Shown here piece after piece: positions 1 to 64,000 of a DNA stretch of 64,000 nucleotides. The stretch covers positions 36,381,532 to 36,445,531 of the forward strand of contig NC_091947.1 in NCBI RefSeq assembly GCF_041260155.1, given 5' to 3'. The translations under genes were made by a program, and so were the position numbers. The notes under the pieces are model-generated. The model did no database searches. It worked only from the letters and a program-made list of their open reading frames with translations, and had not been told where the DNA came from. This DNA comes from Ptychodera flava (Eukaryota > Hemichordata > Enteropneusta > Ptychoderidae). Position 1 is the stretch's first letter. Every line of letters starts with the position of its first letter.

Positions 1-127
1 ATTGCACCTGGGGTGTATGGTCAAAGTTGGGTAATTCTCCACCAGTTGGGAACGAGGTAAACGCATTGACTGCTGGGAACAACATACATCACGGCATTGA
101 GCTGTTTACGATTGACATCAATGGAAG
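1..127 (+). CDS. Gene 1 exon: propeller lectin repeat (partial)
   Basis: Open in frame 3 from the left edge. It contains a WGVWSKLG motif followed by DINGR/S at the donor AG|GTAAGG. The last codon is split (phase 2) and completed by the exon at 2673. Confidence 0.7.
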
Positions 128-3100
128 GTAAGGCCAGTAGGCTAGGGTCATGAACCCTTATTTCACCACATTCTTTATATGTTGTTGGCGTGTAGTTCTT
201 TAGTATTCCACATTACTGACTGACATCTGTGGCTTAGAAACACATAAAACGATTTTTTTCTGATTCAGTTGAGTCTTGCAAGATTTTATATCAATGCCAA
301 TAGACATATCCAAATCAAAATGCCAAGATGTTAGGTCATACAGAGGTCATGTACAAAGCTAATTCTTGTATCTCCCAGTTACTGAATCATACATCATTAT
401 TTGAATGTCCTGCATTTCTCTTTTCTCCAATCTGACTCAAATCAGACAATCTGACTCAAATCAGATAATCTGACTCAAATCAGACAATCTGACTCAAATC
501 AGACAATCTGACTCGAATCAGACAATGTGACTCAAATCAGACAATCTGACTCGAATCAGACAATGTGACTCAAATCAGACAATCTGACTCAAATCAGACA
601 ATCTGACTCAAATCAGATAATCTGACTCAAATCAGACAATCTGACTCAAATCAGACAATCTGACTCAAATCAGACAATCTGACTCAAATCAGACAATCTG
701 ACTCAAATCAGACAATCTGACTCAAATCAGACAATGTGACTCGAATCAGACAATGTGACTCGAATCAGACAATGTGACTCAAATCAGACAATCTGACTCG
801 AATCAGACAATGTGACTCAAATCAGACAATCTGACTCAAATCAGACAATCTGACTCAAATCAGATAATCTGACTCAAATCAGACAATCTAACTCAAATCA
901 GATTATCTGACTCAAATCAGACAATCTGACTCAAATCAGACAATGTGACTCTTTTCGGGGAAACAAAGCGAGAACGCCACCACCAACGCAATCTGTTGTT
1001 ACACAATTCTCCTGTCACAGAAGTTGACTCTATCACCATTGTTGGCATGCAAATTACCAATACACTGTCTTCGATAGATCGCACATTATCTGCCTGCAAA
1101 AAGCCAGGAGATTGATAAATTCGCTTCGCAGTGTGGGTATTGGACCGCATGGTCTAAATCCAATTCTTAGCTGTGAAGTCTGGAAACGTGTGTGCCTTCC
1201 AGCTGCTTTTCATGGATGTGAGCTTTGGTCTCTCACAAAAAATGAACTAGTTATGCTTGAGAAAAGTCAGCGTTATGCTGCTAAAATCATACAGGGTTTC
1301 CCCATCAGAACTGCCACTGACTTCGCTTTAAGTGCTTTAGGTCTTATTTCAATTGAAGCCTATATTGACAAATGTAAACTGTTATTTTTGGAAATCTTTG
1401 CAACTGTAATTTTTTTTCAACAAGAAAATGTATTTTTTTACATCGTCTTTTTGAATTCAAACTGTCTTCTACAGAGAAATCTTTAGGATTTATTGCTGAT
1501 ACTGTTAAGATCATTTCAAAATACAATCTGACATGCTTTCTTGATGAATTTTGCGCTACTGGCTATTTCCCGACAAAACCTATCTGGAAGACAATTGTGA
1601 ATGATGCCATCCATGAGAATGAAAATAATTGCTGGAGACAAAGATTGGAAAGTAGAGATGATATGCTGGTTTACTCTCGATTGCACACTAAGTTAGCTCC
1701 ATTTCACTTGTACACATATTTACGCAATTTTCCTGAACGCCGAGAAATTGTTTACAGTATTATGAAACTTCTCACTTTTCCTAGAAATGAAGTCTGTTTT
1801 AAGTGTCAAAATACAGTTGATGATGTTTTGACTCATCTGTTAACTTCCTGTTGTCATACAACAATAGCAAGAGACTCTTTTTGGAACTGTCTTTTCGACA
1901 AAATGAGCATTACTGTTTCTGCAACACTTTTCAACTTAAATGACCTGGACTTCATTGGAAATATTTTAGGAGATAGTATTTACATGATTCACTACCAGGA
2001 GTCTGGTGAACAAGCAACTCTTCAAGAAATTGTGCTGGACTTTGTGCAAATGTGCCTTGAGAACTGAACTTAGTATCGTGTATTGCCTTCTGTAAGAAGC
2101 TTACTTATATAATTTAGTGGGTTTTTTTTGAGTAACTTTTTTCCCTTACTACCTCTGTAATTTAATGTGTTGATGTAACTCTTCTCATGTGTTGAGGAGG
2201 AATAAAGAAACAACAACAACAACAACAACAACTCAAATCAGACAATCTGACTCAAATCAGACAATCTGACTCAAATCAGACAATCTGACTCAAATCAGAC
2301 AATCTGACTCAAATCAGACAATCTGACTCAAATCAGATGTACATGATGGCATAAACTTATGTTTGGCCGCCTCCTATATGAATGATGCTGATCTGCAGTC
2401 AAAGACATTGAATAATTAAAATAAAATATAAGCTGATGCTATCTGTCTCTTGTATTCTTGTAGATTTATATCTGTTCAGTGATTTCCATGTTCATTTCTG
2501 TGTGTGTAGATTACTAGCGTTTACTTACAAATACTTGTTACTCTGTGGAATAAAGTTACCGCTACTATGTTTTGTTAAGGGAACTTACTTCACATGGTGA
2601 TTTTCACTTGCTGTGAAATATTCTCTTCTGGTAAATTTCATAATCTTTAATTCAGTTCTAACAATTTCACAGTTTATGGCACACATGGCAACTTGAAAAG
2701 GGCAGCAAATGGAACAATTGGCAGAAAGTTGGAAAGCCATCAACTGGAGCCATAGCAACACTGCCGTGTGTTGTCAATGATGAAGACCAATGGTGGAAAG
2801 TTTATGTTCTAGACTCGGCTTATAATGTGAGAACCTGTAATGTTTTCAATTCTTCCTCATGATCTCGTCATGAATTAAAGGAAAAAGTTTCCACTTTACC
2901 TTCAAAACTTTGATCTATTTTGTATATTTAACATCTACACTGAATTATTTCATGCACAGCTTTTAAATTACATAAATATTGTGTAAGCCGCCTTTGAGAT
3001 ATTGTTCAAAGAATTATCTTTGAGGGAATATCAAATGTCTAAAAAATAAAAATGATAGCTTTGTAGACTTTCAACTCCTTTGTGATTCAGATTTGTCTCC

Positions 3101-6100
3101 TTTTCAGGTTGCTGTTGTTGAGCAGCCAAGATCTCTGAGATTATCAAGTTCTTCAGTCAAGTTTGGCTCCAACCTGACAGTGTCATGGTCTGTTCCAAGA
3201 GATGAAGCTACAAACAAAGACTGGATTGGAATCTATCCACACTCTGCTAACAACAATAGATATGTTGATTACAGGTCAGTTTGTCTGTTCTATACATTTC
3301 TAGATTTTGTCCACCAGCTGCTGTAGCTGACTGCTCTTCAGAATTCTGACAAATACTTGTAGATTATAACATGAATTTCAAATTGTTGACCATCAAGCTT
3401 TAGTAATCATCCTGTGACATTTTATTCAAATTTTGCTGAGTTGGACTTTTACAAACTGGGGTGAAATGGTAAAATTGCTTCCACATACCCTCTATGAAAA
3501 TCCTCAAGGACAAACATTAAGCAAACCACAAAGTTTGATTAAACTAGATGATGCGCAATTCACATTTATGACAAATGATAATGTAAAAATTGCATCATAT
3601 TATATCATGCCACCATGTGCCATTCTGATTGGACGAGAGCTCATTCCACTGATGCTAAAATACTGTTTTAGCACTGATGGCGGTGGCAAAACTGGCCCCT
3701 AAACCAGCATTTTCAAAAATTGCCTGGTTGGTGCATTTGAATGTACCTATCTAAACCATAGACCCTTGAGATAAAAAAACGAAACGGTCCACTTTGTTTC
3801 AAAGACCGAAGACCGAATTTTGATACACAGATAAAGTGTTGGTCTGTAACTCACCTGTTGGTGTAAATAAATTGGGATCGATAATGAAAGACATCTCTGA
3901 TGCACACAGATATTAAGGCAACAGCACACCATGCACTTTGCTTGATATTGCGGGAGTCGAGACGCGATATATCCTACCGCCCTTTAAAATGAAGATAGTA
4001 TTTATTCATACACAAATAAATTGACACTTCCTCACATTAACGGTATGTCAGATATTCTTTACCAAAGTTTGGGCTGTAACAGACCGGGGTGTCCTGACGA
4101 TGTACACCAAGAAGTCCAAATAACAATGGGATGACTCCTGGCAACTGCGACGAAATTTGAGATCAAATGCAACGAGCAGTGTCAGCGTCCAGATCTCCCT
4201 GCATTGGGCAACACACACTGCATAACTGTTCATCACAGTTGCAGTCATCGCAAGTGTGGATTATTTCAAAACTGCTTGTTTTCTGGTACAATTAACGTCC
4301 AAATTATCCATCAAAAATAGATCCTGTATCTTCACTGTGCCACCTCTGAATGTCGCGACGGTCGATGTACACCGTATACGCATATGCGGTACAGAATGAG
4401 ACAAATCTATTTTTAGTATGCCAAAGGACTATTGTTCTTATGTAAATTTACGAAAAAAAAATTGTTATTTTTTTCTTTTGATTTGAACTTTTGACCCATT
4501 TTCTGTGTGACTGCAGCAGGTATTTTTTGTCAAGTATAGTGTTCGCGTTGCATGCGAATAAAATGCAATGTTGATATGAACGTAATGCGTATTTGTCGTA
4601 GGATACTGTGTGCCTATACGTAATCCCACTTATAAAAATGCTCAGTCTCGGGCGCAGAATTTCCGATGTTTGATCTCTCAGACGTCCGTTTTCTGCATTT
4701 GGGGCTTAGAGTGATGAAAATACCAAAGTAAGACAACAAAGACACGCAAGTTGATAAAATATAATAGCAATAACCCCCTTCGCAGTCGCATATACACTCG
4801 ATTTTGGTACAATTCGCTCCATATAGCACTCGACGATCGGCTCGTGCTGTATGTCGCGCATTGTACCAAAATATCGTGTATACCCTTCTGCGGCAGGGGT
4901 TATTGCTTATTTAAAAATTTCACAAAAATTGTTTCATCAATTTGATTATCTATATTCCTTCAAGAAGTCTTTGCTGCAGTTAATTCATTCAGAGAATGTA
5001 CTTACAAAGCCAGCAGTGATCAAGTAACCTTTGAACCCATGCCATTCCATCCTCTTATCACATGAATTGGATCCGACCCCTTAATGAAAAACTGGGGGAG
5101 AGAACCATAGTCCCATGATGAAAGGATTGACATGGTGTACTTTACCATGATAATGTTCTACATGATACCACATCCACAGGTATGTACAAGGCACTCTGAA
5201 TCCCAAGAAAGATCCCATTCCTGTCGGAAAGGCAACCATGCAGTCTTTCTTGCCGGATGGAAAATATGATGTCAGATATTTGGTGAACAGACAATATGTC
5301 AGTGTTATGGAGGCAGGTAAGTCGATGGTCATCTTATTGTTGTGGTCAAAACCTATGGAGTCTGATGCCATACAGTGTAGTTACACCTGTAATAGAATGG
5401 TTTAACTGGCTCCATTTAGTGAAAATAGACTGATGTACAGGATTATGGGATTAGTTTGGAAAATGATCTACCTGGCAGATGGATCTAGAATTTGTCAAAA
5501 GGAGTAAGATAGAGTTTGTTATAAATTGATAGAGTAGCAGCCAATTATAAAATGAAAGAAAGTAGTAACGATAATATCTATTGCCTTTTGCCTTGAAAGT
5601 AGATTCCTTAATCTCTACGAACTTGGTAATTGTTATGTCAAGGTCATGCTTAACTTGTCTGAAGTACAGCCACTTTCAGAAATATTTCTTGAAGTTTGTG
5701 TTTTCTTACCTTCAAATGTCTTACAATTTTGCCTATGAAGTTAAATAAGCTTTCACTTTGAGACTGTCATTCCAATCTGTAGGTAAAGTATCTGCATTGA
5801 CCATTCCAATCTGTAGGTAAAGTATCTGCATTGACCATGATTTTCAAAATGGTTTCCCCGCTGCAGCTTCTGTCATCACAATCATAGATTTGTGTTTCAT
5901 TCCCAATATTAACTTGCATCCATTCACATAGTTGTGGAATACTCCAATGGATCTAAGGAAGCAGAGTGGGTACAGCTTTACAAAGGTCTAGCAGTGGGAC
6001 TTGGTACCAAGAACACTAACCTGGTCAAATGTGTGCAAGATGGAAATGAAACTGTACAGGCTTTCCATCATTCATTTGATGCTTTTGAAAATAGAGAGGT

Positions 6101-8849
6101 AAGAGCTTAGAGACAAATTCCCGAATTTCATCAACACGGTCTCAACAGATTGTTTTTAACCCCTCTTTTCTACCAAAATACTGTTGGCATAGTTTGACTT
6201 CAGTACAAGTTTCCCACTTAAAGTGGGATGAAAGAGTTATATTATAACTAAGTTAAGAACTGTACAGCAGTTGTATGGCAAAATGAATTGCAAAACAGCT
6301 GGTAACCAAAATAAGTGTTAAAATTATCCTACATTAGTTTCAAAACATATAAAACACATGGGCATTTTCTTTTCATAACATTAAACACAATACATGTATG
6401 CTTATCAGCACAATGTTGGTACTTTTTATTAGTTTTTTAAAACTCATAGTGGGAGGCACAGCTAAGGATATCTGTATTATATCATACCAGTATATTGATG
6501 GCGCAAATACAGTGATCTGATCTGAGACGTGAAAAGAACCGTGGTATATTAGCAATATACCACGGCTGGCACACACGCGAGCTCTCAGCAAGAGCAAAAA
6601 TCCTTTTTTGACATTCCATGCCCGAATTTAATAATAATAATAATATTTATTTCTTTAAAAACGCCTTCCATGTAAAAGACATCTCAAGGCGCATTACATT
6701 TCAGTTATAAAAATAGAGCAATGAAAATGGTTAAAAATCACACAAGTAACTCTCTTTAAAAAGGTAAGTTTTTAAATGAGACTTAAAAACATTAAAATTA
6801 TCAACACATCGGAGTTTCGGTGGCAGCCTGTTCCACAGCCGTGGAGCACATACAGAAAATGACCGATCTCCGTAAAAGACGGTGTCAGCGATCAGCTGGT
6901 GTAAACTGATCGCTGCACCCTCAGCAGTCGACCGAAGAGTACGCCCTAAATTACGAACGAATATTAGCTCCTTCAATATACTGTTATGATAAAATAGCAA
7001 TAAATTACCCAACAGATGATATACCACTTGATTTTGACCAGTTCATTTCATATATGCACTCGCTATAGCTTGTGCATATTTGTCGTGAACTGGTCAAAAT
7101 CTCGTGATATACCTTTGCTGGGTGTGCTTTATTGCTTAAACAATACATGTAAGACATTCAACATAGTATACCATGTTCATGATGTTATTTTACAACCAAT
7201 CCAAATGGCAGCTTCAGACAAAGCCTAATTTCAGTCATCAACATATTCAGTGAAAAAAGAGACACAATGCTACCTTGGGGCATACTATTTGACACCATCA
7301 TAATTAGACTGGCAAAATTGACTGCAAAACATTGTGATAATGTCAACCATTGTAAATATAGGGAGAGTTTAAATTAGCAACATCTTGAATTAGCAAAATT
7401 CCTGACCAAGGGGATGCTAGCTAAAAAGACATATTTCAAGTAATTTAGCAAATTTCATCACTACATCTACAAGTCATTTGTTTGTGACACTAGTTGATAA
7501 GGATTTGACATAATTGCTGATTGTCATGCAGATGGATTTGCACTGCAACTTGTAATTTCTTGCTGTGCTGAAAGGTATTCTTGTCATTGCCATGTCATGT
7601 GTGCCCTCATGAGGCCAAGTTTTTTGAAAACCACACCAGTTACAAGCACATAGACAGTAGAGAAACTACTGTATGTTGCAAGTCACATCATTGTGATGTA
7701 TATGTATATTCTACTAATTTACTCCATGATTGGTGCAATTCCACTAATTTACTCCATGATGGGTGCAATTCCACTAATTTACTCCATGATGGGTGCAATT
7801 CCACTAATTTACTCCATGATGGGTGCAATTCCACTAATTTACTCCATGATTGGTGCAATTCCAACAGAGAGACAAGTTGATCAAAATTATCAACCCTCTC
7901 TCTTTTATAGTTTTTGGCTATTTTACATAATAGGCATACATGTGTATGACATTCACTGTGGTGGATCATGGATGTATTGTATCGAATTTATATTTGAACA
8001 AATCAGATTTTAAAGTTGCATATCAGATAATTTTATTAATACTTCCACATTTGCACATGTTACAATACACTCAAAGGACTTTGCTGATAACTTGCTATTC
8101 AATTGGGCATCAGCTGACAGCAAACAAAAATTTAATTCTCATCTTGGCTACAAATTTGTATCACAGGATCTTGCAAAGAGTTTATTTGTAACCAACTTCA
8201 AATTCTTTGCTGTACTAGAAATTAAAATTCAAAAAATGTAATTCCAATATCCATGACTTGTGTACATATGTTTGAAATACTTGACTTTAATTCGTACATC
8301 TTTCCTGCATATCATCAATCTTTACACAACGATATTCTCAACTGGGATGTCAATTTTCATAGTTTATTTCTGACATGCTGCAGTTTTGAAAGACTGGTTT
8401 CTAGGAGGTGACTTTTACATTCTAATGAACAGCTTAGGTGGTAAATTTGTATCTAAGATTGAAAGGATGGCATGTTCTTCCTAACAATTCCCTCTGACTT
8501 GAATTCCATGCATTATTTCTCATTTCTCATGTAGGTGTACCATGGATTACAGCTGCTAGGCCAGGCTTTAATGGATGTACAGAAAACCTTGGAGACATGC
8601 CTGGAAACTGACATTGCAAAAGCCATAGAGAAATTCATTGGTGATCTCATCAAATGTACCAAATCAGATTGCCTGGATTTCACCATTGATATTTTGGAAG
8701 AGTTGCTGATTATCTTGTATGAGGACATCTATGAGATATTTGGTGACATTCACGCTGCCTCCAATTCATTCCGCTTAATCAAGGCCTATGAGCAGGGAGG
8801 TTTGTGCATTGGTAGGGTTGTCCAGGCCTGTATATCTTCACCTCTATGA
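1..8849 (+). CDS. PLL-type lectin propeller + SKICH/Ig-like protein, 3' part of gene (exons 1-127, 2673-2826, 3108-3274, 5180-5316, 5932-6098, 8535-8849)
   Basis: Six exons join with GT-AG borders and matching phases (2, 0, 2, 1, 0) into one reading frame ending at a TGA at 8847-8849. The first two exons encode repeats of the type W-x-x-W-x-x-L-G ... G-x-LWHTWQ ... W-x-x-W, as in PLL-like (fucose-lectin) beta-propellers. The next two encode a domain with the DWIGIY motif and a later G-K-Y-D-V-R-Y-L strand, as in SKICH and the N-terminal domain of purple acid phosphatases. The fifth encodes a further strand-rich segment (EWVQLYKG). The last exon (104 codons) is helical with five cysteines and I do not recognise its family. 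The start codon lies left of the window, so secretion and full architecture cannot be judged. The introns host repeats, a retrotransposon and hairpin elements. The lectin assignment is by motif only; no enzyme active site is visible. Confidence 0.75.
429..950. repeat. 19-bp tandem array carrying AP-1 consensus sites
   Basis: About 28 copies of the unit CTGACTCAAATCAGACAAT lie in the first visible intron of gene 1. About 21 copies contain the exact AP-1/TRE consensus TGACTCA; five carry TGACTCG. Each unit is also a short inverted repeat (TCTGA...TCAGA). The array resumes at 2231 after a retrotransposon insertion. Confidence 0.95.
950..2230 (+). mobile_element. 5'-truncated non-LTR retrotransposon inserted in the 19-bp array
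   Basis: The encoded protein is the C-terminal part of a non-LTR reverse transcriptase ORF: thumb-like region with SLRSVGIGPHGLNP and a GCELW motif, then a Cys/His-containing tail (CFKCQNTVDD...H...C). At least two frameshifts break it, near 1100 and near 1388, and the last frame stops at 2065-2067. A 3' UTR with AATAAA at about 2201 leads into an (AAC)n tail, typical of a LINE 3' end. Both flanks are the 19-bp array, with about 4 bp (ACTC) repeated at the two junctions. The 5' end is missing, so this is a dead copy. Confidence 0.85.
2231..2336. repeat. Distal part of the 19-bp AP-1-site array
   Basis: About six further units of the same repeat follow directly after the (AAC)n tail of the retrotransposon, resuming in mid-unit. 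It was one array before insertion. Confidence 0.9.
2673..2826 (+). CDS. Gene 1 exon: propeller lectin repeat
   Basis: Acceptor TTTCACAG, donor AAT|GTGAGA, phase 2 to 0. It encodes LWHTWQ ... KWNNWQKVGKPS ... WWKVYVLD, the tryptophan-rich blade signature of PLL-type propellers, continuing directly from the previous exon. Confidence 0.75.
3108..3274 (+). CDS. Gene 1 exon: first half of SKICH/Ig-like domain
   Basis: Acceptor CCTTTTCAG, donor ACAG|GTCAGT, phase 0 to 2. It encodes a beta-strand sequence with VSWSVP and the diagnostic DWIGIYP motif. Confidence 0.75.
4755..4905. mobile_element. Foldback element (hairpin family), solitary copy
   Basis: The left arm (AGCAATAACCCCCTTC...CACTCGATTTTGGTACAATT) pairs with the right arm (ATTGTACCAAAATATCGTG...AGGGGTTATTGCT). 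It is related to the hairpins at 6995-7135, 44365-44505 and 62990-63120, which share AGCAATAA ends and an ACTCGATTTTG-x-xCA core. Lies in an intron of gene 1. Confidence 0.7.
5180..5316 (+). CDS. Gene 1 exon: second half of SKICH/Ig-like domain
   Basis: Acceptor ATCCACAG, donor GCAG|GTAAGT, phase 2 to 1. It encodes G-x-A-T-M-Q-S-F-L-P-D-G-K-Y-D-V-R-Y-L, the closing strands expected after DWIGIY. Confidence 0.75.
5768..5835. repeat. 34-bp exact tandem duplication
   Basis: Two adjacent copies of a 34-bp unit beginning CATTCCAATCTGTAGG, in the intron before the 5932 exon. Confidence 0.9.
5932..6098 (+). CDS. Gene 1 exon: strand-rich segment
   Basis: Acceptor TTCACATAG, donor GAGAG|GTAAGA, phase 1 to 0. 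It encodes VVEYSNG ... EWVQLYKG and ends in a helical stretch. The EWVQLYKG motif echoes the WIGIY strand of the preceding domain, so it may begin a second such domain. Confidence 0.65.
6470..7140 (+). mobile_element. Multi-hairpin element, interrupted by a LINE fragment
   Basis: 6470-6628 matches 44190-44350 (ATGGCGCA..ATAC, a TATATT-centred palindrome, GAGCTCTCAG, CTTTTTGACATT). 6990-7140 matches 44355-44505 (hairpin with GATTTTGACCAGTTCA and its complement). The two halves are adjacent in the copy at 44190 but separated here by an antisense reverse-transcriptase tail. Confidence 0.7.
6629..6990 (-). mobile_element. Non-LTR retrotransposon 3' fragment
   Basis: The minus strand encodes the typical RT C-terminal tail: YGDRSFSVCAPRLWNRLPP followed by F-N-V-F-K-S-H-L-K-T-Y-L-F. 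A (TTA)n run at 6630-6646 forms the 3' tail. It is heavily 5'-truncated and carries no catalytic motifs. Likely CR1/L2-like, but the clade is not certain. Confidence 0.8.
7640..7682. repeat. Ultrashort palindrome (29 bp) with 7-bp flanking repeats
   Basis: The 29-bp core 7647-7675 contains CATAGACAGTAG and its near-inverse CTACTGTATG. Its flanks are TTACAAG and TTGCAAG (6 of 7 identical). Confidence 0.6.
7711..7860. repeat. 30-bp minisatellite, five copies
   Basis: Five units of 30 bp (ACTAATTTACTCCATGATGG core). Because 30 is a multiple of three, several frames stay open on both strands; these are repeat artefacts, not genes. Confidence 0.95.
8535..8849 (+). CDS. Gene 1 terminal exon: helical, cysteine-containing C-terminus
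   Basis: Acceptor TTTCTCATGTAG, phase 0. It has 104 codons and ends in TGA. It is rich in Leu, Ile, Asp and Glu with heptad-like spacing and five cysteines, and the C-terminal half reads SFRLIKAYEQGG-x-CIGRVVQAC. Family not recognised. Confidence 0.7.
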   Translation: MYHGLQLLGQALMDVQKTLETCLETDIAKAIEKFIGDLIKCTKSDCLDFTIDILEELLIILYEDIYEIFGDIHAASNSFRLIKAYEQGGLCIGRVVQACISSPL

Positions 8850-9355
8850 TTGGCAGATTAACCCCTTTGTTGCCATGGTTACTTCGTTAAAATAAGAAGT
8901 TCTGTTGTATGTTAAACCTGCATCAAACATGAGATCCATTTAGTTTTTTTTCTTAAAATGCCAAAGAAATGCAAGATTTATCACCTTTCTGAGCAGTGAA
9001 TTTTAAAAGTGCTGTAGTTTGCGAGCAATCTCTTGTTGCCATGGATATTTGGTTGAGATGGGATGTGCTTCTTCACATCGCTAGATACCATTACCACACA
9101 CTGAATCACATCAATCTTGTCTAATGCATCATCAAATCATCTACTATTTCATCATTTTCAGAATGCAAAGTTTTAGTAAAAATTCTTTTAGTTCCTTGAT
9201 TTCAACCACATAGTGAAGTGGTGAGGATTCATGGTGCTATTTACACAAATGCTATAAAAGTAAGGATTTTTGATTTTTAAACATGCAAAATTTTTTAATT
9301 ACTTTAACATGTAAACTTGTTAAAACTGTGGCTAAAGAAGTAATTGTTTTTTTTT
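8850..9355. other. 3' flank of gene 1, no gene seen
   Basis: AT-rich sequence after the gene 1 stop codon. It probably contains the 3' UTR; no reading frame, repeat array or RNA gene was recognised. Confidence 0.5.
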
Positions 9356-10900
9356 AGCTACTATAGACTATAGTCTATAGAAGCTATTGGGATGGGTATC
9401 CGTCCGGCGTCCGTCGTCAGTCTGTATGTATGTATGTATGTATGTATGTATGTATGTCCGTTTGTGAGGCGTCCGACCACTCAAATATCTTGAGAACCGC
9501 AGTACTTACTGATTTGATATTTGTTGTGTAGATGAAAAATATGATTTTGAGAAACAAGTTTTTTTAATTTTTTGATATTGTTGAAAATAGGCAAATTAAT
9601 GCCAAAAAGGCGTTTTTGGTAAAAAATCTTCTTCTTCATAACCGCTGGTCAGACAGCTTTGTTATTTGGTATACAGGTCCCTAGGGATAACCGAACTTAG
9701 ATTTGTTCAAATTGTGATGAAATATGCAAAGGTGTATTTTTAAGGAATTTTTTTGTCATTTTTGGTCAAAATTGACTTACATTGTATGTAATTCTTGACT
9801 GTATAAACCCTATCAATTCACCCTGAAAAAAATAATTAATATGATTTTAAATAATTGAATTAATTAAGAAATCATCAAAGCCAAAATAATTTTAGTGTGG
9901 AATTATCAGAAAGTTCAACTTTTTTGACAGTTCATAGTGAAATGCTTACCATCTTGGAGGATTAAAACATGTAAAGGCAACTTTCCTGAATCCCAACTTT
10001 GATTATTCTGAACCACCATTTATGTTATCTAAAAGAAATTGCTCATAATAGTTTGTCATGATAGGGTGGTCAAATAAATAGAGATAGAGAAAGTTCTAAT
10101 TTCCATTTATGGTTGACTTGGTAAGGATAAAATAAGATTACTTTTTGAGGAAAAATAGAGTGGTCAATTAAAAGAGTGGTCAAAGTGATAGGGTTTTTAT
10201 GGTAAAGCTGGGCTGTAAGATTTCTCATGTGCTATTTATAGCAATTATGCAATCTGTGTAAACAGTGCAATGAAAGTGTAACATGATTCCTTATAATGCT
10301 TTTGATGACCTTGAACTTCTTAAGTTTCAAACATTTGTCTCTTCAGTGTGCTTTCTCTGACTACGTACAGTCTCAACTTATTCAACAGAACTTACTTACA
10401 ATGTTAATTTGAAAGTTAAAATGTGCTTGGTTAATAGGATAAAAATACTGATATTAAAAGATACCCTGCTCAAGATTCTTTATAACCTGACAGATATGCT
10501 GTTTTTTATGATGTAAATCTTGATTTAAGCAAGTCTTGTTTACTTTATTAGAATGTAATTAATACTCGTTTATTTGCTATTATTGACTAATATAGTCTGA
10601 TGAAATATGCAAATCTGTATTTTTACGGAATTTTTTCCATTTTTGGTCAGGCCATCCTGAAATGAGCTATCAAAGATATCCACCTCTTCATCAATACATG
10701 TGTCACAAAAGGTTATTCTCTACATAACACAGCAGAGCTCTGTCAACTGTTGAGTCGCTTGGTTTTTCAAAACCGCTGGTCAGACAGCTTTAATATTTGG
10801 TTTACAGGTCCCTAGGATGACCTTAGTGAGATAATTTCATACAGTCAGGAAATACTTAATTTGTATCCATGTCTATAGTAGCTTCAGGGACTTTGGCCCT
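9356..10900 (+). mobile_element. TIR element, copy 1 (intact outline)
   Basis: Begins AGCTACTATAGAC and ends with the inverse GTCTATAGTAGCT followed by TCAGGGACTTTGGCCCT. The left end contains a 20-bp palindrome, then GTCCGTCC-rich sequence and a (TATG)n run. No transposase frame is visible. A diverged copy sharing the same order of blocks lies at 12401-15788. The superfamily is not determined. Confidence 0.75.
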
Positions 10901-11504
10901 ATGTTTTTTTTTAACTGGGAGTCTGATTTTAGTTTCAAGGAGGGTAAACATTAAAGGCAAGATTGAAGAAACCCGTAACAATTAAACATCATGATTCTAC
11001 AGGGTGTAATTATTTTACTAAGCTATGGAAGGCCCCCTAAGAAAACTCAGTTGTTTTCACGATGCAAATTGGGCCCAGTTTAATTCAGGTAAACCACTTT
11101 CATACATGATTTGTCTCGGCAGACACCAACATTATCCTTTTAAGTAGTACTTCATTTTAAAATACTATCTTGTAACTTTGAAAATAGGTAGACTGTCTCA
11201 TAGTCATAGTATCGTTTTTGGTCTTTTTCAGGACAATTTTTTTATCTTTTTTAACAGTGAAATTCACATTTTAAAAAAGTCATTTATCAGTATCATTGCG
11301 CACATGTACTTTTGTAGCAATTTCCAGAACGAAGATTTTTCCAGGGGAAATATGTGCAGTTTTAACTATCATATTGGGCAATTGTTCCTACTTTTTGTAA
11401 TGGGAATAGAAGCACATATTGAGGTGTGATATTTGTATATGTAGGAATTTCATCAGGGAAAAAAATCAAACTTTTGCAATTAAATTAAATGGTGTTGTTC
11501 TTAT
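10901..11504. other. Intergenic, nothing recognised
   Basis: AT-rich spacer between two repeats. An 83-codon plus-strand frame (11178-11429) has no recognisable motif and is probably chance. Confidence 0.4.
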
Positions 11505-12039
11505 CAGGGCTTGAAATAATACCTGTCTGCCTGTCCCGGACAAGTGAAATTTGGCCTGGGACAAGTAGTTTTGAAAAGTACTTGTCCAAGTGGACAGGGA
11601 GGTTTTTTCAGCCTGCAACCAGTATTTCAACCTATTGACTACAGCAAATATTCATAAGTTTAAATTTATATACCTTTTATATACCTTTTACAATTTTGAA
11701 AATCATTATTTGGATATTTACCTGTCAGAAAAAAAGTAAAAGAAAGTTCGATAATATCTAATCACTATTTACAGGAGGCAGCCATATTGATTTATTAAAG
11801 GTCACGTCTCAAATCTCTTAGATTGGGAGATTCTCAGAGCTATCTCGACACTGATGGCGCTGTTACGCTAGTTTGCATTATGATACAGGCATAAGTTTGT
11901 TGAATTGAATTGAAACTAGTATAGTTTCTTAGAATAAATTATGCCATTTTGGACAGGTACTTTTCTCACTGGGACAGGTACTTTTATTTTGACTTGTCCA
12001 GTGGACAGGTGGTTGAAAAAAAGTATTTTGAGCCTGCTG
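11505..12039. mobile_element. Non-autonomous hAT-like element
   Basis: The left end CAGGGCTTGAAATAATAC and right end GTATTTTGAGCCTGCTG are near inverse copies and begin with the CAGGG typical of hAT termini. Subterminal GGACAGGT/ACTTGTCC blocks repeat on both sides. The flanks share CTTAT, but an exact 8-bp target duplication is not clear. Confidence 0.6.
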
Positions 12040-12400
12040 CTTATTCAAAACTTAGATTTTGCATCCACTGAGGTGATGTAGTATGTTTTTTTTTTTCAAA
12101 TCAAGACATGATCAATGTAACAAAGATAGTGTGTTAATGAAGAAGTGTCAATAAAATGTAAAACCACTTTATCATTAGTGACCTCAGTATTATTGATGAC
12201 TGTTTTTATGCCCACATGTCTGCTTTGTGTGTTGTGCAAATGATGATGTATTTTGTACAATACTGTCTCATATTTTCTGAAAGTAGTCAAGATATACGTA
12301 TTTCAGTTATTTCCTGTTACCTTTTTGAGGCTGCATGGTTGAGGTGCCATAGGCTGGTTAAGTTCCAGAAAAAAATTTTCAGTGACATGGTATTGTTTTT

Positions 12401-15400
12401 AGCTACTATAGACTATAGTCTATAGAAGCTATTGGGATGGGTATCCGTCCGGCGTCAGTTTGTATGTATGTATGTATGTATGTATGTATGTATGTATGTA
12501 TGTCCGTTTGTGAGGCGTCCGTCCACTCAAATATCTTGAGAACCGCAGTACTTACTGATTTGATATTTGTTGTGTAGATGAAAAATACAATTTTGAGAAA
12601 CTATTTTTTTTAATTTTTTGATATTGTTGAAATAGGCAAATTAATGCCAAAAAAGGCGTTTTTGGTAAAAATCTTCTTCTTCATAACCGCTGGTCAGACA
12701 GCTTTGTTATTTGGTATACAGGTCCCTAGGGGTAACCAACTTAGACTTGTTTAAATTGTGATGAAATATGCAAATCTGTATTTTTAAGGAATTTTTTTTT
12801 CATTTTTGGTCAAAATTTGACTTACATTGTATGTAATTCTTGTACTGTATAAACCCTATCAATTCACCCAGAAAAAAATAATTAATATGATTTTAAATAA
12901 TTGAATTAATTAGGAAATCATCAAAGCCAAATAATTTTAGTGTAGAATTATCAGAAATTCAACTTTTTTTGACAGTTCATAGTGAAATGCTTACCATCTT
13001 GGAGGATTAAAACATGTAAAGGCAACTTTCCTGAATCCCAACTTTGACATATTCTGAACCGTCATTTATTGTGCCCTGTATGTTATCTAAAAGGAATTGC
13101 TCAAAATAGTCAATAGAGATAGAGATAGAGATAGAGAAAGTTCTAATTTCCATTTATGGTTGACTTGGTAAGGATAAAATAAATTACTTTTTGAGGAAAA
13201 AAATAGAGTGGTCAATTAAAAGAGTGGTCAAAGTGATAGGGTTTTTTATGGTAAGGGGTACACCATTTGATTTCTGGGGGGGGGGTATGGAGGATTTTGA
13301 GAAAAAAAAAATTTGTCGCCAGGTGAGATAGTAGAAAAAAAAAATTGATCCTGTCATGGCCTGAGAAAAAAATTGTCATAACAGACAGAAGTGAAAAAAA
13401 AAGTTGTCACAATGCACCAGAAATTAGCAAAATTTGGAAACCCTATTCTCATGTAATTCTTTGCCGGCGCGCCGCCATAGGCGGCGCAAATGTTTTTAAC
13501 ACAAGCAATTCTTATGTTTTTTTCCCAGCACTTATGATATAAGCATGCACTACATAGGTCTACTTTACACCTCAGTGAACTCAATGTTTTCCTTCCCTTT
13601 ACTGACCCAAGAAATCATATTTCAGGATTTCTGTTGCAATATCTCAATGGCATAGGCACTATCTAAAGGGGACTTTTTGACTTCTGTAAATTGTGAAAAT
13701 TTTAAAACACATGACAGGAGTCATAAACTAGTGTTAAAATCAATATATTATTCTCTCAATATATATATATATATATATATATTCAGAGAATAATTAGGAA
13801 GATGTACAAGTTGACAATGAAAATTGAGGAACAACAAATATAATGAAATACAAGGGAGGGGGTCACTAAAAAAATTGAAAACTTCAGGGGGGCGTTACTC
13901 AAAATGTGGAGAGGAAGAAGGGAGGGGGGGTGGGGTTACTCAATTTTTTTTTGCGAAGTAAATTGAAACACATCTCAGATTGCGCCATTGCACACATCCA
14001 TTTCTCAAAATTTTAAATGCGAGAGGGGGGCACCCCCTCTCGTGCTCTCCCCCCTTGGGTCTTCTAACAGTTTTACTGGTAAAAGACAAATTTAAAGTAC
14101 CTATTGGATTGCACTACACTGCACCGTGGCGCACATCAATTTCTCAAAATTTTCACAGGATCTAGGACAAAACTGAACTGTTGTGAATTCATCCTTTATT
14201 ATCACAGAAACATGTTTTCATTTACCTCAGTTCAATGACCATTTTGACAGTTAAACATACCATATTCATGCTTTTCATTAGAAGCTGGCAGCTGGAGAAA
14301 TGACACAAGAAGGTCACAGATTTTCCGTTCCTGTATATTTATTTATCTCCAGTCTCTGGCAAACAACTGTTTTTCACAAATTGTATTGTCATTTTTTTGG
14401 TTGTTGAATATTGTGACACAAACACTGATCATGCATAAAATGTAAAAAAATATTGCAGTGTTCAATGTCATTTTCAAACAGTTTTACCGAGTGCAAAATA
14501 ACCTGAAACTCCTCTCAGATTGCACCATTAAACACATCAATTTCCCAAAATTTCCAATACGAGAGGGGGAAACCCCCTCTCGTGCTCTCCCCCTTGGGGT
14601 GTTCTAACAGTTTCACTTAGTAAAAAAATTAAAAAACACCTCTCAGATTGCACCAGACTGCACCGTTGCACACATCAATATCTTAAAAATTCCATGCAAG
14701 ATAGGGGAAAGCCCCTGTGACACTTTCCCCCTAAGCCTCTCGCGTGTTCTTCCCCTGTACTTTCAAATTCTGCCCGGTCAGATATCCTAGTGAAAACCTT
14801 GTCATAATACCCATCCAAATTAAACAATATACTATATGGTTAGATACTGCGTGAGCTTTTATATCTATATTTTATTGTGACTTACAATTTCATTTTGATG
14901 GTTCACCTTTTTTGAACCATCATGAGATAACTGATGATAGTCTAGCACAGTACATCAGGATTTCAAAGGTCTTTACTGTTGCTGTATTTTGTAAATGTTA
15001 CAAATACATGTATTTGTATTTAACTTTTCTAAGTGGGGGGATCAGTCAAAATTTCAGAGTTAGAGAGGGGAGTTGCTCAAATTCATCATGGTTGACGGGG
15101 GGGGGGGGGGGGGGTCACTTAAAATTTCTGAGTTTCAGGCCGTAAATAATGACGGCTCCTTATACAGCGCATCACAAACTTGATGACAAAGAAAAAAAAT
15201 TTGCATTGCTACTCCATTTGAAAAAAAAAATTGATGCAGCTCTGACAGTAGAAAAAAAAAATTGCTGTCACTGTGACAGGAAAAAAAAATTTGCTCCCAT
15301 ACCCATTTCCTCCATACCCCCCCCCCCAAAAAAAAAATCAAATGGTTCTCCCCTAAAGCTGGGCTGTATAAAGATTCCTCATGTGCTGTTTATAGCAATT

Positions 15401-15788
15401 ATGCAATCTGTGTAAACAGTGCAATGAAAGTGTAACATGATTCCTTATAATGCTTTTGATGACCTTGAACTTCTTAAGTTTCAAACCTTTGTCTCTTCAG
15501 TGTGCTTTCTCTGAGTATGTAGTCTCAACTTATTAAACAGAACTCACAATGTTAATCAAAGATATCCACCTTCTTCATCAATACATGTGTCACAAAAGGT
15601 TATTCTCTACATAACTCAACAGAGCTCTGTCAACTGTTGAGTTGCTTGTTCTTTCAAAACCGCTGGTCAGACAGCTTTAATATTTAGTTTACTTGTCCGT
15701 AGGATGACCTTAGTGAGATAATTTCATACAGTAAGGAAATACTTAATTTTGTATCCATGTCTATAGTAGCTTCAGGGACTTTGGCCCT
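12401..15788 (+). mobile_element. TIR element, copy 2, with a nested insertion
   Basis: Same terminal and internal blocks as 9356-10900: AGCTACTATAGAC start, (TATG)n, repeated AACCGCTGGTCAGACAGCTTT blocks and GTCTATAGTAGCT end. It is interrupted at 13255-15353 by a second element. Confidence 0.75.
13255..15353. mobile_element. PIF/Harbinger-like non-autonomous element, nested
   Basis: Termini GGGGTACACCATTTGAT and the inverse ATCAAATGGTTCTCCCC, each followed inward by a G- or C-run. The flanking TAA is duplicated at 13252-13254 and 15354-15356; the paralogous site in copy 1 (about 10200) has a single TAA. The interior holds G-rich GGGGTCACT motifs, a (TA)n run and a G18 tract at about 15100, with no transposase frame. 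Confidence 0.8.
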
Positions 15789-16158
15789 GTTTTTTCATCA
15801 TCACAGTTATATGACAAAGAGGGCCATGTAAGTCATACTTTGATTGTATATTATATAATAGACAGACATCCAATGACTATGATGTGTATTCAATATTTAA
15901 CTTTTTTTATTTGGCATTTCACATAATTATTTGTGGTATTAACATTTGGCAGTGCAAATCTGCATGTTGTCTAAAGCTTATTGTCATCCTGTATGTGGGC
16001 AAATCACATGAAGTTGAATTAATTATTCTGATGGCTTATGAGTGACCTCAGTAAATATTGCAGTGGCATGTCAATGCCACAAAATCGAGATTGCTTCTGA
16101 ATAAGACAAGAATGGTGATCATTTCAGATACAGATTCCAATTCTTCTAGTAAACTGGT
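15789..16158. other. Intergenic, nothing recognised
   Basis: AT-rich spacer with no supported feature. Confidence 0.4.
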
Positions 16159-16266
16159 GAGATTGTATGGTTGTCTGCTGTATCGTCATTACATGAATCC
16201 TGTCACATAACTGAGATTGTAGGGTGGTCTGCTGTATCGTCATTACATGAATCCTGTCACATAACT
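16159..16266. repeat. 54-bp tandem duplication
   Basis: Two adjacent copies of a 54-bp unit beginning GAGATTGTA, differing at only two or three positions. Confidence 0.9.
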
Positions 16267-16519
16267 GAGGTGTCTGTCTAACCTAGTGAAAAGAAGCTGA
16301 ATTGGTGATAAGTGTGCTCTTTGGAGATTTTTTGTCCATCACATCACAGGATCTAGTACTCTTATTCTACAGGATTTCTGGTGTTATTTGTAAATTGTTG
16401 TCCTCCATGATTTATATCACAATATCTGGAATGTAGGAATACCCTGTAGGCCCACTGAAAAGGACCTGAGAAAGATAACTGCTGCTATTGATTTTATTGA
16501 AATAATCAGAAAGAATTAA

Positions 16520-16720
16520 AGGGCAAGTAACTGTAATTTTTGATGACTTTTTCACTATTAGTGCTTGCAATGGCAACCAAACTTTCTTGTCCTACTCCCT
16601 ACAGTATGCTGAGATACAAAGCATACAGCTTGTCAGCTCAACCTGTACATGTATTAACGGCATTGTTATCATTGATAATTGAATTCTGGTCCCGACTACA
16701 ATTCAAATGTAAACAAGAAC
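16520..16720. mobile_element. Diverged fragment of the TTAA-flanked MITE family
   Basis: Preceded by TTAA. It begins AGGGCAAGTAACTG and contains the family's central ATTGAATTCTGGTCC block, but no right end was found. Related to 36275-36619. Confidence 0.4.
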
Positions 16721-16828
16721 AGTGTAGTCTACATGTATAGACATTATTAGCAAGCTAAATAATGATTTGACGAGTAGGATAAGAACTTACAATTGACAAA
16801 CAAAAGCAAAACTAGTGAAAAATCAAAA

Positions 16829-16868
16829 GTTATAGCATAGACAGTAGAGGGGGTGTCTATGGTTACAG
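16829..16868. repeat. Ultrashort palindrome (26 bp) with 7-bp flanking repeats
   Basis: The 26-bp core 16836-16861 reads CATAGACA...TGTCTATG. Its flanks are GTTATAG and GTTACAG (6 of 7 identical). Same family as the sites at 7640-7682 and 21226-21265. Confidence 0.7.
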
Positions 16869-16920
16869 CTACTGTTTGTTACAGGTATACTTGTGTCTTC
16901 CAATAAGTAATGTACGTTAA

Positions 16921-17160
16921 AGGGATATAGTCGTCGAAACTGCGCTCAAAGGTCGTATTGGGACCCATACGACCCATGGCAACAATGTAGCCAAGGCACA
17001 ATGGTGATTGATGACAGTTAAAACATGTCTGTCATAATCTATCATCGTATAATTTAAATGTTGCTGCTATGATGATGAGGTGCATCTTGATATCGTGCAC
17101 AAAATACATTGTTTGTAAACAAGAAACTCGCACAGGTGGAGTTCCGACGACTATATCCCT
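16921..17160. mobile_element. 240-bp MITE flanked by TTAA
   Basis: The termini AGGGATATAGTCGTCG and CGACGACTATATCCCT are perfect inverse copies. TTAA occurs at 16917-16920 and 17161-17164, the 4-bp duplication typical of piggyBac-type insertion. No coding capacity. Confidence 0.85.
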
Positions 17161-17386
17161 TTAATGTACATACATTGTCAATGCGGCTGGAGGAAAAGCT
17201 TAATCAAGAAAGCTAACATTAAAATCACCAAATCATCTCTTTCCTTATGTGATTGTTTACATAAACTTATTTCCCTCCAAAAATAAAAGCAAGGATGACA
17301 AAACAGGATCATAAGTTCAAAGTATTTGACCGACAACCTGGCTAGAGAATTAATAAATCATCACTAGCTTTGTCCATCAGCTGCTA

Positions 17387-19186
17387 TTATGTGAGAAACT
17401 GAACAGGTATATCTATGGCGCATCCAAACTGACATGGGAGTGTAATGGCCACGTCACTTTCTTTTTGAGGAGATGGTGGTCGCCTTTCAAGAAGCTGACC
17501 CGTTTCACCGTCCCATACATAAAACGAACGGCATGAAGACAACGCCAGCACACGTGATGGAGGTGGGTCATCCACAACACAGCACATCTTCACTGATGCT
17601 CCTAGCTTGAGTTTAAAACATGTATCGGACATCTCAGTCCATTCACCAGTAGCTGAGCTAAACCGAATGCCCTTACCTTTGAAATCAGTAAGCAGGTAAG
17701 AATTGTTTTTCTTTATCTCTAAAACCCAACTACGACCCGTGATCACACGGAAGATAGGTACAGACGGCAGCGTCTCCCAAGTATCGGTTATAGTATTATA
17801 TCGGCAAGGTGGTGCACTGCACTGGGAATCTGTAAAATGTGAGGACTCCCATCCTCCAATTACATAGACAAACGGTTCGCTGGAGAATGCAAGGGCATCA
17901 CACCGCGCTGCCGGTAGTGAAGTTCTAGTAGTCCACTGGTCTGCATCAACATTATAACACTGCATGACAGTCGAGACCACGTGTGTTTCAAGTCCACCAA
18001 TGACATAGATGCAATTATTGCAAGCTGTAACGCTATGTCTTTGAACCGCTTTTAACATTGGGGAGAGTTCCTTCCATGCGTTCAGCATCGGATCATACCA
18101 GTACATAGTATTGCGCACAATACTTCTCTTCCCAGTCTTAGCAAGGCCTCCACATACGTATAAGCTCCCACAATACATGGTTGCTGCTGCTTCGAATGTC
18201 AGAGCCGGTAGGTTGGCCAAGGCCACCCACCTTCTTTCCTCTAGCAAGTTTGCATAGAAGAGGTTAGACTCACGCAAGGTGTTTGTACTGCTGCAAACAG
18301 CGATGACACGGGCAAAATTCCCACGCCTTCGAGTATTCTTGGCAGCTATAGCTTGGCTATTAGCTCCGTAGGCAAGTTGTTCGGACAGAAAATTTAAACC
18401 TTTGTGCATAGCCATGTCTTCTCGGAGATGAGAACACTTTTGGATGAACTCTCCAAGGTCATTCTTTCTGATTGCGTAGAAACGTACACACTTGGAAAGT
18501 AACGTCAGAAAATGCTCTTGTCGCCCATCAGCAAATCTCACCCACTTGACAATAGCTTCAAGAAGCGATTCCTCCCCTGTGACAATTTCACCATTGTGAA
18601 TCGTTTCCACCAAGTTGTTGTCATCTTCAAGAAATTCGATCAAGCTTTGGCAGGTCAAAGTTAAATATTCCCCGCTTTCCAATACATCATGGAAGTGTTG
18701 TTGTATATACAATGTGATTTTCCGCAAGAGTTTCATTAAATTATATCTACACGATATCTGTTTTAAGATGAAACAGTTGTTTACATTGATGTCTATACTC
18801 TCAGCGAATGTCGCACAGAAATCCCGCAATTCTCCGATACCAAGATAATCGACAGCTTGCAATGTACTTTCAAGCTCGTCCTCTGATATTGAAATGGTGC
18901 CTGTGTACATGTAGTTCAGAAGTCGCTCCATTGCGTTAGTGTCAACGCACTCCAGGTCAATGACACCGTCCCGTGACTCTGTCATACCGCTACTGAAGGC
19001 TGCGTCGAAATACGGGCTGCAAGCGCACAAAACGGAGCGATGTGCCAACAACAGCTTATCGTGCATTTTAAGTGTCACGTCACAGAACTTCCCTGTTTTC
19101 CTTTGATCTTGAAGCCTTGACAGAAGGACACTCGAGTGAAATTTGTTGCAGAACTTTGAAGTGCTGTTAATATCTACTGTCGCCAT
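17387..19186 (-). CDS. Kelch-like BTB-BACK-Kelch protein, intronless
   Basis: A single 599-codon frame with a start at 19184-19186. Residues about 20-125 form a BTB/POZ domain (CDVTL...AHR-x-VL...SPYF-x-x-AF...YTG). Residues about 130-240 form a BACK domain. From about 315, Kelch repeats show Gly-Gly doublets at 346-347, 397-398 and 444-445, each after a hydrophobic Y-V strand; the last blades are degenerate and lack the doublet. Family members act as substrate adaptors of Cullin-3 ubiquitin ligases: the BTB/BACK part binds Cullin-3 and dimerises, and the propeller binds the substrate. Length fits the family's usual 550-650 residues. I cannot assign a specific KLHL orthologue. The lack of introns is common in this family but may also point to an old retrocopy. 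A TTAA-flanked MITE lies about 230 bp beyond the stop codon. Confidence 0.93.
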   Translation of the reverse strand: MATVDINSTSKFCNKFHSSVLLSRLQDQRKTGKFCDVTLKMHDKLLLAHRSVLCACSPYFDAAFSSGMTESRDGVIDLECVDTNAMERLLNYMYTGTISISEDELESTLQAVDYLGIGELRDFCATFAESIDINVNNCFILKQISCRYNLMKLLRKITLYIQQHFHDVLESGEYLTLTCQSLIEFLEDDNNLVETIHNGEIVTGEESLLEAIVKWVRFADGRQEHFLTLLSKCVRFYAIRKNDLGEFIQKCSHLREDMAMHKGLNFLSEQLAYGANSQAIAAKNTRRRGNFARVIAVCSSTNTLRESNLFYANLLEERRWVALANLPALTFEAAATMYCGSLYVCGGLAKTGKRSIVRNTMYWYDPMLNAWKELSPMLKAVQRHSVTACNNCIYVIGGLETHVVSTVMQCYNVDADQWTTRTSLPAARCDALAFSSEPFVYVIGGWESSHFTDSQCSAPPCRYNTITDTWETLPSVPIFRVITGRSWVLEIKKNNSYLLTDFKGKGIRFSSATGEWTEMSDTCFKLKLGASVKMCCVVDDPPPSRVLALSSCRSFYVWDGETGQLLERRPPSPQKESDVAITLPCQFGCAIDIPVQFLT

Positions 19187-21225
19187 GTTTAGTTCACATC
19201 ATTTGTTCGTTCTATTTTTATTTCCTCCACCTGTCGGGGTCAACTTAGTTCACAGCAAACCTCGCATTATCGTTGAGGAAGTTCAACAGAGGTCACGCGT
19301 GTCAGACGAGCTCGCTCGTTTGGCATGGGCCGAGGCTTCGACCTTCGGGTCACTATTCCCCTATATTGAACATAAAACAGTCCATATCCATTCTAACCTC
19401 CTTCAGTAATTAAAGTAACCAGTAGAAATTTGCAGAATCATCAAATCGTTAGGAGTCAGAATTTCTTTGTATTCCTAGATTTAGAATTCAATGCTAATCA
19501 ACTTTGGAGTAAATGTAAATAACGTAAAAAAGTAACGAAGAGTTGTGATGAAAGGGAAAACAATCCATTCCGAGGGAGAGAGGCAATCAGATCGCTTAAG
19601 TTACAACTTAGCAGAGGTCGTGTTTCGTAAAAGTCGCCAAGCTAAATTCTACCAGCTAAACAGTGAATATTTCTTTACCTCGACAATTGTAGTAAATATG
19701 AAGGTTTGCAGTATGAACAAACTTGCAAAAAGACACATCCTTAATTTGAGGATAAAATGTTATTGTAGCGAGGAGGAAAACATAAATGATTTTTCTGTCG
19801 TACAATCTGGTCGTATTGTATCACGTGAAAGAAAAGAAAACATGTGAAAACATGAGCCCATTGCCAGAGCAACAGCTTGTACAAGTACTAGTTTGGCAAT
19901 GGTGCCTGCAATCAGCTAGCATACATGCACCAAGCCTACATACTATATCATTTTTGTGATCAATACTGTTGATGCTATCGCTGTCACAGTAATACTTAAC
20001 TTTGCACCATTAAGGCTCAGCTTCAATTTTTAGCTCATATTTTTCCATCATTTGATCAAGAATTGTTGTGATAAAGTTGTCAACAGAATACAAAAGGCAA
20101 CATTGTTCAGAGAAATCGTCTTGACTTATATCAAGGGTTGCTGTACTTGCGCAATGTTAAGTAAAAACATGCCTATAGATTCTGTTTATCGTCATTGCAA
20201 ATTATGGATGTATGAGCTATATAGATGTGACGAACTCACTGAACTAGAGTACTGTAACATTACCGTTATTTTAACAATAAAATGTGTGTCAGCACTTGTC
20301 AGTGAAATCCTATTTCACTGACAAGTGCTGGAATCCCTACCTCATTATTCATGAGCTCAGGAGCTACAGCCCTACAGCCCTAGTATTATGTAATTGTAAA
20401 ATTCACCCACCGCATAAAGTTATTGGAATGTGACAATATACAAGATCTTAATTTTGTCTTGCCGTCTCAATGTCATACTCAGAACAGTATCAGTTATGCA
20501 TGCCAAGGCAAATGTAAAAAATCGTGTGGTTCGGATTACCCGACCTGTCTAGGAAATTAAGTCGGAATTGGAAAATAAATTTTGTCTTTAGTTCACAAAC
20601 GAAATCATCGGTCTGCATTCTGCGAAAAGGTCGTCATTTTATACAGTGACTGACTTAATGCAAATATTCCATGTTTTCTTTATATCAAAAATAGGTAAAA
20701 AAGAGCAATTTTGTCCGTTTAAAAAATTCCTTTGAGTGGCTATAATATATTGTATCGTTTTTTTTTGTGTTAAGCCCTTGAGAAACTAAGGATACTTCAT
20801 TTTCTCAACTCCGTTTCAGTGTTTTGACAGAGTTCCACGTTCGTAAGCTGTCTTATATACAGGCAGACCTATTCAGCAATTGTATAACATACTTTTAAGT
20901 TTTAGAGGTTCGTCTTGTTTCTGATGCAGCACAAATGACGCTTATAATAACCATGCCCATAACTTGTACAAATCATTGGCAAAATCCTAATTTCCAGGCT
21001 TTACTTTATTTCGCCGCGTATATAACTATAGAAATATTTATGTAGACAGGCGCCAGGCAGGCGTCATTCATAAATTATACGATGTTTCCACTGGAAACCA
21101 GACGCGATAATTCCTCGAGAGAGCATCGAGAAGGTAGCTTAATCCTCTTTCTACCAGGCTCCATAGACAAACCATAGAAATAAATACAACTTGAGAGAAA
21201 GAGAATTAATTTGTTAAATGACGAA
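19187..21225. other. Upstream region of the Kelch-like gene, no further gene seen
   Basis: Presumably holds the promoter and 5' UTR of the minus-strand Kelch-like gene. Frames at 19545-19847 and 20052-20321 have no recognisable domain. A perfect short hairpin sits at 20290-20330. Confidence 0.5.
20290..20330. repeat. Perfect 19-bp inverted repeat with a 3-base spacer
   Basis: The arm CAGCACTTGTCAGTGAAAT (20290-20308) is inversely repeated exactly at 20312-20330. Confidence 0.9.
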
Positions 21226-21265
21226 GGTCTAGCCATAGACAGTAGAGAAACTGTCTATGGTCTAG
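21226..21265. repeat. Ultrashort palindrome (26 bp) with exact 7-bp direct repeats
   Basis: GGTCTAG at 21226-21232 and 21259-21265 flanks a 26-bp core (CCATAGACAG...CTGTCTAT). The direct repeat can be read as 11 bp (GGTCTAGCCAT). Confidence 0.8.
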
Positions 21266-22408
21266 CCATGACATGATAAGGTGACAATCGTAAAAAACGG
21301 TATGAAGGACATAAATTCAGAAAAGACAACTCGTATACTAGCTCACTTTGATTTTTTATTTCCTCAAATCCTTGGTTTACAGCTTTAAGGAAAGTTTGAA
21401 GTACAAGTACCTCTATTTTGTACTTGAAATCGTTACATTACCCTAAATACAACGCTTTGACCTACACCAATTATGGAGACATAATTAGTTCATCCGCTTT
21501 CTGCCTCGACCTTGTACAATACTGAGGATTGTCTCTGAAATAGGCTTGTTCTAATTTGGACAAAATCGTTTGCAGTCGTACAGAGTTGACAAGATAGAGT
21601 TTCTCTCCCCTGTACAAACAATCACGCAGCTTTAGGTGTCACTAGCATCTTCATTTGGGCTGGAGGTCATTATGGACCTTTACGCCATGGTATGGTACAT
21701 AGGAAAGGACTGACTGAAAAAACTGTGATATTCAGTGTTAAATTTACATTTCATCGTTCCTTTTACTTGATTGAGTAATTTAATTAAATGCACTGCTCAT
21801 ATACCAGGAGTAGCGCTTACGCTGAAGTGACGATCGTACTTAGTTGCTAGACAACTATTTTCCTTTCTCCTTTTCCCCTTTTCTCAATGTTTTGTCACAA
21901 AGTGTTTGTTTGTATTTGTTTTGCTTTTGATTCTGGGAATAAATATATATATAGTTCATTTGTCACATGACATATTTCCAGAAAATAATATTGGAGTTTA
22001 TCTATTCTAGTCTTCCATAGTACTTTCAAAGGTAATAAAAGTCTCATCTTTCTTTAGTTAGAATGTATTTGGAAAAATATTTATTCCACGTAAAAAATGA
22101 AATGATAATTATGGTAATGCTTACAGTTCACTTATAGTAAACGACATTTGGATAAAAAAGGAACATTCCATACAATGAGTTAGTTAGTTCATATTATTAC
22201 AGACATTCCACGTTACCGAAGGACAATAAAATTGACACTATATTTTCCCCCATTGAATATCTTGTTCAGACTTTTACTAGGGATATATAAGTTTGTTTCA
22301 TTCAAAAATGTTTGGTACATCACAAACTAGGGTAGTAAAGGTTGTTGTCCATCCTATACGAAGCGAAAAAAAGAACGCCTCCGTCATTCTTCACTGCTTG
22401 GTAGACAT
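21266..22408. other. 3' flank of the sulfotransferase gene, no gene seen
   Basis: AT-rich. Likely contains the 3' UTR of the minus-strand sulfotransferase just to its right; nothing else was recognised. Confidence 0.4.
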
Positions 22409-22512
22409 TTAAAATTTGTAAGACATATGCTCGATACCAAGTTCCTTCATACGCTGGTAGTAGTATTTCTCGAAGGCCTCGTTTTGAGCCACGCTGAAGC
22501 GGTTTTTCCAAT
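22409..22512 (-). CDS. SULT exon 6 (C-terminus)
   Basis: Acceptor CTTTGTAG, phase 1. Encodes DWKNRFSVAQNEAFEKYY and ends SYKF before TAA at 22409-22411, as in many SULTs. Confidence 0.88.
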
Positions 22513-23773
22513 CTACAAAGAGTGCCTGTCGTGAGAACATGGAAAACGATGTGTGCCGATGCTTCAAGCGCATATGTCCGACAAAACGACCATTAACATG
22601 TATTTTGGATTTCGGTCATTTATTTTTTTTGCCGAGTCATCACAGTCAAAATTCGACTATGCTAGTGGAAAAGAATAAAAATATATTGCAGCACTTGTAC
22701 ATCTACCGATAAGTCAAGCAAATATACCGTAAAACATTTTTCATTATTTTTTCTATTTTAATCAAACTTTAACGTTAAATGACCCAGCAAAAACTAAATG
22801 AACCAAACCCAAAATACATGGGTGGGTGTTCATATTGCAGTAACATTTTGTAGAGAGGTGAAAATGGTACTTAGGATCGTTCATGTTGGTGATGGCAAAT
22901 TTACGATGCATGAATTACATGGTATATATGAGATATCAAATTTGCATAGTTATTCTGATCATATAGGACTTTGCATTAGAAAAATTTCTCTTCGATCGAT
23001 GAGTAAATTATGGAAGGGTCAGTTTAGTAACCTTTCCGCTGTATAACTCCTGTTGGACGCAACAATAATTCGCGACCCTTGATGGTCTCGCTTACTTGCT
23101 TCATATAATCAAAGCTGGTGACTCGAACAACTTCATCTAGCTGTGCATCTGTCAGATTTTCCCCCAGGAATTTGGCAATCTTCCTAATTGATTCCTTTGG
23201 ATTCTGGAAAGAAACGAACAAAAGACCAATGTGAAGACTCTAAAATGTCTGCAAGTAGGCCATACATAAATTGGACTTCGTTGCACATTGTTCATAGTCG
23301 GGTTCACATATGCTGAAATTTGATCGGCGTATAGCATATTGAGTAAAACTGATTTTCATATTCAACGATGTATTGTGATTGGACCATGGCTACTGAACAG
23401 GGCAGGACTGAAGATTGATGCGTGTCTCATACTGTTTGTAGTAGGCTGACTTGCATATACCACTTACTGAAATTACATCACATGTCAAAATTGAGTGCAC
23501 AAAATACGATGGGTCTTACCTCATTATTCGTTGTACAGACAGTGTTGGAACGATAAATGACTTTCTAACAACTAAACTATTCTGTCCAACGATGTTGCGT
23601 AATTTACACGATAAACTCGTTTCCTCCTTCACTTCCTCTAACCTCAGACATGCAGTTGCACGGTGAAGTTTGTTTTGTTATGCTACAACTTTGATACCAT
23701 TGACTCACCCAATATTAAACCATTTGAAATTTACATAACTAGTCTATTATTGTAGTCACGCATGCTCACTCGT

Positions 23774-23826
<53 letters not shown>

Positions 23827-26800
23827 TATTAGCTACTTGTTACGCATGGGCGACTTAACTATTACCTTAAGGTAATATGCACCTCGAAACTGAAAGACTT
23901 AAACTTTTGCTCAAACTTTCCTCAAGGAATCTTTCAATCATTCTCTTTCAAAATCAAGAATAAAAATAGGGGGTCACCGTGCAAATTTTGGTACTAGAGA
24001 AACAAATTACCCAAGATTTACCGATATTCGAAATTCAAAATGGCCGCCATCCCTGTGTTAACTCTATGGAGAAAAATAAAAATTTTCGAAATTCGAAAAA
24101 CTAATCCAGTGAAAAGTTTTCTTTCACCAAGAGCTTTAAAATGAACCCCCACAAGTGGTATATCAGAAGAGAATTGTAAAAGTTTGAGAGTCCGAATGTC
24201 CGTCCCCGAGGTGCGTTCTACCTTAATTTTTTCCGGAAACAAGCCGTGATGTTTTTGTTGTGTACAGTAATTTATGACTCTTGTATTCTTGGTGACTGAA
24301 AGGGACAAGGGTACTGCATTGACAGTAGCATGTTACCGTTCTACTTGTTTTTCGTTTTTTTCTTTTCCCAAATCATATGTCCTCATAGCGAGTCCATGAC
24401 AACAGTAAATCTCTCATTTTTCACGTTTCCAAGTTTTGTTTATATGTTACAGTAAATGGGTGAGACTGTCCTACTCGGAAACATGAATAAACGTAATAAC
24501 ACTAAGTCGGGTCTTCTGACGGTTAACTTATAGACATGGATAATACATTGCAAAAGCTTGTCAATACATCGGGTTTATCAGTAAAACATGAACAACTTTA
24601 AAGACTTTTACACTCTACGCACCTTTTTCAAATCTTCGTATCGCGTGAAAAAGAACCAAGGCTCGTCTATGTATTGGTACCAGGCTTTGAGGAATTCTGA
24701 GTAGGGTCCATAGATCGCTGAAAGATCAAATTTGTAAAATTTACTTTTCGTATTCGACGAAGGTGCATCGTCGTAAACCACGCACCCCTTTGCGGCAACA
24801 GCTTGGCGCTACCCACAAAAAGGTAGGCCTGAGGTAGGCCTTGAGTTTTGCGTAGGTCCGCGGAACGGAAATTATGCTCTGGCTCGCGAGAATGCGAAGG
24901 TATTTCATAGAGTGGGTTGAACACACGGTTATAGTAGACAATGATTATTATGTACATTGTTCTTAAATGAAAAAGAAATAGACATTACAAGATGCGTTCG
25001 TTCCTCGATATTACGCTTGCAATTGACAGGAAGATCGACATAGGATATAATAGCGTTGCAGTTTGATAGCTTGTTGTGGCCAGGATTTAAATAAAAGTAG
25101 GGGCAACATTGTCTTTCGTAAATAAATTTCTAAAGGCTTGAGACTTAAACTTACTCATTCCTTTAAGATATGCATCAAAAAACTGGTCCCAATCAACTGC
25201 AGGAGGAAACGAGATGAATAGTGCCAACCGAAAAGAGAAATGCCAAATCCTTGGGGTTTTTGTCTATGAAGACAGTCTGGAAATAAACGAAATCACGAAT
25301 AAAAGCAGAATTCTAAACAAGCTAAAGAAAATAATGAAATGTTAGTTTACATTCATACCATTGCGAAAGAATATATCATTTACTTTTACTCCAGCTTCCT
25401 GCAATGAACGCACAGAAGGGATACGTCTTTCTTATTTGATGAGAAATCACGCACGCTGATCATGAGTTGTTACCTGTAGTCGTCTTCTTCACTTACGCTA
25501 TCATGAATGAGTGAGTATGCGTGCGCCCTATTCCTTCTGTCTATATGTATACAATGCGCTGTCTCGGGGTCCTAATTGTCGTTCAACAACGCTAACCAAA
25601 TTCTTATTTCGGTTTTCTCCATTTCGGTGGCCCAAACAGACTGAAATATGAGAGAAAACTGCTATGCCAGGTGAAATACATAATTGCAACAGCAATTTGT
25701 TCTATGTATACTTTTGCCATACATTGTACGAAATATCAAGTCTGCCCGCCTGCATGTGGCGAGGGTTTTCGTTTAATTACGTACGTACTCCAACAGACAG
25801 GTCATATAAACTTACTTTAGGTTTCTTCGTAAACAACTGCTTTGGACTGTACTGCGGGAGCAAGTGCGTCGGAACTCGGCGGGGAGAAACTGCCTTTAAC
25901 AGGACGGTTTTAAGTATTGACGGCACGTCTTTGACTCCCACATCGGCGAGGTCTGGATGGCTGGATGGCCCTACCTCCAGTAATGGAATTTTCTCTGGCA
26001 GTGATCTTGTCTTGAGTACTTCTAGGTTGTCGATGTTGAGTATAGCATCTAGAATTTCACATACCCAGTTTGTTCCTGAAAATACAGAAATCACACTTAC
26101 AGAGGACTCAGGTCACTTGAGGGTTCTCGGTCTGGGATGTTAACATTTCGAGCATTCAATGATCCTGCCGACAGGTTGCCATGAGTGAATTTTATTCGCG
26201 AGTATTGCGATAAAGGCCAGTGTTGGGGAAGATGCATCTGCAATTCTCGATTGAAAAAAAAATAAGAAGAATTAAAAAAACTACATATAAATATTGCAAT
26301 TGAAATGGAAAATAAAATAGTTGCTGCAAATAATTAAGTGCTCTTATTGTAAGTTTATAAAATTTCCTGCCCTCCAGAAATCAGGGTAGGCTATGACCCG
26401 AAAGTGTAAAGATCGATCGATCAATCAATCTGTCAATTAAAAGGATTTATATAGTGCCAAACTCCAATGCATAGTAATGTTCAATGGCGCTTTTCAGAGT
26501 CACAGCAGATTTATAGTGTGCTCTGGAGAAACAGATGAATCTTGATGTACTTCTCAAGACTGTAAAGACTGAGGGACTGTCGTATATCTGGTGATTCACT
26601 ATTTCAGGTGTTGTATATAGATTTCTGCTGTGGATGTAAAATATTCATGCGCGCACCTCTATTTGACTTTCGTTAAAATCTGTTTGATGCTGGTCGATAA
26701 TGGTAAAATTGTTTGAAAATGCCCTGGACGTAACTAAATGTCATATAGCATTAACTGTGAAGAGGCATGGAATAAAAATATAGTTGCCTGAATACATGGG

Positions 26801-26875
26801 TTTATGCGCCCTCGCAGCAGGAGACAGTTTGCCCTCCTGGGGTCGGGCAAATTGTCACCTGCAAAATGGCAATTA

Positions 26876-26953
<78 letters not shown>

Positions 26954-29900
26954 CTAACTCTTCATACATACATGACATCTGTTTTTTCTCTAAGATAAGC
27001 GAAAATGTGTAAATTTGTTGTTTTACATTCGACTCCTTGTAACAAAAGGCCGTTCTGCTGTACAATTCAAGGTTTTTTGAATGAAAGGAACTTTTCGTCT
27101 TCATGAACGATTGTTTTCGTACTGATAAATGCGAAACTAATGCTAAAAAGCCTTTACTGCTGACAAGTACAGTCTCGACATCTGAAAATCACGACACTGG
27201 TGAACAACCGCAGAATAGCTCACTGAATTTTTTGGGGTTTAAATATGATTGAAGTTAAGGTCGAGATACCTCTAGCAAACGATGCATGCTTCTATGCTAT
27301 TCCACAGTTCCGTTGAGGGCGCTTGCAAGGAAAAGTTAAAGGAATCGGTACAGAGGCATGTAGTCAATGGACTGTGTAAGTAACCTGTGTTCGCAAGTGG
27401 GTCGATGGCGGGGGGGGGGGCACTTATTTTATTCTATTAATGGGTGGGGCAAGATTGCATCCCTTGTATGACAGTGGCAGGGAATATTTTTTTGTCTTAT
27501 TTTATTTTAAACACAGTTTAGTGGAAGGAAAAAAATCATACAATAATGTGTTGCTGAGAGAGCAGATGGGAACTTTCACTACAGGGAGGGCACTGACGAG
27601 TTTCGTGGTGGGGAGAGGGTTGGAGTGGAAGATCTGCAAACTGCGATGCGAGGGGGCAGTTGCGAACAACTTTTACCTTCCCCTCCAACATTTTATTTTG
27701 TCCAAAATTCCTTGAAATGCTATAGGTTACAATTTCTTAAACTAGGCCGGTTGAGTGCCCCTGTCATTATCAAACCAGAGGAGTGTATGTGATGGTGGGG
27801 GGGGGGGGGGGTGAAGCGCAGCAATACCTAGTTAGACTGCATTCACAAACACCTCTTGAAGGGCAGGAAATTCCAAAAACAATTTCACATTTTTTCAAAT
27901 AACCCCCTAACAAACTCACAATGGGTTCAAGTCCCCACTTTCCGACATGCTTTAATTTTGAAGTCCCCCTCAACGGAAGGCAAAATGTGGCCGATATAGA
28001 GCTTCGTCCAAAGATATCAAATCATAATACATGGGAGTCTATTGGGCAAATTATTAACATTTTCCCATAAAAACAAGCTATATCTCTACATTTCTATGTG
28101 TTTGATAGTTCATGTAAATGTACTTTGCTTGAAGTGGCAGGTAAAAAGTACGTTTGTACAAAAAAGTTGATTTTTGGATTTCATTGATAATGTTGATTCA
28201 CTGCACATAGAAGTCCATGAGAAAAGTATGAACATTTATTTTCCAACGTAAAACTAGCAATGTCTGTTCATCTATAGGCGTTTGATAATTGATATGTAAA
28301 TGTACTTGATTAGCATGGAGTGTTTACAAGTGCATGCGTGCACAAGAAATTTGATTTTGGTATTCCATCGAAGATGTTCATCCACTTTACATGGGAGTCT
28401 ATGACAAAAATGTGAACAATTTTTTCGCAATATTAACTAGCAATATCTGTGCATGTTTGGACCCTGAAAAATTGACATAATTGTACTCGATTAGAAGAGA
28501 GTTGTTACAAGTGCATATGTGTACAAGAAATTTGATTTTGGAATTTCATAGAAAATGTTGATTCACTATACATTGTAGTCTATGAGGAAACTAAGGTTAT
28601 TTTTTGCAATGCAAAACTTGCTGATATTGAAATTTCACCAAGTGGTTATTTGTAGAGGTTAAAAGTATTCTATGAAAGTTCAAAGGCCAAATGTTGAATT
28701 ATAAGTCAATTAAGATATTATTATTGATACGGACAACAACACACAGGGGGAGGGGTCAGTGTTTTTTTGCACATGAAAATTAGGAAGGGTCACTCTTTTC
28801 CTTGCAAACACTTTTGAAGGGTAATGGTTCTGTAAGGGTGTTCTGTATAGGTCATGGTTCTGTAGGTATGGAGGGATGGTGGTCATTCATTATTCCAGCT
28901 GGAGTCATGGTGGTCATTCATTATTTAGCTGGAGTCAATCTCACGAGTATTTGGACACATAGGTTATCATCTCCCAAACTGTTATAAAATGTTGTCTGAC
29001 TTATGAAGTTTCCAGTTGTTATTGATGACACTATGCACTATTCTAAATAGTTTGTATTCAGTCAAAGTCCTCAAAAAATAAAAATGTACATACGGCGACA
29101 TGAATGTTTGACACTGACCTATACCAAATGTATTGTCAATGGGAGAATGATATCAAATAAATTATCTCGCAAATTGTTATTGAAACCTTTAGTCATTATA
29201 GAGGACAGTTTTTGAAAAAATTACAGTGCACAACAGAAGGGTTGGGTAAGTAGAAATCATGACAACATAAAACAGGCTGCTTGGATCATCAATAAATTAT
29301 ACCCCCAAACTTGCGCCAAAAGGGCGTCCCGAAAATGGAAATGGCAGGAAATGAAAGTGCTAGAAGGTATTTGGAAAGGAATTTGATATTCAATAAATTT
29401 TCAAGTCCCCTCTTTGCAATATCATTTTTTTCAGATCCCCTGGCATGTAAAAGTTTGCAACCCCCGAGATCTCCCCACCCCCTCCAGAGGTGTTTGTGAA
29501 TGCAGCCTTACAATAGTAACTTTACCCTATTCACAGCCTTATTTTCTGGTTCTCGTTTTCAACAGCCAGGTCGTACACCACCCAACTGCTGACAATGTGC
29601 GGTCGCATGTGTAGCCACAAGGTACTGCTGGCATTATTCGTCTAGAAGTTAAGAATATGATGTCAAGTATTGAATTTTTTTCATTATACACCCCTTACGT
29701 GTGTCGGGTGCGTGCCTATTTCTTTACCCTCGCTATGTCAGTATAGATTTCAAAGAAAACAGTCCATATCTGTTAATTTTGCACTCCCTAATCCCCCTCA
29801 TTAATTTGTTCTGCCGATCACTAACGCGGGGGCTTATCACCCTGACTAAATAACTTGTTAGCAGAGTCATAAGGTATAATTCGTCTTTACCTTATGAGCT

Positions 29901-32900
29901 GCTGACGAGTTATTGGTCAGGGCGATAAACCACCACGTTTATGATTGGCAGAAAAATTATTGAGGGGAATTAGGGAGCATAATTAAGAGATATAAACTGT
30001 TTACTTTGAAATACTATACTGAGATAGCGAGGGTAAACTAATAGGCACACACCTGACATTCATAACTTCTAGACGAGTAATACCTACAGTACCCTGTGGT
30101 GAAGCCATATGAGAGTCACGACTTTCAGTGATACGACACTTAATTTATCTCCAAGTCAAGCAAATAAGCTTTGGCCAAAATCTACCCGGCAAAACCCGAC
30201 GAGGCCCAACATCAGTTTGACATCGAAACTAGTCCGAGCAAGAATCATCACAACTCAGCCCAAATTGATGTAATGATCAATGTCGTATGAGTAAAATACA
30301 AACGCAAATTAGTGGTTTTGTTTCATCTCCGGGCTTTCTATACCAACACACACACAACATTATTACAGTGTGTGGCTACGCTGCCAGCCAGGTCAACTTT
30401 ATTCACAGTCATAGACTTACAGTACAATAGAAACTAGTTTAGGAAAATTTGAGTACTTGAACCTCTCATGCAGGAACCTCGCACTAAAAACCAGAGGTTA
30501 AAAACCTTTCACTCATAGAAAGGAAAAAGTGCTCTGGAAAAGCGTTAGATTACCTGCTTCCACAAAAGTCTGTTATACTAAAATTATGTTGCAGTAAACT
30601 TACTAACAGTATACAAAGTGGCTCAAAAATATCTACATGGCAGAATGATACATTAAATAAATATAAAGTGTAAAAAACTTCAGGTGCGTGTCTGACCCTG
30701 GCAGAGCGTAGACTGAACATAACCACACTTTTCCTATCAATCCAACACACGTGATATACCATCACAGCGCCCTCACAATACACCAAAACAACAATTTCTC
30801 CCTATATATACGATGTAACTTGAGAAATTATATTCATTCGCGACCATTGACTTTGGATGACCTAAGTCTTGGGCTAGCCGATGCGAAAGACATTGGTGGG
30901 TCATGCTATGCAAAATCAAGAATTACGAAACCTATATACAAATACGCTCATGGGTCAGTCAGTGTTCGCGCGTCAATAACTTTGTTTAATGTCTACCTCA
31001 CTAGCTCGAATTGAATATCGAAATGGATGTAATATTGGTTTGGTTTTCATTAAGGGAGCCTTCAGAAATTACAGGGGGTGGGCCGAGGGAATTGGGGGAG
31101 GGTCACCTTTTAGAAAACAGTTTAAAGGGGAGGGTCACTTTTTATAAACCTATTTTTTTTTTTTGGGGGGGGGGGTCACTTTTGACAGAAGCTTATTTTA
31201 TGGCCAAAACTTTGATTGTCCGTGTGATATTTCCTGAATGGGAAATCACCAACAAAATACGTACACATTATCCACAAGTTTCACAAGCAAAGAAGATGCA
31301 GTGGTATCCTACATTAAACACCTTGAAAAGTTAAAACTGATAAAAGACAAGAGACAAAAACACATGCATAAGGTGGAATAATGTATATCAATAATCAAAT
31401 GTACATAAATGCAAAGATATTGTCAGTATTATGTTGGAAAAAATTGTGCATAGTTCTCTCATAGACTACCATGTACAGTTAATTAACTTTTCAGTGAAAT
31501 TCCAAAATCAAATTTCTTGCACAACCATGGACTTATAACCACTCTATAGTTTAATCAAAAACATTAATATAAATAATCAAGCACACATACATGCACAGAT
31601 TTACCTAGTTTTGTATTGGAAAACAATTATTCATAGTTTCATCATAGACCGCCATGCATAGCGAATCAACATTTCAGTGAAATTTCAAAATGAAATTTCT
31701 TACACAACCATAGACTTGTAACCACTCTAGTCTAATGAAGAACAATAATATCAATAATCAAGAGTACACAAATGCAAAGATTTACCTATTTTTATATTTG
31801 AAAAAACTATTCATAGTTTCATCATGGACACCATGGATAGTGAACCAACTTTTTAGACGAAATTTAGAAATCAATTTCATGTACACAAATGCACATTTTA
31901 CTTCCCAATTCAAGCAAAGTACATTTAAATACATTATCAAACATATATAAAATACAGATATAGCATGTTTTGTGGTGGAAAATTGTCAATAATTTGCCTG
32001 ATAGACTCCATGTATTATGACTTGATATTTTTGGATGAAGCACTAAATCAGCCACATCTTGCCTTCTTATATTTGCACATGGTGACCCTCCCTCAAATGT
32101 ATGAAATACCATATCTCTTCAAAAATTCTCGCGTGTTAAATTGCGACTGTCCCTCCAAAAACACCAGCCCTCTCCTCTGTAATTTGTCTGTAACATAACA
32201 ATTGAACCATTGTTATGTAAATTAGCTGATACTGTTTCAGTTATTCCTGGGGAGAATACTGCAGTGGGTTTTTTTTGGGGGGAGGGTCAAGTTTTAAAAT
32301 GTCAGACAAGGGGCTGTTACATTTTAGACAGAAGGATAGGGGAGGGTCACATTTTACGATACAGGTGTGCGCGAAATTCCCCCAGTCCACTGCCTGTAAT
32401 TACTGAAGCCTACCTAACTGGGGGAAGAATTTGAATCTGGAGTGGGATGATTATTTGTCTCCGTGTGAACCCTAACCCTTTCATACCGAAAGCAAAGACT
32501 ATTCAGATAAGCAGCGTGCCCAGGGTGAAGATGTAGTTTAAGAACGGTTCTGAGGGGCGGAAACAATACAAGCGGTTTGAACTTAGTGGTAGTAATTTTA
32601 CTGATTCAGTCGATTATAGCAAAGAACTTTTCACTTCTTGTGGGCTGGCAGATTTTCGAGAGTTTTGCTTTTCAGTAAAAAAAAAGACTGTATGCTGTAC
32701 TGTGACACGGAGGTCGAATGCATTTAATGCATTGGATTGCTATGTTGAAGGGAGGTGAAATCGTGGTCGTTACGTTGAGCTCTACCCTCCGAATTTAAGA
32801 ATATCGCAGGTCGGTGTATCGATATAAAACAGGGGATCAATGTCACTTTTGTAGAACTAGCTCGTTCGTGTCATAGATACCTAAACCTGCCATAAAGATC

Positions 32901-33024
32901 CTGCTTTTCAAATTTCTAACAACTTACCGGCTTTTGGATACGTCACTAAAAACACATCATTATCTCTAACTTCGAAATCTCTCAAGATAGTTCTTAACTG
33001 TTTCTCATCCATTATGCATGGCAT
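22409..33024 (-). CDS. Cytosolic sulfotransferase (SULT), six exons, frame broken in exon 3
   Basis: Exons in order: 33024-32928, 26075-25816, 25276-25155, 24717-24623, 23203-23032, 22512-22409. All introns are GT-AG, and exon borders fall where animal SULT genes have them (before NPKESI and before DWKNRF). The family transfers sulfonate from PAPS to hydroxyl or amino groups of small molecules in the cytosol. Visible motifs are the 5'-phosphosulfate loop TYPKAGTNWV across exons 1-2, the THL with the catalytic histidine in exon 2, NPKDLA in exon 3 (3'-phosphate site), and the terminal R-K...DWKN element. Total about 284 codons, normal for SULTs. Exon 3 lacks two single bases relative to the expected frame, near 25236 and near 25209, so the gene is either a recent pseudogene or affected by sequence errors. 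The start is uncertain: the in-frame ATG at 33024 gives a slightly short N-terminus, while an ATG at 33101 lies in another frame. Confidence 0.85.
23032..23203 (-). CDS. SULT exon 5
   Basis: Acceptor TTTCTTTCCAG, donor AAAG|GTTACT (less usual fifth base), phase 0 to 1. Encodes NPKESIRKIAKFLG ... VVRVTSFDYMK ... VIQRK. Confidence 0.88.
23774..23826. repeat. (ATC)n microsatellite
   Basis: About 17 uninterrupted trinucleotide units in an intron of the sulfotransferase gene. Confidence 0.95.
24623..24717 (-). CDS. SULT exon 4
   Basis: Acceptor CTTTCAG, donor AAAAAG|GTGCGT, phase 1 to 0. Encodes IYGPYSEFLKAWYQY ... YEDLKK, matching the conserved W...YEDMK segment of SULTs. Confidence 0.88.
25155..25276 (-). 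CDS. SULT exon 3 with two apparent single-base deletions
   Basis: Acceptor TATTTCCAG, donor AATGA|GTAAGT. NPKDLA, then ISLFGWHYSSR, then FPPAVDWDQFFDAYLKG are each clear SULT sequence but sit in three different frames. The exon length of 122 also breaks the phase into exon 4; two more bases would restore it. Confidence 0.8.
25816..26075 (-). CDS. SULT exon 2 (PAPS loop and catalytic histidine)
   Basis: Acceptor ATTTTCAG, donor CTAAA|GTAAGT, phase 1 to 0. Encodes GTNWVCEILDAI ... VSPRRVPTHLLPQ ... KKPK; THL carries the catalytic histidine of the family. Confidence 0.88.
26876..26950. repeat. (TA)n microsatellite
   Basis: About 37 dinucleotide units; the apparent Tyr-Ile frames across it are artefacts. 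Confidence 0.95.
27375..27830. other. G-rich repeat-like sequence
   Basis: Starts near CCTGTGTTCGCAAGTGGG and contains G-runs like those of the Harbinger-like elements; it ends against one. Possibly a deleted relative, but no matching ends or target duplication were found. Confidence 0.35.
27835..29507. mobile_element. PIF/Harbinger-like non-autonomous element with internal tandem array
   Basis: Termini G(A/G)CTGCATTCACAAACACCTCT in inverse orientation; TTA duplicated at 27832-27834 and 29508-29510. The interior holds about four copies of a roughly 178-bp unit (28020-28640) centred on CATGGGAGTCTATG. No transposase frame. Lies in intron 1 of the sulfotransferase gene. Confidence 0.82.
29614..30100. 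repeat. 487-bp imperfect palindrome (giant hairpin / foldback)
   Basis: The two halves are inverse copies along almost their whole length, from GCCACAAGGTACTG/CAGTACCCTGTGG at the ends, through TCGTCTAGAAGTTA and TTTACCCTCGCTAT, to CATAAGGTA at the centre near 29860-29895. Divergence of the arms is perhaps 15-20 percent. No coding capacity. Confidence 0.88.
31054..32414. mobile_element. PIF/Harbinger-like non-autonomous element with the same internal array
   Basis: Left end GGGAGCCTTCAGAAATTACA; right end is its inverse with several mismatches (CTGTAATTACTGAAGCCTACC). TAA duplicated at 31051-31053 and 32415-32417. The interior holds about four units of the roughly 178-bp repeat in the opposite orientation to that at 28020-28640. 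Confidence 0.8.
32928..33024 (-). CDS. SULT exon 1 (N-terminus and first half of the PAPS loop)
   Basis: From ATG (33024) to the donor at GCCG|GTAAGT; ends TYPKAG with phase 1. Coding-like sequence (LFLEPGLV) continues in frame upstream of this ATG to a TGA. The better-looking ATG at 33101 (MATYMKIEP...) is one frame off, so a small indel may hide the true start. Confidence 0.7.
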
Positions 33025-33242
33025 GACGAGGCCTGGCTCCAAAAATAAGTCAGTTTCCAGGGAAATTTCGCGTCGGGTTCAATCTTCATGTATGTAGCCA
33101 TTTTCGAGCGAATTCCTATGCCGAGCTGAAAAAAGAGGCCTGTGCTACCCGTAGAATTTGTCGTTACGGCCAATGAAAACCTTTTCATACCCTCCGCCGG
33201 ATAACCCGTACCTGACTTAACTAATAAAAGGTTCGCGACCTG

Positions 33243-33511
33243 TTAAGGACCGGGAAGAAATTACAGGGGGAGAGGGCCAGTATTTTCTATGGGTGGATTG
33301 CCATTTTTCGCCCAAGCATATTTGAAGAGTAACGAAAGTATGCTCTTCCACACGGGAAGGGTCACCGTATTTTGAAGGGCGATGAAGGTCCCAATTTTTT
33401 GCAGACCAATAATGATGACGGTCCCAGATTAAATATTTCAAAAGGTTTTGCTGTATTCGGAGTAACATATAACATATAAGTCTTATGCACGAAGAAGCTT
33501 AGAAGATCCTC

Positions 33512-33586
<75 letters not shown>

Positions 33587-34270
33587 CGTCCGTCCGTCCG
33601 TCCGTCCGTCCAGCCAGCCAGCCAGCCAGCCACCCAGAAAGCCATCCATCCATCCATCCATTCATCCAGCCTGCCAGCCAGCCAGCTAGCCAGCCAGCCA
33701 GCCTGCAAGCTAGCCAGTCGGCCATCCATCCATCCATCCATCCATCCATCCATCCATCCATCTATCTATCTAGCTATATGTGAGTGTATTTGTTGTGTGT
33801 GTCTTAACATGCACATACATGCAAAGTGGAAGCTCATAAAGGCTATACGCACATTTATGAAATTAGTTTCTCTAATTCTGAATATTAATGTTTTTGATGG
33901 GAATAGGCATTTTGGAATTTCACCAAAAATATCAAATCCCTGTTTACAGAAGTCTATTGGGCAAACTATTAGCAATAACAATTAATAAATTTCCCCTACA
34001 AAACTAGCTATATCAATGAGTTTATATATGTTTGACAATTGATATAAATGAACTTTACTAAGAGAGGTTGGTTGGAAGTACATGTGTCTAAAAGAAATTT
34101 GATTTATTGAATTTCTCCGAAAATTTCAATTAACAATTCATCAGGACCTGAGGGGCAAACTATTAACATTTTTCTCAATACGAAATATATGTGAACCACA
34201 TTTATTGGAATTCTACCCAATAAGTTTGATTCACTATACACTTAAGTCTATGGGATGAACTGTTGACGAT
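33243..34270. mobile_element. Probable diverged relative of the 31054 element, right end not found
   Basis: Begins GGACCGGGAAGAAATTACAGG after TTAA, close to the left end at 31054. It contains two or three diverged units of the roughly 178-bp repeat (33905-34260). A compound microsatellite lies inside. Confidence 0.45.
33512..33776. repeat. Compound tetranucleotide microsatellite
   Basis: Successive blocks of (ATCT)n, (CCGT)n, (CAGC)n and (CATC)n, about 265 bp, showing stepwise motif replacement. Confidence 0.95.
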
Positions 34271-35302
34271 GTTTGCCCAACAAGCTATACCTGTGCATTT
34301 ATATGTATATAAAGTGATATGTTGTCAAGTCTACAACTACTCTGTACAACTACAAGCAAAACTATAAATGAATGTAAGCATGACAGCTATTGGCCCTTTA
34401 ATTTTGAATAGCCAATTATACTTCATGTACTTTAATCCATTATTAATTTTTAAATGTCATGTCTTTTCAAAATTATTAATATTTTTCGACAACCGACCCA
34501 CTCTATCTTGTTCAAAACTATGCTGTGAGACACGCATACTTTTTCACTTTGGTCTTACTTTTGCTAATAACATTTCTGAAAAATCTAAAACTTGCAAAGG
34601 ATCCTTGACGTCAGTGGTTCTAATAATTCCCTCTAGAGTGTGATGAAATTACATACGGCGCACTACAGGCCAGACAGACCAGAGATTAACACAGTGCCGT
34701 AGCAGTATGATACATGTATAAGATACTTACTCCATGTATTACGTGGTTCTGGGTGAAGACCAGAACATCGCAAACCAGGTATGTCTACAGAAACAAAAAT
34801 GTAACGCTACCTGCAGGCACCCGTACCTGAAGTCATTTTAATTTTTGGACTTTCCTTGGAAGAAACTCTTTAGATCAACCTTGTAGAGGCTTTGTGTTAA
34901 GTTTTCATGATGATTTTTGTGTTGTACATATAGTATCCTTCTTAAAGGAGACTGTCTGGGAAACTGAAGCGAGGTCATTTCGAAACAAACAGTATTCATC
35001 AAATGTATTGAAATTAATGTTCCACCTTGATTTCATGAACTACATCGAAACTCGTTGCACGAATTTTTATTCAGCAAACTGACTCTATTAGGCCTGGAAT
35101 CTATGGTATGCGATGCTGCAGTCAGTTTCTAGGTGACTATATATCAAGCACCTTAATTCCTAGAAATTAAACAGAATTGCCATCAGCAATTATGTCGGTT
35201 GATCTATATAGTAAAGGAAACTCGAACGTTAGTTAATATTAAAACATACCTCGGATATAAATCGGGTCCATTTTCAGGGGAAGCTAGCAAGATGTGTAAT
35301 CT
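34271..35302. other. Intergenic, nothing recognised
   Basis: AT-rich spacer upstream of the sulfotransferase gene. Frames such as 34368-34643 have no recognisable motif. Confidence 0.35.
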
Positions 35303-35310
35303 TAGAAATA

Positions 35311-35919
35311 CAGGTGCCGCCAACTTAGCTGTTCGTGCAAAAAGGTGTTCGTGCGAAGTTTTCAGCGGGCGGGCAAATTTCAAAACTAATCAGCGGGCGG
35401 GAGAAAAAATCTATATTTACTGTGGGCGGGGAAGAAATTTCACTATTTTCAGTGGGCGGGGAGAAAAATTTTTGACAGTGGGCACCGGAAGATACGTAGA
35501 GGGAGGGGAAAGCGGCGTGGTTGATAGAATTGAGGGAGATTTAGCGCCTTACTAAGAGGGAGCAATGTTCCAAGCTATACTGCCAGCTGCTCCGAAGGTT
35601 TGCGTTGATCAGGGTTACCTAGTAGGTATCTAGTTGGCAATGGGAAATTTCAGTAGTGGGGAGAGGCAGAGGGGAGCGTGAAAAGTTGTGGGGAGTGGGG
35701 AGCGGGCAGACTATAGATACTGGAGGGCAGCGGGCATCAAAATTCAGTGGGAGGGCATATTTTCTGTGTATGCCAGTGGGAGGGCAGTTACGAACAGCTC
35801 TACTTTCCCCTCCAAATTTTTGGTCAAGGTCAAAAATACGAAAAATCGGTATATCAGCCTTCAAAACATGTTTTGTGATGATTTTGCGAAATTCATGAAA
35901 TTTACCAGTTGGCGGCACT
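35311..35919. mobile_element. 609-bp hAT-like non-autonomous element
   Basis: Left end CAGGTGCCGCCAACT; right end AGTTGGCGGCACT is nearly its inverse. An 8-bp duplication TAGAAATA lies at 35303-35310 and 35920-35927, the size made by hAT transposases. The interior repeats AGCGGGCGGG/TGGGCGGGG blocks. No transposase frame. Confidence 0.8.
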
Positions 35920-36274
35920 TAGAAATAGAAGCAATATTAAAATTCATGTCACCATGGGTACCGAAAACCTTGAACAGTGTGCCTATACTAGTATCCCACC
36001 TGTGCAGCATTGGTGCACAAACAACCCCATCCCAACGATGGCTACGAAGTGATATTGAAAATGGGTCAGTAGAAATCAAGTAGAGCAAATTTCTAATTTC
36101 TAATTTCGATTTGCTGTTAACATGTTGCATAACTAGAAGTTTCGTCATTGAGGTACGAGCGTAAAGTTGGCATCATCCTCATCCTCAGCCTCAGCCTCAG
36201 GTGACCTTTCTAGCTGACACTGAAAATGATGCTACCCGGTGACGGATAAATGATAAAATTCGCACATAACTTAA

Positions 36275-36619
36275 AGGAACATTAGCTGTAACTGTTGACT
36301 AATTTTTCAATACTCTGTTTCAATGTATCAACTACAGAATTTTAATATAATCCGATCTTCATGACCAATTCCTGGTGTCTTGCTTGCCAACACAGCCTGT
36401 ATATGTGAAATGACCATTGTTATTGTTGATAAATGTATTCTAGTCCGGACCTGAATACAAAATTTAAGCAATAACAATGCAGATTATACTCATATAGGGT
36501 ATATTTATGAGCTAAATATTAGGAATTTCTAAATGGTTCAGGGATTCAAACCAGAAACTGCAGATGATACACAGAACAAACAAAATAAAAAAATGACCAC
36601 AGTTACAGCTAATGGATCT
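36275..36619. mobile_element. 345-bp MITE flanked by TTAA
   Basis: Termini AGGAACATTAGCTGTAACTG and CAGTTACAGCTAATGGATCT are inverse copies. TTAA lies at 36271-36274 and 36620-36623. Diverged copies sit at 39533-39879 and 58999-59339 and share a TTCTAGTCCGGAC block. Confidence 0.82.
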
Positions 36620-36623
36620 TTAA

Positions 36624-38370
36624 GAAACAACAACTCCATCCTTTCTCAACTTTCTTTTGAATCGTAAAACTGGTTATCAGGTAATATTATATCGTTAGAA
36701 TATCTCTTACAGACTAGTTTTTAGGAAATGTTCGTAATTTTCAGTCCATAGATCAGTGGATGTGATTGTTGGTATCCTCTCAACTCTTGCGTTAAGATTT
36801 TCCAAAAATCGGTGCAAAAAAGGTATACATGAAAAAACAATTTCAGCTACCATAGTAACTCGTTAGAAAAGAACTGGTGTACTTAGCTGAAGACCATGAC
36901 AATAAACGGGTGCCTTTCACTGAAACTCCTTACTTTCGCTTTTTACCCCAAATACATATTTTACTTGAAAATATTTGAAGGAGTATGTTTGTTTACTTTT
37001 AATATGTAAGCTTATATTCAAATTTCTTTTGTACATTTGTAAAAACACTGCATTATATAATTATACATTATACAATAAATACAATAAACACGTGCTTTGC
37101 AGGCTGTGCGAGGGGGTTGGGTGGGTAGGAGAGCCCTGCCCCCTTGAATTGTCCGCACTGCCAATATGTAAAACTACTTAAGCTAGGCTCTAACACCAAC
37201 CCCCCCCCCCCCTCGCAATTTCTTCAGACTACGGCCATACTTTGCATTGATATTGCAAATATATGCATGCCCATTGCTTGAAAAATAGGGCAATAAATGT
37301 AACATTAGGTTAACAAATATCCGTCTGGCAAGGCCATATGCTTTATTTTTTGCTTTCTATACATTCACATTGTTTGTCAAGACTAAGTATTGGCAGATCA
37401 AATCATCATTTATTCCGACTGCCCTAAATATTCCCATTACACATTCTCCAGCAATCGACACGGAGAAGAAATACGCCGCATTGTCTTGCCATCGAAATTA
37501 TTAATTACTATTTCGTCAGTGGATTGTGCATGAGACAAAGCAGCACAAAGCCACACATTTCTAAGAAAACAAAGTTCTAATTCTCACAAAACGACATCGC
37601 AAGCTGACGGAAGAATGAAACGTTGTGCGGTAATTGATCGTGATATCCATCAAGTCAGCAACATTATTTCAAAACACATCGATGAAACCTCTGACAAGCA
37701 ATGTAACCAGTAGACTGTGTAAACTGTACAATGCGATATCTTCTTTCTCGAGCACTCTTTCGCAAACGACCATGTATACGATATCTATGCCACTGTTTCA
37801 TGTGACGACCTTGTTCGTCGATCACATCGCAGTTTCCTACGGGAAAGAAGCCATACTTATGTGTCAGAATTCAGCCAAATATTACAATGATTCGTCACTA
37901 TGAGCTTTCATCACCAAAGGACGAACATATATGTTTCGACCGACATAATTCTGTAAGCAATAGGGTGCACGCTGTTGAATGTCCTTGTATGTAATAATCA
38001 ATAACTCATACAACTGCATAGTCGCCGTCACATCGTGACGAGTACAGGCTATTGCTAAAGAGGTCTCTGTTCCGGTCTTCAATTTTATTTTGTATTACCT
38101 CAGAAGTCTGGACTTTTATTCTTCATCTTTGACCATGAGCAGAAAGTGTTTGAAAAATACATTTCATATAATTTTAGTTAACTTGAGTCATCCTCTCTTT
38201 GTGAGATGACTGTGCAACCATAGGCCCTCGACAAAATCCCGTTTTCTCGACTCTGTGCACAGAGACTTGGCTTGATTTCCCTTACGTTGACCGATAACAT
38301 ATTAATTGACAAAAATCAAACCAATTTGTCTCTGACTGGAAAGGCCATAGACACCAAAGCACTGAGAGCA
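36624..38370. other. Region beyond the last assigned exon of gene 4
   Basis: The phase-2 donor at 38576 needs one more coding exon on the minus strand, probably within this stretch or at 38406-38570, but no candidate with a good acceptor and continuing frame was identified. Contains a C-run at 37201-37212 and otherwise unremarkable AT-rich DNA. Confidence 0.35.
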
Positions 38371-38373
38371 AAC

Positions 38374-38405
<32 letters not shown>
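38371..38405. repeat. (CAA)n microsatellite
   Basis: About eleven trinucleotide units followed by an imperfect one. Confidence 0.9.
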
Positions 38406-38576
38406 AACTACGATTAAAGTGAATAATACGTAAATAACTCCAAGACTATTACTCAGAGGGTTTGTCCACAAATGTCACAACAGCACCTCATATGACCGCA
38501 AAACTTACTTCATCTTGGAAAATAACAAGTCATTCCTCAGTTCCCATATCATTAGCAATACATAAAGTTAACTTAC

Positions 38577-38697
38577 CCTTGGCTTGATAGGTCGATAACA
38601 GTTAGAACAACTCCAAAAGCAATGATTGCACCGATGAAGATAGTCAAAGATTCTTCTTCTGTCACTTCACGTCGGGAAGAGTCTTTATGTTTAATAC
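38577..38697 (-). CDS. Gene 4 exon 9: transmembrane helix
   Basis: Acceptor TTTGTCGACAG, donor CAAGG|GTAAGT, phase 1 to 2. Encodes a charged juxtamembrane stretch and then the hydrophobic LTIFIGAIIAFGVVLTVI. Confidence 0.78.
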
Positions 38698-41600
38698 CTG
38701 TCGACAAAATGACCGCAACTGTATAATGGTTGTATCCATTGTTAAGTAGTTTAGTTGCGCGCCGTATCAAATAGACGAATGTCACGCAGTCTGCTTTGTC
38801 AAACATATTACTATGGTGTTCTACAGTCAGCGGTTTCTAAAATCGATTTCACTGAATATTCTACAGTCAGCGGTTCCCACCATCGATTTGACTAAATACT
38901 CTGCAAATAGAAACATCTCACCACTCAAGAAATAACCAACATTACGGTTACATTGCTGTCCTCGTCACCGTCATTGGTGTGATTTCCCTTTTTTCTACTC
39001 ATATGAGTTTCCAAAAGCACTATCATCTCAGCTACTGATTGTTACCATGATAGTGGTAGAAGTTTCGATATTCAGATGATATTTAGCATTATAGTTACAG
39101 TTTCTTTTCCAGGTTACCTGTTGAGTATGCAACTTCTGTTTCTGATTCTGTAGTGCTTCTTTGCGTCGCCATGGGTGGTGTTGACTCTTCCAAACCTACG
39201 GTAGAGTTAAAAAATACAGCCTGCTCCTCCATTGTTTGCCCCGCAGAAACACTTAGTGTAGAATCTGTCAATTCTGGACTGAAATTCTGAGATCGTGGTC
39301 CAGAAGTTGTGTCTGCCTGCATTGGAACGGTTACAAGTTGGCTTGTTGTTGACATCTCTGTGAAGGAAGACGGCAATTTGAATATGTCATCAGATTTGAA
39401 ATGTCTAAAGCCAGAAAAAAGCAAATCAGAGTAGCCAAAAACAGACATTTTGTAACTTGAGAAACTATCCGAGTCGAAGATATACTGCTGTGTACCTGTG
39501 TCGGAAAATGACACAAGTGAAACAAACTAATTAGGGACATAAGCTGTAACTTGTGGCAAGTTTTTCAGTATTCTGCTTCTGTATATCAACTACTGTGTGT
39601 GGCCCTAATCCGTTTGCCATGCTGAAATTTCGAGTATTGTTTTTGTCAACACAGCTTGTATGTGTGTAGTGATCATTGTTTATTGTTTACAAATGAATTC
39701 TAGTCCGGACTTGAATACAATTTTCAACAATAACAATTTAGATTATACTCATATAAGTTGTCTTGGTATGCTAAATACTTCGCATTAAATTACAGTTTAA
39801 TGGTTTAATGCAGAAAGTGTAGGGAAACCACAAAATAAAAGTTTTGAAAAAATAGCCAAAAGATACAACTTATAAAGCTTTAAATTGCTATTCATTTGGA
39901 AAGAACCAGCATCATTGAAAGAACAAACTTCTATACAAGTTGGAAAGTAAGAGTCTCAGAATATAAATGTGTATGTTGTAGCAGTTACGTTGGTGTTGTC
40001 ATGTGCTCTCTGTAAAGACACAATTGTAAAGTTACGGTATCAATCTGGAGGTACAGCCCGAAGGTGTGTGTGTAACTCCATCAACAACTTACCATCGACA
40101 CACTCCGGGAACTGGACATCTGTATAAACGACTTCGTTGGGTACTACGTTGTTTTGAGGAAATGAAATGTCCACGGCGAAGTCAGGTCCTTCAGACGGTG
40201 TAATGACGATTGTAAATGGTAGGAGAGCGTCTATAGAGGGTGTAATCGGATACTCTGAGCTGAAATGACCTCCTGGCATCCTTGTCAACTGCAGTGTCTC
40301 TGAATTAGTTCCGTTTATTACCTCAACGCTTGTCACTGGGTAGCGATTATTATAAACATACAGGCCAAAGTCGAACCGGTCTGTAAACTTAGAAAATTAT
40401 GAAACATATATCTCATTCTCACTACATATTTAACTCTTTGAAGATGTTTTACCAGAATATGTCTATCATAAGGGAGTGTTCAGAATTTACTTCCAGGTGG
40501 GGTCCTAGGGATTTTCTATTTTCCTAGTGATTTTTTCCATGCCCCCCTGGTAAATTATAAATTATATATACATGCATGCTTACACACCGTGACATATAAA
40601 GTCTGACAAGTTTCATTTAAATGACAATATTCCTAGTATGTTTTCTGACCTTTCTACATTGTCTAATTCTATGCAATGGCTAATTTTGTTCAGCCCCTGT
40701 ATAGTCTTCTACCTTATGCCAAGAAAAATCGCTACTTGCATCAAACCTAGAATAATTTATCTCATTGCAAGACAAAACCAGTCATTTTATACTTTCATTC
40801 TGGGGTACCATGCAAATTCTCACTAATACTTAACCTTGCAATTGGTGTAAATAAACATGACTACAGCGTAATTTTCCTCACTGATACATACGATACACAC
40901 AAAGACAGACACAGAATTCAGTTAGAAATTGTCGGAGCACATAATTGGCAAAGTGATATCTATCTTAACTCTATCTTAAGTTACATGGTACACAATTTGC
41001 AGGTAGGACTCTCTAGATATTTATGGAAAGTGAGATGTTACATGCACGAGTCCAGCATACATTGTCATCTGATGATGCTGAATAACTTGCAGACTCACGG
41101 TGAAAATTGGGGAAAGCCAACTAATGTTTTTTTTCTCTTTTTTTTTCAAATTTGGTTGCCATAAAACGAAGTGGCTGCCACTGAAAGCAACCATCCTTAG
41201 AAATATTTCAGAACATTAGTTGAACAGAACACCTTATCCATAACATTAATTCACATAATGTATACGTTATATTTCTGCTAGTTCCATTCACGATTCAATG
41301 TTCGTAAATGCAGGTAACCCTGGATACGCCAAAGTTCACATCTAGTCAACAGTACATTTTTTTCAAAATTGACAGAGCATGCATATTTCACATTTTTACA
41401 AACTTTTAAAAAGACATGATGCACATGTTTTCAGTTAACAGGAAACAAAAAACGTTAATTTTTTTAGGCCTTTTCTGCCAGCCGTCACTGAGAATTCCTT
41501 GATCACACAAATCAGAACGAATGGGATACTAAATTATTAGTATCATTACACAATTGTCTACCCGCAATCTCCTTGATTCATACACACTGAGATCACTTCT

Positions 41601-44600
41601 TGAACTACAGAAAATTTCTTGTTTACACAGGATGCTAAGGTCAATATTTGAACAATCTGGCACCATAGTATTGATGCACTTGATCTTCTGGATGCACATA
41701 CAGAATTATTGGAAAATCAACCCTTTTCCACGGAGGAGCTGGTAAATTTGTAAATTTTTCACCAGACATTTTTGACAGTCAAGCATAATTTCATAGATCA
41801 GGACGTCTAAGCAAATATTTGATGTGGTTTTTTTTTCTTAGCCGCCCCAAAAAGATTGTGCTTTTTTTGTCTGCCCACCTTATTTTTCTTGGGGAAAATG
41901 GGTGCCCCCCTGAAAATCCTCCGGCCCCTGGAAGTAAATTCTGAACACTCCCTAAGCGGCTGGAATTAAAAGAGTATACGTAAACCATAGAGAGCAACAC
42001 GAACTTAGGCTGCGTTCACAAAGAAAGGGGGGCTGCAGGAATTATGGGGGATTCGAACATTTTCAGGGTTGTAGCGGGGGACTTGAAACTTTTGCTCTGC
42101 ATATGGGGGGGGGGGGGCTAAAATTGTTTGGTTCCCTTTTACTTGTTTACATATTCTGATTCCAAAGTTCTGTTGGTAAGTCAATGATAAATGAATAACA
42201 TTTTAATGTCATCTAATTTTTATAATGTTAGTAATAATTAAACAAAATCTAGAACCATTTTGTCGCATTTCATAACTTTTTTGTCGAAGAAATCTAAAAA
42301 TGTATGATTTTCGTAAAAAAAACGAACAAGTAGGACTAGAATCGGAACAGAAGCTATCACTATTGGTACGTTTTCAACATTTCTATATATCAAATACAGT
42401 TTCTTGCTGTCTCCCTTACAGCAAGCTGAAACAAAATATTCAGTTTGTCGGCAAAGCCTGTATATATAAACATCGGGTGATAATTGAATTAGGGTCAAGA
42501 CTGAAAGTCATTTGTCAATGATACAGATGTACGGTACGCATAAAAGGCAGTTCAACATGCTGTAGGAAGTAGAACAGGAACGCAGTTGTATAAACTGACC
42601 AAAAATATTGTCAAAATACGAAGTTAAAACTGCCACTTCCCTGCTACTGTCTACGGGCAGTGTCACTGTCACTACATACCGGCAGTGACAGAGATAACTC
42701 TGACTCTTAAGTAGTTGAAGAAGAGTTTGGGTTGTATGACGCTCATGACAGTGAAACATACTTGTGCGCAAGATCTGACTAGAGAGCAAGACATGAAAGA
42801 CCAGAAGAATTGACAGTTATCAGGGATTTTTGAATTCTTGCAGATGAGAATAATCAAATATTAAAAAAGAAAAGATGAGGTCACCGTGCTTTATTTTGTA
42901 AATTTTCACCTTCTCATCATGCAATAACACCAAAGTAAAACTTTGAACAGAATCATTTGAAAACTCATTTGAATGAAAAAATGAGTGACTAATTTGGCAT
43001 ATGTACACAAAAATTTCAGAGATGAAAACGTTTACTTGATGGAATATTTTAACCTTCCGCCACTGTCAAATTTGTAAAACTTTTATAAGTGGCATCTATT
43101 TCATGTAAGTTTGTACTTTTGAAAAAAAATATTTTTGTAGGGATTTGACATGAGTTGCATTAACTCATGTCGCCTTTTACTGGTAAATTAAAAAAGTCCA
43201 CTGATGCGTTTACGATGAATCAATTTAAAAACTTGCCTTGGGAATATGGCTCTACAAACTGCTAATCACAGGTAGTGTGCAACTTCTGCGAGCAGAACTG
43301 CCAAATACATGTTTATTTTTTCTTTGCGTGCATCCCTAATAGATGTGCGGCTAATAATTGGGGAGAGGAACTTGAAAAATTGTGATCATATAGACCGGGG
43401 ACTTGAACATATTTTTTGGGTTTTGAATGGGGGATCTGAAAAAGTAAGATTTCAATCCCGATTCCTCCAGCCACCCCCCCCCCCCCCCCCGTTATTTGTG
43501 AACGCCTTTGATTTTCTTTGGGAGCCAACATATTCTGCACAGTGCATTCAAAAATACTATAGTAAAGAATAACTAGAAACTATCTCCCGAAATCGCAGCT
43601 GCAACGCTCTTCAAACGAGAACAATTTTCCAAATAGCATGGGATAAATCTGGAACTACGAACTCGACTGAGAAATTCATATGTATTCAGACACATGGGGA
43701 ACTTGGTATCATGATTAAGAATTACTATATGCATGTAACATGTAACATTTTAGAAGTTTTAACGCAGCAAGGACTCTTGACTATTAGATAAAAACACAAA
43801 TGCGTTTCTGAGTAAATTTTGAAGATGTTCATTCGCTTTGGTAAACCAGGCTACTTTCAGTCAAGTAAAAATCCAAGCGGCATTTATAAACAGTTGTGTA
43901 TGTAAATATGCATACCCGTAATCTTATTGTATTTCCAAGGACAGGACAGTCTATCAACTTCCAAGTTGCATCATATTTCGAAATAAGTGCTACAGGAAGA
44001 AGTAAACTCTGACCCCTAAGTTTCTCAAAGGGTGTCAAATCCAATCCAATTTCATCATCACCACAGGATAGGCAGTCACTGACCACTTTCACAAGATTCG
44101 GTATCTGAGTAGGTCCTGTGACCTCCATACAAATACCACACATCTGTCAACAGAAAGCAATATGGCGGAATCAATGTCGAATATTATATCATACTGTTAT
44201 ATTTATGGCGCAGATACGCGATCTGATTGGTCGAGACATGAAAATAACCGTGCTATATTTGCAATATAGCACTGTTGGAACAGGCACGAGCTCTCAGATG
44301 GAGAAAAATTCCCTTTTTGACATTTCACGCCAAAATTTCAATTTAATATTATGATGTAACGGCAATAAACAACATAACGGGAATACCACTCGATTTTGAC
44401 CAGTTCATCCCAAATATGCAATCGTTATCGCTCGTACACATATGTCGTGAACTCGTCAAAATTTCGTGGTATACCGTTGGTGTGTGTGGTTTATTGCCTA
44501 AACATCTGGTGGTAGTGACGGTTGGCATGATAATAGTGTTAATAATGTAAGTGACAATTTACCACCAAAGTCTACTGATCTGACAAGAGAATAATAAATT

Positions 44601-47600
44601 TGTAACAATGATCCTTCCAAAACGCCCGAGGTTTACTTTTCCGGTAATTTTAATACGTTCCTTAGGAAGTACTTCCGTATGCCGTCACTGTGTTCGTGAG
44701 TCACAGAATTTCATCTTATTTGCGTTATGGTACCGATAACGCAACTGGAATACTCATTAGCACTAATGTCAACAACATACCAAGGTATTTCACTTGAAAC
44801 AAAAATCGGGAAAAATTTTCAAGATCATGGCTACTGTGCTTTTAAAGTCTCGATTACCTGGAGCTTTTGTTTTCATTTCCCATTTATTTAATTTTGTTCT
44901 GTTTGTAAGTACATACAGTTTCATGTTCTACTCTCAAGAAATCATGTCTAAAAGTCAACTGTTCAACTTGTCAATACAGCCTTTACAATGCATCGCGTTT
45001 GCCAGGCCAATACTTTATATTACAACAAGATGAAATTGCACCGTCATCCTAAAGACTTGGGCTTATTTACATAGCTACACTGTTTCCCAAAGGAAACTAC
45101 TTCGCTGCTTATCAAAAATCAATAGGATCGGAATTAATTTGATATCATTAGATGGTAAAGTCATGTCGGTTTAATCTGCGAATGTAAGCTCACCATCTTT
45201 TCTTTTTAAGTTATACCCTTGTTTTCATAAGTAATTTGTAATATTGCAACATTCAGCTATAGGGCACCTAACACTTTTGAGAAATTTGGAAAATATGAAG
45301 ATCTGATTATCCCAAATTAATTCCAATCGTGTTAACCAATAATGAAAACTGGGATCAGTAAATCATATCACTGAAATCAATTGACTCAATATCATGGCAC
45401 AGATGAGACACAGAAATACAATAACCCAGATCACAGCATTAAACCACCTATTGACGGACTCAGCAAAGATGACACCAATTAGAATTATTCAATGACAGAA
45501 TTGATAGATAGTTTTGCACCAACCTCTGACAGTCCATTGGTCAGCCAGCTGTCACTTAAGCGTGCAAACATGAAACCTTCTTCTTGCAATTTCCACAGCG
45601 GTAGCCCACAGATAGGGGAATACGTACCAGGTATGAACATAACTGGAGTATACATTGCTCTACCTGTATAGGTCTCACTCAGGTCACATCGGTCAGAAAG
45701 TAAATTCGGATTTTCTGATAATGTACAGGAGAAATTTTAAATATCATGATAGCAATGAAAATGTTATTTTGTTTAAAAAGTAGACAAAATTCACCTTAAC
45801 GCAAGAAATTCCGGCACAAATCCCACCGAATATGAGACGCAACTGTACAATGAGGCATGACAGCAGACAACAAACCACCATTGTCCCTATTGCTTTATTG
45901 CCTTTATTTGATTATGTCCCTCGACACTTCATAATTCAGGAATTCCCATCGATAAACAAGGAATAAAAAATAGCGTCAATGATATGACACTGTTCTCCTC
46001 AGTACATTTAGCGGTAGGGATGCAAGGAGAGAGGTTTGGGGAATGTTGCTGAGAAAGATGCAAAGAAAAGGTTAAAATGTGAAACTGTAATAAAACCTAT
46101 TGTTTTTTTAGCAGTGAGCGTCCAGCTTGGTAAACATGCCATCTTGTACATGAAGGCAAAAAACATAATTTTCACATGTCCACCAAACTTGGAATTTGCA
46201 TAGATCAACATAGATCATCCAAATTGATTTCTCTGCAAGATTTTGTATGTTCCTTGCTACAAAATTCTGACCCAATTGAATTATAACAGGAAAACAAGCA
46301 CGCATGATTGGACAGTGTGTACTGTGTATTGCATGCACTACATCTGCCGTGATGATGGATTGCCAGACGACCACACTGCATCAAAGAACTGTAGTTTAAA
46401 ACGAAAATATAATTCTAAACAAACTTTCTTCGTGTCATTGATAGCCTTGATTTTCTTTGGATATTGAATGGACACATTTATTAAAGACGTCACTTTAGCT
46501 TGTCATTGATGGTGAAATGAGTTTTTGCAGAAACTTGATCGGTTCAGCCAAGTACACATGCTTACTCATAACAGCTAGCTGGAATGCGATGATCACAACA
46601 TTGTTTTGTGATATTCCAATACAAAATTAAAATAATTTTATTAATATGTCGCATTGACTATAAAGTTGCAAATGTTTCCTTGGGTGTTGAAACATGTTAG
46701 CATAGTGTGTTACAAATCAACACACCAAACAACAATGTTCATGTAAGAACAACCTGCTTGATTTCCATGGACTTTCTGGTCCGCCCATCACACTGGCATG
46801 TCTGTTTCCCCTCTAGCTTCCGAAAATTCTTAGTAAAGTTACAAATTCAGTCTCAGAAATTTTGAGTAAATTTCAAAATTGATCGTATTAATTAAATTGT
46901 CAGTTATCAACAAATTCCTTTTGTATGCCAATACAGCTTATCTCAGAACCGGACATACTTATATACACACAAGATTTGGCAAAGTAGTAAAGTTACAAAT
47001 TCAGTCTCAAAAGTTTGGAGTAAATTTCAAAATTGATTGTATTAATTAAATTGTCAGTTATTAACAAATTCCTTTTGTATGCCAATACAGCTCATCTCAG
47101 AACCGGACATACTTATATACACACAAGATTTGGCAACACCCTGACAATTAAATAATCTTCAACAGCACTGATTTACATTTACAAATTATTCTATGTGAAG
47201 TAATTCTTCAATTGCAGATACTATGACAGAGGAGTTCAGCACTGCCAAGATATATAGCACACTGAATTTTGAACCAGAGTTATGACAATGACTGAACTGT
47301 GTCACAATAAGTTTCTTTTATTAAATCAATCGTTTCATTTTTTCTACTACTACTACTACTACTACTACTAGTAAGATTGTAGATCGTTTCATTTTTTCTA
47401 AGATTGTAGATATTAGTAACTTTAAACCAGGAAAAAAATACCAATAAGTGGAAAGGATCAAAATAAATCAAATTATTTATTTCTTTACATATTACAAAAC
47501 CAGAAAGTAACACATAATTCTAATTTAAGTGATTTAAGGCTAGTTTTACAAGCTTACTTGTAAATGTTTGATGATGGAAAGAAACAAAAAACCACGAATA

Positions 47601-50600
47601 AACCTCAAAAGCAACAAAATTCCAAGCATAACATTACACGATGGTTCAGAATGTTCATTTACAATGTTTACTCAAAATGTAGTTTGAAAACGATAGTATT
47701 TTGACTGCTGTACTGCGGCTACTACTAAAAGTCTGTTGAAAAAGAGTACTAAATATCGTTGTTTTTCATGTCAACAAGTGATTGAATCAGAAACATGTCT
47801 CATGAAACAGTAAAACAACAACTGATAAATAAGTAACTTTTCTCAAGAGTAACTTGAAACGCGCGCCTCGCCTGAAAGAAAATTTCATCCCGTTTCACAG
47901 AAACCACAGTCCCTCTATAGAGGGACTGTGCAGAAACTGACTGCGTATTCGAGCGTCACAGCAATGAACGGTCGGGGAATCCCCGCGAAAAATCACTCAC
48001 ACGTATGTACTCGTCCAAAACATTGATTGTTCACTTTTTAGCTGCATGATTCAGCATGCCAAAAATATTTTTATTTTGCAGATAAATAATTGAATTTCTT
48101 ACTATTTTATTTCGTTTGTTGATGAAAAGTCATTTTAATATTTTTAGATGCTCTAAAAATTTCAAAACCCGCTAAAAAGCGACTATTTGGCCAAAATTCA
48201 AACGAAAAACAGGAAAACCAAGCTCATATCATGGGCTATTTTTGTATGAATACTCTCAGTCTCTATACGCTTACGCTTAACGATGCGACTCAGGTTCAAA
48301 GGTCAATTTTAGCAATTTTTTTTTTTATTTCAAATTTCGAACCACTGACACGTGGTCTTTCTTTTGGGGAAAGGTGTTGGTCACATCATACTGGGAAATT
48401 CCTGAAATATTACTAAAATGGCAAACTATCAGCTACACCGCGTGCCATTATTTCCCTTTTGTCTTAACGGTCGCGGATTACCGACCACGATATCTTTGAT
48501 AAACACGCAGAGATTATGTATAGGCTTGGCGGTATAGTGCGCATGCGCTAGCTTCAACGTTATGCTCAGCGTTTTGAACTCCGCATGTATCGGTACGGCA
48601 AACACGTCGAGCAGACCAAAGCCGGCGCTCGCGCTCCGTACCGTCGAAAAAGCAAGCGAGGTCCACAAAAGCGGACCTGAAAAAGACGGCAACGTGCGCA
48701 AAGGTCGATTTAAATGTAAAACAGTCCGACTTTGGCTCATACTCCCTGCAATAACGATCAAGAATGCAGTGAAGAGTCAGATTTGGCCGAGGACGCAGAC
48801 GATAACGGAGACGTGCTCAGTTCAACAACTATGAAAGTATTTGACACGCTGCTTTTCGAACATATTAGGCTATGCTGATTACATACCCGAGTCCAAAAAT
48901 TAGCCTGAGCGAGATGAAACTTCTGTTAGTTGCGATAATTTTATCATTCTCGCTGTACATGCTTGGTGTTTGTATCGTGTTCTTTTATATTTTTAAACTC
49001 AAAGTTTCATCTTTCTATCGTGCAATTTCTATCGTCTTTTCGTGTCTGCTGAGAAACCTTGAGCAACGCCGTACCCGACATCACGCGACATTTATGTCAA
49101 GGAGTTTCCAAAGCGAGTGCAGGAGTTCATACACACATAATGCAGATTCACAAGAGCAAGTTCACCGATCTGCTAATTTTTCGAAACGAAATGCAAATCA
49201 TGCCTTTTCTTTCTTTAAATATAACCCAAAAATTAAATTACGTCCAACGTAAATTGCGAGGGTTCACATGATTCTTGTGTGCGTGTTGTCTAAACTTATC
49301 AATTACCCGCAGACTCCACAGCTGCTAGCTGGACCTCAACACTGAAGGTAAAACAAACCCGGCTCAACTTCTAGAAGTGCTGAAACTAGCAATTTTGCTA
49401 TATGAGGTCAGTCATCAAAAGTTTGACTAAAAGTAAAAATCTCCGAAATAATTATGTGTGCGCTGGTATTGCGCAAGTCGAGTGACTCCACTGTAGACTA
49501 GTCCGATACTCTGTCTCTCGGAACACGCTGTCGATGACAGCCTGCACTGTTCTACGCTACGGCGTGATTATTATTAGTTTGATAAAATCGGTACAAGAAC
49601 ACATATAAATAAAGTTTTAAAAAATTACACGAGTCAATCTCTCAAGGGCAACAAGTTTGCAGTGCGGTGCAAAAGCTAAGAAAATACAACAAACATTTTA
49701 TGTTGTCAAGAGTTACATGTGTTCGTCTCATCTTGAGGTAGGAAAACTACCAAGTGACGTCCCGTTCGCACAGTGTCGACGCTAACATGAACTTGACAAT
49801 CATTTTTCACAAAGAACATGCATAAATTGCCGATCGCAAGACAGGAAGTAGACAACTTGAGTCAAGAACAAGTGAATGCCCGACGCGATCGCGCGACGAC
49901 AGCACACAGGTCTCGATCAGATAGACTTTTTTACACAAGTTTCGACGTCTTCGTCTGACTGTGAACTCTGGTAACCAGATTGTAACCGTTGAGACAACAG
50001 TATACAGTTAATATGCTAGTTAAACGTTCCAAAAATGGATTAAATCGCTAAGTACCCCTCTGTGTTTGTTGTGTAAATACCACCCACTGCTGGCACTAAG
50101 CATTTGCCAGTTTTCACTCGATCTGCAATCCTAAACATATTCAAAATTCCCAAAACTGACTCTAAATATTTCAACTTAGTCCTGGTGTAAGAAAATTCGC
50201 AGAAAATGGTGCGCGACTCGGACTTCTTGGCCACAATGTGTGACGCATAGGTCGTTTTCACAAATCGTTGATTTCTCAGTTCCGTTTTTGGCAGTGCGTA
50301 CATTATTCAAATAAGTATAAGTCGGCGGCGCCTGGACAGATTAGCCTGATTTTTCACCTGTGGACAGTGAATAAATATATCTGAAAGAACGTGTCTCAGA
50401 TTTCCGATAAAGGGCCTGGAAGTGAAGATATCCTGACAAACGTGAACAAAGGCCGATAATTTATGCAAAAAACGTCAAGTTGACACTTTGAAGGCGCATT
50501 GTGCGAAAACAAAAAGCGAATTTCAAAAATCCGGACACGATTTTTTGCCCAGTATACCCAGCCGTCGATTGCCGCAAACAGATCACCAAGGGCGATTGGA

Positions 50601-53600
50601 GATTTGTACTTACACTTTTTTGAGTAAAAAACTAAAAAACACGTGTTTTTGAGTAAAACAGCCGTATGCGCACTGTTTTTGAAAACTAACAAATTTTCTG
50701 AACTCTTCGGTGACCGAGCAGATAAGAAAAGTACCACATGTCGGGTGTGTGACACGTCTTCTGTGTGAAAATAAGGATTGAAAATAAGTGACAATGAACC
50801 TGAGTCGCTACCTTAATGCTCTCGCCGTTGCATGATTTTTGCATAAAAATTTTTCACTCATTTTCGTTGGTATGACTTTGAAACTCCAGGAAGCGATTGA
50901 GAAGAAAGGGTTACCTTGAATTATTGAGGTTTTTGCTGATAATTTGCCAAATTAAATGAGAAAAAACACTACGCAAATTTCCACACGCTTACACACTGAG
51001 TGTTTCAGAGGCCGGCCTTTCATGTTCGTGTGTTGCTGCGAATCCGTAGCCTCTGCCACTCGGGTAGCTTGGTCCCCACTCCAAGCAGAACACGTCAAGG
51101 AGTGGCAGGGCTCGTTTTCGCAGCAAGTTCGTGTGGTACAACATGTGATCATGGAGGTAGTAGGAGACTGAGGTTTCTTGCACGGTCGCGCCCACAGTTG
51201 CGAGTGGAGTGATACGTACCGGCCGCCGCGTACTATGCATATAATAATGCATAGTACGCGGCGGCCGGTACGTATCACTCCACTCGCAACTGTGGTCGCG
51301 CCGATGAAATGGGAAGCTGAAATTTTCGCTCGTAATTTTACAAACGAAATCGTAAATCCACTCAAAACTTCGTATTTTTTTGACACGTTTGAAACCCATG
51401 AGGAACGTAATTCATTCTCCCCTGCACTGTAAAAAGGAGATCGAAACGACATGCATGTCACTTTCTCAGAACCAAACGCACGCAAGATGTCCGTCAACAT
51501 CCACCAATCTCGTAATTTACACTGACAGAACAAAAACAATTTGATCGAGCATGGACGTTCTAACGTAAATACATCATTGTCTATCGCATTTTCATGTAAG
51601 CCAATACACTCACACGTACGCTCACAAGTTCAATTATAATGTCAATTCAACACGATCTGGTATTTTCGCTGATTGTGAGTGTGCAGCGTGAATGGTATGC
51701 TATAGTCGTTAGATAACACTGATCACGTGGTGTGACAAAATAGTTTTACGGAAGTTATTGACGGAAATGACGTCAATTTTGCCTCTCCAAACTCTATAAG
51801 CTTCCTCAGTTACGTAACTTCGTCGCCAAAAAACTAGTGGGATCCTTCTTCCCGCCTGCCTATTCAAAATGCCAATCGAACAGAAAAATTTAAAAATTTC
51901 TACCCAAACCGACCGTCAAGAAACAGCTGAGGAACACGTTTTGCGAGAATAACTTCGTTACTGTCTCTGAAAGAAGCCGACATTTTGTGGTTTCGGAAAA
52001 AAATGAAATTGTGTAAAACACTTACTGCAAAAGCAGAATTTAGGTAAATCTTTTAAGAAAGTTGTCAATTCATGCATATTTGGTAATCGGTTGATAAATG
52101 CCTACAAAATCGATTTTGTGAAAATGCTTCTTCGATACAAAATAGAAAAGCAGCTGAAATCTAGTTCAAAGCTAACGAATGAATTTAATAAAACTATTGA
52201 GTCTACGTGATTTTTAAATTAAATTAAGTCGGTATTATCTGTCGTGAAAAACTTTTCATAAAAGAGAAAAAGCATTTGATGTAGTCGGGAGCTCGATTAT
52301 TTAGGTCCAAAAGCCATTGCCTTTAATTATGACGGCATTTTATTCAAATGCGACATTGAAGCAAAATTTTTGTCTGATTAAGGCTATAAGAAAAATTCTT
52401 CAAGCTAAAATACATGTAAATAATCCAATCTAACACAATATTGTACGAGAGAGGTACGTATTATTTATCCGTAACAATGCACTTACCCATGTAGCTTGTA
52501 CTCACAAGTTGCAACTTTTAGTTATTAATTCTGAAATCCCAGTGGTCAATATAATTGTTTCAAGTAAATTATGTTAATTCGTGTTCATGAGTTGCAAAAT
52601 ATCCAATCGCAAACTATTCGTCCGTGCACAACTGTAAGTCAAATTACTTTCAGAGGCAGTTCCGTTAGTTTATTACAAAGGGTCAAGCTATCACATGTTA
52701 AAGTTTTGCGATGTGAGCCAATCCAGAAAATGATACAAACATGTGCTACTTTTATATTTATAGATTTATTTTATGAATCCTTAACGCTCTTTCGTATACT
52801 TATTTGACAGACAAAGGAAATATTGACGGCCCATCAGTTTAGAGCTACAGATATTGCATATGTAACTCATTGTGAATAAATGCAGAGATTAGTTTCCGGC
52901 TTGTTATGCTTATAGTTATCTTTCAGCGTTATGTTGGTTAAATAAAACAATTCCTGAAGACAGGGTTGATCATCATTTCCCCCTCAGCAAAGCAATTAGG
53001 TTGTCAAATGGTTCCATAGAAACAAAGCAATTAGGTTGTCAAATGGTTCCATAGAAACAAAGGACGTGCAGTGTATGAACTCAGCAAAGCAGTTAGGTTG
53101 TCAAATGGTTCCATAGAAACAAAGGACGTGCAGTGTACGAACTAGGCTAAGAGTCAGGGATTGAGAAATGCAGTATTTGTTAAGGCTACCTGCTCACAAC
53201 AGTAGACGGCAGTTCAATAGAAGATTTGAGCTTCATGATATATCTGGCAGCCAAGTATAGCTTGTATAGCAAGTATAGCGGAAGTATACCTTTTCCCTAT
53301 TGTACAGCAGTGGTAATCTTGTTACGCCCTATTGTACAGCAGTGGTAATCTTGTTACGCATTGCCAGCTGCAATGTTTTTTAAAAATTCCCGGCAAATGT
53401 TAAAATGATTGGCCCCAAACTTGTCTTCATGAGGCAATTTAAATAATGGAGCTTTACCTATACACGAAGGTATCTGAGCTGACCATCCGGATGCAGAACA
53501 GGTGATAACGCTTTCTCCTTCCAACCGAAAGCCAACTTTACATGCATATTCCACCATTTCATCTGGCGGGGGTTCACGTCTAATTATAATCCCGTTCTCT

Positions 53601-53674
53601 GGCGTATCCGGCTGAGGGCAGGTCAAGCCTGTCGTGATCAACAGCATCGTCATCGTATTACTGACAATCGAATA

Positions 53675-53731
<57 letters not shown>

Positions 53732-56700
53732 GAGGGGGAGGACGAGTGTGGTAAAAAGAGGAATGCATACGTACAGCAGAGACATACAGAGCGTGTATTT
53801 AGCAGCAATACTACAATTATGTATTTATTGCCTTCCAAATTGAAAAGATTGAATATTACATGCCCAGATTTAATATGACATGTGACATGTTACTTTCCGA
53901 ATCGTATAGATTTAAGATTACCTGCAGGGGATTTACACAGAAACTTATTAGCTTGTCCACAGGGAGCAGGTTGCCAATGACCCGTGAAATTCACAAGGAC
54001 GCAGTTGCCAAGGCTCGTGTCTGACGCGTCATTTGAATCTTGCCAAGCTGTAAAGGGCAACGGAGATGTGTCCACATACATGAAATCAACTTCCGCTGTA
54101 TATGGCCATGGTCGTCTTATCCCAATCCATGCGTTGCCAGACCATTCTACATAACACAAGTTAACAATGAATATTGTTGTCAAGTCAATATTGCCAGAGA
54201 GTAAAAGTGAGAAATGCAAAGCCAAGGCAAAAAAGCCGAGTGGTTCCGGTTACCCGACTAACTTTAAATTTTACCCGCCGACCCTGAACTTTTTAAATCC
54301 GTTCGTAAACGTGAAAGGAAAAATATACAAAAAAAACATTCGAAAATAAGGCGAAATACAAATCCGTCAAAACTTCGTGGATCTGTAACGTTATTTATTG
54401 TTGCACAGCGATACTCAGTTTATCACAAGAGGACTTTCGAACAACAATAAAGAAAATAATTAAGAAAAGAAAAGAATCCCAACCTACCTATGATATAATT
54501 TGAAAAGCATGAATTGGAAACATACTATTTTTGTGGCCTAAATCCATTTACATTTGGATTGCCGGTCAAAGGAAAATATATGATGAACGCAATAGTATTA
54601 CTAACATTTAATCCCGCTCTCAATTTCAGAGGTATTGAGAAATACATCCACGATAACTCAGTCAGTGAAAGTGTCACGATCGATAGGTTTTGCGTTGTTT
54701 AAAAATGAAATCAAATACATCACTTTGAAGTATACCAAATCAATTTAGTAAGTCAATTTGGGCTCGAGCAACTAATACAAATCTCATCTAAGGTTTGAGC
54801 TAAATGAAGAAAAAACATCACGACCCCGTAAGACGTCGAATAAGACCTATGACTCCATAATATGATCACTTGTTGGCTACACAGTACAAAGGGACAGTAA
54901 GTTAAACTGGGTTTAGGTGGTTCCCGAACGGTACTCTGCAGCTCGGAGTAAAGAAATAAAATAAAGGATGAACAACCTTATCTGTGTGACCTTTCAACTA
55001 CAAAGAGCATGCCAAACGACTGTAACGAAAGGCAGTATTTGATAGATCTCCCGTTTCACATGTGTTGCTATGCAGAAAATGTTTACCAAGTGTGAGATTC
55101 AGTAATCCATGGATGATAAAAGAAATAATGTTGTATAACGAATGCATTGGGAAATACACATATTTTTATCTGTGGCCCTTAAAATTGACTTAGCATTTAG
55201 ATAGACCAGTTCGACTTACCATAGTATGCCATGATGTCGGAGATTAAAGTGACCGATGATTGGTAATTTTTGAAATTCGAAGCCAGATAAGCAGCATGTG
55301 TTCTACAGACAAGCTGTGACTCGTTGAAACCCATTGGTTGATCAAATAACTTCCAGCAACCATCTGTACCGTAGTCTAACCAGTCATTGTAGAGGCATGC
55401 ACAGCTGGACGGACGAGGAGCTAGGGTAGAAATTACTTTAGGTTTACTATGATGATGATAAATTGAAAGTAATTAACGACTGTTACATAATTTTTAATCA
55501 TCAGTATCGATTATCATAATCACCACCACCATCATCATCGTCATTGTAAATAGCTATTACTTTATCATCATAACTTCTTGGTTGCCATGGTCATCAAAAC
55601 CATGGATGTCATCTAGAGACCCTCGCCAAAGACGAAAAATTGACCCTTTGAAGTGACGACACAAATTAAGCTAGTGCAGTCTTTGTTGTTGCTTTTGTTA
55701 TCAATATGATGATGTACTCAATAACACCGCTGCGACTGGAGAATACCGCAAATACGCGCTTCGTCAAAAGTCAAAAGTCATATCTAAGTTTATATTTTTT
55801 ATTCTTTTTACATAAACTTTGGTAGCCTGCAATTTTTTGCGGTACAATTCCTTCATGTAAAGCAATCAATTTTAATGTAAATGCTGCATGGTCTGTCCGA
55901 TGAGCCAGCGCTCACTAAGGAATGCTACAAGTGCGCTTTCAACCGGGAAAGTAAATTTGCATATCTGCATTTTGGTGACGTCGGGAAAAGTGTATATTTC
56001 ACAGGGAATATTTCATGTTACTCGTAAAGCTGCAACAACACAACTTGGCAAAATTTATCAGAAATTTCAAATCCGTTGAGGACAGTAAAATACCGATAAT
56101 AAAAAATTTCGGACAGTTATGACACGCACAAATGACACCATACTCATTTACGTTCAACAATCCTTTAAAATGTACCAGCGATATACAGTGTATTTCTATT
56201 TTTCTTCTACGCCCTAGTTTCACATCATTTATTGTTATTTGTGTATAACCATGTACACGCCGATTGTTCACAACTGTTGACCACATTCTCAACAAAATTC
56301 ATAACTGCCATGATACGTATATGACTAAGCATGAAAAGTAACTACTGTCTATGAACTAAGGTACAAATGAGATGCGTACGGTGTCGATATTATGCCAGCC
56401 ACGTTGACGAATTCTGATTCTCCGTTTTCCTTGCACAGCAAATGCTCCATTCACAATGTACCTGAGTTAAGTAGGAATGCCAATGCAAATACTCTATATT
56501 TTCTGTTGATGTTACGTATGTAGAATCGTTTCTAAGGCAACACCCCGTCCCCACAGAGATACATGTCGCATATTTTACACGGTTAATACTGTATTGTAAT
56601 TCGATTAACCTCCATTTGTGTATGTTTCCAACAGATATGAGATGTAGTCAATTTCCAGATCCAAAGTAAATGTTTTCTATCGAAATTGATTTCTAAAAGC

Positions 56701-59700
56701 TCATCATTGTCATAATGCTTTCTTACGTTCTAATACTATCATTTCATCGTCGAACAATTTTATTTTGTGAATCGTTCTCCGTCTTCTTTCTCTCTTCCGT
56801 ATATCTGGATAGATCGGTTAAAGCCTAGTAGCCGTAACTTACTTTGTTCTGTTCGTAAAATAAGTTTCCTTGGTATACTCGCATAATCATATCGAAATAC
56901 ATAGTACCCTACTTGTCAATACAGTCCGTATATCTGTGTGTAATCACAGACAAATAGAAAGACAGACTAGCAACGCGGCATGCCTTTTGTTCCATGGTCG
57001 TCTCGGTAGACTGTGGCCATTTCATATTAAAATGAGCTTCACAGGTGTTAGATTTTTGGAGACTTTGTTCGTGGTTGATAATTGCACGAGATATGCGAAA
57101 AGTACGACGAGATATCGAAATAGCATCGTGCTGCCAGTCGCGTAGCAACCATACTTAGGGACGATTCAGAATTTACTTCCAGGGGAGGGTGGAGGATTTT
57201 CTATTTTCTCGGTGATTTTTTTCCATGGCCCCCCCTAGTAAATTATAGAAAAAATCTATGGCCCCCCCCTCATCTTTCCTGTTTTTTTTCCATGCCCCCC
57301 CCCCCTAATATATACATGCATGCTTATACATTAGGCCTATAGACATATCCAGTCTAACAAGTTGCAGGAACTGTAGTGGACATTTAATCGATAATATAAC
57401 AAATCATTTCAGGGTTATATGACTATAAAAAGAATGATTTGCAGGGACTGCAAGTGGCACACTTTTGGAAAGGGTAGCAATAAACATATCTGGTTGTAAA
57501 TTTCTGAAGAAAAGTTAATTACTAAATATGAATACTTTTTTCGTTATGTCTCACTGATACATATGATGCACACAAAGACAAGCAAAGATGTCAGTTAGAA
57601 ATGGTGAACAGAAAATCAGAGGAGCAGATAATTGGCAAAGTGATATATATCTTGAAGTTTTATGGTACATCATTTGCAGATATCCAGATATTTCTGGAAA
57701 GTGAGATGTACATGCACACGTTCAGCATACATTTTTATTTGATGATGCTGAATATTTGCAGACTCGCGGTGAAAGTTTTAAACATTAGGAATTAAATTGG
57801 TGAAAGCCAACTTGTTTTTAATTTTCTCTTTTTTTCTAATTTGGTTGTCATAAAACCAAGTAGCTGCCACTGAAGCAACAATGCTGAGGAATATTTTAGA
57901 ACATTTCTTGAACAAAACACCTTATCCAAAACATGAATTCACATGTTTTCTGCTCATTCCATTCACAATCCAATGTTCATATAAAATGCAGATAACCCTG
58001 TGTAAGTCAAAATTCACATTTTGTCAGCAGTATTTTTCGAAATTGACAGAGCATTCATATTTCAAATTTTTTAACAAACTTTAATTTTAAAATAGTCATG
58101 ATGCGCATGTTTTCAGATGACACGAAACAATACATGTTAATTTGTTTTTTTGCCTTTTCTGCCAGCCGCCACTGTGAAATCTTTGATTATACATATCAGA
58201 ATGAATGGGACACAAGTATTAGCATCAATACACAATGTGTAAGCCTATCCACATTTCTCCTAGCCTCATACACACTGAGATCACTTCTTGGACTACAGCA
58301 AATTTCTTGTGTACACAATATTTCAACAATCCGACACCATAGCATTGGTGCAGTGCCACATGATCTTCTGGATGCACATACAGGATTATTGGAAAATCAA
58401 CCCTTTTGTAAATTTTTCAACCGTATATTTTTGACAGTAATACATAATATTTTTATTTTCAACATTAAAAAACTATTCGCTGAAAGCACCTTGAAGATGA
58501 GACAGCCATAAATTTATTTTCAAAAAGTTTATAGTAGATGTAAGCACTGTAAAAAGTTATGTAGAACATTAAAAATTTAGAAAGGGTAAAATTGATGAGA
58601 ATGAAAAGAGAAAAAAGGAGCAGAAAAGAAGAGTAGCAGTAGCAGTAGTTTACTCAAAGGATGAAGTGGGTGTATATTTGGGGTAAAAAACCTCAATTTT
58701 TGTATTAATGATAAAAATTAATTTAAGTCGAAAACTAGACAGTATTCAAAATGCCTCTTATTAAAATGTAAGAGCTTTATTGCCAAACAAACCAATTGAT
58801 AGTTGTTGTGTTATATAGCATTTAAAAACATAATTTGAAATTTCAGAAAATTTGACCCAGCCGGAGTGGAAATTTTGAAATTGGGAGGCAAAAGAAGCCA
58901 AGAAATCGGGGTGATTTGCATACATTTGCATAAATTAACACTTCTTTATCATGCAACTTTCAACTGCTTTACAAGCTACAAGGTAAACCCAACCTTAAAA
59001 AGACATTTGCTGTAATTTTTAGCATTTGTTCAATGTTCATCTCTGTGTATCAGCATTTGTTTGTTATTCTATCACTACATAGAACACCCAATGCTGTATT
59101 TAGCAACATACCAGTGTGAACATAAATGACCATTGTTATTGTTGATAAATGAATTCTAGTCTGGACTTGATCTGAGATCTTTTTTCAACAAAAACAACCC
59201 TGACTGTTCACTGTATGGTTTGTATTGACATGCCAAATACTGGACATTTCATGACGCTTCAGGGAGGAGAACAAGATACTGTAGTAGATGCATAAAACAA
59301 ACCACTGTGAATATTACCGAATTTGGCAGCTAAAGGAGTTTAACTAAACATGTTGAGTTTATCTGTCACCCAGGTAGCGTCTATGGTTCTCTTTGTAGAG
59401 ATCAGAAATTCCGGGCAAATATTGAATTGATGTTTTTTTTCCTTGGCCCCCCCTAAAAGATTGTGGTATTTTTGTCTGGCCCCCCTAAATTTTCTTGGGA
59501 AAAATGGGTGGCCCCCCTGAAAATCCTCCACCCCCCCTGGAAGTAAATTCTGAATCGTCCCTTACTTTTTGAGCTCTCAGGGCAGAAACACTGCTTCACG
59601 CAAATCAAAACATAACACGCCAGAAGTTTCATAAACACGTCCTTCCATGACCAACTTTTAAAAGACGGTATGACTGACCGTAAACCATTGAGTAAAACCA

Positions 59701-60745
59701 GACAGTATCGATAAAAGACTTTCAAATTTGGTTCAAACACACTTATTATATATTCATAAAATGTGAGAGGAATTTTTAAAATGGTAAAACTCACTTTCCC
59801 GAAGCTCAAAACTTTCCCGTTTTCGGCCGCACACCAATTCCGCTCGGCACCACACGACAACAACAACACAAACTTTGCCGAACATACTTTCGCTTAAAAA
59901 TTGGCGAAAATCCGAAAATTACCGAAGGATGCATGGTCGGCACTCTTCGGAAAAGAGAGGCGAGAGCAACCTGAGGCGAGGCGAAAATGGAGGGCTTACT
60001 TAAGCGCTTCACATCTTAAACAACACCCGTTGCTAGTCTGTCTTTCTATTTGTCTGTGGTGTAATGTCTGTCACTTTTGTCGAGTGCGGACTGAAATTCC
60101 TTTTTCAGCGATAATGTTTAAACATTGTACACGATGTGTGATGTTTGCAAAGATTACACATTGAGAAGTACACGTAAGCGACGAAGATGTACATGTCTTT
60201 TAGAACACAAAGTGACGGAAAAATCATCAAAACTTAACACTTTCGTCCCTTTAAATTTGCTGGCTTCTCATCCGAATCATTTTGTACATGATCCCACTGG
60301 TGGTTTTGACACCACTGACGATAGGCCTTACAACAATATCACAAATTCAATTTTAAGAAAACGTCTACACTTTACTTATGTGACGGCAATTTTGCAGTTG
60401 AATGTCGGAAATTTAAACAACAGACTCTTTACGATGCAGTAGCCAAGAAACACACCTGAAAGTTCGTTTATGAATCAGAACGTGAACAAATTATTTTTGG
60501 TATAGTGGAATAGTTTTTTTTTTTCTTATCATCCCAGATATGGTAGATTAACGAAAAGCATCTGATCTTTTTTGAAGAAGAAATCTCACTGGATTAGCAT
60601 AAACAATATTTTCACTATCAGGAAATAGAAGTTCGACAATATATCGAAGTTTCTTTTTTTGATCAGTAAAGCTATAAAAGAACTTACCAAATGTACTGAA
60701 AATTGTGCCGATAATTAACACCTTATACCAGAGATACGATGCCAT
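38577..60745 (-). CDS. Membrane-anchored C-type lectin / sushi / expansin-like protein, nine exons (3' end open)
   Basis: Exons in order: 60745-60688, 55420-55220, 54146-53922, 53628-53458, 45714-45524, 44143-43916, 40387-40093, 39495-39118, 38697-38577. All nine join in phase (1,1,1,1,0,0,1,1,2), about 622 codons so far. Domains in order: signal peptide; C-type lectin domain split over two exons; sushi/CCP domain; two-exon double-psi beta-barrel of expansin type with paired cysteines and the key aspartate in LDLTPFEKL; expansin C-terminal CBM63-like domain ending VQFPEC; Ser/Thr-rich stalk; transmembrane helix. Expansins loosen polysaccharide networks without hydrolysis. Here the domain would sit outside the cell next to a lectin, suggesting recognition or modification of microbial, algal or tunic-like glycans. 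The lectin domain has lost the usual EPN/WND calcium motifs. The terminal exon with the cytoplasmic tail was not found. Introns carry many transposons. Confidence 0.82.
38820..38905. repeat. Imperfect tandem duplication of about 43 bp
   Basis: TCTACAGTCAGCGGTT...ATCGATTT...ACT occurs twice in succession. Confidence 0.75.
39118..39495 (-). CDS. Gene 4 exon 8: Ser/Thr-rich stalk
   Basis: Acceptor TTTTCCGACACAG, donor ACAG|GTAACC, phase 1 to 1. 126 codons rich in Ser, Thr, Pro and Glu with no cysteine, typical of an O-glycosylated stalk. Confidence 0.75.
39533..39879. mobile_element. Diverged copy of the TTAA-flanked MITE
   Basis: Ends AGGGACATAAGCTGTAACTT and AAGATACAACTTATAAAGCT, with an intact TTAA at the right flank and a mutated one at the left. 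Shares the TTCTAGTCCGGAC block with 36275-36619. It lies only 37 bp upstream of the stalk exon acceptor. Confidence 0.7.
40093..40387 (-). CDS. Gene 4 exon 7: expansin C-terminal (CBM63-like) domain
   Basis: Acceptor TTTTCTAAG is chosen because it gives phase 0; the alternative TTTACAG six bases later breaks the frame. Donor GATG|GTAAGT. Encodes YVYNNRYPVTSVEV ... GGHF ... VYTDVQFPEC, the order of strands seen in bacterial and plant expansin C-terminal domains. Confidence 0.85.
40472..41952. mobile_element. PIF/Harbinger-like non-autonomous element
   Basis: Perfect inverse ends GGGAGTGTTCAGAATTTACT with TAA at 40469-40471 and 41953-41955. No transposase. Shares interior blocks with 57158-59561. 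Confidence 0.88.
42008..43509. mobile_element. Probable Harbinger-like element, imperfect ends
   Basis: Left end GGCTGCGTTCACAAAG after TTA; right end TTTGTGAACGCCTTT is nearly its inverse, and a C-run lies inside it. The right target duplication is not intact. Related to 27835-29507 by its GCGTTCACAAA end. Confidence 0.6.
43916..44143 (-). CDS. Gene 4 exon 6: expansin-like double-psi beta-barrel core
   Basis: Acceptor GTTGACAG, donor ACGG|GTATGC, phase 0 to 0. Encodes CGICMEVTG, V-S-D-C-L-S-CG, the conserved-aspartate motif LDLTPFEKL and W-K-L-I-DCPV-x-GN, all hallmarks of expansin/EG45-type barrels. Confidence 0.9.
44190..44505 (+). mobile_element. Multi-hairpin element, uninterrupted copy
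   Basis: Contains the palindrome GTGCTATATTTGCAATATAGC, the GAGCTCTCAG block, then a larger hairpin whose arms read ATACCACTCGATTTTGACC and its inverse, bounded by GGCAATAAAC and GTTTATTGCC. Homologous to 6470-7140 and, inverted, to 62985-63300. Confidence 0.75.
45524..45714 (-). CDS. Gene 4 exon 5: start of the expansin-like barrel
   Basis: Acceptor ACATTATCAG, donor GAG|GTTGGT (weak), phase 1 to 0. Encodes TYTGRA near the start and ICGLPLW ... FARLSDSWLTNGLSE, which lines up with the opening strands of expansin barrels before the CG-x-C-x-E-V-T-G motif. Confidence 0.75.
46832..47139. repeat. 154-bp tandem duplication
   Basis: Two adjacent copies, each starting AGTAAAGTTACAAATTCAG, with few differences; recent. 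Confidence 0.92.
47345..47371. repeat. (CTA)n microsatellite
   Basis: Nine trinucleotide units. Confidence 0.9.
47898..47937. repeat. Perfect 26-bp palindrome with exact 7-bp direct repeats
   Basis: CAGAAAC at 47898-47904 and 47931-47937 flanks a perfect palindrome whose half-site is CACAGTCCCTCTA. Confidence 0.9.
48430..48840. promoter_or_regulatory. CpG-rich stretch with an NRF1-type site
   Basis: CpG dinucleotides are markedly denser than in the surrounding AT-rich intron. TGCGCATGCGC at 48538-48548 is the palindromic NRF1 consensus. It may be an internal promoter within the 45715-53457 intron of gene 4. No supported first exon was found; the frames at 48562-48834 and 48872-49252 have no recognisable domain. 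Confidence 0.45.
51184..51302. repeat. Perfect inverted repeat, 48-bp arms, 6-base spacer, direct-repeat flanks
   Basis: 51193-51240 is inversely repeated without mismatch at 51247-51294. GGTCGCGCC occurs on both sides (51184-51192 and 51294-51302). GC-rich, unlike its surroundings. Confidence 0.95.
51724..51817. promoter_or_regulatory. Cluster of E-box, CRE and D-box palindromes
   Basis: CACGTG (51724-51729), TGACGTCA (51768-51775) and TTACGTAA (51810-51817) lie within 94 bp. These are perfect consensus sites for bHLH (CLOCK/BMAL, MYC/USF), CREB/ATF and PAR-bZIP factors. Confidence 0.6.
51818..52984. other. Intron of gene 4, nothing recognised
   Basis: AT-rich; no supported gene or repeat. 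Confidence 0.35.
52985..53147. repeat. Irregular tandem repeat, three units
   Basis: GGTTGTCAAATGGTTCCATA with flanking sequence occurs three times; two units also share GGACGTGCAGTGTA. Confidence 0.9.
53295..53358. repeat. 32-bp tandem duplication
   Basis: Two copies of a unit beginning CCCTATTGTACAGCAG, just downstream (minus strand) of the sushi exon. Confidence 0.9.
53458..53628 (-). CDS. Gene 4 exon 4: sushi/CCP domain
   Basis: Acceptor CACGACAG, donor TATAG|GTAAAG, phase 1 to 1. Encodes one CCP module with four cysteines in the right spacing: TCPQPDTPENG ... YACKVGFRL-x-G ... TCSASGW ... PSCI. Confidence 0.92.
53676..53730. repeat. (TG)n(AG)n microsatellite
   Basis: About nine TG units followed by about seventeen AG units, 47 bp before the sushi-exon acceptor on the minus strand, where it reads as a (CT)n(CA)n tract. 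Confidence 0.95.
53922..54146 (-). CDS. Gene 4 exon 3: C-type lectin domain, C-terminal half
   Basis: Acceptor TTATGTAG, donor TGCAG|GTAATC, phase 1 to 1. Encodes the signature WIGI and C-x-L-V ... HWQPAPC ... FLC. The calcium-ligand motifs EPN and WND are replaced by DSN and WQP. Confidence 0.9.
55220..55420 (-). CDS. Gene 4 exon 2: C-type lectin domain, N-terminal half
   Basis: Acceptor TTTCTACCCTAG, donor CTATG|GTAAGT, phase 1 to 1. Encodes C-x-C-LYNDWLDYG ... CWKLFDQPMGF-x-E-x-Q-x-x-C-x-x-x-x-AYLAS, the first alpha/beta part of a CTLD. Confidence 0.88.
56356..56461 (-). CDS. Possible terminal exon, unassigned
   Basis: A good acceptor (TTCCTACTTAACTCAG) opens a frame of about 34 codons ending at TAG 56356-56358. 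It reads NGAFAVQGKRRIRIRQRGWH and then NIDTVRISF, strand-like and faintly reminiscent of a carbohydrate-binding-module end. It does not fit the exon chain of gene 4 because of its stop. Could be an alternative end or chance. Confidence 0.25.
57158..59561. mobile_element. PIF/Harbinger-like non-autonomous element (2.4 kb) with a nested MITE
   Basis: Ends GGGACGATTCAGAATTTACT in perfect inverse orientation; TTA at 57155-57157 and 59562-59564. The interior is homologous to 40472-41952, plus extra sequence including the MITE at 58999-59339. Confidence 0.88.
58999..59339. mobile_element. TTAA-flanked MITE nested in the Harbinger-like element
   Basis: TTAA at 58995-58998 and 59340-59343. Ends AAAGACATTTGCTGTAAT and TTTGGCAGCTAAAGGAGT. 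Contains the TTCTAGTCTGGAC block of the family. Confidence 0.7.
59565..60687. other. Intron 1 of gene 4, no feature assigned
   Basis: Contains a moderately CpG-rich patch around 59810-60000. Frames here (for example 60125-60442) have no recognisable domain. Confidence 0.35.
60688..60745 (-). CDS. Gene 4 exon 1: signal peptide
   Basis: ATG at 60743-60745 starts MASYLWYKVLIIGTIFSTF, a short hydrophobic leader. The donor TTTG|GTAAGT gives phase 1, exactly what the C-type lectin exon at 55420 needs. Linking over the 5.3-kb intron is inference. Confidence 0.6.
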
Positions 60746-61439
60746 GATTTCCGACTGACGGTAATGTTTCGGTTGGCAAATGGCTCTTATATTGGGTAAA
60801 AAGATTCCACGCGTAGAAATCTGTGATGGTTCATTGACTGGCAAAAGATGCAATGGCAGCATGGACGAATGCCGTAGAGTTTTCACAAATAGAATAATGT
60901 TGACTTTCAGTTTCCTGTTACCATGGTTATGAAGAGTATATTTATATAGTATGTATTCATAATGTACAACAATATAACAAGTGTAAGATCGGAAGCATAC
61001 TACACTATGCAAAAGATGAAACGTGTTCATTCGGGTAAAATCAATATAAGCATGAAAGCCATCGCAAACAGACAAATGAGTTTACAGCAGCCCAAATACT
61101 TCTGATTTTACACATTTTAAACTTTATCGATATCTTGCTAATCAGAAATTGACTTCATTTCAAAGTCAAATAACCCCTTAACAAAGAACTGAAATAGCAT
61201 TTGTACGAGTGTAGAAATATCGAGTACCGATATTACAGGAAGAAACAAAATATGACAAAAACTGTGTAAGCCGTCGAGGGCTCTGCACTTGTGTGATTGG
61301 CTACTTTGCGAACACTTGCAAATTTGTCGATTTATTGCAAGCGACAGTTGTTTCACCTCGTCCAAGCTTTGATGGGCCATCCGACGAAGCTATTCGTAAA
61401 TGATTTCACTGGCGGTAGACAGGCAACTTTCCTGCGTCA

Positions 61440-61545
<106 letters not shown>

Positions 61546-61834
61546 GCAAACATACACACACAAATTACTTCAAGTACAAAGCAATAATGTATGTTTCTTA
61601 AGTTTCATGCATCCTGCATTCTTCAGACAGACGTGAAAAGATTCTTAGCTCTAAGCTTGTTCTCTGATTTATATTGTCGGGACGAACTATTCTTTTTCCA
61701 GGTGGTGTTAAAATATGATAAATAACATTTGTTTTTGTTGCGGAATTTTGAAACCAGCTGGGAGCGTAGATTGGTCAGCGTTGATATATGTGTAGATTTA
61801 TGATTCACAAAGACTACATAGCTTGCTTATTAGT

Positions 61835-62480
61835 CCCGCGGACGAAGTCCGGCGGGGACTTATATAAATTGGGTCCCGTCCGTCCGTCCATCATCAACAT
61901 TTTCTCAGACACTGCGGAACCAATTTTGTTCAAACTTGGCACAAAGGCATAGCACTATGACCTACAGATGCACATCGATTTATTTTGCGATACGATTCAA
62001 TATGGCTGCAAGGTGGCCATATTTTTGCGATTTTTCATGTCTTTGAATATTAACTCAAACATCTGTGAATTGATTTTGTTCAAACTTGAGACAAAAGGAA
62101 AGCACTATGATCTACATGTGCATGTCAATTTATTTAGTGATACGATCGAATATGGCCGCGAGGCAAAGCACTATGACCTTGATATGCACGTCAAGTTATT
62201 TCGCGAAACGATCGAATATGGCTGCGAGGCAGCCACATTTTTTTCGATTTTTTATGTCATTGAACCTAACTCAAACACCCCGGCATGAACTGATTATGTT
62301 CAAACTTGGCACAAAGGCAAAGCACTATGACCTACATATGCATGTAAAGTTATTTTGCGAAAAGTTTGAATATGGCCGCAAGGCGGTCATTTTTTTTGCA
62401 AATTTTTTATGTCTTTGAACCATAAATCAAACATCTGTGAACTGATTTTGTTCAAATTTGGAAAAAAAACTTGTCACAGA
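61835..62480 (+). repeat. Repeat element with hairpin head and internal tandem units
   Basis: Starts with an imperfect hairpin (AGTCCCGCGGAC...GTCCGGCGGGGACT), then GTCCGTCCGTCC, then about four diverged units of 100-190 bp. Each unit has GTTCAAACTTGGCACAAAGG, CACTATGACCTACA and GAATATGGC blocks. A 106-codon open frame crossing the units is a by-product. Confidence 0.75.
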
Positions 62481-62885
62481 GACAGACCAGAACAGAAAAT
62501 ACCATTTTTATACATAGAGAGCAAAACAGAATAAGAATGAATTCAGTTCTTGCTCACACAGATTTTCTGTCGCGAGTTTTTAATGTCGAAGGACATTGTC
62601 GACTTTCGTCGCGTGATAGCGCCACCACTTTGTTATTGTTTTAGCTTAATTATTGTACCGCCGGATTCGGATTCGGAGTTTGCAAATCATAGGCCTCATG
62701 CAATTTGCATCAAGGTCATTCCACAGCAACCAAGACACCAAAGATCATAACCAAGCAGACAAGCGGGACTGTGTCATCAACGATGACTTGTGTTAGAGTA
62801 ACTCGATGCCTTGTCAATAATTGACCACGCAAACTAACTTTGATAGCTCTGTATTGTTACGATATTTCTCGTTACGGAACGATTG

Positions 62886-62888
62886 CAT

Positions 62889-62980
<92 letters not shown>
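62886..62980. repeat. (TA)n microsatellite
   Basis: About 46 units with one break near 62900, directly abutting the multi-hairpin element. Confidence 0.95.
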
Positions 62981-62984
<4 letters not shown>

Positions 62985-62987
<3 letters not shown>

Positions 62988-63300
62988 CACCAAGCGGTAT
63001 ACCACGAGATTTTGACCAGTTAACGACATACGTGCACACGAGCGATAGCGAGTGCTTATATATCGCTATATATGTAAACTGGTCAAAATCGAGTGGTATA
63101 CCAGTTACTGAGGTGGTTTATTGCTATTATATCATAATATCAAATTGAAATTCTGGCGTGAAATGTCAAAAGGGAATTTTTCTCTAGCTGAGAGCTTTGA
63201 CTGTTCCAACCGTGCTATATTGCGAATATAGCACGGTTATTTTCACGTTTCGGTCAATTAGATTGCACTATTTGCGCCATCAATGTCCTGGTGTCATATA
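62985..63300 (-). mobile_element. Multi-hairpin element, inverted copy
   Basis: Inverse of 44190-44505: ATACCACGAGATTTTGACC hairpin, GTTTATTGC, TTGAAATTCTGGCGTGAAAT, then the GTGCTATATTGCGAATATAG palindrome and GCGCCAT. Confidence 0.75.
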
Positions 63301-64000
63301 ATAGTTATTACAAACGATATCAGGCAAGGCAAATCACACAGTAGAATCGTTTGCCAAATTCTCGGTACAGAGTGGCGTTTTTATAACGGTAAATTCACGG
63401 CGGATAGGTGGATTGATAATAACAAAACGTATATATGCGGCACCTTTGGACATGGTTGTATAGTTGGGTATCGTTATGTAGATGGTGTCTTGACGACCGT
63501 CTGACTATCGATTTTCGCTGCCGTTTTGAATTTCAAATATCGGTAAACGTTAGGTAATTTTTTCTCACACTTTGCATGGTTATCCCTGATTTTTATTCTT
63601 AATTTGAAAGAGAATGATTGAAAGTTTCATTGACGAAGGGCACAGATTGCCTTTAGAGGAATATTGCGAAAGTTGTAAGTTGTTTGAATATCAAGACATG
63701 TATGAGACGATGGCGATTCTCTAATGCAATAGTCAGCGTTTTAAGTGAAACTCATGTTTGCTGTCTTCTAAGAGAAAATGAGCAATTTTTCTTCATTTTG
63801 TTTAATATTTAATATAATCTAATCAATTAATTTGTTGATTTTGTCGACTAGCGACATTATATAGTCAAACCCTCTCCTCTAATGAACATAATTTTTTACT
63901 CTCCACTTATTTTTTGTCGCCGTCCAGTAAATAAAATAAAAAAATCACATGTAGGATAAAAGCTGATAAGATCAGCTGACTTCAAATATAGCCAATGATA
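63301..64000. other. Right edge, no gene seen
   Basis: A 73-codon plus-strand frame overlaps 63283-63504 without a recognisable motif. The rest is AT-rich. Confidence 0.35.

Follow-up and report, generated by a model that had tools for sequence, protein, structure and literature searches.

Expansins are best known as looseners of the plant cell wall, and the joining of a C-type lectin-like domain (CTLD) to a complement control protein (CCP, or sushi) module is familiar from animal surface proteins such as the selectins. Here we analyse a 64-kb stretch of Ptychodera flava DNA (64,000 nucleotides, hereafter the window), on the minus strand of which exons for both kinds of module lie in series. 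With the microbial expansins of the EXLX1 type (7wvr, 9ms5, 9ms4 and 2bh0; NF041144) the P. flava module shares the two-domain order, three motifs and the end of domain 2, whereas it differs from them in its replaced binding-face residues, its membrane anchor and its animal host, and in that the N-terminal part of its barrel is not recognised. The likeness to selectins consists of a lectin-like domain followed by a CCP, and of a membrane anchor as well if the P. flava exons form one gene; unlike selectins, the P. flava protein would have one CCP, no Pfam EGF match and, instead, an expansin-like module.

Among animals, expansin-type proteins are described from plant-feeding nematodes and from a whitefly (PMC11800479, PMC6006793). 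The nematode expansin-like effectors and the EG45-type protein of the whitefly are likewise expansin-related proteins of animals; they are described as secreted effectors or single-barrel proteins of plant-feeding animals (PMC11800479, PMC6006793), whereas the P. flava module is followed by a stalk and a membrane helix and belongs to a marine deuterostome. No expansin-type protein from a hemichordate or other deuterostome was found in the open-licence literature, and the one paper in it that has both 'expansin' and 'hemichordate' speaks of nematodes only. RNA-seq and Iso-seq reads exist for P. flava (PMC11175523). Should transcripts bear the module out, an expansin would have been recruited to the surface of an animal cell and its binding face remodelled, and its ligand would become a testable question.

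Exon structure and reading frame

The initial annotation described nine exons whose phases match without exception. All nine are present on the minus strand with AG/GT borders, and the claimed frame is the top-scoring one by codon use for exons 2-9 (8/8), the scoring having been trained on the kelch gene of the same window; the score of exon 1 is approximately zero, and for exon 10 a different frame does better. Exon 10 (37785-37836, minus strand, as are all the exons) is a terminal exon absent from the initial annotation, which adds a short cytoplasmic tail and a stop codon and brings the whole product to 593 aa. Exon 1 (60688-60745, phase 0 to 1) encodes a signal peptide on the basis of hydropathy, exons 2 (55220-55420) and 3 (53922-54146) the N-side and C-side halves of the CTLD and exon 4 (53458-53628) the sushi/CCP module, each of these three running from phase 1 to 1. 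Exons 5 (45524-45714, phase 1 to 0), 6 (43916-44143, phase 0 to 0) and 7 (40093-40387, phase 0 to 1) make up the expansin-like module, followed by a Ser/Thr-rich stalk in exon 8 (39118-39357, phase 1 to 1) and a transmembrane helix in exon 9 (38577-38697, phase 1 to 2), the latter borne out by a mean hydropathy of 2.57 across 19 residues. Taken as units, lectin, sushi, expansin (exons 5-7) and stalk all run from phase 1 to phase 1, and both internal introns of the expansin unit are in phase 0.

Independent annotation covers the downstream part of this structure. A 199-aa NCBI protein, 'uncharacterized protein [Ptychodera flava]', is identical at 199/199 positions to exons 7-10 (residues 395-593) and comprises expansin domain 2, the stalk of exon 8, the membrane helix of exon 9 and exon 10. 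Its start is the first Met of exon 7, and it is without exons 1-6; as this start falls inside domain 2, the model is incomplete and does not place the true start. The expansin-like module is very probably joined to the membrane helix. The introns and the BTB-kelch gene in the window are compatible with animal DNA, and contamination is made less likely by a contig of 39 Mb, the size of a chromosome.

The junction of exons 6 and 7 is where the matching of phases depends on the choice of acceptor. Exon 6 ends in phase 0, and the frame is kept solely when exon 7 begins at 40387, after an AAG acceptor that scores -3.7, against -0.4 for a CAG 7 nt further on (40380), on a home-made splice scale. Use of the CAG would shift expansin domain 2 out of frame, such that the claim of phases matching without exception stands with the AAG and falls with the better-scoring CAG. 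If the usual transcript were spliced at the CAG, the locus would be a damaged or non-functional allele, a reading with which the two acceptor scores agree and from which the start of the 199-aa protein at the first Met of exon 7 would be expected, exon 6 then joining out of frame. We consider this improbable, however, as in-frame coding bias is kept in exons 5-9, domain matches lie on either side of the junction, and the AAG version scores 87.9 against the bacterial profile described below, compared with 81.1 without its two extra residues.

Lectin and sushi domains

The CTLD and CCP of the initial annotation are both confirmed by Pfam matches above the family cut-offs, Lectin_C at 1.2e-7 (32.9 bits, cut-off 22.6) and Sushi, with four Cys, at 1.6e-8 (35.3 bits, cut-off 20.7). 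C-type lectins that bind sugar through calcium usually do so with EPN or QPD and WND motifs. Aligned to 6pwr, the P. flava domain has DAS and WQP at the EPN and WND places, and by this comparison the usual calcium-sugar motifs are not found in it.

Homology of the module to expansins

Exons 6 and 7 are, as judged by sequence comparison, almost certainly homologous to expansins. A phmmer search of the PDB with exons 5-7 returned four sequences in total at E <= 10, namely EXLX1 7wvr (1.9e-6), 9ms5 (6.7e-4), 9ms4 (0.022) and 2bh0 (0.15). The NCBIfam family expansin_EXLX1 (NF041144) matches exons 6-7 at 5.8e-9 over positions 39-193 of its 194, with a score of 35.5 bits that is under the family cut-off of 100. 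Pfam gives no expansin match, only the lectin and sushi domains, and by the wording of the initial annotation, which named the lack of a profile match to expansins as a refutation, this result taken singly counts against it; we regard the Pfam null as outweighed, since the other profile and sequence searches do find expansin.

A bacterial profile was built from the 52 of 80 loci with a usable reading frame, these being relatives of one Streptomyces protein retrieved with patterns that include some of the tested residues. Against this profile the spliced module scores 38.1 bits, the maximum among 5000 shuffles being 5.6. When the profile was used in a blind six-frame scan, 2 of 2199 segments reached E <= 10, and these are exons 6 (2.1e-5) and 7 (0.05), in order and on one strand. 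By hhalign the match is 97.9% over query 8-237, with none of 100 shuffles reaching the real score for exon 6 and likewise none of 100 for exon 7. The profile-shuffle, six-frame and hhalign tests share a common bacterial alignment and hence are not independent of one another.

Domain 2, which is CBM63-like, is present in exon 7 according to the scan, the shuffles and the NCBIfam match that runs to 193/194, and the expansin C-terminal domain of the initial annotation is upheld. A structural model of this domain is all-beta except for two short helical turns (pLDDT 79.4), and is not independent of the profile work, as its input alignment (26 of 28 non-redundant rows, L058 and L072 being left out) contained 26 bacterial D2 domains. 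Domain 1 is matched through its core, exon 6, and the fold-defining motifs CG...VxGP, CxxC and NxRxPV are kept. The two-exon double-psi barrel that had been proposed has sequence support in exon 6 and none in exon 5, for which 11/100 shuffles reach the real hhalign score and which in pairwise comparison with the corresponding piece of 7wvr shows no expansin signal, 2000/2000 shuffles reaching the real score. Nor does an N-terminal expansin profile find a convincing segment in the window (best E 0.99), although this N-terminal part is well conserved among the bacteria, at 0.67 bits per column. Exon 5 is assigned to the start of the barrel by its position only.

Residues of the binding face

In the Bacillus expansin, D71, Y73 and D82 are essential, and K119, W125, W126 and Y157 bind polysaccharide, according to PMC11040781. 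By the numbering of an alignment with 2bh0, the four binding residues are in P. flava R in place of K119, F in place of W125, D in place of W126 and G in place of Y157; K119 and W126 are kept in 52/52 of the bacterial relatives, and D stands at both D71 and D82 in 52/52, in each case partly by selection of the set. Within the profile, D71 and D82 were located by means of the Bacillus motif. At the Y73 position there is C both in the P. flava module and in all 52 bacteria. For the two aspartates the outcome varies with the partner: versus either the Cys-type profile or 7wvr, S stands at the D71 position and G at the D82 position, with D two residues on, whereas versus 9ms4 both positions hold D.

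Since the residues known to grip cellulose are changed, binding is more likely than wall loosening, and from these substitutions we favour with some confidence a binding role for the module. The initial annotation had instead proposed an active loosening protein at the cell surface, which would disrupt a glycan network. The presence of both expansin domains and the aspartates aligned at D71 and D82 against 9ms4 are in keeping with such an activity, but S and G take their places against the Cys-type profile and 7wvr, and the R, F, D and G found against 2bh0, together with a lectin domain that is without the usual calcium-sugar motifs, go against disruption, leaving active loosening quite improbable.

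Extent of the gene

Whether the lectin and sushi domains are part of the same protein as the expansin-like module turns on intron 4. All exons are on the same strand, their phases match and no closing helix exon was found in this intron, which together argue for one gene; we hold the chances that they are one gene to be even. The earlier claim of an expansin-related module in an animal protein anchored to the membrane is supported, whereas a tether behind lectin and sushi is only a possibility, given the signs of a boundary in intron 4.

One such sign is a CpG-rich block at 48000-52000, a possible promoter region and hence a possible gene boundary, in which CpG observed/expected is 1.27 as against 0.63 and 0.76 in its flanks. 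Two adjacent genes would then be present, a lectin-sushi gene of exons 1-4 and a membrane-anchored expansin-like gene of exons 5-10 that starts separately, within the block or downstream of it, perhaps at the ATG at 45881. The stretch upstream of exon 1 is likewise high in CpG (1.10 and 1.26), as would suit this arrangement, but so are stretches elsewhere, for example at 24-26 kb. A potential start for the second gene is also at hand, as one of the three phase-1 first-exon candidates in intron 4 (45827-45881, minus strand) is strongly hydrophobic, with 112 nt between it and exon 5; on the entire minus strand, only 4/41 first-exon candidates have a hydropathy of at least 2.2, the real exon 1 among them. 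Signal peptides are usually cleaved after small residues, and by this rule the candidate is without a good cleavage site; its use would also require a donor of middling score (2.0) and an intron of 112 nt. At the other end, a scan of intron 4 did not yield a 3' end for exons 1-4. Among 33 terminal candidates, none encodes a membrane helix with which a lectin-sushi gene might end (best hydropathy 1.57, compared with 2.57 for the real helix), and by the home-made splice scores no other internal or terminal exon in the intron is good, in a scan that is blind to weak acceptors such as those of exons 2 and 7, which fall below its threshold.

The absence of exons 1-6 from the 199-aa NCBI protein also fits two genes, but that model, being incomplete, says nothing on the true start. 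It is the sole database match in the protein searches by 5-letter words, and no protein that joins exons 1-6 to anything was found among database proteins of 317-1008 or 197-626 aa sharing exact 5-letter words. On this evidence two adjacent genes are a possible, though less probable, arrangement.

Proposed model

We propose that exons 1-10 encode a single 593-aa surface protein in which lectin, sushi and a modified expansin serve binding and not loosening, a reading to which, taken as a whole, we give somewhat less than an even chance. Such a protein would be a type I membrane protein with, in order, a signal peptide, a C-type lectin-like domain, a sushi module, the expansin-like module of exons 5-7, a stalk, a membrane helix and a cytoplasmic tail of about 20 residues, in which no motif was recognised. 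The expansin-like module would have kept its fold motifs and lost most of its cellulose-gripping face, and may serve for binding or as a spacer, displaying on the cell a divergent surface to which glycan or protein would bind. Possible targets are the microbes or algae that a deposit-feeding acorn worm would meet. Within this model we infer that exon 5 completes the barrel, that lectin and sushi are joined to the module, what its ligand is and that its role is to bind. As the expansin module is flanked by phase 1 on both sides, like the lectin and sushi exons, exon shuffling offers an origin for the arrangement, and we put forward tentatively that in a deuterostome a foreign two-domain expansin was inserted by way of phase-1 introns between lectin-sushi and a mucin-like stalk and helix, and became the binding module of a new type of receptor.

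Other features of the window

Within the CpG-rich block there is a near-perfect hairpin (51178-51309) with 63-nt arms that are 92% complementary, and at its edge a 26-bp perfect palindrome (47905-47930), of which no second half-site copy bounds the block. A transposon was considered as the source of the block and rejected, as neither matching ends nor copies occur in the window. Searches for viral relatives gave 24 pattern matches with 0 confirmed, and searches for RNA families and tRNAs found none. An uninterrupted BTB-BACK-kelch ORF of 603 codons lies at 17387-19198 on the minus strand, and comparison of it with plasmids gave no match. An ORF at 3024-3323 on the plus strand has a Pfam match to HECW_N that is below the cut-off (8.7e-4, 19.8 of 26.7 bits). 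A 19-bp unit is repeated in tandem, with 27.6 copies at 428-951 and 5.6 copies at 2231-2337. Finally, related repeats are found in intron 6 (c. 40460-41960) and intron 1 (c. 57150-59560) with similar, inverted ends, CTTAGGGA...TTTACTTCCAGGGG, arranged as a DNA transposon would leave them.
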